Source: a virus. Taken from it: a stretch of DNA of 39,249 bases. Where the stretch lies: positions 1 through 39,249 of IMG/VR virus record IMGVR_UViG_3300025107_000159; one strand, 5' to 3'. The notes below the pieces were generated by a model. It did not search any database, was not told where the DNA came from, and worked only from the letters and a program-made list of their open reading frames with translations. How positions within the stretch are numbered: position 1 is the stretch's first letter; each line of letters starts with the position of its first letter. Below, one piece after another: positions 1 to 39,249 of the stretch. The translations under genes were made by a program, and so were the position numbers.

Positions 1-159
1 CTCTCGCGCTATCTCAAACGCCTGCGCATCCTCGGCTTGATCAAGCGTGTCGCAAAAACCTATCGCTACTACCTGACTCGCATCGGCCGATCTGCAATCG
101 CAACCTGCGAAAAACTAACCGAGTGCGCCATCGTGCAAACCCTTGCTATGACTCAATAA
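1..159 (+). CDS. C-terminal fragment of a winged-helix-like protein, 5' end outside the window
   Basis: Frame 1 is open from the first base to a TAA at 157-159 and encodes 52 residues. The segment has an LxRLRxLGLIKRV helix, then YRYYLTRIGR, then a short C-terminal helix. That order of recognition helix and beta wing resembles MarR-like winged-helix domains and C-terminal domains of some transposase-like proteins; this is a pattern judgement, not a firm family assignment. It runs toward the truncated tail fibre, whose stop lies 17 bp away. It is either host sequence flanking the prophage or the end of an inserted element. Confidence 0.45.
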   Translation, partial: LSRYLKRLRILGLIKRVAKTYRYYLTRIGRSAIATCEKLTECAIVQTLAMTQ

Positions 160-176
160 TCACTAAATTCTTGTCA

Positions 177-1319
177 TTATTTGAGATCATTTAGCCGGTA
201 AGAGACTAGATAGGTATTCCGTGATCCAGTGATATTCGCCACCCCGGAACCAAAACCGAGAAATGTATTGGCATAACCTGTGGTATTGCTCTGCCCGCTA
301 TACTGCCCAATAAAAGTTAATTGCTTCCCAATCTGTGGTGTTGCCCCCGGCGCATTTACTGCACCGGCATTTGCGCCGAGAAATAAATTATTCGTAAAAT
401 CAGACGACAATTTTACTGCCCCTGTACCCGTAGTAACGATCTGGGTGTCGCGTGTGCGCATCACGGATTCAACTGTAACAGGCGACCCGACCAGCGGCGA
501 ATAAAGGACTGCGCTTGCATTTGAGACATACCCACCACCCGCCCCCGCAATCGCCGCTTGTACTGCGATGCGATCCGCCGTGGTTATAGCCGCCTCGTTC
601 TGTGCCAGTGTCGCAGCTGCGGGGGCGGCGTTGATGTTCACCGCATTCGCAATAGCAGCATTGATATTCGCCGAGTTTTCCGCAACTGCGTTTACATTCG
701 CGATACTGCCGCCCACCGCGTTCACGTTCCCGATACTCGCAGCCGTGGTGTTGACGCTACCGATATTAGCGGCAGTAGTATTGATGCTCGCCACATTACC
801 CGCAACCGTACCAACACTCGCAATAGACGGGCCGGCCAGTGGCGCTCCTGATGCGTCGAAGGCTAAAACGGTATTGGCCCTTGCCATTGATCCGGGGAGC
901 TGAGCGCCGACTGACGCATCGGAAACAGGAAAGGACAGCGTTCGGTTCAGTTTCTCGACCACTTGTTGCACCAGCATCACGCAACGATCGGCCATGTCGT
1001 TCAGCACGGTGGCGAAGAAGCCGCCATTATTGGTTAGCACCATCGGCTGCGTGTTGGCTACTTGACTGGTCAAGGTGATAAGTATGCCGGTTGCTGGTGC
1101 AACGGTCATCGTCATCGTACCGCCCGGATTCGCATCCTGATTTGAATTTAACACCACGGTAAAACCAGACGTGAGATTCGATTCAACGCCCGCCGCATCG
1201 GTCTGCGTGATGACTAAATCCGCAGCGGTAAATATCTTGAAATTAAACGGGAAGGCAACGGTCACGCCGTTGCAAGTATAGGGGCCTGCTTTGCGCGTTG
1301 CTGCGGACGTGATAGCCAT
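177..1319 (-). CDS. Tail fibre protein, apparently truncated at its C-terminus
   Basis: The 380-residue protein begins MAITSAATRK with a beta-rich virion-attachment domain (about residues 1-130) like the N-terminal domain of T7-type tail fibres. Residues about 170-240 carry repeated V/I-N spaced motifs (ASIN, GSVN, GNVN, ANVN, ANIN), typical of trimeric fibre stalks. Residues about 325-370 contain FLGANAG, NTFLGFGSG and TGSRNTY, the repeats found just before a receptor-binding or chaperone tip. The protein then ends after ten unrelated-looking residues (LVSYRLNDLK). No tip domain is left, so the gene is probably cut by the prophage edge or by an insertion. It is the last gene of the leftward late operon. 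Confidence 0.8.
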   Translation of the reverse strand: MAITSAATRKAGPYTCNGVTVAFPFNFKIFTAADLVITQTDAAGVESNLTSGFTVVLNSNQDANPGGTMTMTVAPATGILITLTSQVANTQPMVLTNNGGFFATVLNDMADRCVMLVQQVVEKLNRTLSFPVSDASVGAQLPGSMARANTVLAFDASGAPLAGPSIASVGTVAGNVASINTTAANIGSVNTTAASIGNVNAVGGSIANVNAVAENSANINAAIANAVNINAAPAAATLAQNEAAITTADRIAVQAAIAGAGGGYVSNASAVLYSPLVGSPVTVESVMRTRDTQIVTTGTGAVKLSSDFTNNLFLGANAGAVNAPGATPQIGKQLTFIGQYSGQSNTTGYANTFLGFGSGVANITGSRNTYLVSYRLNDLK

Positions 1320-1368
1320 TTAGAACCTCTTGGGTAGTTGCGCCGAATTGTCCGCCAACTCGGCGCAA

Positions 1369-1378
1369 GTAAGGCAAC
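1369..1378 (-). repeat. Recurrent decamer GTTGCCTTAC, copy 1
   Basis: Read on the minus strand this is GTTGCCTTAC. It lies between the end of the giant internal virion gene and the start of the tail fibre gene. The same ten bases recur at three other places on the same strand. Confidence 0.4.
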
Positions 1379-1407
1379 CCGCCTATTTCTTCGGGGGTCT
1401 CACCAGT

Positions 1408-4400
1408 TTAACGAGGCCCCTCATACCCGAACACCAGCGCGGCGGGGTTGCTGGTCTTGCCGTCGTTGATTGCTTCCGCGCCGGTTATGGTGCGGTTCAC
1501 CTGTGCGGAGGGTAGGCCGGTCAGGTCTCCCGTTACGTTGATGAACGCCTTGCGGAAGCCATCGTCAAACTCGCCTTGATACACCTGCTGCCCAGCCTTC
1601 GCCGTATCTGCGAACACACGCAGGCCCGCTGGGCCACTGTAGTCGATCTGCGCACCGTGACCTCCGGTCAGCGCCTTCGCGGCTGCGGTCATCTCCCGGG
1701 TAGCGGGAGACAGTCCGAGCAAGTAGTTAAGCTGCGAGGTAAGCAGCCACTCAGGCCATTGGGTGTCGTCGTCCGGGTCGCCAGGTGTCAGCGAGTGCTT
1801 CAGCATCTCACCGAGCAGTGCGGGGACCGTGACGAGCAGTAGCATATCCACCGCGAATTTCGCCTTACTGCCGGGTGTGTTCTTCGACATATACCCGAGG
1901 TTGAGACCCGTGTTCATGAACGAATAGAACACGGTGAACAGTTTTCCCAGCCAACCGGTGCGCTCGATACCCGCTTGATCCAGTACCTCGCCACCGCCCT
2001 GCGAATCCTTCACCACCTGCACGGCTAGGTCAGTAGATAGCTTGTCGTCCAGCGGATGCTCAAGGGCAAACTTCTCTTTAGCCGCCAGGTACGTCACCAC
2101 GTCCACCGCCTGCTGTGTGCGCAGCATCAGCCAGTAAGAGTAACGCACTAACCACTCCTTCATGGCGGTCTGCCCCTTCACTTGATTGCTCACCTCGTTA
2201 AGCTCACGGAACCTGGTGCGGCTACGGTTAGCCATCCATTCCGATTCGGCTGTTACGTCACGGGTGGACTGGATAGGCGAGGCGATGTATTTAGCCAGGC
2301 CTTTGCCTACCCACTTTGAACCCTCTTTGAAACCGCCCAACCTGACGATAGACTGCGTGAGGCCAAGGGGTTGCATCGCCGCGCTGGTCACGTTGAACGC
2401 TAACCCGGCGGACGATACCCCTTGACGCAAAAAGGCCGCCATCTTATCGAGACTGTCATCCAACTGACGTTGGCCTACCACGATGTCGGTGCGCCATTTC
2501 TCTAGTTCCTGCTTCACTTCGGGGCCGTAGTGTTCGCGGATCGCGGCATCGATAGACTTGCTGCGCATCAGCTTGCTTGCATCCATCGCCCATTTCCGCC
2601 AGGCTAAATCGTGGATCACGTCATTCACACCGGAGTACAGCCCTTGCATGTCGAGCAGTAGCGGGCGACCGTGTACCTCCTCGACGCGACTTTTCACGAA
2701 GCTGCGGCGTGTCGTGTCGGCAGAGTAGGCGGCGCGCATCAGGTCTTTCGCGGTCTCGCCCGCATTATGCTGCTGTGCCTTAAGGCTGCCGCGAGGGTCG
2801 AACTTGATGCCGTAGTAGCCGCCGCGCAGGTTTAGCACCTTGCCATCAGACGTGCGAACACTGAACGAACGTGCCTCGATCCACTCAGGCTCGACACCGG
2901 TTGTTTCTTTCTCCAGCGCACCGATTTCAGGGCGGTAAGATTCGAGGTGATCCCATACCGCTTGCACTGCATTCCATTCTTTTTCGGACAGGGATTGCAG
3001 CACAGGCTGAATCGCGCTGACATCCATCGCCTTGATCTTCCCGGCGATACCGCCGCCGAGTAGTCGCTGCAAATTGGACTCGTTGCCGTAGTTCAGCGCC
3101 AGCGTGAACCGTTCGCCCCAGTTCAGCGATGTATTCAGCGACGGGAAGAACTTGCCTTTCCCCGCCTTGTCGGACAGCGGCACATCTTTCAGGATAGGGC
3201 GCAGAATCGCATCCAGCTTTTCGGTTGCATCCGCCCGGCGGGTGGTCTCGAAGTTCGCTGCGTCGTTGGCAGGGCGAACGATATAGTTCCACACAGGGCC
3301 GTTATCCTTGCCGCCGTCCATGATCCGCGCCCAAGTGGCAACCTTGATGTGCGCCGCGCCGAAGGCTTTAAGCCCTTGCCATTTCTTGCCGAGCCAGTCG
3401 GTGGCGGTGCGTGTGTCTTTCCCGCTCTTCGTGGCGTGGGCGTTGATGCTGGTGGCAATCGTGTCGCGGATGATCGCGTAATCCTGTTCGCCCTGCGCGG
3501 TGAGAATCTTGCGGCTGTTCCGTGCCTGCGTTTCAAGGGACTTGATCGTGTCCATCAACCCCCTGATCTCGCCCACCGTCATATCTTGATACGATTTCTG
3601 CTCGCTGCGTTCGATGCCGTCGGCCAGCAACAGCAAACGCTCGTCGTCATCAGTCACGACCAGATTGCCGTCCTCGTCGCGAGAGTTGATCTCGGCCAGA
3701 TACTTGCGCAGCTCTTTGGGCGATAGCAACGACTCTGACAGATACGGCACCTCACCAACGGCCATGCGCGACTTGACGAACGTGCGGAACGCGACTCGGC
3801 TGTCCACGCCTTCGCCTACCGTTGCGGAGTTGAACGACTCATTCCCGAAGTTGAATTTACCGCGAAGCATGTCGATCTGGTCGAGGTAGCTCCCCGCTGT
3901 GGCTTTACGCTTCGCGGGTTTATCGAAGCTCACTTGATACTCGCGCGCCTTCTGTACGTCCGTCAGCGCCTCATTAGTGGACTTCACCAGGGCGTTATTC
4001 AACACCGCCGAGCGCTGGGCGCGAACGGCGCCCGCTGGGTCAGTCGGTATCAATTTAACCCAAGCGAGGTTCGCTTTGGCCTCTGCGGCCTCATACTGCT
4101 TCGGCTTGAGGTTGCGCACCATCTTGGCGGCCACCGCTGCATCGGCGGCTTCCTTCGCGCCCTTCTGGATCGTGCGGGCGGAGATAGGCGAGCCGGTGAT
4201 AACCTTTAACCACGTCGCCATGAACTTGGCGCGCATCGGATTGTGGATCGCTTCACTCGCTGCCTGCTCGATAGCACGCGCATCGATGAGGTCACCGTGT
4301 TCTTCCAGCATGCGCTGATCGGTTCGGCCTTCGATCTCGTCTTTCATACTGCCCGCCGCTTTGATCGCGCCGCGCAGTTCGTCCGCCGAACTGAAGCCAA

Positions 4401-7400
4401 ACATATCCGCAATCAGATCGGTGTCTCCCTCCGAAAATACGTGGGGCTTAGGGTTTTCTTGCTCCCACGCCAATACGCGACGCTCGGCCTCGTTAGCCAT
4501 CGCCCGCTTATTCTTTGCGAGGTACTGACCTTTCTGGATACCCTTGACCGCCTGCGCTTCTGGCGTTGCCAAATACTCGGCCTTTACCTCAGCGGCGAGA
4601 GTGATAGCCTGCGCGTCGCGCTCAGCCGTCCACGCCTTAAGCGGTGCGGTATCACTAGGGTCAGTGCCGCGTTTTAGGTACTTCTGCGCCTGTCTGACCG
4701 GTGACGCCTCCACCTCAGCAGTGACCGCTTCGCGGATCACGGCACGCTGCGCATCTGCCTCGCGTTGCAGCTTGCGGATCATCTTTGACTTCGCATTGTT
4801 CAACCATTTCATGTTGCGCATATTACGTGCCTGCATCTCGTCTGTGGCTTCCGAGGTGGCAGCATCGCGCAGGTCTTTCAGCTCCTGCCATTCCGTATCA
4901 GACACGCCAGCGGGCTTCGTCTCGGGCATGAAGTAACCGCGTACCGCTTCGGCCTCCTTGATCGCATCTTCGCTTGCCAGCATGCGGTCGAATACAGTGC
5001 GCACTTCAGGTGTCAACTCCACGTTCAGGCCGCGCAGTGTCTTGTAGATACTCATCATCCACGACTTGATACGGCTGAACGCCGGTTGCAATTCAAGGCT
5101 AGGTGCTTTCCCTTCCATGAAATACGCCTCGAAGCCTCGCGCCAGTTGCTCGTGGTGTGGGCGCTGTTCGTCAAACGACAGGGCGTTCCATTTGTCGAGC
5201 GCGCTCACACCGATACCGCTATCAATCCCGCCTTTTCCCCGCAGCGTACGCGCTTCGGCAATCAACCGATCCCATTCTGGCGTGTCTAGCTTTCCACTTG
5301 CATCAAGGCTATTTAACTGCTTCTGAATCGCCTCATAGGCCTCTGCATTGACGCCTCTCGGTGATGCTTCGTCGTCCTTTATACCGAACCAGTTCAGCAG
5401 CTTGTTCATGTCGTCTTTGATCTTGACGGGTGCGTCGGGCTGCGATGCAATCTTCGCGTAAGTATCCAGCGCCCAGTGGCCGGTCTCGTGGATATATGTC
5501 GAGAGGTCAGCGTCTTTTAACAGGCCGATGGTGCGCGAGTCAGGGGCGAAGAACCCACGCGCGTCCTGGTCGAACTTGCCATCCTGAATTGCTTCTGATA
5601 CATTGATATCTAACCCCGTAAACGGCGGAGTAGGTTCAGCTGGTAATCCTAGATTAGCTTCTGTGCTCTCCGGTAGCCCTGCGGGGTTTTTCTTTTCGAC
5701 AGCGGCGTGATCGTAGTACCGGCTTCCGTCGGAATGATTCCGCACGAAGATGGTCACGACGTGAGGCACACCGTCAAAATTAATATCAGCTAAGTACGTC
5801 GTCACAGACTTCGGATCACTACGCCCCTTTCTGTCTGGCATTACCTCCGATTTTTCAGCTATGCCGATCGCCTCTTGAATATGTAGCGCGAGCGCCGATT
5901 CTTGAGTAGACGGAACGCCGTTGTGGAGCGCGTGTTTAACTCCTGCGTACGAAACTACAATTTTATCGCCATTTTTTGCACTTACCGTGACAGGCTTCGC
6001 ATACACCTGGCGCAGCGTGTCCAGAACGTGATCACGCGCAACTCTCCATTCCGATGATTGGTACAGCACCTTTCCCTGCGCCTGCCGGTACATACCCTCG
6101 GAGGTTGAGAACGCGCGGTTCTTGCCTTTGTTCTCGACGAACCCGAAGCGCTTATAGAACGCCGTCAGGCGTTTCTTATTACCGCCGAAGTCGGACGACG
6201 GTGTCAGTGTGATGTGCTGCCCCGTCTGGTCGGCATAGTCGACCAGCTTCTGCATCGCGTCAGTGCCCTTGCCAGTGTTGCGCTCCGCTTCTGGCACTTC
6301 GATTCGGGACAGGGTGATGACGCCACCCTTTTCTGACAAGGAGTGCGTTACTCCAGCTTGATCGAGCTGGCCGCGCAAGTCGTCCAGTGTCGGTTTGGCC
6401 GGCTGCTCAAATGTGCCAGACCCCGCACCGGTAAGCGTCTGCCCGTGCTGCGCATGGAATTCTTCCGGCGTGATGCCGTGATCCTGCGCCAGCGTGCCGA
6501 TCATCTCGCTGTATATCTTCGCGTTGACCTTGTTCGCTTCAGGCGAGAAGCGCCCCGCCTCGTTGTGCTGGGCGAGTATCTGGTCGTACACCGCTTTCTT
6601 CGAGTTATCGAAAGCCGCGCGCTCGCTAATTTCCTTGATCTCCTTGCCCGCCTCGTCGGCCATATCCTGCGCTTGCGTCTGTTGCTGCGCATCCGCTTCT
6701 GCTTTGGTCATGCCGTCCGGTTCGACCTTCAGGTGCTGCAGCAACGTATCGCCTATCTTGCTGGCGGCGATGTGCGTCAGATAGTCAGCGGTCGAGATGT
6801 TGACATCGCCCTGTGTCTGGATCGCTTCTTGCAACTGACTTGCCACTTCGGGCATGGTCTTTTGCAGTTCTTCCATGCCGATACCAGCGGCCTGCATTGA
6901 CTGTGCGAACACTTCACCGTTGACGTACACGTTCGCCAGGTGGCCGTCTTCGGTCACACTGTTCACGAACTGCTTGAAGTCATCGGGTGCGAGGTCGCGC
7001 GTCTGGCTGGCCTTCGCGTGTTCGCTTGCTGTTTGCAGCGTGTTGAAGTCCTGAACGGCCTGTTCGGCTTTGGCTTGTTTCTCGTCACCTTTACGCTGAA
7101 GGCGCATCGCCCCGTGTGCGAGGCCGCCCGTAGCAAGTGTCTGCACTACCGTGGCGATGACCGTCTGGCCTTCATCCGGTCCCAGTTCCTTGACGTAATC
7201 ATCCATCGACTTTTCAGGGTGCAGGTTCAGCCATTCGTTCGCGTTCTGCCACGCAGTCGCGGCAACTTCACCCGGCACTTCCGTGGCGAGCTGGTGGCCC
7301 ATCAACTTCGTAAATGACGATCCCGCCTTGATGTCTTTCAGCAACAGCCCCATCGGCAGCAACTCGGTCAAGTACTCCGCGCCCGCATCCTCGATACCGT

Positions 7401-8148
7401 AGGTAAGCGCCCGTGCCGACGACGCACCCGCATCGTGCGCCTTGCCCATCGCCTGACCGCCCGCCTCGCCTGCGCCCATACCGAGCGCGAACTGCGGGTT
7501 TCCCGTCGCAATCGACGCCGCAAGTCCTGGAATCATCGCACCCAGCGAACGGAAGCCGCTGGCCACGCCACCCTCGGTGAAGCCCTCCGAACCGTAGTCG
7601 CCTTGTATCGCCTTGCCCGTTGCCTCCTGACTCTTGCGCAGCCCGCTGAAGTACGCTTTCGCGGCATCGGCACCAACAAGCCCCGCGCCCGTCTCAGCCA
7701 TGCCCCACGCCGCTGCGTTGAAGTCGGTCAGCACACCCGCTGCCAGTGCACGGAAAGGACCCGCCACTTGACGTGCCGCACTCTGAGCGAACGTGCGCTC
7801 AAGGCCTGACAGATTATGCAGATCGTCCTTGCTTACCGCTGCGCGTTGTGGGTACTCTGCTATGTGGTCGCGTAGCTTCGGGAACTTTTCAAACAGGTCG
7901 TGCGCGCTTTGCCGAGACAGATCCTCCTTGAACCTGTCAGGGAATTGCGCCACCACGTCAGGAGTCGTGCCGTATTTCTTAGCTACCTCGGTGTGCCACG
8001 CGGCTTGTTCGGGCGTCGTGTTCGCGGAGAACGCCACGGCAAGTGCCGCGTGTGAGCGCGCTTGGTTATCGGCAGCGTCCATCTGCGCGATTACTGGGTC
8101 TAGTTGGGTTGATTCCTGCTTGTCCATTCTTGCGATGATGTCATCCAT
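1408..8148 (-). CDS. Giant internal virion (polyvalent) protein with GNAT-like, LPD3/PBECR-like and HExGH domains
   Basis: This 2246-residue protein sits where T7-like phages encode gp15/gp16, the core proteins ejected to form a channel for DNA. Residues about 120-350 are rich in Ala/Gly amphipathic helices. Residues about 590-690 look like a GNAT fold (GKGTDAMQKLVDY, then FYKRFGFVE). Residues about 700-830 resemble the LPD3/PBECR class of phage nuclease-like domains (VSYAGVKHALHNG, then a YYDHA motif). HETGH at about 887-891 matches zincin metalloproteases. The rest is mainly helical, and the last 90 residues (QVNRTITGAEAINDG, NPAALVFGYE) resemble PLxRFG/LPD38-type C-termini. Such polyvalent proteins are thought to be injected with the DNA. 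Domain names are from memory of motifs; catalysis is inferred. Confidence 0.85.
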   Translation of the reverse strand: MDDIIARMDKQESTQLDPVIAQMDAADNQARSHAALAVAFSANTTPEQAAWHTEVAKKYGTTPDVVAQFPDRFKEDLSRQSAHDLFEKFPKLRDHIAEYPQRAAVSKDDLHNLSGLERTFAQSAARQVAGPFRALAAGVLTDFNAAAWGMAETGAGLVGADAAKAYFSGLRKSQEATGKAIQGDYGSEGFTEGGVASGFRSLGAMIPGLAASIATGNPQFALGMGAGEAGGQAMGKAHDAGASSARALTYGIEDAGAEYLTELLPMGLLLKDIKAGSSFTKLMGHQLATEVPGEVAATAWQNANEWLNLHPEKSMDDYVKELGPDEGQTVIATVVQTLATGGLAHGAMRLQRKGDEKQAKAEQAVQDFNTLQTASEHAKASQTRDLAPDDFKQFVNSVTEDGHLANVYVNGEVFAQSMQAAGIGMEELQKTMPEVASQLQEAIQTQGDVNISTADYLTHIAASKIGDTLLQHLKVEPDGMTKAEADAQQQTQAQDMADEAGKEIKEISERAAFDNSKKAVYDQILAQHNEAGRFSPEANKVNAKIYSEMIGTLAQDHGITPEEFHAQHGQTLTGAGSGTFEQPAKPTLDDLRGQLDQAGVTHSLSEKGGVITLSRIEVPEAERNTGKGTDAMQKLVDYADQTGQHITLTPSSDFGGNKKRLTAFYKRFGFVENKGKNRAFSTSEGMYRQAQGKVLYQSSEWRVARDHVLDTLRQVYAKPVTVSAKNGDKIVVSYAGVKHALHNGVPSTQESALALHIQEAIGIAEKSEVMPDRKGRSDPKSVTTYLADINFDGVPHVVTIFVRNHSDGSRYYDHAAVEKKNPAGLPESTEANLGLPAEPTPPFTGLDINVSEAIQDGKFDQDARGFFAPDSRTIGLLKDADLSTYIHETGHWALDTYAKIASQPDAPVKIKDDMNKLLNWFGIKDDEASPRGVNAEAYEAIQKQLNSLDASGKLDTPEWDRLIAEARTLRGKGGIDSGIGVSALDKWNALSFDEQRPHHEQLARGFEAYFMEGKAPSLELQPAFSRIKSWMMSIYKTLRGLNVELTPEVRTVFDRMLASEDAIKEAEAVRGYFMPETKPAGVSDTEWQELKDLRDAATSEATDEMQARNMRNMKWLNNAKSKMIRKLQREADAQRAVIREAVTAEVEASPVRQAQKYLKRGTDPSDTAPLKAWTAERDAQAITLAAEVKAEYLATPEAQAVKGIQKGQYLAKNKRAMANEAERRVLAWEQENPKPHVFSEGDTDLIADMFGFSSADELRGAIKAAGSMKDEIEGRTDQRMLEEHGDLIDARAIEQAASEAIHNPMRAKFMATWLKVITGSPISARTIQKGAKEAADAAVAAKMVRNLKPKQYEAAEAKANLAWVKLIPTDPAGAVRAQRSAVLNNALVKSTNEALTDVQKAREYQVSFDKPAKRKATAGSYLDQIDMLRGKFNFGNESFNSATVGEGVDSRVAFRTFVKSRMAVGEVPYLSESLLSPKELRKYLAEINSRDEDGNLVVTDDDERLLLLADGIERSEQKSYQDMTVGEIRGLMDTIKSLETQARNSRKILTAQGEQDYAIIRDTIATSINAHATKSGKDTRTATDWLGKKWQGLKAFGAAHIKVATWARIMDGGKDNGPVWNYIVRPANDAANFETTRRADATEKLDAILRPILKDVPLSDKAGKGKFFPSLNTSLNWGERFTLALNYGNESNLQRLLGGGIAGKIKAMDVSAIQPVLQSLSEKEWNAVQAVWDHLESYRPEIGALEKETTGVEPEWIEARSFSVRTSDGKVLNLRGGYYGIKFDPRGSLKAQQHNAGETAKDLMRAAYSADTTRRSFVKSRVEEVHGRPLLLDMQGLYSGVNDVIHDLAWRKWAMDASKLMRSKSIDAAIREHYGPEVKQELEKWRTDIVVGQRQLDDSLDKMAAFLRQGVSSAGLAFNVTSAAMQPLGLTQSIVRLGGFKEGSKWVGKGLAKYIASPIQSTRDVTAESEWMANRSRTRFRELNEVSNQVKGQTAMKEWLVRYSYWLMLRTQQAVDVVTYLAAKEKFALEHPLDDKLSTDLAVQVVKDSQGGGEVLDQAGIERTGWLGKLFTVFYSFMNTGLNLGYMSKNTPGSKAKFAVDMLLLVTVPALLGEMLKHSLTPGDPDDDTQWPEWLLTSQLNYLLGLSPATREMTAAAKALTGGHGAQIDYSGPAGLRVFADTAKAGQQVYQGEFDDGFRKAFINVTGDLTGLPSAQVNRTITGAEAINDGKTSNPAALVFGYEGPR

Positions 8149-8149
8149 A

Positions 8150-10315
8150 TTACAACCCCTGTTCTATCTTGTAGTACCGTTGTATGTTCTCCGGCGTGGG
8201 CGACTTGCCTGCCGCTTTCAACCTAGTGGCGATGCGCGACTGGTTGGCCTTGTCAATTTCAAAGCCCTGCGCGCGCTGCTCTGGGGTCATCTGATACGGC
8301 CGGACGTGAGTCTTGAACCAGCTGCCGATGCCCGACCCGGATAGCACTTGATCCGACACAAGGCCTCTAACTATTTTGTCCGAGTCGGCTTGTGTCAGCC
8401 TTGGGTTATCTTGCTGCGCGGCCTGCACCGCTTCCCGCGCCGCCGCGAGGAACTTGGCCGTTTCCATAGCCGCCGAGCTGCCTTCCTTTGGCGATAGGTC
8501 GATACCCGCTGCCCTGACGAATTCCGTAACAGTATTGAGCTTTAGCGATCTGTTTATCATCGCGTCAGACTGCATACGCTTCGTGTCTTGCTTGGTCATC
8601 CCGTTGTACGTACCCAACAGGTCGTTAAACTGACTCTCTGATACCTTACCCCTCGACTGCACTACGTCTAGCTGTGTAAGCTCGCCGCGCGCGGCCTTCT
8701 CGTGCAGGTTCATAAACAGCACGGGGTCGCCGTTCTTTCCTTCACCGCGCGAGATTGCGCCGGAGAAACTTACCGCGCGAGCCAGCCCCCCTTTGTCTTT
8801 GAGTGCTGCGTATATTGGCCTCGGAAGGTCATCCACCGTCGTACCTGGATGCTTGATAAAAAAGTCCTGCATTTGCCCGTCAATGTTCGCAGTGTGCCTA
8901 TCGGCAGCGTCCCGCTGCTTCGCCGCATAGTGTTCGATACGGCTCTCAATCCGCTCACGCTCAACGCCGTCTATCTTGCCCGCCTCGAAGTCCTTGCGCA
9001 CCTGCGACTTCTGCGCGTTCTCTCCGCGCACCGTGTCGAATAGATGGTCTGAATATGTCAGCACACGGTCCTGTGTGGCCGCTGCGTGCAGCTTGCCCTG
9101 AATATCATCGCGCACCGCTGGGCTTAATTCGCTTTTCACCTGGTCGAAGTAGCCCTTCGCAATCTGCGTGCTGCCGTCACCAGCCTTACCCGACTCGTAC
9201 AGATGGCCGATGATCCCGACGTAAACCTTCTCCATATGAGCCTTGACCATCTGGGCACGCACGTCAGGTGCGGCATTGACGCCGTACTGGAGATCGACGA
9301 TATGGTTCGCTTCTACCTTCGCGGTGCGCAGATTCTGCTGATACGGAGAGGCTGCGTTTTGCGTAGCACCGACGGGGGTATCGTCTTTTCCGGCGAGCGG
9401 GTCTTTACCCTGCGCGATGCGATCCTCTGCGAACTTGGTGGCCTTCTCGACGATAGAGTCCGGCATTTGCTCTTTACGGTCAGACGGGTCATGCGTCATC
9501 AGCCACTTAATTTCCGTAGCGTTTAAGGTAGGCACCATGCTCGGCACCTCGACCTCCTTGCCGTTGATCTCGACGCCAATAGATATTTCGCTGGATACAC
9601 CGCCATCTGGACGTTTCAACACGCCGAGATAACCGGCTCCTTTTTCCGAACCGTCGGGGCGCTTTCCCCAGGTAGATTTATCCGGGTTGGTATCTCGTTG
9701 GAAACCAGCAACTACCTCACCAGACTGGTCTGCCAGAACTGGGTGATCCGTGATCGGGTTATACAACGTCTTGGCCGAATCGCTCGCCGCATCCGCACGC
9801 GAAGTGGCCGATGCGATGCCGTACACCTTGAGCTGTTGATCCTTGTGCGCTGCCGCTTTTGTCGCAAAAGCTTCATATCGTGTTTCGAGTACGTGCTTCG
9901 CAGCCGCGCGCTGCGCATCGTTATCCAGTCCGTCGAGCGCTTTCTGCTTCAGATCATTCAACGCCTTTGTCGTCGCGTCGAATGAGTCCACCGCATCGCC
10001 GCCCATCTTCGTCAGGTAGGCATTGGGCGATGGGTTCCCATTGCCGTCTGGTGTGCCGTGCAGGATTGCGTTCGCGCCGGTCATGTAGGCCGTGTCCGCA
10101 TCCTTCGCCTTGTTCTCGTTGACTTGTATCTGGTGCGCGACATCGATGTCGTTGAGCGTGTTAGCAAACTGCTGCGCCGCTGCCCCCATCTTGACCTGCT
10201 GCTCAGCTCCTATTGAGTTTGCGGCCATGAGGCGATCGGGCGTGGTCTGGCGGGCGGCAGGAAGTGCACCAGGCGTTACTTGGGGTATGTCGTACGTTGG
10301 GACTACGGCGGGCAT
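8150..10315 (-). CDS. Internal virion protein, 721 aa, with an inserted conserved phage domain
   Basis: A mainly helical, Ala/Gln/Lys-rich protein between the giant internal protein and the small internal protein, matching the position of T7 gp15. Residues about 205-310 interrupt the helical pattern with a beta-type module (RPDGSEKGAGYLGVL, GGVSSEISIGVE, PSMVPTLN, then a helix and AQGKDPLAG). I recognise this module as recurring in otherwise unrelated phage virion proteins; its function is not known to me. The N-terminal 60 residues (PQVTPGALPAARQTTP) look like the usual start of such proteins. It probably joins the ejection channel together with its two neighbours. Confidence 0.75.
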   Translation of the reverse strand: MPAVVPTYDIPQVTPGALPAARQTTPDRLMAANSIGAEQQVKMGAAAQQFANTLNDIDVAHQIQVNENKAKDADTAYMTGANAILHGTPDGNGNPSPNAYLTKMGGDAVDSFDATTKALNDLKQKALDGLDNDAQRAAAKHVLETRYEAFATKAAAHKDQQLKVYGIASATSRADAASDSAKTLYNPITDHPVLADQSGEVVAGFQRDTNPDKSTWGKRPDGSEKGAGYLGVLKRPDGGVSSEISIGVEINGKEVEVPSMVPTLNATEIKWLMTHDPSDRKEQMPDSIVEKATKFAEDRIAQGKDPLAGKDDTPVGATQNAASPYQQNLRTAKVEANHIVDLQYGVNAAPDVRAQMVKAHMEKVYVGIIGHLYESGKAGDGSTQIAKGYFDQVKSELSPAVRDDIQGKLHAAATQDRVLTYSDHLFDTVRGENAQKSQVRKDFEAGKIDGVERERIESRIEHYAAKQRDAADRHTANIDGQMQDFFIKHPGTTVDDLPRPIYAALKDKGGLARAVSFSGAISRGEGKNGDPVLFMNLHEKAARGELTQLDVVQSRGKVSESQFNDLLGTYNGMTKQDTKRMQSDAMINRSLKLNTVTEFVRAAGIDLSPKEGSSAAMETAKFLAAAREAVQAAQQDNPRLTQADSDKIVRGLVSDQVLSGSGIGSWFKTHVRPYQMTPEQRAQGFEIDKANQSRIATRLKAAGKSPTPENIQRYYKIEQGL

Positions 10316-10317
10316 GA

Positions 10318-10821
10318 TTAGGCTCCTTTAGTTGCTGCTGTTTTCTTGTAGTTCGCTGCCGCAAAGCTGGATGCGCTACCCATCAACGAGGTAAGGCCTG
10401 CATACGTTGGGTCGATCGCGCTGGCCGATGCGCGGGTGGCCGCCGCGTTGCTGGTGTCGTTCTGCGCCTGCACCCGACTCGCCCAGGCCGAACGCGCGGC
10501 GTTATCCCGGATCGTGAGCGCGTCCACCTCACCCGTGTGTACCGTCGTGGTGAGGATGTCAGTAGCCGAGCCTTGCCCCAGATCGATACCGTTCGCCGCC
10601 AGTGATGCGCGCTGTGCGCCGAATACTTGCGCCGTCTTGAGCCGTGAGTTTTGTTCTTGCTGCGCACCAATATTCAGCGCCTGCTGCGCCTGGTACTCAG
10701 CGACCTTCGCATTGTTATCCGCGACGGCTGCCTCATAGCCGAGCGTTGCCTTCTGCGCGTTGGCTTGGTTCATCGCGCCCACCATGGACACGCCCGCGCT
10801 CATTGCCATTGCTCCGCTCAT
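10318..10821 (-). CDS. Small internal virion protein, gp14-like
   Basis: A 167-residue protein that begins with a Gly/Ala/Met-rich hydrophobic helix (AMAMSAGVSMVGAM) and continues as a long Ala/Gln helix with a QRASLAANGIDLGQGSA motif. That motif and the order nozzle, small internal protein, large internal proteins fit the gp14-type internal virion proteins of T7-like and BPP-1-like phages, which enter the outer membrane during DNA ejection. It is 1 bp from the gene downstream and the gene upstream, so it belongs to one tightly packed operon. Confidence 0.7.
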   Translation of the reverse strand: MSGAMAMSAGVSMVGAMNQANAQKATLGYEAAVADNNAKVAEYQAQQALNIGAQQEQNSRLKTAQVFGAQRASLAANGIDLGQGSATDILTTTVHTGEVDALTIRDNAARSAWASRVQAQNDTSNAAATRASASAIDPTYAGLTSLMGSASSFAAANYKKTAATKGA

Positions 10822-10822
10822 C

Positions 10823-12877
10823 TCAACCCCCGCCTAGTGAAACTTCTAATGTGATGCTGGCAATATCCAGCGGTAAGGGATCGTCCTGCCTGACGCATAT
10901 CTGCCCGCTGGTGCCGATATTGCCGAGCAGTACCATCTCAACCTCATCGTTCACCATGCGTGGCGCAACACCGTAAGGCTCGTTCGTCCGCTGTTTGTAC
11001 GGTACCAGACTGGTAAAGCTGGGGCCCGCCTGCAATCCGCTGGAAGTATTCAAGCGCAGCCATACTTTATTGACGTTCTTGGTGCGCCCCTGCGCCATGG
11101 CGGGATCGACTTGGGCTGCCACCGGCATAGTTTGGATATCCGCCTGAATGGGGAGGCCGACAGTAATCTTGCTGGCGGGCTGGCTGATCGTGATCGCCCC
11201 ACCGGTGACGACCTGCTGCGGGAATACCGCACCGTCAGCCAGGATGCTCACCGTACGTCCTTCGAGCCAGGTGAGGCCGCTCACTGTGGTAGCGGGCGCA
11301 CCGGTATAGGCCGCCCCACAGTCCACGAAGAACGCGTCATCCAGTAAGGTGAAATTGCGGGTGTGTAACCGCTCGACGTAGCGTTTCTGCGCGCCACCGA
11401 TGGTGCGCCGAACGATGCAGTACAGCATGTCTTCGTCATTCTCAGTGATGATGCACACCGCCTCGAACACGTCGCCATTGCCCGTGTCGTGCTGGTGCCA
11501 CGCTGCGATCTGTTGTTCGGCCACATAGGTCATGCCGAGTAGTTTGCCCGTGGACGACACGCACCACAGGATAGGCACAGGCCCGCGACAGTAAGCCATA
11601 TCGACAATCTGCTTGTAGTCGAACAGGTGCGGGGCCAACAGGCTGATATCCGCTGCGATGTATCCGTTCGCCTGCCAGCTGTAAGACATCTCGCGAACGT
11701 GACCGCCACGGGCGGATACATACAGCACCCGGTTGTTCACTACCACCGGCGTGACATTATTCGCGCCGTTATAGGATTGTGGCTTGACGCTTACCGTCGT
11801 TGGGGTGAGCGCACCGCTACCGACGGAGGCCACACGCCACTCACAACTTGCGGTGAGGAGCAGCATTTCCGCCGCTGGGATGATGTGCTTCACCGCGCTG
11901 GCTTCGCGCGCCGCGATGCGAAAGGCGATGCGGTTATCGTCGCGCACCGGTATCGAGTAGGACATATCCGACTCGGTACCCGAACGGGTGAACCACAGAT
12001 TCTGCGGTGCGTTGTTCGTGCCGCCGAATACACGGCGCTGTTCAAAATAACTGACCGCTGACGGGTAATCCCCAGCGGCAGCAAAGACCGCGTCAAATAT
12101 CGGCGGGGTCTTCGACACGTCCGCCGTGATGTTGTTATCCACGAAGGACAGGCCGCCAGCTTGCCCGATGTAGCCCAGGATGCCGTTGCTTAGCTTGTAC
12201 ACGTTATATCGCACCGGCGCGGTGCCAGCGGGTGCCGTCCAGGTAATCGTGTTGACATGTCCCGCGACAGTAAGATCGTTCGTGCAAGTGGCTGCTGCCG
12301 TCGCGGTGGACTCTTGCAAGTTGCCCGCATTAACCGATGACACGTAGTAGCTGTACGACACAGCACCGGTGAGTGTTGGTGTCGCCACAGGGGACGTTGG
12401 ACAATTCGTTGGCGGGTTGAAGCTTGGCGCGGTGAATGTCCAGCTCAGCGCCCCGAGGCGTCGCAGCTCCATGACCGGGTAATTTGGGTGCACCAGCGTC
12501 ATTACATCAGCCGACTGCACGTAATGGATGTCTAGCACATCGGCCGCTGTGTAGCTGTTCGCAACTTCGTACGGTACGGTACCGGACATCAGTGTCGCGG
12601 CCTGTGTGTGGAAGCGGAAGTGTCCGGCACCTACCTCTATCGCGAAGGTCTGCACATTATTGAAGCTGAACGGGATTAGCCGTGTTGCAGATCCGGAGTT
12701 TTTCACCTCCAGCACAAACTCAGTCCCCGGACGGCTATCCACTGGGCCATGCGGTAGCGGGATGAAATTGCGGCAAAGGGCTAGCCCCTCGCTGAACTTG
12801 GCAAAGTCTACACGCCCGAACAGTTCGGGGGTAAGCTCGCCAGCGGAAAATGCGTGGTCAAGTATGCGGACGGCCAT
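10823..12877 (-). CDS. Tail tubular protein B (tail nozzle)
   Basis: The 684-residue protein starts MAVRILDHAFSAGELTPELFGRVDFAKF, then CRNFIPLPHGPVDSRPGTEF. These are the conserved opening motifs of podoviral nozzle proteins (T7 gp12 family). A fibronectin-like segment lies near residues 185-230 (SYYVSSVN, PVRYNVYKL), and several beta strands follow, as expected for the nozzle platform. It follows the adaptor gene with 1 bp between them, the standard adaptor-nozzle order. The protein should form the hexameric end of the short tail and contact the tail fibres. Confidence 0.9.
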   Translation of the reverse strand: MAVRILDHAFSAGELTPELFGRVDFAKFSEGLALCRNFIPLPHGPVDSRPGTEFVLEVKNSGSATRLIPFSFNNVQTFAIEVGAGHFRFHTQAATLMSGTVPYEVANSYTAADVLDIHYVQSADVMTLVHPNYPVMELRRLGALSWTFTAPSFNPPTNCPTSPVATPTLTGAVSYSYYVSSVNAGNLQESTATAAATCTNDLTVAGHVNTITWTAPAGTAPVRYNVYKLSNGILGYIGQAGGLSFVDNNITADVSKTPPIFDAVFAAAGDYPSAVSYFEQRRVFGGTNNAPQNLWFTRSGTESDMSYSIPVRDDNRIAFRIAAREASAVKHIIPAAEMLLLTASCEWRVASVGSGALTPTTVSVKPQSYNGANNVTPVVVNNRVLYVSARGGHVREMSYSWQANGYIAADISLLAPHLFDYKQIVDMAYCRGPVPILWCVSSTGKLLGMTYVAEQQIAAWHQHDTGNGDVFEAVCIITENDEDMLYCIVRRTIGGAQKRYVERLHTRNFTLLDDAFFVDCGAAYTGAPATTVSGLTWLEGRTVSILADGAVFPQQVVTGGAITISQPASKITVGLPIQADIQTMPVAAQVDPAMAQGRTKNVNKVWLRLNTSSGLQAGPSFTSLVPYKQRTNEPYGVAPRMVNDEVEMVLLGNIGTSGQICVRQDDPLPLDIASITLEVSLGGG

Positions 12878-12878
12878 G

Positions 12879-13547
12879 TTATCGATTCGCGATAAACGAC
12901 GGCGTGTGTTTTACGCTGAGTCGGCGCTGGTTCGCATCGGACTCCACGGCTTTCTCAAGCGCTGCCTGAAAGAACTTCAACTGCGCCGCACTCTCGGCTC
13001 TACCGTCTGCGCCTTTCAGCAAAGGGCCCGCGAGCTTAGCGGCCAGCAATCGGCATAACGCCTCAGTGAATAGCGGTGAGAACTTCGTGCTGTCCGTGAT
13101 CGCAGCGGAGTAGCGCAGCACTGCATTAGGCTGGTTAGTCAGCACCATATCGCTGCCGTCTGCTGCTTTCTCAACGACGAATTGCTGTGCGGACGCCACG
13201 GCCATAGTAGCGCCAATAACGCCCAGCATCGTGTTTGCCAGTGGCATGCCCACCGCGTAGTCATCAGTGACCAGCGGGTCCATCACTTCCAGATAGTTAA
13301 GTACGTCAGACGGGCCAGCATAGGCGTAGAGCCACGAGGCTGTCGGGTTGGCGATCTGCGCCAAGGCTACACGCGTTGTGGCGAACCCCCACGGATGCAG
13401 TTCAAGTAACTGATCGCGGGCTATTGGGTAGAAACGGGAGCATAACGCGGCCTGCGCGCTACCATCAGGGGGCGAAATACTAGCTACGTTGGCGACGTCG
13501 CCCAAGTAACTCAGCGCTAAGTTGCAAACGTCCGCATCGGAAGCCAT
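12879..13547 (-). CDS. Tail tubular protein A (head-tail adaptor)
   Basis: A 222-residue protein beginning with DADVCNLALSYLGDVANVASI and then ALCSRFYPIARDQLLELHPWGFAT. These are hallmark motifs of the T7 gp11-type gatekeeper or adaptor family. It would form the ring between the portal and the nozzle. It is the first gene after a strong intrinsic terminator in the leftward transcript, so its expression may need read-through or a promoter of its own. Confidence 0.88.
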   Translation of the reverse strand: MASDADVCNLALSYLGDVANVASISPPDGSAQAALCSRFYPIARDQLLELHPWGFATTRVALAQIANPTASWLYAYAGPSDVLNYLEVMDPLVTDDYAVGMPLANTMLGVIGATMAVASAQQFVVEKAADGSDMVLTNQPNAVLRYSAAITDSTKFSPLFTEALCRLLAAKLAGPLLKGADGRAESAAQLKFFQAALEKAVESDANQRRLSVKHTPSFIANR

Positions 13548-13561
13548 AACGTACTCCAGCT

Positions 13562-13594
13562 AAAAAGAAAGGGGGAGGCAAACGCTCCCCCTTT
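13562..13594 (-). terminator. Intrinsic terminator between capsid and tail genes
   Basis: On the minus strand a perfect GGGGGAG/CTCCCCC stem with a seven-base loop is flanked by AAA/TTT and followed by CTTTCTTTTT. This is a classical Rho-independent terminator. It lies after the capsid, cement and 60-residue genes and before the tail adaptor, so it can end most transcripts of the very abundant head proteins. Confidence 0.85.
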
Positions 13595-13626
13595 ATGAAT
13601 CGCGCGGTTAAACGCGAGGGAGGAAA

Positions 13627-13809
13627 CTAAACCAGAGACGCCGCATCCGCTTCGGCTTGAGCCTGTGCGTCAGCACTAGCCTTCGCCTTTGCTTTGCCAA
13701 CTGGCGTAAACCATGCGTCCTTGCTAACGTCGCTATCCGCCACCTCGAACACCTCGCCCTGCTGGCGGTAGCAACCGTAGAAACCATCTTCCTTTGCTTT
13801 GACTTGCAT
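13627..13809 (-). CDS. Small conserved phage protein next to the cement gene
   Basis: A 60-residue protein with a compact beta-type N-terminal part (VKAKEDGFYGCYRQQGEVFEV, then WFTPV) and a charged Ala/Lys/Asp-rich tail. Short proteins with this GFYG...G..FEV...WF pattern are common just downstream of capsid genes in tailed phages. The function is unknown. It lies 15 bp after the cement gene and just before the terminator, so it shares their transcript. The ribosome binding site is AGGAG. Confidence 0.7.
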   Translation of the reverse strand: MQVKAKEDGFYGCYRQQGEVFEVADSDVSKDAWFTPVGKAKAKASADAQAQAEADAASLV

Positions 13810-13824
13810 TTCTTACTCCTTCAG

Positions 13825-14262
13825 TTAAGCGACAGAAAAGCCAGACGGACGCGACATATTCCGCTGGATACCCAGAGAAATGTACGCACTGAACGCGCCT
13901 GCCGTCAGCGCAGCAGTACCGACACGCCAGGCGACGCGGGTATAGCGGCGCAAACCGGTTGGCGGAGCCGCGAGCATCAATGGTGCGCCCGCTACCAGCC
14001 CCGCCAGTGCCACCACGGGGCCGACAGCTGCATCGGCGAAGGTCACGTTATCGGCGCTATCTTGCAGCACAGCTTGAACGGTCGCAGCACCGGCAGACGT
14101 GGCTGTCGTTGCGACGACAGCATTAACCCACAGGTTATTTTGCTGGCCCATTTCCGCCGTGTTCGCGTCGCCCGAGTCGTAAACGTTCGTGCTGGGCGTG
14201 TCACCCACCGCAGTAACCAGTTGCGCCGTGGCGAGTTTGGTGTTGTTGTCAATCATTCCCAT
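13825..14262 (-). CDS. Bbp16-like capsid cement protein
   Basis: A 145-residue protein with an N-terminal arm followed by a small beta-barrel-like domain (VQAVLQDSADNVTFADA, RYTRVAWRVG, FSAYISLGIQRN). This pattern and its place directly after the major capsid gene match the Bbp16 family, which trimerises on the outside of BPP-1 capsids and stabilises them. It begins 13 bp after the capsid stop with an AGGAGA binding site, as expected for equimolar production with the capsid protein. Confidence 0.75.
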   Translation of the reverse strand: MGMIDNNTKLATAQLVTAVGDTPSTNVYDSGDANTAEMGQQNNLWVNAVVATTATSAGAATVQAVLQDSADNVTFADAAVGPVVALAGLVAGAPLMLAAPPTGLRRYTRVAWRVGTAALTAGAFSAYISLGIQRNMSRPSGFSVA

Positions 14263-14275
14263 TTCATTCTCCTTG

Positions 14276-15346
14276 TTAAACTACGCGGGCTTCAGTTGAG
14301 AGAAGCTTGTCGATGGTGATAACAGGAACGCCCTGGAACAGCACCGTGCCGCCGCGAATACCCGTGCCGCTACCGGCGACGGAACCCGCGCCGACATCAC
14401 CGAATTGATTCAACGCAGCCGTGAAGCTCAAAGCGTTCTGGCTCTTGTCCAGCGCACCGATAGACAGCATTTCCTTCACGGTACGGTTGCACAGGAACAC
14501 TGGTGTGCCCATACCCATGGATGGGATGCGAGCCAGCGCGCGAATCATCAGCTTATTGATCCAGGTAGCCGCCGTAATTGCCTGCGTACCGGCTTGCGTA
14601 TTGAGGTCGGTGGTGTTGATGTTCGCGATACGTACGACATAGCGCCAGTCGGCAACGTGCAAGCCGAATTTCCATGTCCACATTTCGGCCAATGCGCGGA
14701 AACGATCACCGTTTTCATCAAATGCGTCGATTTCGCCCAAATCCTTTTGCTGAAGACCGGCTTCGGAGTCTTTCGGGAAGATGCCGCAAGCGGTGTTTTC
14801 ACCAAGGACAACCAGCCAGATCGATGTGTTGTTTACGCCCGTACCGCCTGCATCGATGATGTTTGCGGCGGATGGCCCACCGCTTGCGATGGCGTTGTAT
14901 CGCGGGGTCAGACCGAGAATACCGTCGGGATTGACCGAGGTATCACCGTAGATCAACTGTTGCGCCATCGTCTGATTCATCGCTTCGATGTACGCAGCGG
15001 CTTCTGACTGGCGGAACGCGTTAACGCTGCCGTTCAGCTTTGCCAGATCCACGTCGATCTCGTTACGTGCCTCGGCCATGCCGCACACGTCCTCGATTGT
15101 GTTGCGACCGCTCTTGCCGACCTTCACGCCGCGATAGAACGAGCGCAAAGTTACCGTTGGGAGACCCGTTCGCACCGATGCCTTGTGTCCGGTGGGGAGG
15201 TTGCCCATCTTCCACGGCATGTAATCGAGCAGTTGATTGCTCTGATTGAGCAATTCAGCCACCGCCAACGGTTTACCGTCGGGGCCGAAGGTTCGGGCGA
15301 TATCGACCAGCGTATTGCGTCCAGCATTCAATGGTAAAAGTGCCAT
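14276..15346 (-). CDS. Major capsid protein, Bbp17-like
   Basis: A 356-residue protein with features of the HK97-fold capsid proteins of BPP-1 and related podoviruses: an N-terminal arm (LVDIARTFGPDGKP), a P-domain helix (MNQTMAQQLIYGD), the PDGILGLTPRYN loop, and a C-terminal segment ending in GVPVITIDKLLSTEA. It lies after the scaffold gene and before the cement gene, the expected assembly order. An AAGGAG-type binding site precedes the start. No internal stop or frameshift was seen. Confidence 0.9.
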   Translation of the reverse strand: MALLPLNAGRNTLVDIARTFGPDGKPLAVAELLNQSNQLLDYMPWKMGNLPTGHKASVRTGLPTVTLRSFYRGVKVGKSGRNTIEDVCGMAEARNEIDVDLAKLNGSVNAFRQSEAAAYIEAMNQTMAQQLIYGDTSVNPDGILGLTPRYNAIASGGPSAANIIDAGGTGVNNTSIWLVVLGENTACGIFPKDSEAGLQQKDLGEIDAFDENGDRFRALAEMWTWKFGLHVADWRYVVRIANINTTDLNTQAGTQAITAATWINKLMIRALARIPSMGMGTPVFLCNRTVKEMLSIGALDKSQNALSFTAALNQFGDVGAGSVAGSGTGIRGGTVLFQGVPVITIDKLLSTEARVV

Positions 15347-15367
15347 TTTCTAACTCCTTGTTAAATT

Positions 15368-16039
15368 TTATTTATCGTACAAAACTTGCTGAATCGTCTT
15401 GTTGCCTGTTGTAGCCTGTCGTGCGCCACCTGGGACGAATACGTCGTCTGATATTGCCTTTCCCGCCCGGTAGAACGCCCGAATAATCTCGGGGTGATCG
15501 CCCAGACCCGAGGTGTTTAGCAACGTGCGCAGCTCGGGTGTGCCAAATGCACTAAGTGCTTTGTCAGCTACCGCGAGTCTTTCATTCAGCTTGTCGCCCC
15601 CGATCTCCTTATCGGCCTTCACCTGGTCTACCAGTTCGGCGCGATACTTTGTCACTGCTTCCTGCTGCGCTTGCGCGGTGCGTTCGGCTAGTTTCGGACT
15701 GAGCTTGTCGACAATCTTTTGCGCTGCGTCCTGTGACAGCCCCAACTCCTTCGCCACGCTAGAAAACTCGCCGATGACGGCATCGTCTAAGACGAAGCCT
15801 TCGGGAGCTTTGAAATCGTAGGACTCCGGTGCGCCTTCGGGCTTTACACCTTCAGCGGCTGCGGGGTCAGTTGCCTGCGTGGTGTCAGCAGTCTGCTGAG
15901 CATCTGCGGCAGGGGCTTGCACTTCAGTCGCCTGTTGCTGTGCGCCAGCTATCTCTGCGCCTAGGAGCGCAGCAACTGGTGCGGGTGTTGCGTCGCCGGT
16001 AGGTTGTGTGTTCCCGGTGGCTGCAATTTGGTCAGTCAT
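15368..16039 (-). CDS. Capsid scaffolding protein
   Basis: A 223-residue acidic, helix-rich protein with a low-complexity Ala/Gln/Thr-rich N-terminus (about 1-70), a YDFKAPEGFVLDDAV motif, a long coiled-coil-like stretch (about 95-150) and a C-terminal basic region. Position directly before the capsid gene and this composition fit podoviral scaffolding proteins. Its start overlaps the end of the Bbp19-like gene by 8 bp, which suggests translational coupling. Confidence 0.82.
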   Translation of the reverse strand: MTDQIAATGNTQPTGDATPAPVAALLGAEIAGAQQQATEVQAPAADAQQTADTTQATDPAAAEGVKPEGAPESYDFKAPEGFVLDDAVIGEFSSVAKELGLSQDAAQKIVDKLSPKLAERTAQAQQEAVTKYRAELVDQVKADKEIGGDKLNERLAVADKALSAFGTPELRTLLNTSGLGDHPEIIRAFYRAGKAISDDVFVPGGARQATTGNKTIQQVLYDK

Positions 16040-16343
16040 TTTGATTCTCCGTTAGCATTTCGGCGTACCGCGCCGGGCAGTGCGCCATGATTTTTGCAGT
16101 GAGGGCTAGGCCCTCGTTGCGCATGCCTTCGTTAAAGGCCATCTGTAGTGCGTTGGTGCTGAAACTCAATCGCCACAAGCCAGCGCGTGTCAGCAGCTGG
16201 TGCGCTACTCGGCGACCCCGTTTACCGGACATCAACCAGATAATGTCGTCCCGCTCGACGCGCTGCGCATTACGCGCCTTCTCGTCGGAGGTCTGACGCT
16301 TATCTTCCTGCGTCGATAAATCAAAAGGGTCGTGATTGTTCAT
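16032..16343 (-). CDS. Bbp19-like conserved podoviral protein
   Basis: A 103-residue protein with an RDDIIWLMSGKRGRRVAHQLL helix, then GLWRLSF and MAFNEGMRNEGLALTAKI. These motifs match the Bbp19 family found between portal and scaffold genes of BPP-1-like and T7-like prophages. The family has no proven function that I know of. It overlaps the scaffold gene. Confidence 0.7.
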   Translation of the reverse strand: MNNHDPFDLSTQEDKRQTSDEKARNAQRVERDDIIWLMSGKRGRRVAHQLLTRAGLWRLSFSTNALQMAFNEGMRNEGLALTAKIMAHCPARYAEMLTENQND

Positions 16344-16372
16344 GGCGCGAAGCGTAGTACAAGACTTGCAAG

Positions 16373-16382
16373 GTAAGGCAAC
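16373..16382 (-). repeat. Recurrent decamer GTTGCCTTAC, copy 2
   Basis: Minus-strand GTTGCCTTAC, its first base in the stop codon of the 105-residue gene and the rest in the 38-bp gap before the Bbp19-like gene. Confidence 0.4.
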
Positions 16383-16699
16383 TAGGAACCGTACAGGATG
16401 CTGGCAGCGTCGCGCACCTTGCCAATGACTTTCAGACTCATGTCGGTTATCTGTACCGAGAGACTCACGTCGTTGCCCTTGTCGTCCCCATCCGATTCAA
16501 CTGATTCGGTCGAACTGGTCACGATGCCCTTTGCCTGAATACCGACTTCCGTACCCGCTTTGAGCGCGCTGGTTAAACCCAACGCCTCGCATTGATCTTC
16601 GTCGATATAGATGCACAGGCCGCCAGGGTATTTACCCGGCATGTAGGGGGCGTAATCCATGCCCTCACTGCTTTCTCGCTTCATACTGGTAAGTGCCAT
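16382..16699 (-). CDS. Small capsid-associated protein, similar to capsid staple proteins
   Basis: A 105-residue protein starting MALTSMKRESSEGMDYAPYMP, with PGGLCIYIDEDQCEALGL and ending in a beta segment (VSLSVQITDMSLKVIG). This MALxSMK start, the LxLYLD-like strand and the LxxQITDM end recall the small proteins annotated as capsid staple proteins in podoviral genomes. The exact role in this phage is inferred. It lies 19 bp downstream of the portal gene. Confidence 0.6.
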   Translation of the reverse strand: MALTSMKRESSEGMDYAPYMPGKYPGGLCIYIDEDQCEALGLTSALKAGTEVGIQAKGIVTSSTESVESDGDDKGNDVSLSVQITDMSLKVIGKVRDAASILYGS

Positions 16700-16718
16700 A
16701 CCGATGCTCCTTTGAAAA

Positions 16719-18389
16719 TTATGCGTAACCGCTGAATTGATCCATGACGCTGCCGAGCGCGTTGGTCGGTGCTGGCGCTGGCGTGTTGCCCAGCTTTGCC
16801 GCGCTATCGGCTACCGCTTGCATCTGTTGCGCCTTCGCGGCTTGCGCTTGCGCCTGCGCCCGTTGGTGGCGAATCAGCGCGACCTGCTCACTCGCGACGA
16901 TGATTTCGGGGTCAACGCCCAGCATGTCGCTGTACATATCAGCCCACTTGTCCGAATCGAACTTGTCCAAAACGTCAGGCTTGTACTGGGCGATCTGCCC
17001 AAGGTTGCCGACGAAACGATCCACGCCGTTGGTAGCAATGGCGCGCTGAGCCTGCGCCAGCATGCTGACCAGTTCGACGTTGATTGCCTGGCCGTGCAGT
17101 TCTGGGGGAGGTGGCGGCACAAGGCCGCCGGTGAGCATCTTGTCGAAGGTGGACGAGACGAGCGGGTCAAGCAACTCGTTGTGCAATCGCTCCAGCACGG
17201 GGCCGAGCATAAGCATCTTCTCCTCGTGCCGCTCGGCCACCTCTGTGGCCGTCATGCGCGTGTTATCCATGCTCGAAATCATGGTGAACAAATCAGCGTA
17301 GAACGCGCCGTTGATACGGCCGCGCACATCCTGCATGTCCATCAGTAGGTGTTGCAGGTTGATGTTCACGTCGAACATCGTCTTGATACCCTGCGTGCTG
17401 CTGTTCGCGTCAAAGTAGGTAATCCCACCCGGCAGGCGTTCTACTTCTCGATTCTTCAACGTGGCAGGAACTTGCAATGGCGGGTTCGTCATGTAATCGA
17501 TGCCCTGACTCTTACGCAGCTGCTGCTGTTGCAACTGCTTCACGTCGCCCAACGCCAGCATGCCGGGGCTGTTGCCGTAGATGTCGCCGCCCGACACGTC
17601 CCAACGAGGGGCGAGGACGGGGAAAGCCTTGTAGCCTGACTCGCGCAATGGCTTGTTCGGATCGCCGCTTATCTCGTAGTAGATCGACTTCCACGCCATG
17701 TTGAGCGAATCTTTTTTCGTCGCGTCTCGATCTTCGCGTGGCTCAATTGCGTGAATGATGCGGATGTACTGGTCGAGGCTGCCACGATCGAACAGGTTCT
17801 TAGTCAGCGAACTAACGTTCTCAATGCCAAACTCTTTCACTACCTCGCCGACGGTGCGCTCAAACTCGCGGTACATCGTGCAGACGTTGCCCTTCCAGTC
17901 CTGCGCGATGCAGTACTCGCCGACGGTAAGCGGATGGTGATGTATCACGTTTTTGTAGTCATCAGCCATGATGATGGCCGACGTGCCGAACGCGCCCAGC
18001 TCACGGTATGAGCCGTGCAGTGCACGGTAGGTGTTGGACTTCTGGAAGATATTCAGCATGATGCGCGTGCATTGCGCGAGCCATAGCTTCACGTTTGCCG
18101 ATTGCATCAGATCCTCGTCGCTGGTCGCCAGACGGAACCAGGGGCGCGCCGGTGAAGTCAGGCCACCCATTAACCCGGCGGCAAGCGTATCAAGTGCGCG
18201 CGTGCCCGTGTTGTCGAGAATGTTGTTATGCCTGCGCCAGCCTTTGTTGTGGTCTTGCAGGAAGTATCGCCCGTTGCGCGGCAACAGATACGTGGTGATC
18301 TCTTGCCAATGCGCGAACCACGTAGAACGATCCGCCTTGAGCTGACCGAGGCGGGATTGTATTAGCTGGTTCTGGGTGCGTTCGCCCAC
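16719..18389 (-). CDS. Portal protein (head-tail connector)
   Basis: A 556-residue protein with the typical podoviral portal start (RLGQLKADRSTWFAHWQEI, YLLPRNGRY, then DNTGTRALDTLAAGLMGGL and SPARPWFRL) and the central PLTVGEYCIAQD and NSPGMLALGDVKQLQ motifs. Near the C-terminus it has a KPDVLDKFDSDKWADMYSD segment and a Gln/Ala-rich tail. The dodecameric portal forms the DNA entry vertex and binds terminase and adaptor. A piece of a related portal C-terminus occurs again at about 26.2-26.4 kb. Confidence 0.93.
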   Translation of the reverse strand: MGERTQNQLIQSRLGQLKADRSTWFAHWQEITTYLLPRNGRYFLQDHNKGWRRHNNILDNTGTRALDTLAAGLMGGLTSPARPWFRLATSDEDLMQSANVKLWLAQCTRIMLNIFQKSNTYRALHGSYRELGAFGTSAIIMADDYKNVIHHHPLTVGEYCIAQDWKGNVCTMYREFERTVGEVVKEFGIENVSSLTKNLFDRGSLDQYIRIIHAIEPREDRDATKKDSLNMAWKSIYYEISGDPNKPLRESGYKAFPVLAPRWDVSGGDIYGNSPGMLALGDVKQLQQQQLRKSQGIDYMTNPPLQVPATLKNREVERLPGGITYFDANSSTQGIKTMFDVNINLQHLLMDMQDVRGRINGAFYADLFTMISSMDNTRMTATEVAERHEEKMLMLGPVLERLHNELLDPLVSSTFDKMLTGGLVPPPPPELHGQAINVELVSMLAQAQRAIATNGVDRFVGNLGQIAQYKPDVLDKFDSDKWADMYSDMLGVDPEIIVASEQVALIRHQRAQAQAQAAKAQQMQAVADSAAKLGNTPAPAPTNALGSVMDQFSGYA

Positions 18390-18390
18390 G

Positions 18391-18669
18391 TTAGCCGCCC
18401 AGCAATGACTTCTTGCTCAGCGTCAAGCTGTTCGGATCGACACCGCCCGCACCCGTCAAGATCGTAGAGGCCGCGCCAGGTGCGCCGCCTGCCTGACCTG
18501 TGCCACCCATTGCCGCCTGAACGCCTTGCACTTGTGGCGCGCTGCTGGCCTGCGGTGGTGCAATCGGCGCTTGCGGTGCAGGAATGCTTGGTGCTTTCGG
18601 TGCTAGCATGCTCGATACCGCCATCCCGCCGACCATCCACGCCGCTGCTGTTGCGACTGCTCCGCTCAT
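18391..18669 (-). CDS. Small Pro/Ala-rich conserved phage protein
   Basis: A 92-residue protein with a hydrophobic Ala/Val/Met N-terminus (about 3-23), a Pro/Ala/Gln-rich middle and a C-terminal ASTILTGAGG...KKSLLGG motif. This ILTG...KKxLLG ending occurs in short proteins next to portal genes in many phages. The function is unknown. It ends 1 bp before the portal start and overlaps the gene upstream by 4 bp. Confidence 0.65.
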   Translation of the reverse strand: MSGAVATAAAWMVGGMAVSSMLAPKAPSIPAPQAPIAPPQASSAPQVQGVQAAMGGTGQAGGAPGAASTILTGAGGVDPNSLTLSKKSLLGG

Positions 18670-19118
18670 ATCAAATCCCCTATAACTATTTCGTTTTCAC
18701 CGAGGCGCGACATCAGCATCTCGTAATCATCTGTAAACTCGGCCTCGGCATCAGATACCGTGACGGCACGTGTCGGGAAGGCCATCGATATGTGCGTATC
18801 CGTGTGTGCATAGAACGCTTGCTTACGTCCTCGCTGTGCGGGCAGCACGTTGTAGCCTTGCAGGTTCAGTACGCCCTCGCCCGTATAGACATCGGCATCG
18901 CCACACACCGTTACGACCGTCGGTATCTTGATACACGCGCCCGTCATCACGTGCCCAGCGGGCAGCATGATTGTCCGCACGTACATTCCGGCGTGGAGTA
19001 CGTGCTTCGTGAGTAATTCTGTTTGTGGCGCGTCAAGCACCCGCACCTCGAAGGCTTTCACTTGCGCGATAACCTCGTCGGACATCGTCGGTAACGCCTG
19101 CCTGACCGTTGGGATCAT
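18666..19118 (-). CDS. Phage protein with a cupin-like core, function unknown
   Basis: A 150-residue protein with alternating short beta strands (YVRTIMLPAGHVMTG, KIPTVVTVCGDADVYTG, LPAQRGRKQAFYAHTDTHISMAF), a layout like a small cupin barrel. The HV and HTDTH histidines could bind metal, but this is inference. It overlaps both neighbours by 4 bp (ATGA), so it is translationally coupled in a GNAT, cupin-like, small-protein, portal cluster. It may modify or form part of the virion, or it may be accessory. Confidence 0.6.
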   Translation of the reverse strand: MIPTVRQALPTMSDEVIAQVKAFEVRVLDAPQTELLTKHVLHAGMYVRTIMLPAGHVMTGACIKIPTVVTVCGDADVYTGEGVLNLQGYNVLPAQRGRKQAFYAHTDTHISMAFPTRAVTVSDAEAEFTDDYEMLMSRLGENEIVIGDLI

Positions 19119-19576
19119 TTGAACGCCTTAAAAAAAACCCGGTTAGTTTCCCGGTAGGATGACTGCGCGGCCATAACGGCGGCGAGTTGACTGCCGAACG
19201 GTGTGCTGATAAACAAGCCAGCGGCTCCGTTAGCCTTAGCTGTGCGTTCTGCTGCTCGTTTAAGCGCGAGACCCGCGCCGGTGTATCGGTAATCGAGATG
19301 TACGAACCACGACTCTAGCGTCGCGATCTTGGTGCTGTAGTGCGGGAACGGTGCGACAAGTACATTCACGAAGCCGATCAACTTGCCGTTGTGGTACGCG
19401 CCAATCATGTGCTGCAATCCGCAGCGGTCAGCAGCCAGGTAGTGCTCGGTGTCGGGTGTCGGGCTGGGTAAGCCCTCGACTCCTGATTCAGCGGCGTATG
19501 CAGCAATCAGTCGCGGGAACGCGGGGTCCCCAGCCACCTCAGCATACGAACAGTTCCGAATCTCGATTGACATCAC
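19115..19576 (-). CDS. GNAT-family N-acetyltransferase
   Basis: A 153-residue protein with a GNAT-like fold: GKLIGFVNVLVAP strands, ATLESWFVHLDYRYTGAGLALKRAAERTA (the acetyl-CoA pyrophosphate-binding turn, here YRYTGAGLAL, followed by helix alpha 3) and a C-terminal strand. GNAT genes lie between terminase and portal in several podoviruses. The substrate is unknown. It ends by overlapping the cupin-like gene by 4 bp. Confidence 0.75.
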   Translation of the reverse strand: MMSIEIRNCSYAEVAGDPAFPRLIAAYAAESGVEGLPSPTPDTEHYLAADRCGLQHMIGAYHNGKLIGFVNVLVAPFPHYSTKIATLESWFVHLDYRYTGAGLALKRAAERTAKANGAAGLFISTPFGSQLAAVMAAQSSYRETNRVFFKAFK

Positions 19577-19582
19577 GCACCC

Positions 19583-21151
19583 CTATCTCATGTTTGCGAA
19601 CGGATCATAGTCGGCACTGTTTTTTGTAAGGCAACTCTGAGCGCGCGCAACTGGGTCATAGTCGAGTGGGTGGGTCGTTTTCGCCGGTGTGTGCCGCTTC
19701 TTCGCCACCTGATACGCGAAGGTCAGCGCCAGCGCATCACCACGATTCGGGGACTGCTGGCCGCGCTTCTTCATGTCCTCCTTGCTCTCCAACTGGATCT
19801 TGCCATCCATGCGTGGCACGGTCTCAGGCCCGATCAGGTCGGAGTACAGCACGTCATCGTCGGGTATCGCGCCGCCTGCTTTCAGCCAGTCGCGTGTTGA
19901 CGTCCACATCTCGGCGCGCTTGTTGAGACAGCCGGGGTTATTCGATGCGCCACTGAACCACACTAGCGTCCAGTCACGTCCGAGTGTCTGGCCGGCGCTG
20001 GCAATGCCGGTGCCGTAACCCGCATCGATGAACACTGCATCGGCGTTGTGTTCGTCCTCAAGTTGTCCCAGGATGCCCGCAATCTGGATATCGTTGTCGT
20101 TCTTCGGGATGGTGCGCAGGATCGAGAAGGCAAGCCCCTGGCGCTTGGCGATCACCAGCTCGTCGTCACCTGACCATGCAGGGTCGCAGGACAGGATGAC
20201 CGGCGCGAAGTTGTAGGCTTCTGGTCTCAGGCTCTTGCCGCGTGCAGCATCCACATCGGCCACGGCGATGAACTGCTTGGCGGACATCGATGGGAAGATG
20301 CCGCGCACCCGCACCTTGACGAAGTCGGAATCGATTCCGTAGTCGGCAATCCACTGCTCAATCTGCTGCTTGTTGGTGATCGACACGTTGCGAGAGTCGA
20401 TCTGGCGCGTCGCCCAGCGGTGGCGCATCTTCAGGAAGCAATCGCGAAACGCCCCGCTGTTACGAGTCGGGTTACCGAAGGCGAAGAACATCGGCTCACC
20501 GTCAGTGAGTCCGCCCTCTGCCACCTTCCAGATCACGTCAGGGATCGCGCTGGCCTCGTCAAAAATGTAAAACGGTGTGGATGATGCAGAGTGCAGACCG
20601 GCAAACGATTCGCTGTTCTCCTCCCGGCAAGTCTGCGCGTTGCACTGCCACGAATCGGGGTGCTGCTTGTGGTACATGCGCATCGATCCGCGTCCGGTTG
20701 TGACTTCGAACCAGTGACCCGTGATGCACTTCTTCGTCCACTTGGCAATCTCCGCCCAGGTCTTGCTCGATAGCTGATCCGAGGTGTTGGCCGTCACGAT
20801 GCCCTTGGCGTGGGGCCGCGTGGACATGATCCAGTCAACCAGCCACGCGGTCATTGCTGACTTGCCGATGCCATGGCCTGAAGCGGTGGCCAGACGTAGC
20901 GCATTGACCGCATGAACGCTGTCAAAGTCGCGCTCACGGGTCATGTTGCCAACTTCGGTGAGGAAATCGCACGCCCACAGATCGGGGCCGTACTCGACGT
21001 CGTACACGTAGCAATACGGGGCTGCCAGCTTGACGATCTGCAAGGCAGGATCGTTCGCCCAGTCGTATGCGTACAGCACGAACGACAACGGGTCATGCTG
21101 AAAACGTGCCATATCCTGCGCTAGCAGGAGATCAGGATGTTCAGCCGCCAC
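19583..21151 (-). CDS. terL: Terminase large subunit
   Basis: A 522-residue DNA-packaging motor. It has a Walker A motif GHGIGKS (about 92-98), Walker B with catalytic acid FYIFDEAS (about 194-201), a coupling motif FAFGNPTR (about 223-230), and RuvC-like nuclease acids in ILSCDPAWSGDD (about 319-330) and VFIDAGYGTG (about 374-383). These are all the parts of a functional ATPase-nuclease. It overlaps the small subunit gene by 11 bp. The C-terminus SADYDPFANMR is the kind seen in portal-binding ends. Confidence 0.93.
   Translation of the reverse strand: MAAEHPDLLLAQDMARFQHDPLSFVLYAYDWANDPALQIVKLAAPYCYVYDVEYGPDLWACDFLTEVGNMTRERDFDSVHAVNALRLATASGHGIGKSAMTAWLVDWIMSTRPHAKGIVTANTSDQLSSKTWAEIAKWTKKCITGHWFEVTTGRGSMRMYHKQHPDSWQCNAQTCREENSESFAGLHSASSTPFYIFDEASAIPDVIWKVAEGGLTDGEPMFFAFGNPTRNSGAFRDCFLKMRHRWATRQIDSRNVSITNKQQIEQWIADYGIDSDFVKVRVRGIFPSMSAKQFIAVADVDAARGKSLRPEAYNFAPVILSCDPAWSGDDELVIAKRQGLAFSILRTIPKNDNDIQIAGILGQLEDEHNADAVFIDAGYGTGIASAGQTLGRDWTLVWFSGASNNPGCLNKRAEMWTSTRDWLKAGGAIPDDDVLYSDLIGPETVPRMDGKIQLESKEDMKKRGQQSPNRGDALALTFAYQVAKKRHTPAKTTHPLDYDPVARAQSCLTKNSADYDPFANMR
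19626..19635 (-). repeat. Recurrent decamer GTTGCCTTAC, copy 3
   Basis: Minus-strand GTTGCCTTAC inside the last codons of the terminase large subunit gene, about 50 bp before the downstream GNAT gene. Unlike the other copies it is coding. Confidence 0.35.
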
Positions 21152-21659
21152 TGCGCTTGCGTGCTGCCAGGATGGTGTTGGCGATGTCGATCTGCCCGGT
21201 GACGTTCACGTCCGACCGTTCGCGGTACTTGTCCGGGCGGTGCGCTTTGAGCAGGAAAATTGCCAACGGATCGGAGTACTCCTTGACCGTGGCGGGGACT
21301 AACTGACCCAGATCGTCGCGTAACAGCGGTGCCAGGTGCGGCGGGTAGGGTTGCCCTGTTTCGGGGTCGACGGCGGCGTAATCGCGCTGGTAGGTGATTT
21401 GGCCTTGATGCGTGAGTGGCCTATCCGCACCCTGAAAGGCTCGCCGGTGGACCATGGCCTCGGCGTTGTCGATGCCCTCTTCGAGCGCTTCGTCCCAGGC
21501 GCTGGAGAATTCAGGATCTCGGTTCTTGATGTCGTACATCACCTTTCGAGCATGACCGATGAGCCGCGCTGCCCGTGTGACGTTGGGCATCTCGCTGAGG
21601 TGGTGGAGAAACTGCTCGAGTTTCTCAGGAGTGATTGGGCGGCCTTCTGACATGGGCAC
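21141..21659 (-). CDS. terS: Terminase small subunit
   Basis: A 172-residue protein with an N-terminal helix-turn-helix-like segment (LEQFLHHLSEMPNVTRAARLIG), a central oligomerisation region with HRRAFQGADRPLTHQG, and a C-terminal YSDPLAIFLLKAHRPDKYRE motif that is typical of small terminase subunits next to TerL. It should recognise the packaging site and load the large subunit. It overlaps the large-subunit gene. Confidence 0.88.
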   Translation of the reverse strand: MPMSEGRPITPEKLEQFLHHLSEMPNVTRAARLIGHARKVMYDIKNRDPEFSSAWDEALEEGIDNAEAMVHRRAFQGADRPLTHQGQITYQRDYAAVDPETGQPYPPHLAPLLRDDLGQLVPATVKEYSDPLAIFLLKAHRPDKYRERSDVNVTGQIDIANTILAARKRSGG

Positions 21660-21681
21660 ACCCTACCGCACTCCTTCGGGG

Positions 21682-21691
21682 GTAAGGCAAC
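21682..21691 (-). repeat. Recurrent decamer GTTGCCTTAC, copy 4
   Basis: Minus-strand GTTGCCTTAC immediately after the stop of the 60-residue HTH gene and 23 bp before the terminase small subunit start. The decamer overlaps a small palindrome, GTAAGxxxxCTTAC. Confidence 0.4.
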
Positions 21692-21874
21692 TTACCGCCG
21701 TTCGTACCGGCAGAGTCGGCTTACGTACCCCTTCGACAATTCAAACTTTTCAGCCGCTTGCTGCTGGGTTAGTTCGCCGTGCTCGACCATCCGCCGTAAT
21801 AATTCCACCTCGTGGTCAGTCAACTTTGCCCTGCCGTGTTGTTCGCCGTGTTTGCAGATTTTTACGTGTTGCAT
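21692..21874 (-). CDS. Small helix-turn-helix protein
   Basis: A 60-residue protein that starts MQHVKICKHGEQHGRAKL and continues with TDHEVELLRRMVEHGELTQQQAAEKFELSKGYVSRLCRYER. The second part is a clear helix-turn-helix (LTQQQAAEKFELSKGYVSRLC). Proteins of this type sit just upstream of terminase genes in many phages. They may regulate late genes or help bind the packaging site; the role is inferred. Confidence 0.7.
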   Translation of the reverse strand: MQHVKICKHGEQHGRAKLTDHEVELLRRMVEHGELTQQQAAEKFELSKGYVSRLCRYERR

Positions 21875-22145
21875 GGTCGTCCTTTCTCGCGTGTAGCCGT
21901 GGGGTGTGTAACTCGTATATTTTCGCGGGTTGGCTTTTGGTCGTCAGTTTTTGCGAATTGGTACACAGTCACGCTCCACGGGTTTCCCACAACACAACAC
22001 CCCCCTAAAGGGGAGTGTGGGTGTGGTGTGGGGAAAATCCCCCATTTGGCAAACCACAACCACAACACAGAAGTGCTAACTGTGGGTGTGGTGCGTATTA
22101 ACTCGCGTATTTTTACGACCAATTTACCCGCGAAAATATGCGACT
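21875..22145. other. Repeat-rich non-coding segment, possible replication origin or regulatory region
   Basis: An 18-bp inverted repeat with one mismatch brackets the segment (TCGTATATTTTCGCGGGT at 21913-21930 and its complement at about 22125-22142). Inside are a 13-bp direct repeat TGTGGGTGTGGTG at 22016-22028 and 22081-22093, GT-rich and AC-rich tracts that can pair with each other, and a GGGGA-AAA-TCCCC hairpin at about 22029-22043. An ORF of 95 codons crosses it on the minus strand and overlaps the primase stop by ATGA. Its Trp/Pro/His-rich product looks like translated repeat, so I do not call it a gene. Confidence 0.5.
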
Positions 22146-24155
22146 TCATGCCGCCACCCCGCTCGACTTCAGCCTACCATCGCACAATTCAAGCTCACCA
22201 CGTGCCACCAACGCCTCGATAGAACGCTTAAATACCTCCGCCCGACGATCCTTTTTAGGGTCGCTGTGCGCGATAGATTGTTCCAGCATCGATGCGATAA
22301 GATCGCTGGCCTTGATGCCTTCCTCAGGGTTAAAAGCGATTTCGCTCATCATCCGAAGCGCAAGGATCTGGTGCTCACTAAACTTTGGCGCTTTGGCCAC
22401 CTTGATCTTTTCAGGACGCGCTGTAGTTTCGTTATGTACCAGCACACAGCTCTCAATCGGCTCATCTTCATCATCGAAGCCCACACCGACCGTCTCGAGG
22501 GCAAAAGCAAACTCCGCGCCGTCTTCGCCGTCCTTCATCTTCACAACGGACGCCGCGCGGTAGTTGTCTACCCGTATCACCTCGATCACCGCATCGGCTG
22601 CTGCGTGGCTACCTGACCACCCGCGCGCGCCCTTGCTGCTGTCCTTACCGGCGTGATGTATCAGCACGACAGTCGCACCGGTGAAGTTGTGCAGACCACG
22701 GCACAGCGCCAAGGCCGCGCCCATTTCTTCGCCGCTGTTCTCATTAGCCCCGGGTGTGACCTGCGCCCAGGTATCGATGAATACCAGTGTTGCGCCACAG
22801 GCCTTGATACCACGCGCCAGCGCCACCACGTCGGCCTTGCTGGTCATGTTCGGGGCTGCGTCCAGCGTATAAAAGTGAGTTTGGTTAAGCTGGATGCCAT
22901 GCTGATGCGCGTAAGCTCTCATGCGATTAGCAAAGCCGCTCGCACCTTCTGCGCAGACGTAAGCAACCGGTGCCTGAGCGACTTTGTGACCGCGCCACTC
23001 AATACCCCGCGCGACCGCCATGCCCAGATCCAAAGCAAAGAACGATTTACCCGACCCGGATGCCCCGAAGATCATCACTAGGGGCGATTCAGGCAGAACC
23101 TTCTTGATGTGCCACTTCGGGCTGGGGCGATTCGTGTACACATCGCCCAGGACAAACTGATACTTGAGCTTTGGCGCTTCTTCCGCGTCGGGATCATCAA
23201 CAATATCCTCGAACAGATCAGGCGCGCTATACCCCACCGCGTCGAGAAACTCCTGCTGACTTCGCTTCTCGCACCCGGCATGCAAGCACTTGAACGCACC
23301 ATGCGCGTGACCGTTGGTGTGCGCCGGGTAGTAGACGGTCTCAGTATCGCCTGAGTCCATGGAGTGCTGATCTTTCCACGGACAGACGATGTTCATCTTC
23401 TTGTCAGCACCGATACCCAGCACCAGCTGGGCGGCGATCAGGTGCTGCGCGATAGGGTCGACGACGATCGCGTTATTCAGAACTTCATGGCGCGTGCTGA
23501 TTTTTGAAGTAGTTGCTGGCGCGACACCGAATTCAGCGTGTAACGCCAACCAAAGTTCCTCGAACCGTTCTAAATCCAGTTCTGGTATGCCCTGGGGGAG
23601 TCCACCTTCCCATTCATATCTTGCCCCGCTTGTATGAGTGCCACAAGCGATGAACTGTTGACCTGTGCCAAGGAATTCAATAAGACCTTCTGATGTTGTA
23701 AAGCTGCGTTTCGGTAAGTCTCCGTCGCATCTGAAAACGAGCAAAAACTTTGATGAATTACCCCGTCCACGTCTGGGGAGAGATCCGATCCGTCCAGCAA
23801 TGAATCCAGCAACAGCGTGTGCCTGATCGGGGTCTTTAATGTCGATATCAAGTGCTCTAACACGCCGTGACTGTATGCAGATTCCATAATCCTTCTCCTT
23901 TTGCCATGTTGAAATTTCGTTAAGTGTCGTGACGTGATCCGTCCACTTCGGGATACCGACCACCCGACGCGAACCATTGTATAGACTTGGCACCTTGCCC
24001 AGCCCCTTCAGTGTTGATCCTGGTGCTATCTCAGCATCGAGGTTCGAGACGACGGGTAACAGATCCTCGGTGAGCTCAAGCCCCCACACCAGGGTGTTCC
24101 AATCATCAGGCATCGCGCCCGCCCGTTGTTCAGGCATTGTTAATACATTAGGCAT
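22146..24155 (-). CDS. Primase-polymerase / RepA-type helicase fusion
   Basis: A 669-residue replication protein. Residues about 20-210 look like a bifunctional primase-polymerase domain, with the metal-binding pair in ALDIDI (D103, D105) and an SSKFLLVF strand. A possible zinc site follows (CPWKDQH, then FKCLHAGC at about 289-295). Residues about 340-600 form a RecA-fold helicase with Walker A GASGSGKS (364-371), Walker B ATLVFIDTWAQV and a sensor VLIHHAGKD, as in RepA/AAA_25 helicases. A C-terminal helical domain follows. It would prime and unwind DNA for the family A polymerase in the right arm. Its ribosome binding site is a run of 12 G. Confidence 0.88.
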   Translation of the reverse strand: MPNVLTMPEQRAGAMPDDWNTLVWGLELTEDLLPVVSNLDAEIAPGSTLKGLGKVPSLYNGSRRVVGIPKWTDHVTTLNEISTWQKEKDYGICIQSRRVRALDIDIKDPDQAHAVAGFIAGRIGSLPRRGRGNSSKFLLVFRCDGDLPKRSFTTSEGLIEFLGTGQQFIACGTHTSGARYEWEGGLPQGIPELDLERFEELWLALHAEFGVAPATTSKISTRHEVLNNAIVVDPIAQHLIAAQLVLGIGADKKMNIVCPWKDQHSMDSGDTETVYYPAHTNGHAHGAFKCLHAGCEKRSQQEFLDAVGYSAPDLFEDIVDDPDAEEAPKLKYQFVLGDVYTNRPSPKWHIKKVLPESPLVMIFGASGSGKSFFALDLGMAVARGIEWRGHKVAQAPVAYVCAEGASGFANRMRAYAHQHGIQLNQTHFYTLDAAPNMTSKADVVALARGIKACGATLVFIDTWAQVTPGANENSGEEMGAALALCRGLHNFTGATVVLIHHAGKDSSKGARGWSGSHAAADAVIEVIRVDNYRAASVVKMKDGEDGAEFAFALETVGVGFDDEDEPIESCVLVHNETTARPEKIKVAKAPKFSEHQILALRMMSEIAFNPEEGIKASDLIASMLEQSIAHSDPKKDRRAEVFKRSIEALVARGELELCDGRLKSSGVAA

Positions 24156-24160
24156 ATTCG

Positions 24161-24172
24161 CCCCCCCCCCCC
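24161..24172 (-). repeat. Poly-G tract (12 G on the minus strand) at the primase ribosome binding site
   Basis: Twelve consecutive C on the plus strand, read as G12 in the primase mRNA, end five bases before the ATG at 24155. The tract takes the place of the Shine-Dalgarno sequence. Slippage would change the spacing and strength of the site. Confidence 0.7.
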
Positions 24173-24212
24173 GTTTTTATTGTTGTGACACAGAGTTATG
24201 CGGGTAGGGACG

Positions 24213-24419
24213 CTAATCCCTGCGATTCCCTGAGATTCCCTTAGCCTCCATGAGGCCCCGAAGTAGAGTGGCTTCACGTTCACGGCAAGAGGCCCATTCA
24301 TGCAACACATCGCGCACTATCTCACTACGCTCCTTGCCAGAAATACGTTGCTGCGCTTCGAGCACCACGTCAGTCAGTTCCGTGATTTTTGCGCGAAGGT
24401 CTATAAGTTCAATTGTCAT
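24213..24419 (-). CDS. Small helical protein, function unknown
   Basis: A 68-residue, charged, all-helical protein (ITELTDVVLEAQQRISGKER, SEIVRDVLHEWASCREREA). The KERSEIVRDVLHEW part looks like a ribbon-helix-helix helix pair, but no beta strand is obvious before it. It lies between the terminator behind the Cro-like gene and the primase gene, so it should be expressed early in the leftward operon. Confidence 0.55.
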   Translation of the reverse strand: MTIELIDLRAKITELTDVVLEAQQRISGKERSEIVRDVLHEWASCREREATLLRGLMEAKGISGNRRD

Positions 24420-24437
24420 GCCTTGCCTTTCAAGAAT

Positions 24438-24463
24438 AAAAAAGCCTGTGGCGAACCACAGGC
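24438..24463 (-). terminator. Intrinsic terminator after the Cro-like gene
   Basis: On the minus strand a perfect 8-bp stem GCCTGTGG/CCACAGGC with a TTCG tetraloop is followed directly by TTTTTT. It stands 17 bp after the stop of the Cro-like gene, inside the leftward early transcript. Genes beyond it (primase, packaging, head and tail) need read-through, anti-termination or other promoters. Confidence 0.85.
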
Positions 24464-24480
24464 GAAAACACCCAACTGGT

Positions 24481-24738
24481 TTATGAGCTGGGTGGAGGGG
24501 GTAAGTCTTTGTCGATAAGTTCAGGCCAGATCAGGTGCCAGTCAGTTGGGCGCAGGTCTTTTCGGGTGACCTGACCTTTGGTGGCTTGCTCGATGGCTGT
24601 ACATATTTTTTCACCAAGCGATGCGCTACGTACACATAGACGTTTGCGCAAATAGCCGATAGTTGTGCCGCACCTATTCGCAAAAGTGATCTGCTCGATA
24701 GGCGTGAGAGTTTTTAAAAATTCGCGTAGTTTATCCAT
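24481..24738 (-). CDS. Cro/YdaS-like repressor
   Basis: An 85-residue DNA-binding protein. MDKLREFLKTLTPIEQITFANRCGTTIGYLRKRL is a helix-turn-helix, followed by GEKICTAIEQATKGQVTRKDLRP and WHLIWPEL, the standard ending of YdaS/Cro-type proteins. It is the first gene of the leftward early transcript and is divergent from the CI-like gene, the lambdoid arrangement. Its promoter overlaps two operator copies. Confidence 0.85.
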   Translation of the reverse strand: MDKLREFLKTLTPIEQITFANRCGTTIGYLRKRLCVRSASLGEKICTAIEQATKGQVTRKDLRPTDWHLIWPELIDKDLPPPPSS

Positions 24739-24744
24739 GCGTCA

Positions 24745-24773
24745 TTATTACCCATAGGTAAATACTCGGTCAA
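24745..24773 (-). promoter_or_regulatory. Leftward early promoter (Cro-like gene)
   Basis: Read on the minus strand: TTGACC, 17 bp, TAATAA. The spacing and both boxes are close to the sigma-70 consensus. One operator copy lies over the -10 and spacer and the other ends on the -35 box, so a bound repressor would block polymerase. Confidence 0.75.
24748..24761. promoter_or_regulatory. Operator copy 1 (TTACC-N4-GGTAA)
   Basis: A perfect 5+4+5 inverted repeat with spacer CATA. It overlaps the -10 box of the leftward promoter. The same site occurs near the rightward promoter at 26.5 kb. Confidence 0.75.
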
Positions 24774-24786
24774 TACCCAAAGGACA
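24773..24786. promoter_or_regulatory. Operator copy 2 (degenerate)
   Basis: Minus strand TGTCC-N4-GGTAT, ending on the -35 box of the leftward promoter. It is weaker than the other copies, but it has exactly the same position relative to -35 as the site at 26481-26494. Confidence 0.5.
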
Positions 24787-24816
24787 TTTAGATAAAATCG
24801 ATAAAGGATAATAATC

Positions 24817-25185
24817 ATGACCATGAAAATATATGAAACACGCCGGGCGATACTGAAACAGCTCATTAACGAAAAGTTTGAGGCATCTCAAACGAAATTC
24901 GCCGCCAAAGTAGATAAACAGCCCGACTACATTTCGCGTTGCCTATCCGGGAAAAAGAATATAGGGGAGGAAATCGCGCGTGAGTTTGAGGAAAAAACAG
25001 CGCTACCCGAGGGTTTCTTAGATGGTCGCGCAAACACACCGGTGCTTACCCCAGAAGAAGCAGAGTGGCTTGCCCTGCGCAGGAACTTAACCACAGAGCT
25101 AAGGGCTGTAGTATTCAAGATGGGGAATTCGCTTATTGAACCAGAAGGCAACGGCGGTGACGCGCCCAAAGCCGCCGCCAAATAA
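24817..25185 (+). CDS. CI-like repressor lacking a peptidase domain
   Basis: A 122-residue protein with an N-terminal helix-turn-helix (QTKFAAKVDKQPDYISRCLSGKKNIGEEIAREFEE, about 25-60) and ALPEGFLDG after it, as in CI-type repressors. It has no LexA/S24 peptidase: after residue 75 only a short helical dimerisation-like region and a Gly/Ala tail remain. It is divergent from the Cro-like gene. The start at 24817 follows AAAGGATAAT; an ATG two codons later is also possible. How induction occurs without self-cleavage is unknown. Confidence 0.78.
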   Translation: MTMKIYETRRAILKQLINEKFEASQTKFAAKVDKQPDYISRCLSGKKNIGEEIAREFEEKTALPEGFLDGRANTPVLTPEEAEWLALRRNLTTELRAVVFKMGNSLIEPEGNGGDAPKAAAK

Positions 25186-25234
25186 CGTGATCCAGTTGCA
25201 AATACAGACGGAGTTTAAATTTTAGGACTGAAAT

Positions 25235-25657
25235 ATGAAAACGCTAGCCATTCTGGCCGACATAATGGGTTTGTTCTTTGTCGCATATCTATTAAGTACC
25301 GTAGACCACCTAAACATCAGGCCGACCGAGGTATTTATATTATTAGCTTTGATTTTAGCGCCAATAATTAACCTACGCGCCCTCACCATGAAGCCCAACA
25401 CACCCGACGGATCGAAACCGCTATCGAAAAGTATCTGGAGTAGAACCCTCGCTCGCGTCGCTACTAAACGGCAAAAACAGGCGTTGTTGTCCGCCGTTTT
25501 TATACTGCCCGTCGCGCTGTATATGCACGACACTGAATACGTCGGGCACACATCACCCACTACCGTGGTCGCTATTATGTTTTTCGTCTTCGCAGTAGTT
25601 TCCGCATTTACACCGCTAATCGAATGGGCAAGCGATTCACACAACGCCAATAACTAA
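25235..25657 (+). CDS. Integral membrane protein, function unknown
   Basis: A 140-residue protein with about four hydrophobic helices (about residues 4-22, 30-48, 83-100 and 110-130) and a basic cytoplasmic loop between the second and third (SKSIWSRTLARVATKRQK). It lies downstream of the repressor in the same direction, so it may be expressed in the lysogen and could act in superinfection exclusion; that is inference from position. It has no recognised holin features. A long ORF on the opposite strand is a shadow. Confidence 0.6.
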   Translation: MKTLAILADIMGLFFVAYLLSTVDHLNIRPTEVFILLALILAPIINLRALTMKPNTPDGSKPLSKSIWSRTLARVATKRQKQALLSAVFILPVALYMHDTEYVGHTSPTTVVAIMFFVFAVVSAFTPLIEWASDSHNANN

Positions 25658-25673
25658 TTGATTTTACTAATTA

Positions 25674-25976
25674 ATGCTAGACTTCCTGAAATCAGTCTTT
25701 GGCTTTATCCCCCACCTCTTTACCGTTTACGCTATCAACGCCGAAAACAAGGCGCTTAAAAAAGAGATAGATCTGCTCGAGAGCCAAAAGGAAAAGTGCG
25801 AGCAGGAACACGCCGACTATAAGCGCCAGCAAAGCGAGGCCTATGATGTCCTCAAGCGTGAAAACGAAGTGCTGCGCGAAAAACGTATACATAAAATACC
25901 CTCCGAAAATGAACGTGAAACATCACGCCTTAAAGTTTTGAACTACGATCCGTTTGAGCGTATCAACGCCAGGTGA
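25674..25976 (+). CDS. Coiled-coil protein with hydrophobic N-terminus
   Basis: A 100-residue protein with a hydrophobic start (MLDFLKSVFGFIPHLFTVYA, possible membrane anchor) and a coiled coil at about 22-75 (NAENKALKKEIDLLESQKEK, ending at KRENEVLREKR). It lies 16 bp after the membrane protein and overlaps nothing else. The two could form a membrane-linked pair. The function is unknown. Confidence 0.6.
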   Translation: MLDFLKSVFGFIPHLFTVYAINAENKALKKEIDLLESQKEKCEQEHADYKRQQSEAYDVLKRENEVLREKRIHKIPSENERETSRLKVLNYDPFERINAR

Positions 25977-25981
25977 AATAA

Positions 25982-26236
25982 ATGAATAACGCAAACGATC
26001 TATTAGAACTTGAAATCGCCTTCCAGGCTTTCGCACAAATAACCATCGACCTGTTAATTGAAACAAAAGTTACGACGCCAGACGCTTGGTCTTCTCAGTT
26101 GCTAAAAGTAGCTGCAATTCTGCGAGAGAACGAATCCGTCCAGGCGGCGAACCAGCTAGAGCGCCTTGCTGTTTTTGCTGAGCAGCGCGCATCTGATCAA
26201 GCACTGCGTGATCTACCCAATACAGCATCCCATTGA
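25982..26236 (+). CDS. Small helical protein, function unknown
   Basis: An 84-residue protein, mainly amphipathic helices (ELEIAFQAFAQITIDLLIE, SSQLLKVAAILRENESVQAA). It starts 5 bp after the preceding stop with a weak AGGTGA site. Its last third lies antisense to the portal-like ORF, so either the end of this gene or the end of that ORF may not be genuine. Confidence 0.5.
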   Translation: MNNANDLLELEIAFQAFAQITIDLLIETKVTTPDAWSSQLLKVAAILRENESVQAANQLERLAVFAEQRASDQALRDLPNTASH

Positions 26237-26411
26237 CCGATACCCAGCATCGCGGGCGGGTAGATTGACGCGCACGTACTAAGCGCTGCGCTAAAACCGC
26301 TTCAATTACCGCCCTACCAACCACTAGCACCGGATCGACGCCCAACATATCGGAATACAGCGCCGCCCACTTTTCTGAATCAAATTCATCTAGCACTTCT
26401 GGCTTACCCAT
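26070..26411 (-). CDS. ORF derived from a portal protein C-terminus
   Basis: The first 25 residues after MG (KPEVLDEFDSEKWAALYSDM and the next five) match the portal segment KPDVLDKFDSDKWADMYSDM at about 20 of 25 positions. The following helix and an AQQKQQGAL stretch also recall the portal tail, with a foreign-looking insert between them. The DNA is clearly diverged from the portal gene of this phage, so it is probably from a relative. A perfect AGGAGG lies five bases before the ATG (26417-26422), which suggests expression rather than simple debris. The total is 113 residues; the part overlapping the plus-strand gene is less certain. Confidence 0.5.
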   Translation of the reverse strand: MGKPEVLDEFDSEKWAALYSDMLGVDPVLVVGRAVIEAVLAQRLVRARQSTRPRCWVSVNGMLYWVDHAVLDQMRAAQQKQQGALAGSPPGRIRSLAELQLLLATEKTKRLAS

Positions 26412-26427
26412 AACACCCTCCTAAATT

Positions 26428-26452
26428 GAAACCCGCCCAGTGCGGTTTTTTT
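26428..26452 (+). terminator. Probable terminator of the repressor operon
   Basis: AAACCCGC, loop CCAGT, GCGG and then seven T on the plus strand; the stem has one bulged C. It stands just upstream of the rightward early promoter and would isolate the immunity operon from the early operon. Confidence 0.55.
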
Positions 26453-26480
26453 GCATTCTACCTCACCGCGTTAAAAATAA

Positions 26481-26494
26481 TTACCTGTAGGTAT
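26481..26494. promoter_or_regulatory. Operator copy 3
   Basis: TTACC-TGTA-GGTAT, one arm position off from perfect symmetry. Its last base is the first base of the -35 box of the rightward promoter. Confidence 0.7.
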
Positions 26495-26522
26495 TGACGA
26501 TACAATTACCCTAAGGTAATAT
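26494..26522 (+). promoter_or_regulatory. Rightward early promoter
   Basis: TTGACG, 17 bp, TAATAT on the plus strand, a near-consensus sigma-70 promoter 38 bp before the first gene of the right arm. Operators overlap the -35 box and the spacer/-10. No other strong promoter was noticed before the retroelement, so this one probably feeds the small proteins, two DGR targets and the replication genes. Confidence 0.8.
26506..26519. promoter_or_regulatory. Operator copy 4
   Basis: TTACC-CTAA-GGTAA, perfect, extended by A/T on both sides (26505-26520). It covers the spacer and part of the -10 box of the rightward promoter, as copy 1 does for the leftward one. Confidence 0.78.
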
Positions 26523-26559
26523 CAATTCCGTAGCAAAACAATCTATCAGGAGATCAAAA

Positions 26560-26913
26560 ATGCAAACCGCTGAAAAGCAGATCGTCGATCTGCTCACCCA
26601 AGTGCTAAAGGTCGCGCAAACGCTGGTCAAACAGCGCGATACCACCCAAACCGCAGCGCCAGTACCCAAACGTTCAAGGCGCGTCTCTGCGCTTGGCGTT
26701 GGCATCTTCCCGATGCAATCGAAATACAACCCGTATCGCGCGTTTCAGTGGGACAAGGAGTTACACAAGAACATCCTGCTCGGCGGCTTCCCGTCTATCG
26801 CCAAAGCAAAACAAGCCCAGAAAGACTACCTCGCGGGCCGCCCGATCGCCAGCGGCACAAAAGCTGCAAAAGTAGCCTACGCCAAACCGACACTCGTTAA
26901 GAAGGCGGCCTGA
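26560..26913 (+). CDS. Basic DNA-binding-like protein, possible AP2-type domain
   Basis: A 117-residue protein and first gene after the rightward early promoter. An N-terminal helix (about 1-25) is followed by a basic linker (VPKRSRRVSAL) and a segment SKYNPYRAFQWDKELHKNILLGGFPSIAKAKQAQKDYLAG. The YRAFxW...LGGF...A..A pattern is like phage AP2 DNA-binding domains. The C-terminus is Lys/Ala-rich. A strong AGGAGA site precedes the ATG. The assignment rests on pattern only. Confidence 0.6.
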   Translation: MQTAEKQIVDLLTQVLKVAQTLVKQRDTTQTAAPVPKRSRRVSALGVGIFPMQSKYNPYRAFQWDKELHKNILLGGFPSIAKAKQAQKDYLAGRPIASGTKAAKVAYAKPTLVKKAA

Positions 26914-26915
26914 CC

Positions 26916-27293
26916 ATGTACCTGCCGTCCCTTAACGATGAAGAACTGCTGCGTTACGCAGAATCTACCCAGAACGCAATCACGTCCACCAATCTTGAAA
27001 CCGAGTTGATCAAGCGCTTTGCTGACCTACTTGAAAACCAAGACGATGCACGCTTGGCACCACTGGACGAGATCGATGCAACTGTCGAAGACGTCCAAGC
27101 ATTAACCGGCGCACTGATCGAGAGCTGCACAGCCAGCGCAAAAATGCTGACCGCAATCAACGACGCAGGTATTGATGATCTCGAAGATCTGAAAACCGCA
27201 CTAGAAACCGCACGCAAGTTCACTGACTACATCGATGAAAACGCCGGTGCAGTCGCCTTGCTTCACGAATTAATCATCTCAACCACCCGCTAG
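26916..27293 (+). CDS. Acidic helical protein, function unknown
   Basis: A 125-residue acidic protein made of helices (NDEELLRYAESTQNAITS, ETELIKRFADLLENQDDA, ALETARKFTDYIDENAG). It starts 2 bp after the previous stop and ends 7 bp before the first DGR target gene. I do not recognise a family; similar short helical proteins precede DUF1566 genes in other prophages as I recall, but this is not certain. Confidence 0.55.
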   Translation: MYLPSLNDEELLRYAESTQNAITSTNLETELIKRFADLLENQDDARLAPLDEIDATVEDVQALTGALIESCTASAKMLTAINDAGIDDLEDLKTALETARKFTDYIDENAGAVALLHELIISTTR

Positions 27294-27300
27294 GACAATC

Positions 27301-27714
27301 ATGAAAACCACGATAGAACTGCACGGCATCACGATCGAGTCTGCCGACGTGAACGCGACACAAACAACCCCTGCCCCGATAGCTGCCCAGGAAGAAATCT
27401 ACATCGGCGCAATCATCAACGCTAAAGGCGAAGGTCATCACGTCTTTCTGCTACCCGGCGATCACGAAGCCAACTGGGTGGATTCACTCGAGTGGTCGAA
27501 ATCAATCGGCGGTGACCTGCCGACACGTGTTGAGCAAGCACTTCTCTTCGCAGACTTCAAGAATGAATTCGAGGAACGCGCTTACTGGTCAAACGAGCAG
27601 CACGCAGCTTATTCAGGTTGTGCCTGGTATCAGGACTTCAACTACGGCTATCAGGACCTCAACCGCAAGGACGGCAAGTTGCGCGCCCGCTCAGTCCGCA
27701 GATCGAAATTTTAA
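27301..27714 (+). CDS. DGR variable protein 1 (DUF1566/Lcl-type)
   Basis: A 137-residue protein without a signal peptide. The N-terminal 30 residues (MKTTIELHGITIESADVNAT) are its own. From about 33 on it has the common target body: EEIYIGAIIN, GHHVFLLPGD, SIGGDLPTRVEQALLF, then YWSNEQHAA, WYQDFNYGYQ and a final LRARSVRRS. The E-ALL...YWS...RxVR pattern is that of DUF1566/Lcl_C domains, a C-type-lectin-like fold used by many DGR targets. The last third carries VR1 with 13 substitutions relative to the template, all at template adenines. The product probably displays a diversified binding surface; its ligand is unknown. Confidence 0.85.
   Translation: MKTTIELHGITIESADVNATQTTPAPIAAQEEIYIGAIINAKGEGHHVFLLPGDHEANWVDSLEWSKSIGGDLPTRVEQALLFADFKNEFEERAYWSNEQHAAYSGCAWYQDFNYGYQDLNRKDGKLRARSVRRSKF
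27599..27704 (+). repeat. DGR variable repeat VR1
   Basis: 106 bp aligned without gaps to the TR. Differences lie at TR positions 36762, 36769, 36772, 36786, 36795, 36801, 36807, 36810, 36811, 36817, 36822, 36825 and 36826, each an adenine in the TR. The 3' stretch AAGTTGCGCGCCCGCTCAGT is identical, then one C replaces TR A36851. Confidence 0.95.
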
Positions 27715-27743
27715 AAATCAAACAACCAAAGGAGAAAAGCACC

Positions 27744-28106
27744 ATGAATAACCCAGAACTAAACGAAGGTGAAATCTACGCGGGCATCCTGCTGGGCAAG
27801 GATGGCGAGCAGGATCAACACATTTTCTTGCTCCCACTACGGGCAGACGATGCCGTGACGTTCAAGCAGGCGCAGGAATTCGCTAAGGCAACTGGTGGTG
27901 ATCTGCCAACCCGTCGCGAACAGGCACTGCTCTTTGCGAACTTGCCTGAGCAGTTCGAAGAGACCTGGTACTGGTCTGGCGAAGAGCACGCAGCTAGTTC
28001 AGGTTTTGCCTGGTATCAGGACTTCAGCTACGGCAATCAGGACTACGACCGCAAGAACGACGAGTTGCGCGCCCGCTCAGTCCGCAGATCGAAAATTTCC
28101 GCTTAA
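27744..28106 (+). CDS. DGR variable protein 2 (DUF1566/Lcl-type)
   Basis: A 120-residue protein. I choose the ATG at 27744 because AAAGGAG precedes it and the same leader and start occur before variable protein 3; a longer frame upstream overlaps VR1 and is not credible. The body is LNEGEIYAGILL, HIFLLPL, ATGGDLPTRREQALLF, ETWYWSGEEHAA, WYQDFSYGNQ and LRARSVRRSKI. VR2 covers the C-terminal third with 12 adenine substitutions. Its first 20 codons and the 50 bp before VR2 are almost identical to variable protein 3, while the middle differs. Confidence 0.87.
   Translation: MNNPELNEGEIYAGILLGKDGEQDQHIFLLPLRADDAVTFKQAQEFAKATGGDLPTRREQALLFANLPEQFEETWYWSGEEHAASSGFAWYQDFSYGNQDYDRKNDELRARSVRRSKISA
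27985..28090 (+). repeat. DGR variable repeat VR2
   Basis: 106 bp aligned without gaps to the TR. Differences lie at TR positions 36763, 36769, 36772, 36786, 36793, 36795, 36807, 36810, 36813, 36817, 36825 and 36828, all TR adenines. The conserved 3' end has the same A-to-C difference at 36851 as VR1 and VR3. Confidence 0.95.
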
Positions 28107-28133
28107 CTCATTCAAACTAAAAGGAGCCTCACT

Positions 28134-28514
28134 ATGTCACTCGAAGCAGCAATTCAGGAAAACACCAACGCACTCCGCGAACTGATCAGCCATATCTCAG
28201 GATTGAAAGCCGCGAACGACGTATCGACAACAAAACCGCATCTTGCTGTTGTCGAAAAACCGGCCACTAGCAAAACCGAAACGAAGGTTGAAAAGGTTGC
28301 CGAAAAAGCTGCTGAACAGGCGCCAGCAAAAACCCTGACGTTTGATGATGTGCGCATCCCGTTCGTTGCGATGGCGACTAAGAAAGGCAACGCCGCCGTT
28401 ATCGCTGTGCTGGCGCAGTTCGGTGTTGACGCAGCAGCTGGTGGCAAACTGTCCAATATCCCTAGCGAAAAGTGGTCTGACGTTCTGGCCGCTATCCAGA
28501 AAGCGAGCGCCTAA
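28134..28514 (+). CDS. Conserved early phage protein, function unknown
   Basis: A 126-residue protein with an N-terminal helix (LEAAIQENTNALRELISHIS), a Lys/Ala/Thr-rich linker (about 33-72) and a compact C-terminal domain (TFDDVRIPFVAMATKKGNAA, LAQFGVDAAAGGKLSNIPSE, KWSDVLAAI). The C-terminal pattern recurs in proteins next to single-strand annealing or ssDNA-binding genes of phages. It ends 2 bp before the DUF2800 gene, so a role in recombination is possible but not shown. Confidence 0.6.
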   Translation: MSLEAAIQENTNALRELISHISGLKAANDVSTTKPHLAVVEKPATSKTETKVEKVAEKAAEQAPAKTLTFDDVRIPFVAMATKKGNAAVIAVLAQFGVDAAAGGKLSNIPSEKWSDVLAAIQKASA

Positions 28515-28516
28515 TC

Positions 28517-29815
28517 ATGGCTCACGCGATTCTTTCGCCATCTGGTGAGCACCGTTGGGGCGCATGCCCTGGCGCGCCCGCAATGGAGATGGACAAGCCC
28601 AACACATCCAGCAAGTACGCGGATGAAGGTACAGCCGCCCACTTCTTGGCGTCTGAGTGCCTGACCTCTGGCGTCAATGCGCTGGCACATAAAAACCGGA
28701 AGATCTTTGTCGGAGAGGAGATCACCGGCTGGGGCAATAACATCGCCTTTTGTCTTAAAGAAAAAGGCTCTGACTTCGAGGTGGATGCTGACATGGTTCG
28801 CCACGTTCAGGTGTATCTGGACATCGTTCGCGACTATGCCAAAAGCGGACCGCTGCTGGTTGAACAGTCCCTACCGATTGACCATATCACCGGTGAAGCC
28901 GATGCCGAAGGGACTGGCGATGCCGTTGTACTTCCCGACGGCGAGATCATCGTCATCGATCTCAAGTACGGTCAAGGTCTGGAAGTCAGCGCCGAAGACA
29001 ACGGCCAGCTCAAGATGTACGCCCTGGGCGCGCTGAAGAAGTACGAAATGCTTGGGGACTACAAACGGGCGCGCCTCGTTATCGTTCAGCCTCGCATCAA
29101 CAGCCAGCCATCTGAGTGGGATATCTCGATCGACGATCTCGTTGTCTGGGGTGAAGAGACCAGCAAGCGGGCAAAAACGGCATTGATCGCACTTGAGTTT
29201 CGCAGCAACTGGATGGGGCGCGAGCTTCAGTATCTCGTCCCTGGTGAAAAGCAGTGCCACTTCTGTAAGGCGAAAGCAACTTGCCCGGCACTAGCCGCCA
29301 AGGTAGCGGAGACCGTCGGTGCGCAGTTCGAGGACATCACGCCCGAGCACATTAAAGAAGAAGTAACGGCAATGGCGAACGATGACGCAGGCCTGCTTGG
29401 CGCGATGATGAAATCGGTGGACCTGATCGAAGACTGGTGTACCGCGATCCGTGCGGAAGTTGAGCGTCGATTGCTAGCTGGCTCGCCGGTCGGTGGCTAC
29501 AAGCTGGTACAGGGCAAACGCGGCAATCGCGCCTGGACAGATGCAGAAGCTGCTGAGCAGATGCTCAAAGGTATGCGTCTGAAGACTGAACTGAAGCTCG
29601 AAGAAGATCCGATCTACACCTACAAGCTGGTATCACCGACTGTCATCGAGAAGCTGCTGAAAGAAGCCAGCCCGAAACGTTGGGCGCGTCTGCAACCTCT
29701 GATAGGCCAGTCCGAAGGCAAACCATCCGTCGCCGTTGAGTCTGACAAGCGTCCCGCCCTGGTGCGCGGTGCGGATCAGTTCGCCGACGTCATCGATGCG
29801 GAGGCTTTCGTATGA
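28517..29815 (+). CDS. DUF2800 nuclease (PD-(D/E)XK, Cas4-like)
   Basis: A 432-residue protein. It starts LSPSGEHRWGACPGAPAME with ADEGTAAH, the conserved opening of DUF2800 and RecB-like phage nucleases. GDAVVLPDGEIIVIDLKYGQG carries the D...D-x-K catalytic set (about residues 136-155). Cysteines in GACPG and in CHFCKAKATC (about 248-257) are spaced like a Cas4-type iron-sulfur cluster. The family is expected to act as an exonuclease in phage recombination with the ssDNA-binding protein encoded downstream. Confidence 0.85.
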   Translation: MAHAILSPSGEHRWGACPGAPAMEMDKPNTSSKYADEGTAAHFLASECLTSGVNALAHKNRKIFVGEEITGWGNNIAFCLKEKGSDFEVDADMVRHVQVYLDIVRDYAKSGPLLVEQSLPIDHITGEADAEGTGDAVVLPDGEIIVIDLKYGQGLEVSAEDNGQLKMYALGALKKYEMLGDYKRARLVIVQPRINSQPSEWDISIDDLVVWGEETSKRAKTALIALEFRSNWMGRELQYLVPGEKQCHFCKAKATCPALAAKVAETVGAQFEDITPEHIKEEVTAMANDDAGLLGAMMKSVDLIEDWCTAIRAEVERRLLAGSPVGGYKLVQGKRGNRAWTDAEAAEQMLKGMRLKTELKLEEDPIYTYKLVSPTVIEKLLKEASPKRWARLQPLIGQSEGKPSVAVESDKRPALVRGADQFADVIDAEAFV

Positions 29816-29952
29816 AAGTAATTATCTGCATAGCCCTATCGGTAGTACTCATACCGTTTACGTGCGCGGGGTTCGTCTATCGGCTGGCCGCTACCGCTCT
29901 GCGCGTTGGGATCGACCTCGCGGATGACTTGATGCACTGGACTGAGCGATGA
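29812..29952 (+). CDS. Small membrane protein, 46 aa
   Basis: ATGA overlap with the nuclease stop. The product begins MKVIICIALSVVLIPFTCAG, one membrane helix or signal-like segment, and continues with an amphipathic helix ending in DDLMHWTER. It overlaps the next small gene by ATGA. The function is unknown; tight coupling on both sides supports it as a real gene. Confidence 0.55.
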   Translation: MKVIICIALSVVLIPFTCAGFVYRLAATALRVGIDLADDLMHWTER

Positions 29953-30128
29953 CACCGGCGAAGAAGCACACCGGCCCGCCACTGGCTCGAATACTACCGC
30001 CTGAGGCTTGTACCTTGCTTCAGGCGGCGGCAAGAGAACCACCGGAGTCTAGGGCAAGAGCGATTGATGCCGCAATCGACAAAGTGAAGTTGAAATACCC
30101 GCAGTTTTTTAAATCAGAAAAGGAGTAA
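29949..30128 (+). CDS. Small helical protein, 59 aa
   Basis: It starts in the ATGA that ends the small membrane protein. The product has a Pro-rich N-terminus (KKHTGPPLARILPPEA) and two helices (TLLQAAAREPPESRARAIDA, AIDKVKLKYPQFF). Its last codons contain the AAGGAG of the DUF2815 gene. No family recognised. Confidence 0.55.
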   Translation: MTPAKKHTGPPLARILPPEACTLLQAAAREPPESRARAIDAAIDKVKLKYPQFFKSEKE

Positions 30129-30132
30129 CACC

Positions 30133-30675
30133 ATGCAATTGAACCACGTACGTTTGAGTTTCCCTGACATTTTCCACGCTGTCGAGTTTAAAACCGGCGA
30201 TGGCAAGCCACGCTTTAACGCCACCTTTCTGGTTGAGCCTGGTAGCGAGAACGATATCAAGATCCGCAATGAGATCAAGCGTTGCGCCTCTGAAGCCTAC
30301 GGTAAGAAGGCTGAAGCCTATCTCAAACAGTGGGAAGGCAATAGCCAGAAATTCGCGTACCTCGATGGCAACCTGAAGGAGTACGACGGCTACGAAGGAA
30401 TGATGTACCTGTCCTGCCACAGCAAGGTGCGCCCTGGTGTATTCGATACCGACAAGACCCCACTGGTTGAAGAAGACGGCCGCCCATACGCTGGTTGCTA
30501 CGTGGATGCGATTGTCGATATCTACGCACAAACCGGCGAGAACCCCGGCATCCGTGGCGCTTTCTCAGGTATCCGCTTCCGTGCAGACGGCGACGCATTC
30601 GGCGGCGGACGTTCAGCCAAGGCTGACGACTTCGCTGACATCACCGAAGGGGCAGAAGCAGAGTCATTCGTGTAA
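30133..30675 (+). CDS. DUF2815 single-stranded DNA-binding protein
   Basis: A 180-residue protein with an OB-fold-like beta pattern (NHVRLSFPDIFHAV, PRFNATFLVEPGS, GMMYLSCHSKVRPGVFD, CYVDAIVDIYAQ, RGAFSGIRFRADGDAFGGG) and an acidic C-terminal tail (ADITEGAEAESFV). DUF2815 proteins resemble T7 gp2.5 and bind ssDNA in phage replication modules; the acidic tail typically contacts partner proteins. It belongs with the DUF2800 nuclease and the family A polymerase. Confidence 0.85.
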   Translation: MQLNHVRLSFPDIFHAVEFKTGDGKPRFNATFLVEPGSENDIKIRNEIKRCASEAYGKKAEAYLKQWEGNSQKFAYLDGNLKEYDGYEGMMYLSCHSKVRPGVFDTDKTPLVEEDGRPYAGCYVDAIVDIYAQTGENPGIRGAFSGIRFRADGDAFGGGRSAKADDFADITEGAEAESFV

Positions 30676-30786
30676 GCCGACTCCCAATCGGCATTTGGTA
30701 GAGCGATCTACCCATCAACGTCTTACGGGTTTCCTGATAGTTCCCGCAGGAGGTTGGTGGATTAGCGTTCAAACAAGGAGATTCAC
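30676..30786 (+). other. Structured intergenic segment with three hairpins
   Basis: Three short inverted repeats follow in order: GCCGA/TCGGC with a 7-base loop (30676-30692), GGTAG/CTACC with a 6-base loop (30697-30712), and CGGG/CCCG with a 13-base loop (30726-30746). There is no T-run, so it is not a plain terminator, and it does not fold as a tRNA. It may be an mRNA processing or stability element. An AAGGAG near its end serves the next gene. Confidence 0.4.
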
Positions 30787-30951
30787 ATGTGCACACATAA
30801 CTGGACTACGACAGCGGTAGAAGGAAAAACCCGCGCTAAATGCGCTCGTTGCGGCATCGTCCGTACCTGGACGTTCGTACATAACTCGAAGTTTCACCCC
30901 GAGAAAGTACCTCACACAGTGCCTTACAAAATAGAAAGACCGGCAGCGTGA
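30787..30951 (+). CDS. Small zinc-ribbon-like protein, 54 aa
   Basis: The product starts MCTHNWTTTAVEGKTRAKCARCGIVR. The C-x-H and C-x-x-C pairs could hold one zinc ion. The rest is basic and Pro/His-rich. An AAGGAG site precedes the ATG and the stop overlaps the next gene. Phages often carry such small zinc proteins in replication operons; the function is unknown. Confidence 0.6.
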   Translation: MCTHNWTTTAVEGKTRAKCARCGIVRTWTFVHNSKFHPEKVPHTVPYKIERPAA

Positions 30952-31130
30952 ACTACTTCAGCGATAGCGACGATTCGCCCGACGACGATACCGACGAAGG
31001 CGTGACTTGTAGCCGCCGTGGCGCAACCGGCCTGAACTGGTTTAACACCGGCGTGCGCTGGGTACTGATCGGCGACAAAGGGCCGCACCAATGCCAGAAA
31101 ACAGCATCAGCTAATGATTTCAAGGATTAA
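30948..31130 (+). CDS. Small acidic protein, 60 aa
   Basis: It starts with GTG in a 4-bp overlap with the zinc-ribbon-like gene and stops at the base before the polymerase ATG. The N-terminus is very acidic (DSDDSPDDDTDEG) and the rest is basic and aromatic (CSRRGATGLNWFNTGVRWVL). No family recognised. Perfect packing supports it. Confidence 0.5.
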   Translation: MNYFSDSDDSPDDDTDEGVTCSRRGATGLNWFNTGVRWVLIGDKGPHQCQKTASANDFKD

Positions 31131-33194
31131 ATGAGACTTTACCTAGACACTGAAACGTACTCCGAAACGCCGATCACTTACGGCACATACCGATACGTTC
31201 AGGATTCCGAATGCATGATCGTCACTTGGGCGGTCGATGACGGCCCGATCCAGTGCCTCGATCTGACCGCGCGCGATCCTGAAGATGCGATCCACTTCGC
31301 GAGTCTGCTGTCGTGTATCGACAATGCTGACGAGATCGTCGCGCACAATGCGATGTTCGACCGGCTGGTAGTCAATCAGCATATCAGTGAACAGCCGCGT
31401 GAAAAATGGCGCTGCTCGATGGTGAAGGCATACGCCCATTCTCTCCCTGGTAGTCTGGACGCGCTGTGTGGAATATTGAAAGTTTCACAGGCTGACGCCA
31501 AGCAAGACGGTAAGAAGCTGGTACATCTGTTCTGCAAGCCGCGCCCAAAGAATATGTCCATCCGCCGCGCGACGCGTGAGACGCACCCTGAAGAGTGGCA
31601 AGCCTTCCTCGAATACGCGAAAGCGGATATCTCTGCAATGCGCGAGGTATACAAGCGCCTGCCGAACTGGAATTACTCAGGCAACGAGCTGGCGCTGTGG
31701 CACCTTGACCAGAAGATCAACGATCGAGGTTTCCAGGTGGATGGCGACCTCGTGACCGCTGCGCTCAATGCTGTTGCATCTGAGCAAGGTCGCCTTGCCG
31801 CGCATACCGGCACGCTCACCTCGGGCGAACTGACCAGTGTCACAAAGCGCGAGCCGTTGTTCGAGTACATCCTGGCTGAGTACCGGGTATCGCTGCCTGA
31901 TCTGAAGATGGCAACCCTCGAACGCCGCCTCGCGGATCCGGATATCCCCGACGGGCTGAAAGAGTTGCTGCGCGTCCGTCTTCAGGTCACCACGACCAGC
32001 ACCAGCAAATATAAATCTCTGGCACGTGGCACAACTCGCGACGGGCGGCTGCACGGTACGCTCCAGTTTGATGGCGCTGGCCGTACAGGTCGCTGGAGTG
32101 GTCGCACCTTCCAACCCCAGAACCTGCCTAGCCGTGGTCTGCTGCCCGCCGCCGAGATCATAACGGGCATCGATGCCATGAAGGCGGACGTCGCGCACCT
32201 CTGTTTTGAGAATGTGATGCACCTCGCCAGCTCCGCAATTCGCGGCTGCATCGTCGCCCCCGAAGGTAAGAAGCTGGTGATCTCCGACTTGTCGAACATC
32301 GAAGGCCGCATCCTCGCCTGGCTCGCCGGTGAAGAATGGAAGCTGCAAGCGTTCCGCGACTTCGACAACGGCACGGGCGCTGACCTCTACAAACTAGCCT
32401 ACGCGAAAGCGTTCCGCATCCGTGTCGAGGATGTCGATAAGCACATGCGCCAGATCGGCAAGGTAATGGAGCTGGCTCTCGGGTACGAGGGCGGCGTCGG
32501 TGCGTTCCTGACGTTCTCGCTGGCCTACGCCATCGACCTCGAAGAGATGGCCGCTGCTGCCATCGAATCCCTACCGGCTGCCGTCTACGAAGATGCCGAA
32601 GGGTTCTATAACTGGACGGTGAAACAGAATCGCTCGACGTTCGGCCTGAGCAAGGATGCCTTCATCGTGTGCGATGCCTTCAAACGCCTGTGGCGCTTAG
32701 CTCACCCGATGGTGTCAACGCTGTGGAAAGAGTTGGAAGCCGCTGCGATCGAGGCCACCGAGAATCCTGCCGTCACGATCCACTGCCGCCGCTTCAAGGT
32801 TCGCCGTGACGGTGCATGGCTGCGCATCGGCCTGCCCTCTGGCCGCGCGCTGTGCTACCCACAACCGCAAGTCGAGAACGGCAAATTATCGTACATGGGC
32901 ACAAACCAGTACACACGCCAGTGGGGTCGCATCAGCACCTACGGCGGCAAGCTGGTTGAGAACTGCACGCAGGCCGTAGCGCGTGACGTGATGGCCGCCA
33001 ACATGCAGCGGATTGAGGACGTGGGCTTTGAGATCGTGCTGACCGTCCACGATGAAATCATTACGGAAGCGCCCGATGACGAATGTTTTAACGCTGGTTT
33101 GTTATCTGACTTGATGACAACACCGAATGCCTGGCACGCAGGCCTGCCCCTCGCGGCGACAGGTTTTGAAGATTATCGATACAGGAAAGACTGA
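31131..33194 (+). CDS. polA-like: Family A DNA polymerase with 3'-5' exonuclease
   Basis: A 687-residue replicative polymerase. The N-terminus begins YLDTETYSETP, the first exonuclease motif of DEDD type; further exonuclease acids occur near HNAMFDRLV and YAKADI. The polymerase part has motif A in VISDLSNIEGRILAWLAGE (about 384-402), the O-helix-like region about 435-455 (KVMELALGYEGGVGAF) and motif C VHDEI (about 642-646). No 5'-3' exonuclease domain is present, as usual in phage polymerases. It should copy phage DNA with the primase-helicase of the left arm. Confidence 0.93.
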   Translation: MRLYLDTETYSETPITYGTYRYVQDSECMIVTWAVDDGPIQCLDLTARDPEDAIHFASLLSCIDNADEIVAHNAMFDRLVVNQHISEQPREKWRCSMVKAYAHSLPGSLDALCGILKVSQADAKQDGKKLVHLFCKPRPKNMSIRRATRETHPEEWQAFLEYAKADISAMREVYKRLPNWNYSGNELALWHLDQKINDRGFQVDGDLVTAALNAVASEQGRLAAHTGTLTSGELTSVTKREPLFEYILAEYRVSLPDLKMATLERRLADPDIPDGLKELLRVRLQVTTTSTSKYKSLARGTTRDGRLHGTLQFDGAGRTGRWSGRTFQPQNLPSRGLLPAAEIITGIDAMKADVAHLCFENVMHLASSAIRGCIVAPEGKKLVISDLSNIEGRILAWLAGEEWKLQAFRDFDNGTGADLYKLAYAKAFRIRVEDVDKHMRQIGKVMELALGYEGGVGAFLTFSLAYAIDLEEMAAAAIESLPAAVYEDAEGFYNWTVKQNRSTFGLSKDAFIVCDAFKRLWRLAHPMVSTLWKELEAAAIEATENPAVTIHCRRFKVRRDGAWLRIGLPSGRALCYPQPQVENGKLSYMGTNQYTRQWGRISTYGGKLVENCTQAVARDVMAANMQRIEDVGFEIVLTVHDEIITEAPDDECFNAGLLSDLMTTPNAWHAGLPLAATGFEDYRYRKD

Positions 33195-33195
33195 C

Positions 33196-33837
33196 ATGCT
33201 GAAAATACCTACAAACTTACTCAATGCTATCAGCCAGTTTGCCGCTACGAAAGAACTGCGCGATTACCTGAACGGCGTAACCCTTGAACTGCGCGGCGGT
33301 GTCTTGCGCATGATGGCTACCGACGGCGTACTGGTCGGCGTGTGTTTGCTGCCAGATGAATACCCGCCAGAGGAGGCTGACGGTGCGTGGATCATGCCGA
33401 AAGCCATGGTCGAGGCGATCATCAAGTCAAAGGTCAAGCAGAGCTACGTCACGATAGGCCCCGACAGCGTAACAAACGGATCAAGCGCAACGCTCAGTGT
33501 CTCGCTCAATGGCGCGCAGCTGTCATTTCGTGCGATCGAAGCCCGCCCGATTGACTGGCGGCGCGTCATTCAGATCCCGAACATGCCGGTCGCGCCGAGC
33601 AACTTCGACGCGGCACTGCTGGGGCGCATCGCCAAGGCGTCAAAGCTATCAGGGTCGAGCAAGTGGGGCTATTTTGGGCTTCAGCAATACGGCGATAAGA
33701 CAGGGCTGTTCAGCATCGATGGCGTGAACATCGTCGGGGCAGTTTCACCACTTAACCCAAATACTACGCCCCAGTTCAGCGCGACCCTACTGCACGACAC
33801 GGTAGACCACGTATTGGGTGCGGAGCAATTCGTATGA
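33196..33837 (+). CDS. Sliding-clamp-like protein (DnaN-related)
   Basis: A 213-residue protein. I choose ATG 33196 because CAGGAAAG precedes it; a longer frame runs into the polymerase gene. LRDYLNGVTLELRGGVLRMMATDGVLVGVCLLP resembles the first domain of the bacterial beta clamp, and FDAALLGRIAKASKLSGSSK and FSIDGVNIVGAVSPL resemble a second clamp-like domain. The protein is shorter than beta (about 366 residues), so it may form a ring with more subunits or act differently. Position after the polymerase fits a processivity role. Assignment by pattern. Confidence 0.6.
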   Translation: MLKIPTNLLNAISQFAATKELRDYLNGVTLELRGGVLRMMATDGVLVGVCLLPDEYPPEEADGAWIMPKAMVEAIIKSKVKQSYVTIGPDSVTNGSSATLSVSLNGAQLSFRAIEARPIDWRRVIQIPNMPVAPSNFDAALLGRIAKASKLSGSSKWGYFGLQQYGDKTGLFSIDGVNIVGAVSPLNPNTTPQFSATLLHDTVDHVLGAEQFV

Positions 33838-34133
33838 GAGAGCGCGACATCGAGACGTACCTTGTCGAGCGCGTGAAAGCAATCGGCGGCGAGGTTCGCA
33901 AGGTTAAATGGGTTGGTCGTAGTGGCGCGCCTGACCGCTTCGTGATGCTCAGAACGGGCTTACGCGTCGGTGAGTACTACACCACGTCTGTCTGGGTGGA
34001 ACTGAAAGCACCCGGCGAGAAGGCGAAGCCGCACCAGCTGCGCGAACATAAGCGTATGCACGACATGGGGCAACTGGTTGAAGTGATCGACTCATTCGAG
34101 GGTGTTGATAGATTACTGGGGATCTCCAAATGA
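33834..34133 (+). CDS. VRR-NUC nuclease
   Basis: A 99-residue stand-alone VRR-NUC domain of the PD-(D/E)XK group: RERDIETYLVERVKAIGGEV, SGAPDRFVM (the GxPD motif with catalytic D), WVELKAPGEK (ExK) and PHQLREHKRM. Such small nucleases accompany SNF2 helicases in phage replication modules and may resolve branched DNA. ATGA overlaps on both sides show coupling with the clamp-like and helicase genes. Confidence 0.88.
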   Translation: MRERDIETYLVERVKAIGGEVRKVKWVGRSGAPDRFVMLRTGLRVGEYYTTSVWVELKAPGEKAKPHQLREHKRMHDMGQLVEVIDSFEGVDRLLGISK

Positions 34134-35506
34134 AACGCGACTACACGCCACGCGAGTACCAGGGCATCATCGGCCGTCATATCCTTGACGTCCCGCGTGG
34201 TGCAGTCTGGGCAGGCATGGGGCTGGGTAAAACCGTCTCCACGCTGACGGCACTTGATACCTTGTTCATGGCCGGTGAAGACGCGCCCGTGCTGGTGCTG
34301 GCTCCGCTGCGCGTGGCTAAGACCACATGGCCAGAAGAAGCGAAGAAGTGGAGTCACTTCCGCCAGATCGAGGTGATGCCTATCGTCGGCAATGAAGCCG
34401 AGCGGCGCCGTGCGCTGGATGCCGACGCGTCGGTCTTCACCACCAACTATGAGAATCTAGTCTGGCTAGTCAAGCATTACGGTGACCGCTGGCCGTTTCG
34501 TACTGTGGTCGCCGATGAAGCGACCAAACTCAAGGGCTTCCGCTTACGTCAAGGCGGCAAGCGCGCCCAGGCACTGGCAAGCGTGGCGCACACCAAAGTG
34601 AAGCGCTTCATCAACCTAACCGGCACACCTTCGCCGAATGGCCTTGAAGACCTGTGGGGTCAGACATGGTTTCTCGATGGCGGTGAACGCCTTGGCCGCA
34701 CCTTCACGGCGTTCCGTGAGCGTTGGTTTCAGAAGTCCTTCGACGGGTACGGGAGCATCGCACTGCCAAGCGCCCAGGGCGAAATGCAGGACAGGCTGCG
34801 CGACATCTGCCTGACGATCGATGCGAAAGACTACTTCGATCTGGATGAGCCGATCGTCAACAACATCTATATCGATCTGCCGATCCGCGCCCGTGAGTTG
34901 TACCAGGACATGGAGAAACAAATGTTCATGGAACTGGAAGGCCATGAGGTGGAAGCGTTCAACGCCGCAGCGCGCACCGGCAAGTGCCTACAGATCGCCA
35001 ATGGCGCGGCCTATATCGACGACAAACAGAATTGGAAGGAAGTACACGATGCGAAGCTGCAAGCGCTTGAAGAAATTATCGAAGAGGCAGCAGGCGCTCC
35101 TGTGCTCGTCGCCTACCATTTTAAGAGCGATCTGGCGCGAATACTGCATACCTTCCCACAGGCGCGCAGCCTTGATGCTAACCCGAGCACTATTAAGGAG
35201 TGGAACGAAGGGCGCATCCCGGTACTGCTTGCGCACCCTGCTTCTGCCGGCCACGGGCTGAACCTACAGGACGGCGGCAATATCCTGGTGTTCTTCGGAC
35301 ACAACTGGAATTTGGAAGAACGCTTGCAGGTCATCGAACGAATCGGCCCCGTCCGGCAGAAGCAAGCAGGCCACGACCGCCCGGTGTTCATCCACAACAT
35401 CATTGCGCGCGACACGGTGGACGAGATGGTCATCGAGCGGGTCGAAACGAAACGGGAAGTACAGGACATCTTGTTAGCAGCCATGAAACGAAAGGGTTAC
35501 AAATGA
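34130..35506 (+). CDS. SNF2-type DEAD-box helicase
   Basis: A 458-residue helicase. The N-terminal RecA domain has Walker A GMGLGKTVSTL (about 29-39), motif II VVADEATKLKG and motif III NLTGTPSPNGLEDLWGQ. The C-terminal domain has VLVAYHFKSDL, LLAHPASAGHGLNLQDGGN and the arginine-bearing ERLQVIERIGPVRQ motif VI. It matches compact phage SNF2 helicases that go with VRR-NUC nucleases. Confidence 0.9.
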   Translation: MKRDYTPREYQGIIGRHILDVPRGAVWAGMGLGKTVSTLTALDTLFMAGEDAPVLVLAPLRVAKTTWPEEAKKWSHFRQIEVMPIVGNEAERRRALDADASVFTTNYENLVWLVKHYGDRWPFRTVVADEATKLKGFRLRQGGKRAQALASVAHTKVKRFINLTGTPSPNGLEDLWGQTWFLDGGERLGRTFTAFRERWFQKSFDGYGSIALPSAQGEMQDRLRDICLTIDAKDYFDLDEPIVNNIYIDLPIRARELYQDMEKQMFMELEGHEVEAFNAAARTGKCLQIANGAAYIDDKQNWKEVHDAKLQALEEIIEEAAGAPVLVAYHFKSDLARILHTFPQARSLDANPSTIKEWNEGRIPVLLAHPASAGHGLNLQDGGNILVFFGHNWNLEERLQVIERIGPVRQKQAGHDRPVFIHNIIARDTVDEMVIERVETKREVQDILLAAMKRKGYK

Positions 35507-35817
35507 AATTCACACACCAGAAAAAAGTATATCGCGCCGTCTGCCTGCAATGGAACGGGCAAAACTTCGACGCAGTCACCGACACACTTCGCGGGTTGGG
35601 CTACGACGATTTCGAAACATGGGGCGATCGGATCATGGCGCGAGGCAAAGGCCTCTCCTTGCTCGCTGTCGCTCAAGGTAATTGGCTCCGTATCGGCGAG
35701 AACGGTTCATTCAAGATCATGCGCCCAGACGATTTCGCCCTGCTCTACGTACCGATCCAGTGCGACGAAGACGGTGGCGATGGCTGGGCAGGACTTGACC
35801 AGACGCAAATGCAGTAG
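35503..35817 (+). CDS. Small early protein, 104 aa, function unknown
   Basis: It starts in the ATGA overlap with the helicase stop; a longer frame upstream lies inside the helicase gene and is not credible. The product is beta-rich (KKVYRAVCLQWNGQNFDAVT, GDRIMARGKGLSLLAVAQGN, WLRIGENGSFKIMRPDDFAL). The last part resembles small phage proteins with a GDW.....NG....V....F ending. Function unknown. It separates the replication module from the DGR cassette. Confidence 0.65.
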   Translation: MKFTHQKKVYRAVCLQWNGQNFDAVTDTLRGLGYDDFETWGDRIMARGKGLSLLAVAQGNWLRIGENGSFKIMRPDDFALLYVPIQCDEDGGDGWAGLDQTQMQ

Positions 35818-35861
35818 ACCAAACACAATTCACGCAACAACAACCAAAGGAGAAAAGCACC

Positions 35862-36212
35862 ATGAATACCCCAGAACTAAACGAAGGTGAAATCTACGCC
35901 GGTGCGATCATCAACCCAGACGGCACAGGTCACCATTTCACTTTACTCCCCGGCGACATCGATGCCGCAAACTGGGATGACGCGATGGAGTGGGCGCAGT
36001 CTATCGGCGGCGATCTGCCTGATCGTGTTGAGCTGGCGCTGCTCTACAAGCGTTTGCCTGAGCAGTTCGAAGAGACCTGGTACTGGTCGGGCGAAGAGCA
36101 CGCAGCTGATTCAGATTATGCCTGGTATCAGGACTTCAACAACGGCTATCAGAACTACAACCGCAAGCTCCTCAAGTTGCGCGCCCGCTCAGTCCGCAGA
36201 TCGAAAATTTAA
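35862..36212 (+). CDS. DGR variable protein 3 (DUF1566/Lcl-type), cassette-proximal target
   Basis: A 116-residue protein starting MNTPELNEGEIYAGAII, then GHHFTLLPGD, SIGGDLPDRVELALLY, ETWYWSGEEHAA, WYQDFNNGYQ and LRARSVRRSKI. The C-terminal third carries VR3, with 9 substitutions against the template, including two AAC codons turned into CTC (Leu). It lies 21 bp before avd, the classical target, avd, TR, RT order. Leader and start are shared with variable protein 2. No signal peptide or membrane helix was seen. Confidence 0.9.
   Translation: MNTPELNEGEIYAGAIINPDGTGHHFTLLPGDIDAANWDDAMEWAQSIGGDLPDRVELALLYKRLPEQFEETWYWSGEEHAADSDYAWYQDFNNGYQNYNRKLLKLRARSVRRSKI
36097..36202 (+). repeat. DGR variable repeat VR3
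   Basis: 106 bp aligned without gaps to the TR, 654 bp upstream of it. Differences lie at TR positions 36762, 36786, 36801, 36810, 36817, 36822, 36823, 36825 and 36826, all TR adenines, plus the shared C at 36851. A TTAATTAATTAA palindrome follows at 36209-36220, where some DGRs have a hairpin or cruciform that helps homing. Confidence 0.95.
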
Positions 36213-36232
36213 TTAATTAAGGTTTTATCCGC

Positions 36233-36589
36233 ATGGAAAACCCATCTAACCCGCTCCTGTACAAAGCAGCGTATGACTTGCTCAGTACCGTCGTTGATCT
36301 GGTCAGCAATATGCCAAGGGGCTTTAAAAACTCCGTAGGCATTACGACCAGCGATGAGTGCATGGCTGTCGTCGTGCTGATCTTTCGCGCCAGTTGCGCG
36401 CAAGAGAAAGCAGAGTACGTCAGTGAGCTTACCGAACGACTACAAGTCACTGAGTTGTTATTGCGTCTGTCCAGGGACAAGAGGTTGATCTCAACTGGAC
36501 AGTACGCAAACGCGATCGAGCTGACAGGCGATGTCCGGGCGCAGGTTAGTGGGTGGCCGCGTTCAGCGATATCGTCTGCCAGGAGATAG
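36233..36589 (+). CDS. avd: DGR accessory variability determinant (Avd)
   Basis: A 118-residue helical protein: LLYKAAYDLLSTVVDLVSNM, PRGFKNSVG, a helix AVVVLIFRASCAQEKAEYVS, LQVTELLLRLSRDKRLIS, QYANAIELTGDVRAQVSGWP. This four-helix pattern with FK..VG and the final GW is that of Avd proteins, which form a barrel-shaped pentamer, bind the reverse transcriptase and template RNA, and are needed for cDNA synthesis. Its end contains the AGGAG site of the RT gene, which starts 2 bp later. It separates VR3 from the TR. Confidence 0.9.
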   Translation: MENPSNPLLYKAAYDLLSTVVDLVSNMPRGFKNSVGITTSDECMAVVVLIFRASCAQEKAEYVSELTERLQVTELLLRLSRDKRLISTGQYANAIELTGDVRAQVSGWPRSAISSARR

Positions 36590-36591
36590 TC

Positions 36592-37971
36592 ATGGCTACC
36601 ACTTCAGTACGAGAATTTAATCTGGTCGTGCCGCTGGCGAAAGCCACCGACAAGCGCACCTCAGATACCGCCAGCGCCTGCTGGGTCAGGTCTGGCGCAG
36701 TTTCCTTAGGGAGCAATCCTCAAGGCGACGTGGATAGCACGAATGGTCGCAGCACGCAGCTAATTCAGATTATGCCTGGTATCAGAACTTCAACAACGGC
36801 AATCAGAACAACAACCACAAGAACAACAAGTTGCGCGCCCGCTCAGTCCGAAGATCATACCGTAGGCCACCATGCTGACTTTTCTTTCGAGGAACTGGTT
36901 CAAGCCTACCTCGATTGCCGCCGTACAAAACGCAGCAAGTCATCTGCTCTTGCGTTCGAGCAGCATCTCGAAGCGAATCTATATTGTCTCGACCGGGAAC
37001 TGAGAGACGGTACGTACGCACCCGGGAAATCAATCTGCTTTGTCATCACGCGACCTAAACCCCGCGAGGTATGGGCGGCAGACTTCCGTGACCGCGTCGT
37101 GCATCACCTATTGTACAACCGCATATCGCCGCGCTTCTATGCCGGTTTTAGTGTCGACAGTTGCGCATGTATACCAGGGCGCGGGACACTCTACGGTGCC
37201 GAGAGATTAGAAGCCAAGATCAGAAGCATCACGCAGAACTGGAGCAAACCAGCTTACTATTTAAAACTCGATCTGGCTAACTTCTTTGTCAGTATCGATA
37301 AAAGAATCGTGAGGGAATTACTCTCGAGGCGTGTCACAGAATCATGGTGGATGGCGCTCACCGATACGGTTCTATTCCACGATCCCCGCAAGAACTTTGA
37401 GTTTAAAGGCGACCTCAGCAAAACGGATCTCGTACCGGCGCACAAGAAACTAGCCAATCACCCGGCTGATTTTGGATTACCGATCGGCAATCTGTCGTCG
37501 CAGTTCTTCGCTAACGTCCTGCTGGACGCACTGGATCAGCACGTTAAGCACGACATCAAAGCGCGGCATTACATCCGTTACGTTGACGACTTTATCCTAC
37601 TGCATGAGTCTGCACAGTGGCTCAATAACGCCAAGGCTGACATCGAGGCGTGGCTGCCCGCGCATTTAGGCCTACGTCTTAATCCTACGAAAACCATATT
37701 GCAACCGGTGTCGCGCGGCGTGGACTTCGTCGGGCAAGTGATCAAGCCATGGCACAGGGTAACCCGCAAACGCACGGCCAATGATGCGATGTACCGCGTG
37801 TCGACCATGCCGGCACCTGAACTATTTGAGGCGGCTAATTCCTATTTTGGCTTGTTCGGGCAAGCAACGCACGGACGCCAAAAACGCGCACAGCTAGCCA
37901 ATATCCTCCGGAAACGAGGGTATTCAATAAACACCAGCATAACAAAAACATATAGAAGGAAATCAGCATGA
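36592..37971 (+). CDS. DGR reverse transcriptase with the template repeat inside its N-terminal coding region
   Basis: 459 residues from the ATG at 36592, chosen for AGGAG at 36581-36585 and close coupling to avd. Residues about 1-53 are unrecognised, 54-88 are the TR read in the RT frame (Thr-rich), and the RT domain starts near FSFEELVQAYL at about 96. Catalytic motifs: YLKLDLANFFVSID (D227 region), FGLPIGNLSSQ (294-304; the IGNLSSQ form is typical of DGR enzymes) and YVDD (330-333). A basic maturase-like region follows. No in-frame ATG lies between TR and RT domain; the only other one is at 36772, inside the TR and without a binding site. The enzyme copies TR RNA into adenine-mutated cDNA. 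Confidence 0.88.
   Translation: MATTSVREFNLVVPLAKATDKRTSDTASACWVRSGAVSLGSNPQGDVDSTNGRSTQLIQIMPGIRTSTTAIRTTTTRTTSCAPAQSEDHTVGHHADFSFEELVQAYLDCRRTKRSKSSALAFEQHLEANLYCLDRELRDGTYAPGKSICFVITRPKPREVWAADFRDRVVHHLLYNRISPRFYAGFSVDSCACIPGRGTLYGAERLEAKIRSITQNWSKPAYYLKLDLANFFVSIDKRIVRELLSRRVTESWWMALTDTVLFHDPRKNFEFKGDLSKTDLVPAHKKLANHPADFGLPIGNLSSQFFANVLLDALDQHVKHDIKARHYIRYVDDFILLHESAQWLNNAKADIEAWLPAHLGLRLNPTKTILQPVSRGVDFVGQVIKPWHRVTRKRTANDAMYRVSTMPAPELFEAANSYFGLFGQATHGRQKRAQLANILRKRGYSINTSITKTYRRKSA
36751..36856 (+). repeat. DGR template repeat (TR)
   Basis: 106 bp matching VR1, VR2 and VR3. Read in the VR frame the core (36762-36830) contains ten AAY codons, the usual design in which mutation of the first two adenines yields many amino acids but no stop. 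The 5' end (AGCACGCAGC) and the 3' end with the G/C-only GCGCGCCCGC at 36834-36843 are constant. At 36851 the TR has A where all VRs have C. The TR RNA probably extends into the flanking avd 3' end and RT 5' region. Confidence 0.95.
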
Positions 37972-38189
37972 GTATGTTCCTGACGGCAGAAGATATATCA
38001 ACGTTAACCGGCAGGCAGCGCAGCGATGCCTAAGTAAGGATGCTTAAATTTATGGGCGTCGAGCACCGCATACGGGCCGATGGCAAGGTCGTTGTACTCC
38101 GTGCCCATGTTGAGTCCGTATTCGGTATAGCACCCGCCAGCAACAAAAAAGTTAAAGAGTACAAGCTCGATCTAAGCACAATCCGGTGA
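37968..38189 (+). pseudogene. DUF4224 gene with an in-frame stop
   Basis: The frame starts in ATGA overlap with the RT stop and reads MSMFLTAEDISTLTGRQRSDA, then TAA at 38031-38033, then in the same frame VRMLKFMGVEHRIRADGKVV and on to a TGA at 38187-38189. DUF4224 proteins lie just before phage integrases and have Gln at the stop position (R..AQ...L...G), so one CAA-to-TAA change explains it. The family is thought to help integration or excision. An ATG at 38040 could allow a restart. Readthrough is also possible. Confidence 0.8.
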
Positions 38190-38199
38190 GGCACACAAA

Positions 38200-39249
38200 A
38201 TGGCACCCAAACGAAAAGCTGAAAATAAAGGACTACCGGCGCGCTGGAAGCTTCAGCACGGCGCGTACTATTACCGCGTCCCTCCTGGTCTGGAAATGCT
38301 ATGGGACGACAAGCAGTTTTTCCGACTGGGTAAAACCTTGCCCGAAGCATATAAAGTATGGGCGGACAAGATCGGATCGAGCGAGAAGGCGCACACCATT
38401 GGCCAGCTGCTCGACCGTTACATCCTCGAAGTCGTACCGACCAAGGCTATAACGACTCAATCGGGCAATCTAGTATTCATTAAGGCACTTCGCGCCACCT
38501 TCGGGGAATTTCCACTTGAGGCGATGAAGCCGATACTCGTGCACCAATACGTAGACGCACGCTCAGCCAAGATTTCCGCGCACCGCGAAGTGGAGATTCT
38601 TTCGCACGCGTTCACCAAGGCCGTGCAGTGGGGCTATCTGGATCGCCACCCGTTCAAGGGTGAGGTACGACTAGAAGGCGAGAAACCCCGCACCCGCTAC
38701 GTTGAGGACTGGGAACTGATCGAGGCGCTGTCCCTACCGGCCATGCGCAAGAAGGGCAGCGTGAAGATGATCCAAGCGTATCTGAAGGTTAAGCTGCTAA
38801 CTGGGCAGCGACGCGGCGACCTGTTACGCCTGACGGCAACTGACATGCAAGCGGACGGCATTCACATCATGCCGAGTAAGACAACGAACAGCACCGGAAA
38901 ACGCCTGATCGTCCAGTGGTCTGACGAATTGCGTGCCGCCGTTGCCGAAGCGAGGGCTTCGCGCCCAACCATCTCACCTTTTTTGTTTTGTAACAAGTTT
39001 GGTGAATGCTATATCGACGAGGCAACTGGAGAAGCACACGGCTGGGACAGCATGTGGCAACGCTTCATGGATCGGCTGCTAAAAGATACTAAGATCGAAA
39101 CGCGATTTACGGAACACGACATACGCGCGAAGTGCGCGAGCGATGCGACTACTCTTGCGCACGCTCAGCAGCTGCTTGCGCATGCAGATGGGAAGACGAC
39201 AGAGCGGATTTATCGCAGAAAACCGGAGATGGTAAAGCCGTTGAGATAG
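38200..39249 (+). CDS. int: Tyrosine integrase
   Basis: A 349-residue site-specific recombinase, complete at the end of the window. The N-terminal DNA-binding region (about 1-60, PARWKLQHGAYYYRVPPGLE) and core-binding domain (about 65-160) precede the catalytic domain with the first Arg in LLTGQRRGDLLRL, a conserved basic residue near PSKTTNSTGK, HDIR in FTEHDIRAKCAS, His in LLAHADGKT and the tyrosine in ERIYRRK. It integrates and excises the prophage. The attachment site is expected close by, beyond 39249. Confidence 0.93.
   Translation: MAPKRKAENKGLPARWKLQHGAYYYRVPPGLEMLWDDKQFFRLGKTLPEAYKVWADKIGSSEKAHTIGQLLDRYILEVVPTKAITTQSGNLVFIKALRATFGEFPLEAMKPILVHQYVDARSAKISAHREVEILSHAFTKAVQWGYLDRHPFKGEVRLEGEKPRTRYVEDWELIEALSLPAMRKKGSVKMIQAYLKVKLLTGQRRGDLLRLTATDMQADGIHIMPSKTTNSTGKRLIVQWSDELRAAVAEARASRPTISPFLFCNKFGECYIDEATGEAHGWDSMWQRFMDRLLKDTKIETRFTEHDIRAKCASDATTLAHAQQLLAHADGKTTERIYRRKPEMVKPLR

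What the first reader, a model, noticed from the sequence alone, without database searches (positions are those of the whole stretch)
27599..36856. DGR with one template and three variable target genes
Seen directly: one TR (36751-36856) and three VRs of the same 106-bp length align without gaps. VR1 has 13, VR2 12 and VR3 9 differences in the core, 34 in total at 18 positions, and every one falls on a template adenine. An Avd gene and an RT with IGNLSSQ and YVDD lie at the TR. Established: adenine-directed mutagenic retrohoming is the mark of diversity-generating retroelements. A single cassette feeding three targets, two of them 8-9 kb away, is less common than the single-target type.
Basis: partly seen in the sequence, partly recalled or inferred. 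Interest (0 to 1): 0.93.

Follow-up and report, generated by a model that had tools for sequence, protein, structure and literature searches.

The report
Phage hypermutation cassette with three targets
A relative of the Bordetella phage BPP-1 carries a diversity-generating retroelement that rewrites three small lectin-like genes from one template; the three targets are normal for this subfamily, but its template and a known orphan RNA (RT-15) seem to be translated as the front part of the reverse transcriptase gene, which I have not found described.

Summary
The TR (36751-36856) matches three VRs without gaps, and all 37 mismatches fall on TR adenines. It is a genuine DGR: Avd, a DGR-type RT, and three short C-type-lectin-fold targets. 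Three targets is not exceptional here: 131 of 138 related loci with at least 2.5 kb upstream have two or more VRs, and 35 have three or four.

(1) The 180 nt just 5' of the TR is the orphan Rfam RNA RT-15 (145.8 bits). Found by RNA alone in 27 of 398 genomes, RT-15 was followed by a DGR TR, VRs and RT in 27 of 28 cases. BPP-1's known DGR RNA lies 3' of its TR instead. (2) The RT has no start codon between TR and RT domain. Its frame runs back through TR and RT-15 to an ATG with a Shine-Dalgarno at the avd stop. In the window's clade, 40 of 44 inferred length changes keep frame, and 56 of 71 loci have an RT-frame start at the avd stop (other frames: 1 and 0).

The phage is syntenic with BPP-1, but this DGR lies in the early region and targets no tail fibre. 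Translation and RNA roles are inferred, not measured.

The parts
36751..36856 (+). Template repeat (TR), 106 nt, 38 adenines; read in a different frame as part of the RT ORF
   Evidence: frame analysis
27599..27704 (+). Variable region 1 (14 mismatches to TR, all at A)
27985..28090 (+). Variable region 2 (13 mismatches, all at A)
36097..36202 (+). Variable region 3 (10 mismatches, all at A)
27301..27714 (+). Target gene 1, 137 aa, Lcl_C/DUF1566-like C-type lectin fold, VR at C terminus
   Evidence: Lcl_C E 1.3e-4, below the curated cut-off; alignment A1
27744..28106 (+). Target gene 2, 120 aa, same family, tandem with target 1
   Evidence: Lcl_C E 1.5e-5, below cut-off
35862..36212 (+). Target gene 3, 116 aa, same family, next to avd
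   Evidence: Lcl_C E 1.1e-6, below cut-off; AlphaFold2 pLDDT 95.7; best PDB match Legionella Lcl C-terminal domain 8q4e
36233..36589 (+). avd, 118 aa accessory protein; stop codon TAG 36587-36589
   Evidence: PHROG 3206 Avd E 8.5e-21; Pfam bAvd E 8.3e-8, below cut-off
36570..36749 (+). RT-15 RNA (Rfam RF03018), ends 1 nt before the TR
   Evidence: 145.8 bits, E 2.4e-36; 28 of 41 predicted pairs show compensatory changes across 53 loci
36581..36585 (+). Shine-Dalgarno AGGAG, 6 nt before ATG 36592, in the 5' arm of the first RT-15 hairpin
36592..37971 (+). Proposed full RT ORF (459 aa): ATG 36592, through RT-15 and TR, into the RT domain
36868..37968 (+). Conserved DGR reverse transcriptase domain (IGNLSSQ, YVDD)

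Best explanation
This is a DGR of a distinct, RT-15-bearing subfamily, carried by a temperate phage whose genome is otherwise syntenic with Bordetella phage BPP-1. One transcript runs avd - RT-15 RNA - TR - RT. Ribosomes finishing avd start again at ATG 36592 and translate straight through the structured RNA and the TR into the RT, so the TR both templates the targets and, in another frame, encodes the RT's N terminus (inferred from comparative evidence). When not being translated, RT-15 folds 5' of the TR and helps Avd-RT select or copy the TR (inferred from position and conservation only). Adenine-mutagenised cDNA then replaces the VR of any of three short C-type-lectin-fold genes (pattern shown; process by homology to known DGRs). 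Two targets lie in the early replication operon and one beside avd. None is a tail fibre and none has an evident export signal, so I think they are small soluble binding proteins acting inside the cell or after lysis rather than virion adhesins (weakest inference, about 0.6).
For: DGR. Subfamily active: related pairs differ in VRs at TR adenines while TR stays constant. RT-15 at TR: Rfam hit in the window, in 24/24 viral relatives and in 22/24 genomes of relatives (the two without it, of L088 and L161, also lack a detected TR/VR). Searched by RNA alone in 398 genomes, 27 of 28 hits are followed by TR, VR(s) and RT and one by an RT remnant. Structured: compensatory changes at 28 of 41 pairs. 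RT read through TR: no start codon (ATG/GTG/TTG) between TR end and RT core in 109 of 135 loci. TR-to-RT linker is 19-55 nt but 1 mod 3 in 117 of 126; most exceptions (44 nt, or 332 nt in L048) have their own ATG after the TR. On an RT tree the window's clade shows 44 length changes from RT-15 to RT core with 4 changing frame, against 18 of 32 in the other loci. RT-frame ATG/GTG at the avd stop in 56/71 clade loci, against 1/71 and 0/71 in the other frames. Window start has AGGAG at 6 nt; none of 87 loci with an in-TR ATG has one with an SD. Targets. Early-region location and synteny with BPP-1.
Against: No transcript, protein or retrohoming data. Codon-position substitution in the leader is nearly flat (0.255/0.233/0.278), so its amino acids are not conserved as such; only frame and RNA are. 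RT-15 does not fold significantly better than shuffles as a single sequence (z -0.5). A second group of relatives (mostly Pseudomonas and others) does not keep the leader in frame and some have an in-frame stop inside the TR, so read-through from the avd stop is not universal. The clade used for the frame test was chosen after looking at nested clades, and its P values assume independent events. The conserved ATG at the avd stop lies inside a conserved RNA hairpin, so RNA constraint could contribute to it. The record may be truncated at its left end, where BPP-1 carries its own DGR.
Confidence: 0.75

Rival explanations
1. The DGR is ordinary and the RT starts at an ATG inside the TR (36772 in the window), so only the 3' part of the TR is translated and RT-15 is an untranslated 5' leader.
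For: 88 of 135 loci have their last ATG before the RT core inside the TR; in the Pseudomonas-type group an in-frame stop in the TR is followed by such an ATG.
Against: None of the 87 loci with in-TR ATGs has one with a Shine-Dalgarno; 12 loci have no start codon in the TR at all; in the window's clade the leader is kept in frame and starts cluster at the avd stop. In-TR ATGs follow from conserved target codons (YAW, NGN/DGN).
Confidence: 0.2
2. The open RT frame through RT-15 and TR is a by-product: the RNA sequence and the target-coding constraint on the TR happen to exclude stops in that frame, and the RT starts by some unrecognised route.
For: Conserved RNA motifs put stops in the other two frames; the TR is stop-poor because it is AAC-rich.
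Against: It does not explain frame-keeping of the unconserved TR-RT linker (14 length changes, 1 frame change, even outside the window's clade) or of leader indels in the window's clade.
Confidence: 0.07
3. VR1 and VR2 are dead paralogues left by gene duplication and only VR3, beside avd, is an active target.
For: The three target proteins are paralogues (63-65% identical); VR3 is the closest to the TR in sequence and position.
Against: Each VR has its own pattern of adenine-only changes with no change at other positions; distal VRs with adenine-only changes are common in relatives, including cultured phage Magia.
Confidence: 0.05
4. The targets are virion adhesins that switch host tropism, as Mtd does in BPP-1, although encoded away from the tail genes.
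For: Best-known phage DGR function; Roux et al. 2021 find viral targets of several clades to be tail proteins (PMC8144416).
Against: Targets are 116-137 aa with no tail-attachment domain, and lie in the early region among replication genes; median 157 aa across 293 targets of relatives.
Confidence: 0.3

Closest known systems
Burkholderia phage Magia DGR (MT701587; PMC7883833)
   Same: Same RT family (65% identity), Avd, short lectin-fold targets, one TR with three VRs (one 7 kb upstream), and the TR inside the annotated RT CDS that begins at an ATG upstream of the TR
   Different: Myophage backbone; authors report two targets (gp47, gp57), while the scan here also finds a VR in gp46; RT-15 and the TR-in-RT frame are not discussed in the passages read
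Bordetella phage BPP-1 and its Mtd DGR
   Same: The phage backbone: 25 of 40 window ORFs match BPP-1 proteins, nearly all in the same order; same basic DGR logic
   Different: RT only 30% identical; BPP-1 DGR sits at the tail end with one target (Mtd) and a structured spacer RNA 3' of the TR (RF03022); here the DGR is at the early/integrase end, has three small targets, and its RNA lies 5' of the TR
Rfam RF03018 RT-15 RNA
   Same: The window's leader matches the full model at 145.8 bits
   Different: Rfam names it only RT-15 RNA; no link to DGRs found in the open-access library searched; the paper I recall as its source was not held
DiGReF group 3 DGRs (Schillinger et al. 2012, PMC3521204)
   Different: Described there as cassette geometry only; no test of frame, start or RNA

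Membership tests
Diversity-generating retroelement (DGR) | TR and VR differ only (or nearly so) at template adenines | tested here: met
   37 of 37 mismatches at A
Diversity-generating retroelement (DGR) | DGR-clade reverse transcriptase near the TR | tested here: met
   RVT_1 E 1.7e-15; PHROG 1423 reverse transcriptase E 1.2e-111; motifs IGNLSSQ, YVDD; 30% identity to BPP-1 Brt
Diversity-generating retroelement (DGR) | Accessory protein Avd | tested here: met
   PHROG 3206 E 8.5e-21; Pfam bAvd below its cut-off
Diversity-generating retroelement (DGR) | VR at the C terminus of a C-type-lectin-fold target | tested here: met
   AF2 pLDDT 95.7, best PDB match Lcl C-terminal domain 8q4e, then C-type lectins
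Diversity-generating retroelement (DGR) | TR constant while VRs change over time | tested here: inconclusive
   Met in related pairs of relatives; no sister genome of the window itself was found
RT-15 RNA (RF03018) | Covariance model above gathering score | tested here: met
   145.8 against 82 bits
BPP-1-type DGR RNA (RF03022 Phage_DGR) | Structured spacer RNA between TR and RT | tested here: not met
   Present in BPP-1 at 2750-2882; in the window no match and the TR-RT gap is too short
BPP-1-like phage (Rauchvirus relatives) | Collinear late and early gene modules | tested here: met
   25 of 40 ORFs match, nearly all in order
BPP-1-like phage (Rauchvirus relatives) | Nucleotide similarity detectable by megablast over the early/DGR half | tested here: not met
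   No megablast match in the phage collection for 24700-39249; the late half was not tested at the nucleotide level

The most novel reading that the evidence does not exclude
A DGR subfamily in which the RT messenger is itself the template RNA: the TR and a conserved structured RNA placed 5' of it (RT-15, not the 3' spacer of BPP-1) are both coding sequence of the RT, entered from the avd stop, so translation of the enzyme and use of the RNA as template compete on one molecule.
Probability: 0.5. Interest if true: 0.75.

Novelty: new variant of a known kind. Interest (0 to 1): 0.55.

Why it matters
It assigns an orphan Rfam RNA (RT-15) to a place beside the DGR template, shows that a DGR's structured RNA can sit on the other side of the template from the BPP-1 model, and suggests that template use and RT synthesis compete on one RNA, which a reporter assay can test. 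It also shows that two phages of the same backbone carry unrelated DGRs aimed at different kinds of protein, so phage DGR function need not be tropism switching.

Tried and rejected
Multi-target layout as the novelty: rejected, since it is the norm in this clade. RT-15 leader as a conserved protein domain: rejected, since codon positions vary almost equally and synonymous sites are strongly constrained (0.784 identical against 0.504 in the RT). A BPP-1-like spacer hidden in the 5' end of the RT gene: no strong signal (0.60 synonymous identity in the first 12 codons). BPP-1's annotated VR2 in bbp36 as an equivalent of the window's early targets: rejected, it is a 24-nt tandem repeat unrelated to its TR. 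The raw count of stops per frame in the leader was not used as evidence, because conserved RNA motifs put stops in the other two frames. Classing loci as 'open' before testing frame was circular and was replaced by the tree count. Perfect inverted repeats of 6 nt or more just downstream of the VRs (a cruciform-type homing signal): none found. Single-sequence folding of the leader: not significant. One search ended in a write error after printing its table; one search repeats the scan and is the one cited for counts.
Full report
OBSERVATION. The TR at 36751-36856 aligns without gaps to 27599-27704, 27985-28090 and 36097-36202 with 14, 13 and 10 mismatches, all at TR adenines. The TR has 38 adenines in 106 positions, and the chance of 37 random mismatches all falling on them is about 3e-17, or 8e-11 if the 19 distinct positions are counted once. 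No other copy exists in the record.

PARTS. Upstream of the TR lies avd (36233-36589; PHROG 3206, E 8.5e-21). Downstream lies an RT with IGNLSSQ and YVDD. The three targets are 137, 120 and 116 aa and end in the VR. They match Pfam Lcl_C (formerly DUF1566, naming from own knowledge) weakly, below its curated cut-off. The 116-aa target is predicted at pLDDT 95.7; its best match among solved structures is the Legionella Lcl C-terminal domain, followed by C-type lectins. The targets are therefore C-type-lectin-fold proteins with almost nothing else attached.

RELATIVES AND ACTIVITY. Searches with the RT gave 80 viral loci and 80 loci in bacterial genomes, mostly Burkholderiales and other Betaproteobacteria, and Pseudomonas. 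A scan for TR/VR pairs found 331 VRs, with mismatches at 4634 of 10921 template adenines but 625 of 23814 other positions. Among 138 loci with at least 2.5 kb upstream, 96 have two VRs, 33 three, 2 four, 2 one and 5 none. One template for several targets is thus the rule in this subfamily. Related pairs show the expected behaviour: VRs differ at 38/72, 31/58 and 29/63 adenine sites but at 3/146, 1/150 and 1/150 other VR sites, and TRs at 1/111, 0/104 and 0/109 (L074/L076, L138/L146, L134/L144). Two contigs otherwise identical over about 4.9 kb (L030/L033) differ at a single VR adenine site, which is suggestive only. No near sister of the window itself was found.

THE RNA NEXT TO THE TEMPLATE. 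Rfam finds RT-15 (RF03018) at 36570-36749, 145.8 bits against a gathering score of 82, ending one base before the TR. It is over the cut-off in 24 of 24 viral relatives tested and in 22 of 24 genomes; the two genomes without it, of L088 and L161, are also loci where no TR/VR was detected. To test the reverse direction, 398 genomes of the family of one host were searched with the RNA model alone. It gave 28 hits over the cut-off in 27 genomes; 27 are followed at once by a TR with VRs and an RT of this family, and one by an RT remnant. Across 53 loci the consensus fold has 41 pairs, 28 with compensatory changes. By contrast, BPP-1 carries a different RNA, RF03022 Phage_DGR, on the other side of its TR, in the spacer before brt, which is where the recruiting and priming RNA of that system is described (PMC12875486). 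The window has no RF03022 match and only a short, unconserved gap between TR and RT. I found no paper linking RT-15 to DGRs. The papers most likely to mention it were not held, so an earlier mention is possible.

THE RT FRAME RUNS THROUGH THE TEMPLATE. There is no ATG, GTG or TTG between the TR and the conserved RT domain in the window, nor in 109 of 135 non-redundant loci. The distance from TR end to RT core varies from 19 to 55 nt but is 1 mod 3 in 117 of 126 loci; most of the exceptions (44 nt, or 332 nt in L048) are loci with their own ATG after the TR. On an RT tree the linker shows 23 length changes with 2 changing frame in the window's clade of 74 loci, and 14 with 1 in the other 57. 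From RT-15 to RT core the window's clade shows 44 length changes with 4 changing frame (P 2e-15 if frame were free), while the other loci show 32 with 18, as expected without constraint. In the window's clade an RT-frame ATG or GTG lies at the avd stop codon in 56 of 71 loci, against 1 and 0 in the other frames; the commonest form is ATGA overlapping the stop. In the window the stop is TAG 36587-36589 and the start ATG 36592, with AGGAG at 36581-36585. By the Rfam structure the Shine-Dalgarno is in the 5' arm of the first RT-15 hairpin and the ATG in its loop. In the published annotation of phage Magia the RT CDS likewise starts upstream of the TR. Leader codon positions vary almost equally and its synonymous sites are strongly conserved, so the leader is kept as RNA and as an open frame, not as a particular peptide.

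LIMITS. The clade for the frame test was chosen after viewing nested clades, parsimony counts are approximate, and binomial P values assume independent events. The conserved ATG at the avd stop is inside a conserved hairpin, so RNA constraint may share the credit. In the second group of relatives, including many Pseudomonas prophages, the leader is not kept in frame and a stop in the TR is followed by an in-TR ATG; these may start inside the TR. RT-15 in the window does not fold better than shuffles on its own.

THE PHAGE. 25 of 40 window ORFs match proteins of Bordetella phage BPP-1: most of the late genes bbp9-bbp25 and bbp29, early genes bbp34, bbp35, bbp38, bbp40, bbp42, bbp43 and bbp47, plus the RT (30%); order is kept except for the RT. 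In BPP-1 the DGR is at the tail end with Mtd as target. In the window it is at the integrase end, with two targets beside the DUF2800 and single-strand-binding genes. The window's left end stops at the bbp9 homologue, so whether this phage also has a tail-end DGR cannot be told.

FUNCTION. The targets of this subfamily are short (median 157 aa over 293; 8 flagged as hydrophobic near the N terminus), lack tail-attachment domains and are encoded with early genes. I think they are soluble binding proteins acting in the cell or after lysis; tropism switching by another route is the main rival. No data here decide it.

VERDICT. A genuine three-target DGR, new member of a known kind in that respect. 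With RT-15 and the TR inside the RT frame it is a new variant of a known kind.

Noticed in passing
window 177-35506: The phage is syntenic with Bordetella phage BPP-1 (25 of 40 ORFs match), yet its DGR is of a different RT family and lies at the opposite end of the genome.
   Followed up: yes
L195 8254 (phage Magia gp46): A third VR in Magia gp46, next to avd; the genome announcement names only gp47 and gp57 as targets.
   Followed up: partly
L194 33229-33558 (BPP-1 bbp36): The annotated 'variable region 2' of BPP-1 is a 24-nt tandem repeat with no resemblance to its TR.
   Followed up: partly
L124, L125, L131, L134, L141, L144, L145, L152, L154: An RT-frame TGA inside the TR is followed by an in-frame ATGATG in the TR, with no start codon between the TR and the RT domain; how the RT is started there is unclear.
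   Followed up: partly
L083 3041-3151 and L084 1449-1559: A distal VR on the strand opposite to TR and RT, about 7 kb upstream.
   Followed up: no
genomes G034 and G189: Two RT-15 loci in one genome, about 31 and 48 kb apart, possibly two DGR prophages.
   Followed up: no
window 1-176 and 39249: The record ends exactly at the integrase stop codon and begins just past the bbp9 homologue, so it looks trimmed or truncated; counterparts of bbp1-bbp4, brt and mtd, which lie beyond bbp9 in BPP-1, are absent.
   Followed up: no

Follow-up and report, generated by a model that had tools for sequence, protein, structure and literature searches.

The phage diversity-generating retroelement (DGR) described here appears to lay its template and the message for its own enzyme on the same bases. 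In the reading that we favor, to which we give roughly three chances in four on the basis of sequence comparisons, one shared avd-RT-15-TR-RT transcript would be both the template RNA and the message for the reverse transcriptase (RT), which would carry a passenger extension of about 92 residues. Ribosomes that have finished avd would restart at the ATG at 36592, within the first hairpin of the structured RNA RT-15, and would read on through RT-15 and the template repeat (TR), thereby producing an RT with about 92 additional, disordered residues; the RNA, as fold and as template, would be maintained together with the open frame, and the peptide would merely be carried along. Since translation would unwind RT-15 and cover the TR, one RNA molecule could hardly be template and message at once; translation from 36592, its coupling to avd, the single shared transcript and this either-or use of it are parts of the reading that we infer. 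In a lineage that gains a start in or just after the TR, the frame upstream would become dispensable and decay, with RT-15 remaining in place.

The window, a virus record of 39,249 bases, has a tyrosine integrase at its right end and also encodes a head-tail connector and a primase-polymerase. Its DGR lies at 35.8-38.0 kb, all on the plus strand, with a small target gene that contains the first variable repeat (VR1), followed by avd, the TR and the RT. The features on which the argument draws are the following:

27597..27704, plus strand: VR2, in the ORF 27301-27714; Lcl_C match with E 1e-4, below the cut-off
27985..28090, plus strand: VR3, in the ORF ending at 28106; Lcl_C match with E 3e-5, below the cut-off
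36097..36202, plus strand: VR1, in the target ORF 35862-36212; Lcl_C match below the curated cut-off
36233..36589, plus strand: avd (accessory variability determinant), 118 aa, assigned from profile matches and from its place between target and RT
36570..36749, plus strand: RT-15 (Rfam RF03018), from 36592 onward also RT codons, identified by cmscan and covariation
36581..36585, plus strand: Shine-Dalgarno motif AGGAG, located in the first hairpin of RT-15, where it also overlaps the last bases of avd
36592..37971, plus strand: RT reading frame from its likeliest start, 459 aa plus stop, assigned from Pfam RVT_1
36751..36856, plus strand: TR, in frame with the RT and amounting to about 35 RT codons, found by its ungapped match to the three VRs
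36772..36774, plus strand: in-frame ATG within the TR, the rival RT start, without a Shine-Dalgarno motif
36857..36870, plus strand: spacer of about 14 nt from the TR to the RT domain, whose length keeps the frame in relatives

Adenine-specific TR/VR mismatches, a DGR-type RT and an avd gene, three marks of a DGR, are all present. Every mismatch between the TR and the three VRs falls on a TR adenine (10/10, 14/14 and 13/13, 37/37 in total), as do 2296 of 2318 mismatches in the relatives, with the proviso that the ungapped TR/VR score tolerates mismatches at A and so favors an adenine-only pattern. The divergence of the three VRs suggests past activity of the DGR. The RT matches Pfam RVT_1 with E 2e-15, and its best solved relative belongs to the 8UB7 series ('Reverse transcriptase', E 1e-37), which we take to be the bRT of BPP-1 and which aligns from residue 98. 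The avd product matches NCBIfam NF033474 DivGenRetAVD (40.8 bits, E 2e-10) and Pfam bAvd (33.1 bits, E 8e-8), both below their curated cut-offs. A single TR serves all three VRs, two of which, VR2 and VR3, lie about 9 kb away from it in neighboring ORFs (27301-28106) that overlap or abut. Read in the RT frame the TR gives TQLIQIMPGIRTSTTAIRTTTTRTTSCAPAQSED, and in the target frame HAANSDYAWYQNFNNGNQNNNHKNNKLRARSVRR; an alternative frame like that of the RT is open over VR1 as well (35887-36216, an ORF of 109 aa in the target gene), which is an expected by-product of TR copying and not a gene. Directly after the RT, and overlapping its stop in an ATGA, stands a DUF4224 gene (37968-38189) with an internal stop codon, which reaches 49.5 bits against a cut-off of 22 when read through that stop and may be either a broken gene or a sequencing error.

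The original prediction placed the TR inside the RT frame and drew on three features of the window, all of which we find: the frame is free of stops from GTG 36553 or ATG 36592 to the stop at 37969-37971; past the TR no ATG, and likewise no GTG or TTG, occurs in frame ahead of the conserved RT domain, and the nearest near-start, the CTG at 36895, already lies within that domain; and ATG 36592, 2 nt past the avd stop, is preceded by the ribosome binding site AGGAG, with a Shine-Dalgarno duplex energy of -7.4 against a background median of -1.7. Its account of the start codons holds for ATG 36592 and its Shine-Dalgarno motif and had overlooked the in-frame ATG 36772 inside the TR, where the energy is +1.1. 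An open frame in itself is weak evidence of translation, because in BPP-1 (L092), where the TR likewise precedes the RT, no stop interrupts the brt frame over the 699 nt ahead of its annotated ATG at 2462, a stretch that takes in spacer and TR. In the window, the 93 codons of 36592-36870 are open by chance in 2.1% of 20,000 mononucleotide shuffles; as a proof of translation the open frame was ruled out by BPP-1 together with the fact that the TR by itself frequently lacks stops in a second frame too (in 159 and 103 of 191 cassettes). It is the comparative tests, rather than the open frame, that carry the claim that the TR is probably translated.

For these tests, five scans with four RT queries and eight phage records yielded 391 loci besides BPP-1, which was kept out of all these counts. 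The resulting 392 sequences (391 loci and the window), from which L168 was dropped for want of an RT start, included 388 with 420 nt upstream; clustering left 202 non-redundant ones, 10 were set aside because the DNA retrieved for them contained no TR/VR pair, giving 192, and L048, whose TR lies more than 300 nt from its RT, was dropped, leaving 191 cassettes with the window included. Annotations of isolates were ruled out as arbiters of where the RT starts, for annotators disagree: relative to the match, the annotated RT CDS begins 195 nt 5' in Magia, 78 nt 5' in Cruim01 and 81 nt inside it in QDWS.

Defining as open a frame that is stop-free through the TR and the 150 nt of RT-15 5' of it, we found 137 of the 191 cassettes to be open and 54 broken, the stop falling in RT-15 in 25 of the latter and in the TR in 29. 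A somewhat different way of counting leaves the RT frame without stops in 139/191 cassettes and the two alternative frames in 1 and 3, a contrast that is partly built in because a conserved GACGTAGATAGC element closes the other frames. Stops in relatives, which the original prediction had named as evidence against it, thus do occur; all 54 broken cassettes, however, have an in-frame ATG, GTG or TTG in or after the TR (an ATG in 52), and since each has such a replacement start, they fit the translation reading. Conversely, 48 of the open cassettes have no ATG in or after the TR and 22 have no start there at all. When all cassettes are considered, 50 lack a later ATG, 48 of which are open, and 22 lack any later start, all of which are open. 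Fisher tests of start presence against openness give 2e-6 and 6e-4, ignoring relatedness. The tree requires a minimum of 18 switches from one state to the other, 12 of them on starred branches; an independent-pairs test on the tree is not significant (median p of 0.5), with no more than 4 informative pairs, almost all of which point the expected way. The class of open cassettes is biased towards frame-keeping, being defined by absent stops, and the split by start codons is free of that bias. Taken together, the comparison of cassettes supports the prediction that the TR is translated as part of the RT N-terminus in a frame other than that of the targets.

The same replacement starts lend some credit to a rather improbable rival, namely that the RT begins at ATG 36772 inside the TR and that RT-15 is purely an RNA, in which case about 28 of the 35 TR codons would be translated all the same. 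The window does not belong to the 50 cassettes that lack a later ATG, and 36772 could for that reason be the real start; in-TR starts probably do work, as 46 of the 54 broken cassettes have an in-frame start inside the TR, and among the open cassettes 89/137 likewise carry an ATG within the TR or past it. Nevertheless, ATG 36772 has no Shine-Dalgarno motif (+1.1 versus -7.4 at 36592), and it arises from target codons for Tyr-Ala, whereas most broken lineages inspected use Asn/Asp-Gly codons. A start with a strong Shine-Dalgarno motif lies 5' of the TR in 89 of the 137 open cassettes and in or after it in 10 (12% at random positions), and 5/54 broken cassettes have one in or after the TR. Against the favored reading, 21 of the 22 cassettes classed as having no start do possess a rare one (ATC, ATT, ATA, CTG) within the TR or shortly past it. 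Termination-reinitiation at the ATG in or after the TR of broken lineages, scored as an ORF of at least 150 nt ending no more than 30 nt from the ATG, was rejected, with 14/52 against 297/955 in the control.

Several relatives show individual arrangements of their own. In a Pseudomonas clade (L131, L133, L137, L191 and others) the RT apparently begins at an ATGATG inside the TR, which derives from the target codons Asp-Asp-Gly, stands two codons past a TGA in the TR and has no Shine-Dalgarno motif that we could see. In L151, L153, L158, L159, L163, L166, L084, L022 and L099 an ATG lies past the TR, one codon before the RT domain, and in L084, L158, L159 and L166 the TR stands in a different frame relative to the RT.

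Length changes, counted separately as parsimony minima on a FastTree tree of the RT body, bear on the second rival, which we consider quite unlikely: that the frame is open by accident, as a consequence of RNA conservation and of a stop-free RT-15 consensus, with the RT using a non-canonical start downstream. In its favor are the conservation of RT-15 as an RNA without codon bias, the GACGTAGATAGC element that closes the other two frames and the equally open frame of BPP-1. Yet indels in both RT-15 and the spacer keep the frame where a later start is absent. Where there is no later ATG, RT-15 has undergone at least 19 length changes, at least 4 of them frame-shifting; where there is one, 37 of 62 shift the frame, near the two thirds expected without constraint (Fisher p 0.004 for the contrast, relatedness ignored). 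In the spacer between TR and RT, 3 of at least 55 length changes shift the frame, and the length is not divisible by three in 8 of the 186 spacers measured; one of these, L057, reflects a misplaced motif, and in each of the remaining seven a start codon stands just past the TR. The spacer should be constrained neither by the target protein nor by RT-15, and its frame-keeping is hence the clearest sign that the 3' part of the TR is translated wherever the start lies upstream. An accident is further at odds with the later start that accompanies 54/54 closed frames, and with the fact that the window's sole near-start past the TR, CTG 36895, already falls within the conserved domain.

What lies 5' of the TR turned out to be something other than the mere N-terminus of an enzyme for which it had first been taken: positions 36570-36749 are the structured RNA RT-15, matched by cmscan over its full model (1-192 of 192) at 145.8 bits, well above the gathering score of 82 (E 2e-36), and not a protein domain. 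Rfam scans of 35 relatives detected RT-15, presumed to be the 5' half of the DGR template RNA, in 33 (17/17 and 16/18), the two without it being L071, whose sequence is cut off 140 nt upstream, and BPP-1. In a sample of 60 of the 137 open cassettes, consisting of the window and 59 chosen at random, 32 of 42 pairs have changed on both sides, and 0/500 shuffles reach the observed value of any measure; the fold is kept equally well in the 54 broken cassettes, with 35 of 47 pairs changed on both sides. The first hairpin is poorly kept in the window. Downstream, Rfam gave no match 3' of the TR up to 37100, and third-position rates are not lowered near the 5' end of the RT body, giving no sign of RNA constraint there; an extension of the RNA element into the RT body was ruled out by the lack of such a dip in the first codons.

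Selection on this stretch seems to see bases and not amino acids. Substitutions in RT-15 between close open pairs amount to 0.069, 0.076 and 0.081 at codon positions 1, 2 and 3, with similar values for broken pairs; in the RT body the corresponding values are 0.041, 0.031 and 0.177. An excess of synonymous change in residues 1-53, for which the original prediction had proposed to look, is not there, and the peptide is without visible selection. AlphaFold2, run with 61 sequences, gives a pLDDT below 50 throughout residues 1-92, whereas most of the RT body reaches about 95, and Pfam has no match within 36553-36870. A conserved functional domain in the N-terminal 92 residues, e.g. one that binds RNA, would account for the apparent conservation of residues 1-53 among open relatives; codon positions carry no bias, however, and the same bases are kept where the frame is lost. 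With the Pfam search and the pLDDT values pointing the same way, we regard such a protein domain as ruled out for practical purposes, at a very small residual probability. From the covariation, the absence of codon bias and the predicted disorder it follows that RNA and open frame, and not the peptide, are what is selected; as far as the cassettes tell, the extension seems to be translated and its amino acids unselected.

Predicted folds offer a hint as to how the favored shared transcript might be divided between its two uses. In 75 open relatives that have an in-frame ATG at the conserved place, this ATG is predicted to be paired in the first RT-15 hairpin, with a mean unpaired probability of 0.15 versus 0.39 for the whole RNA, which suggests that folding and translation may be mutually exclusive; in the window, ATG 36592 is about half open in the predicted fold (0.50-0.71), being only partly paired. 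A tentative and rather doubtful extension of the favored reading is a switch, whereby the RT-15 fold would hide the RT start, so that RNA bound by RT-Avd would not be translated and RNA under translation would not be copied. If such a switch were true, loading of the RT onto its template would shut off the synthesis of the RT itself, and competition between ribosome and RT for one molecule would set the mutation rate of the DGR.

These findings would place template RNA, structured RNA and coding sequence on the same bases, and the lineages with and without a later start form a natural experiment that separates selection on the RNA from selection on the frame. They also make it testable how a DGR splits one transcript between translation and copying, and suggest that RT starts in this clade are inconsistently annotated, which matters both for expressing these RTs and for building DGR tools.

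Part of this arrangement is already known, since the overlap of a TR with an RT ORF has been published and RT-15 is an established RNA. The window shares with DiGReF group 3 a TR that lies inside the 5' part of the RT ORF; that group was classed by annotation, and the accessible text describing it mentions neither a test of translation nor a structured RNA in the frame. With RF03018 the window shares a full-length match; that family is filed as an RNA gene, and the record of phage Cruim01 has a misc_RNA beside a short RT CDS. A partial search of the literature returned no published report of translation through a TR or through RT-15. What is new is that the overlap with the RT frame takes in the structured RNA RT-15 and, judging from the cassettes compared, that the frame persists where the RT depends on it and decays elsewhere, with a peptide that looks like a passenger. 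The closest well-studied counterpart is the DGR of BPP-1 (mtd-avd-TR-brt), which has the same order of target with VR, avd, TR and RT on one strand, a homologous RT (30% identity) and Avd, and TR/VR differences at adenines. In BPP-1, however, the TR is followed on its 3' side by a spacer of 144 nt, which contains the Rfam Phage_DGR RNA (RF03022) and precedes the brt ATG; according to the accessible part of PMC12875486, this spacer adopts a fold, brings in RT-Avd and provides an internal adenine for priming. The window instead has an RNA of another family, RT-15, 5' of its TR, and its RT domain begins about 14 nt past the TR, with no structured priming spacer of the BPP-1 type detected there by Rfam. 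Its DGR has a layout that does without such a structured 3' spacer, the basis of the priming model for BPP-1.
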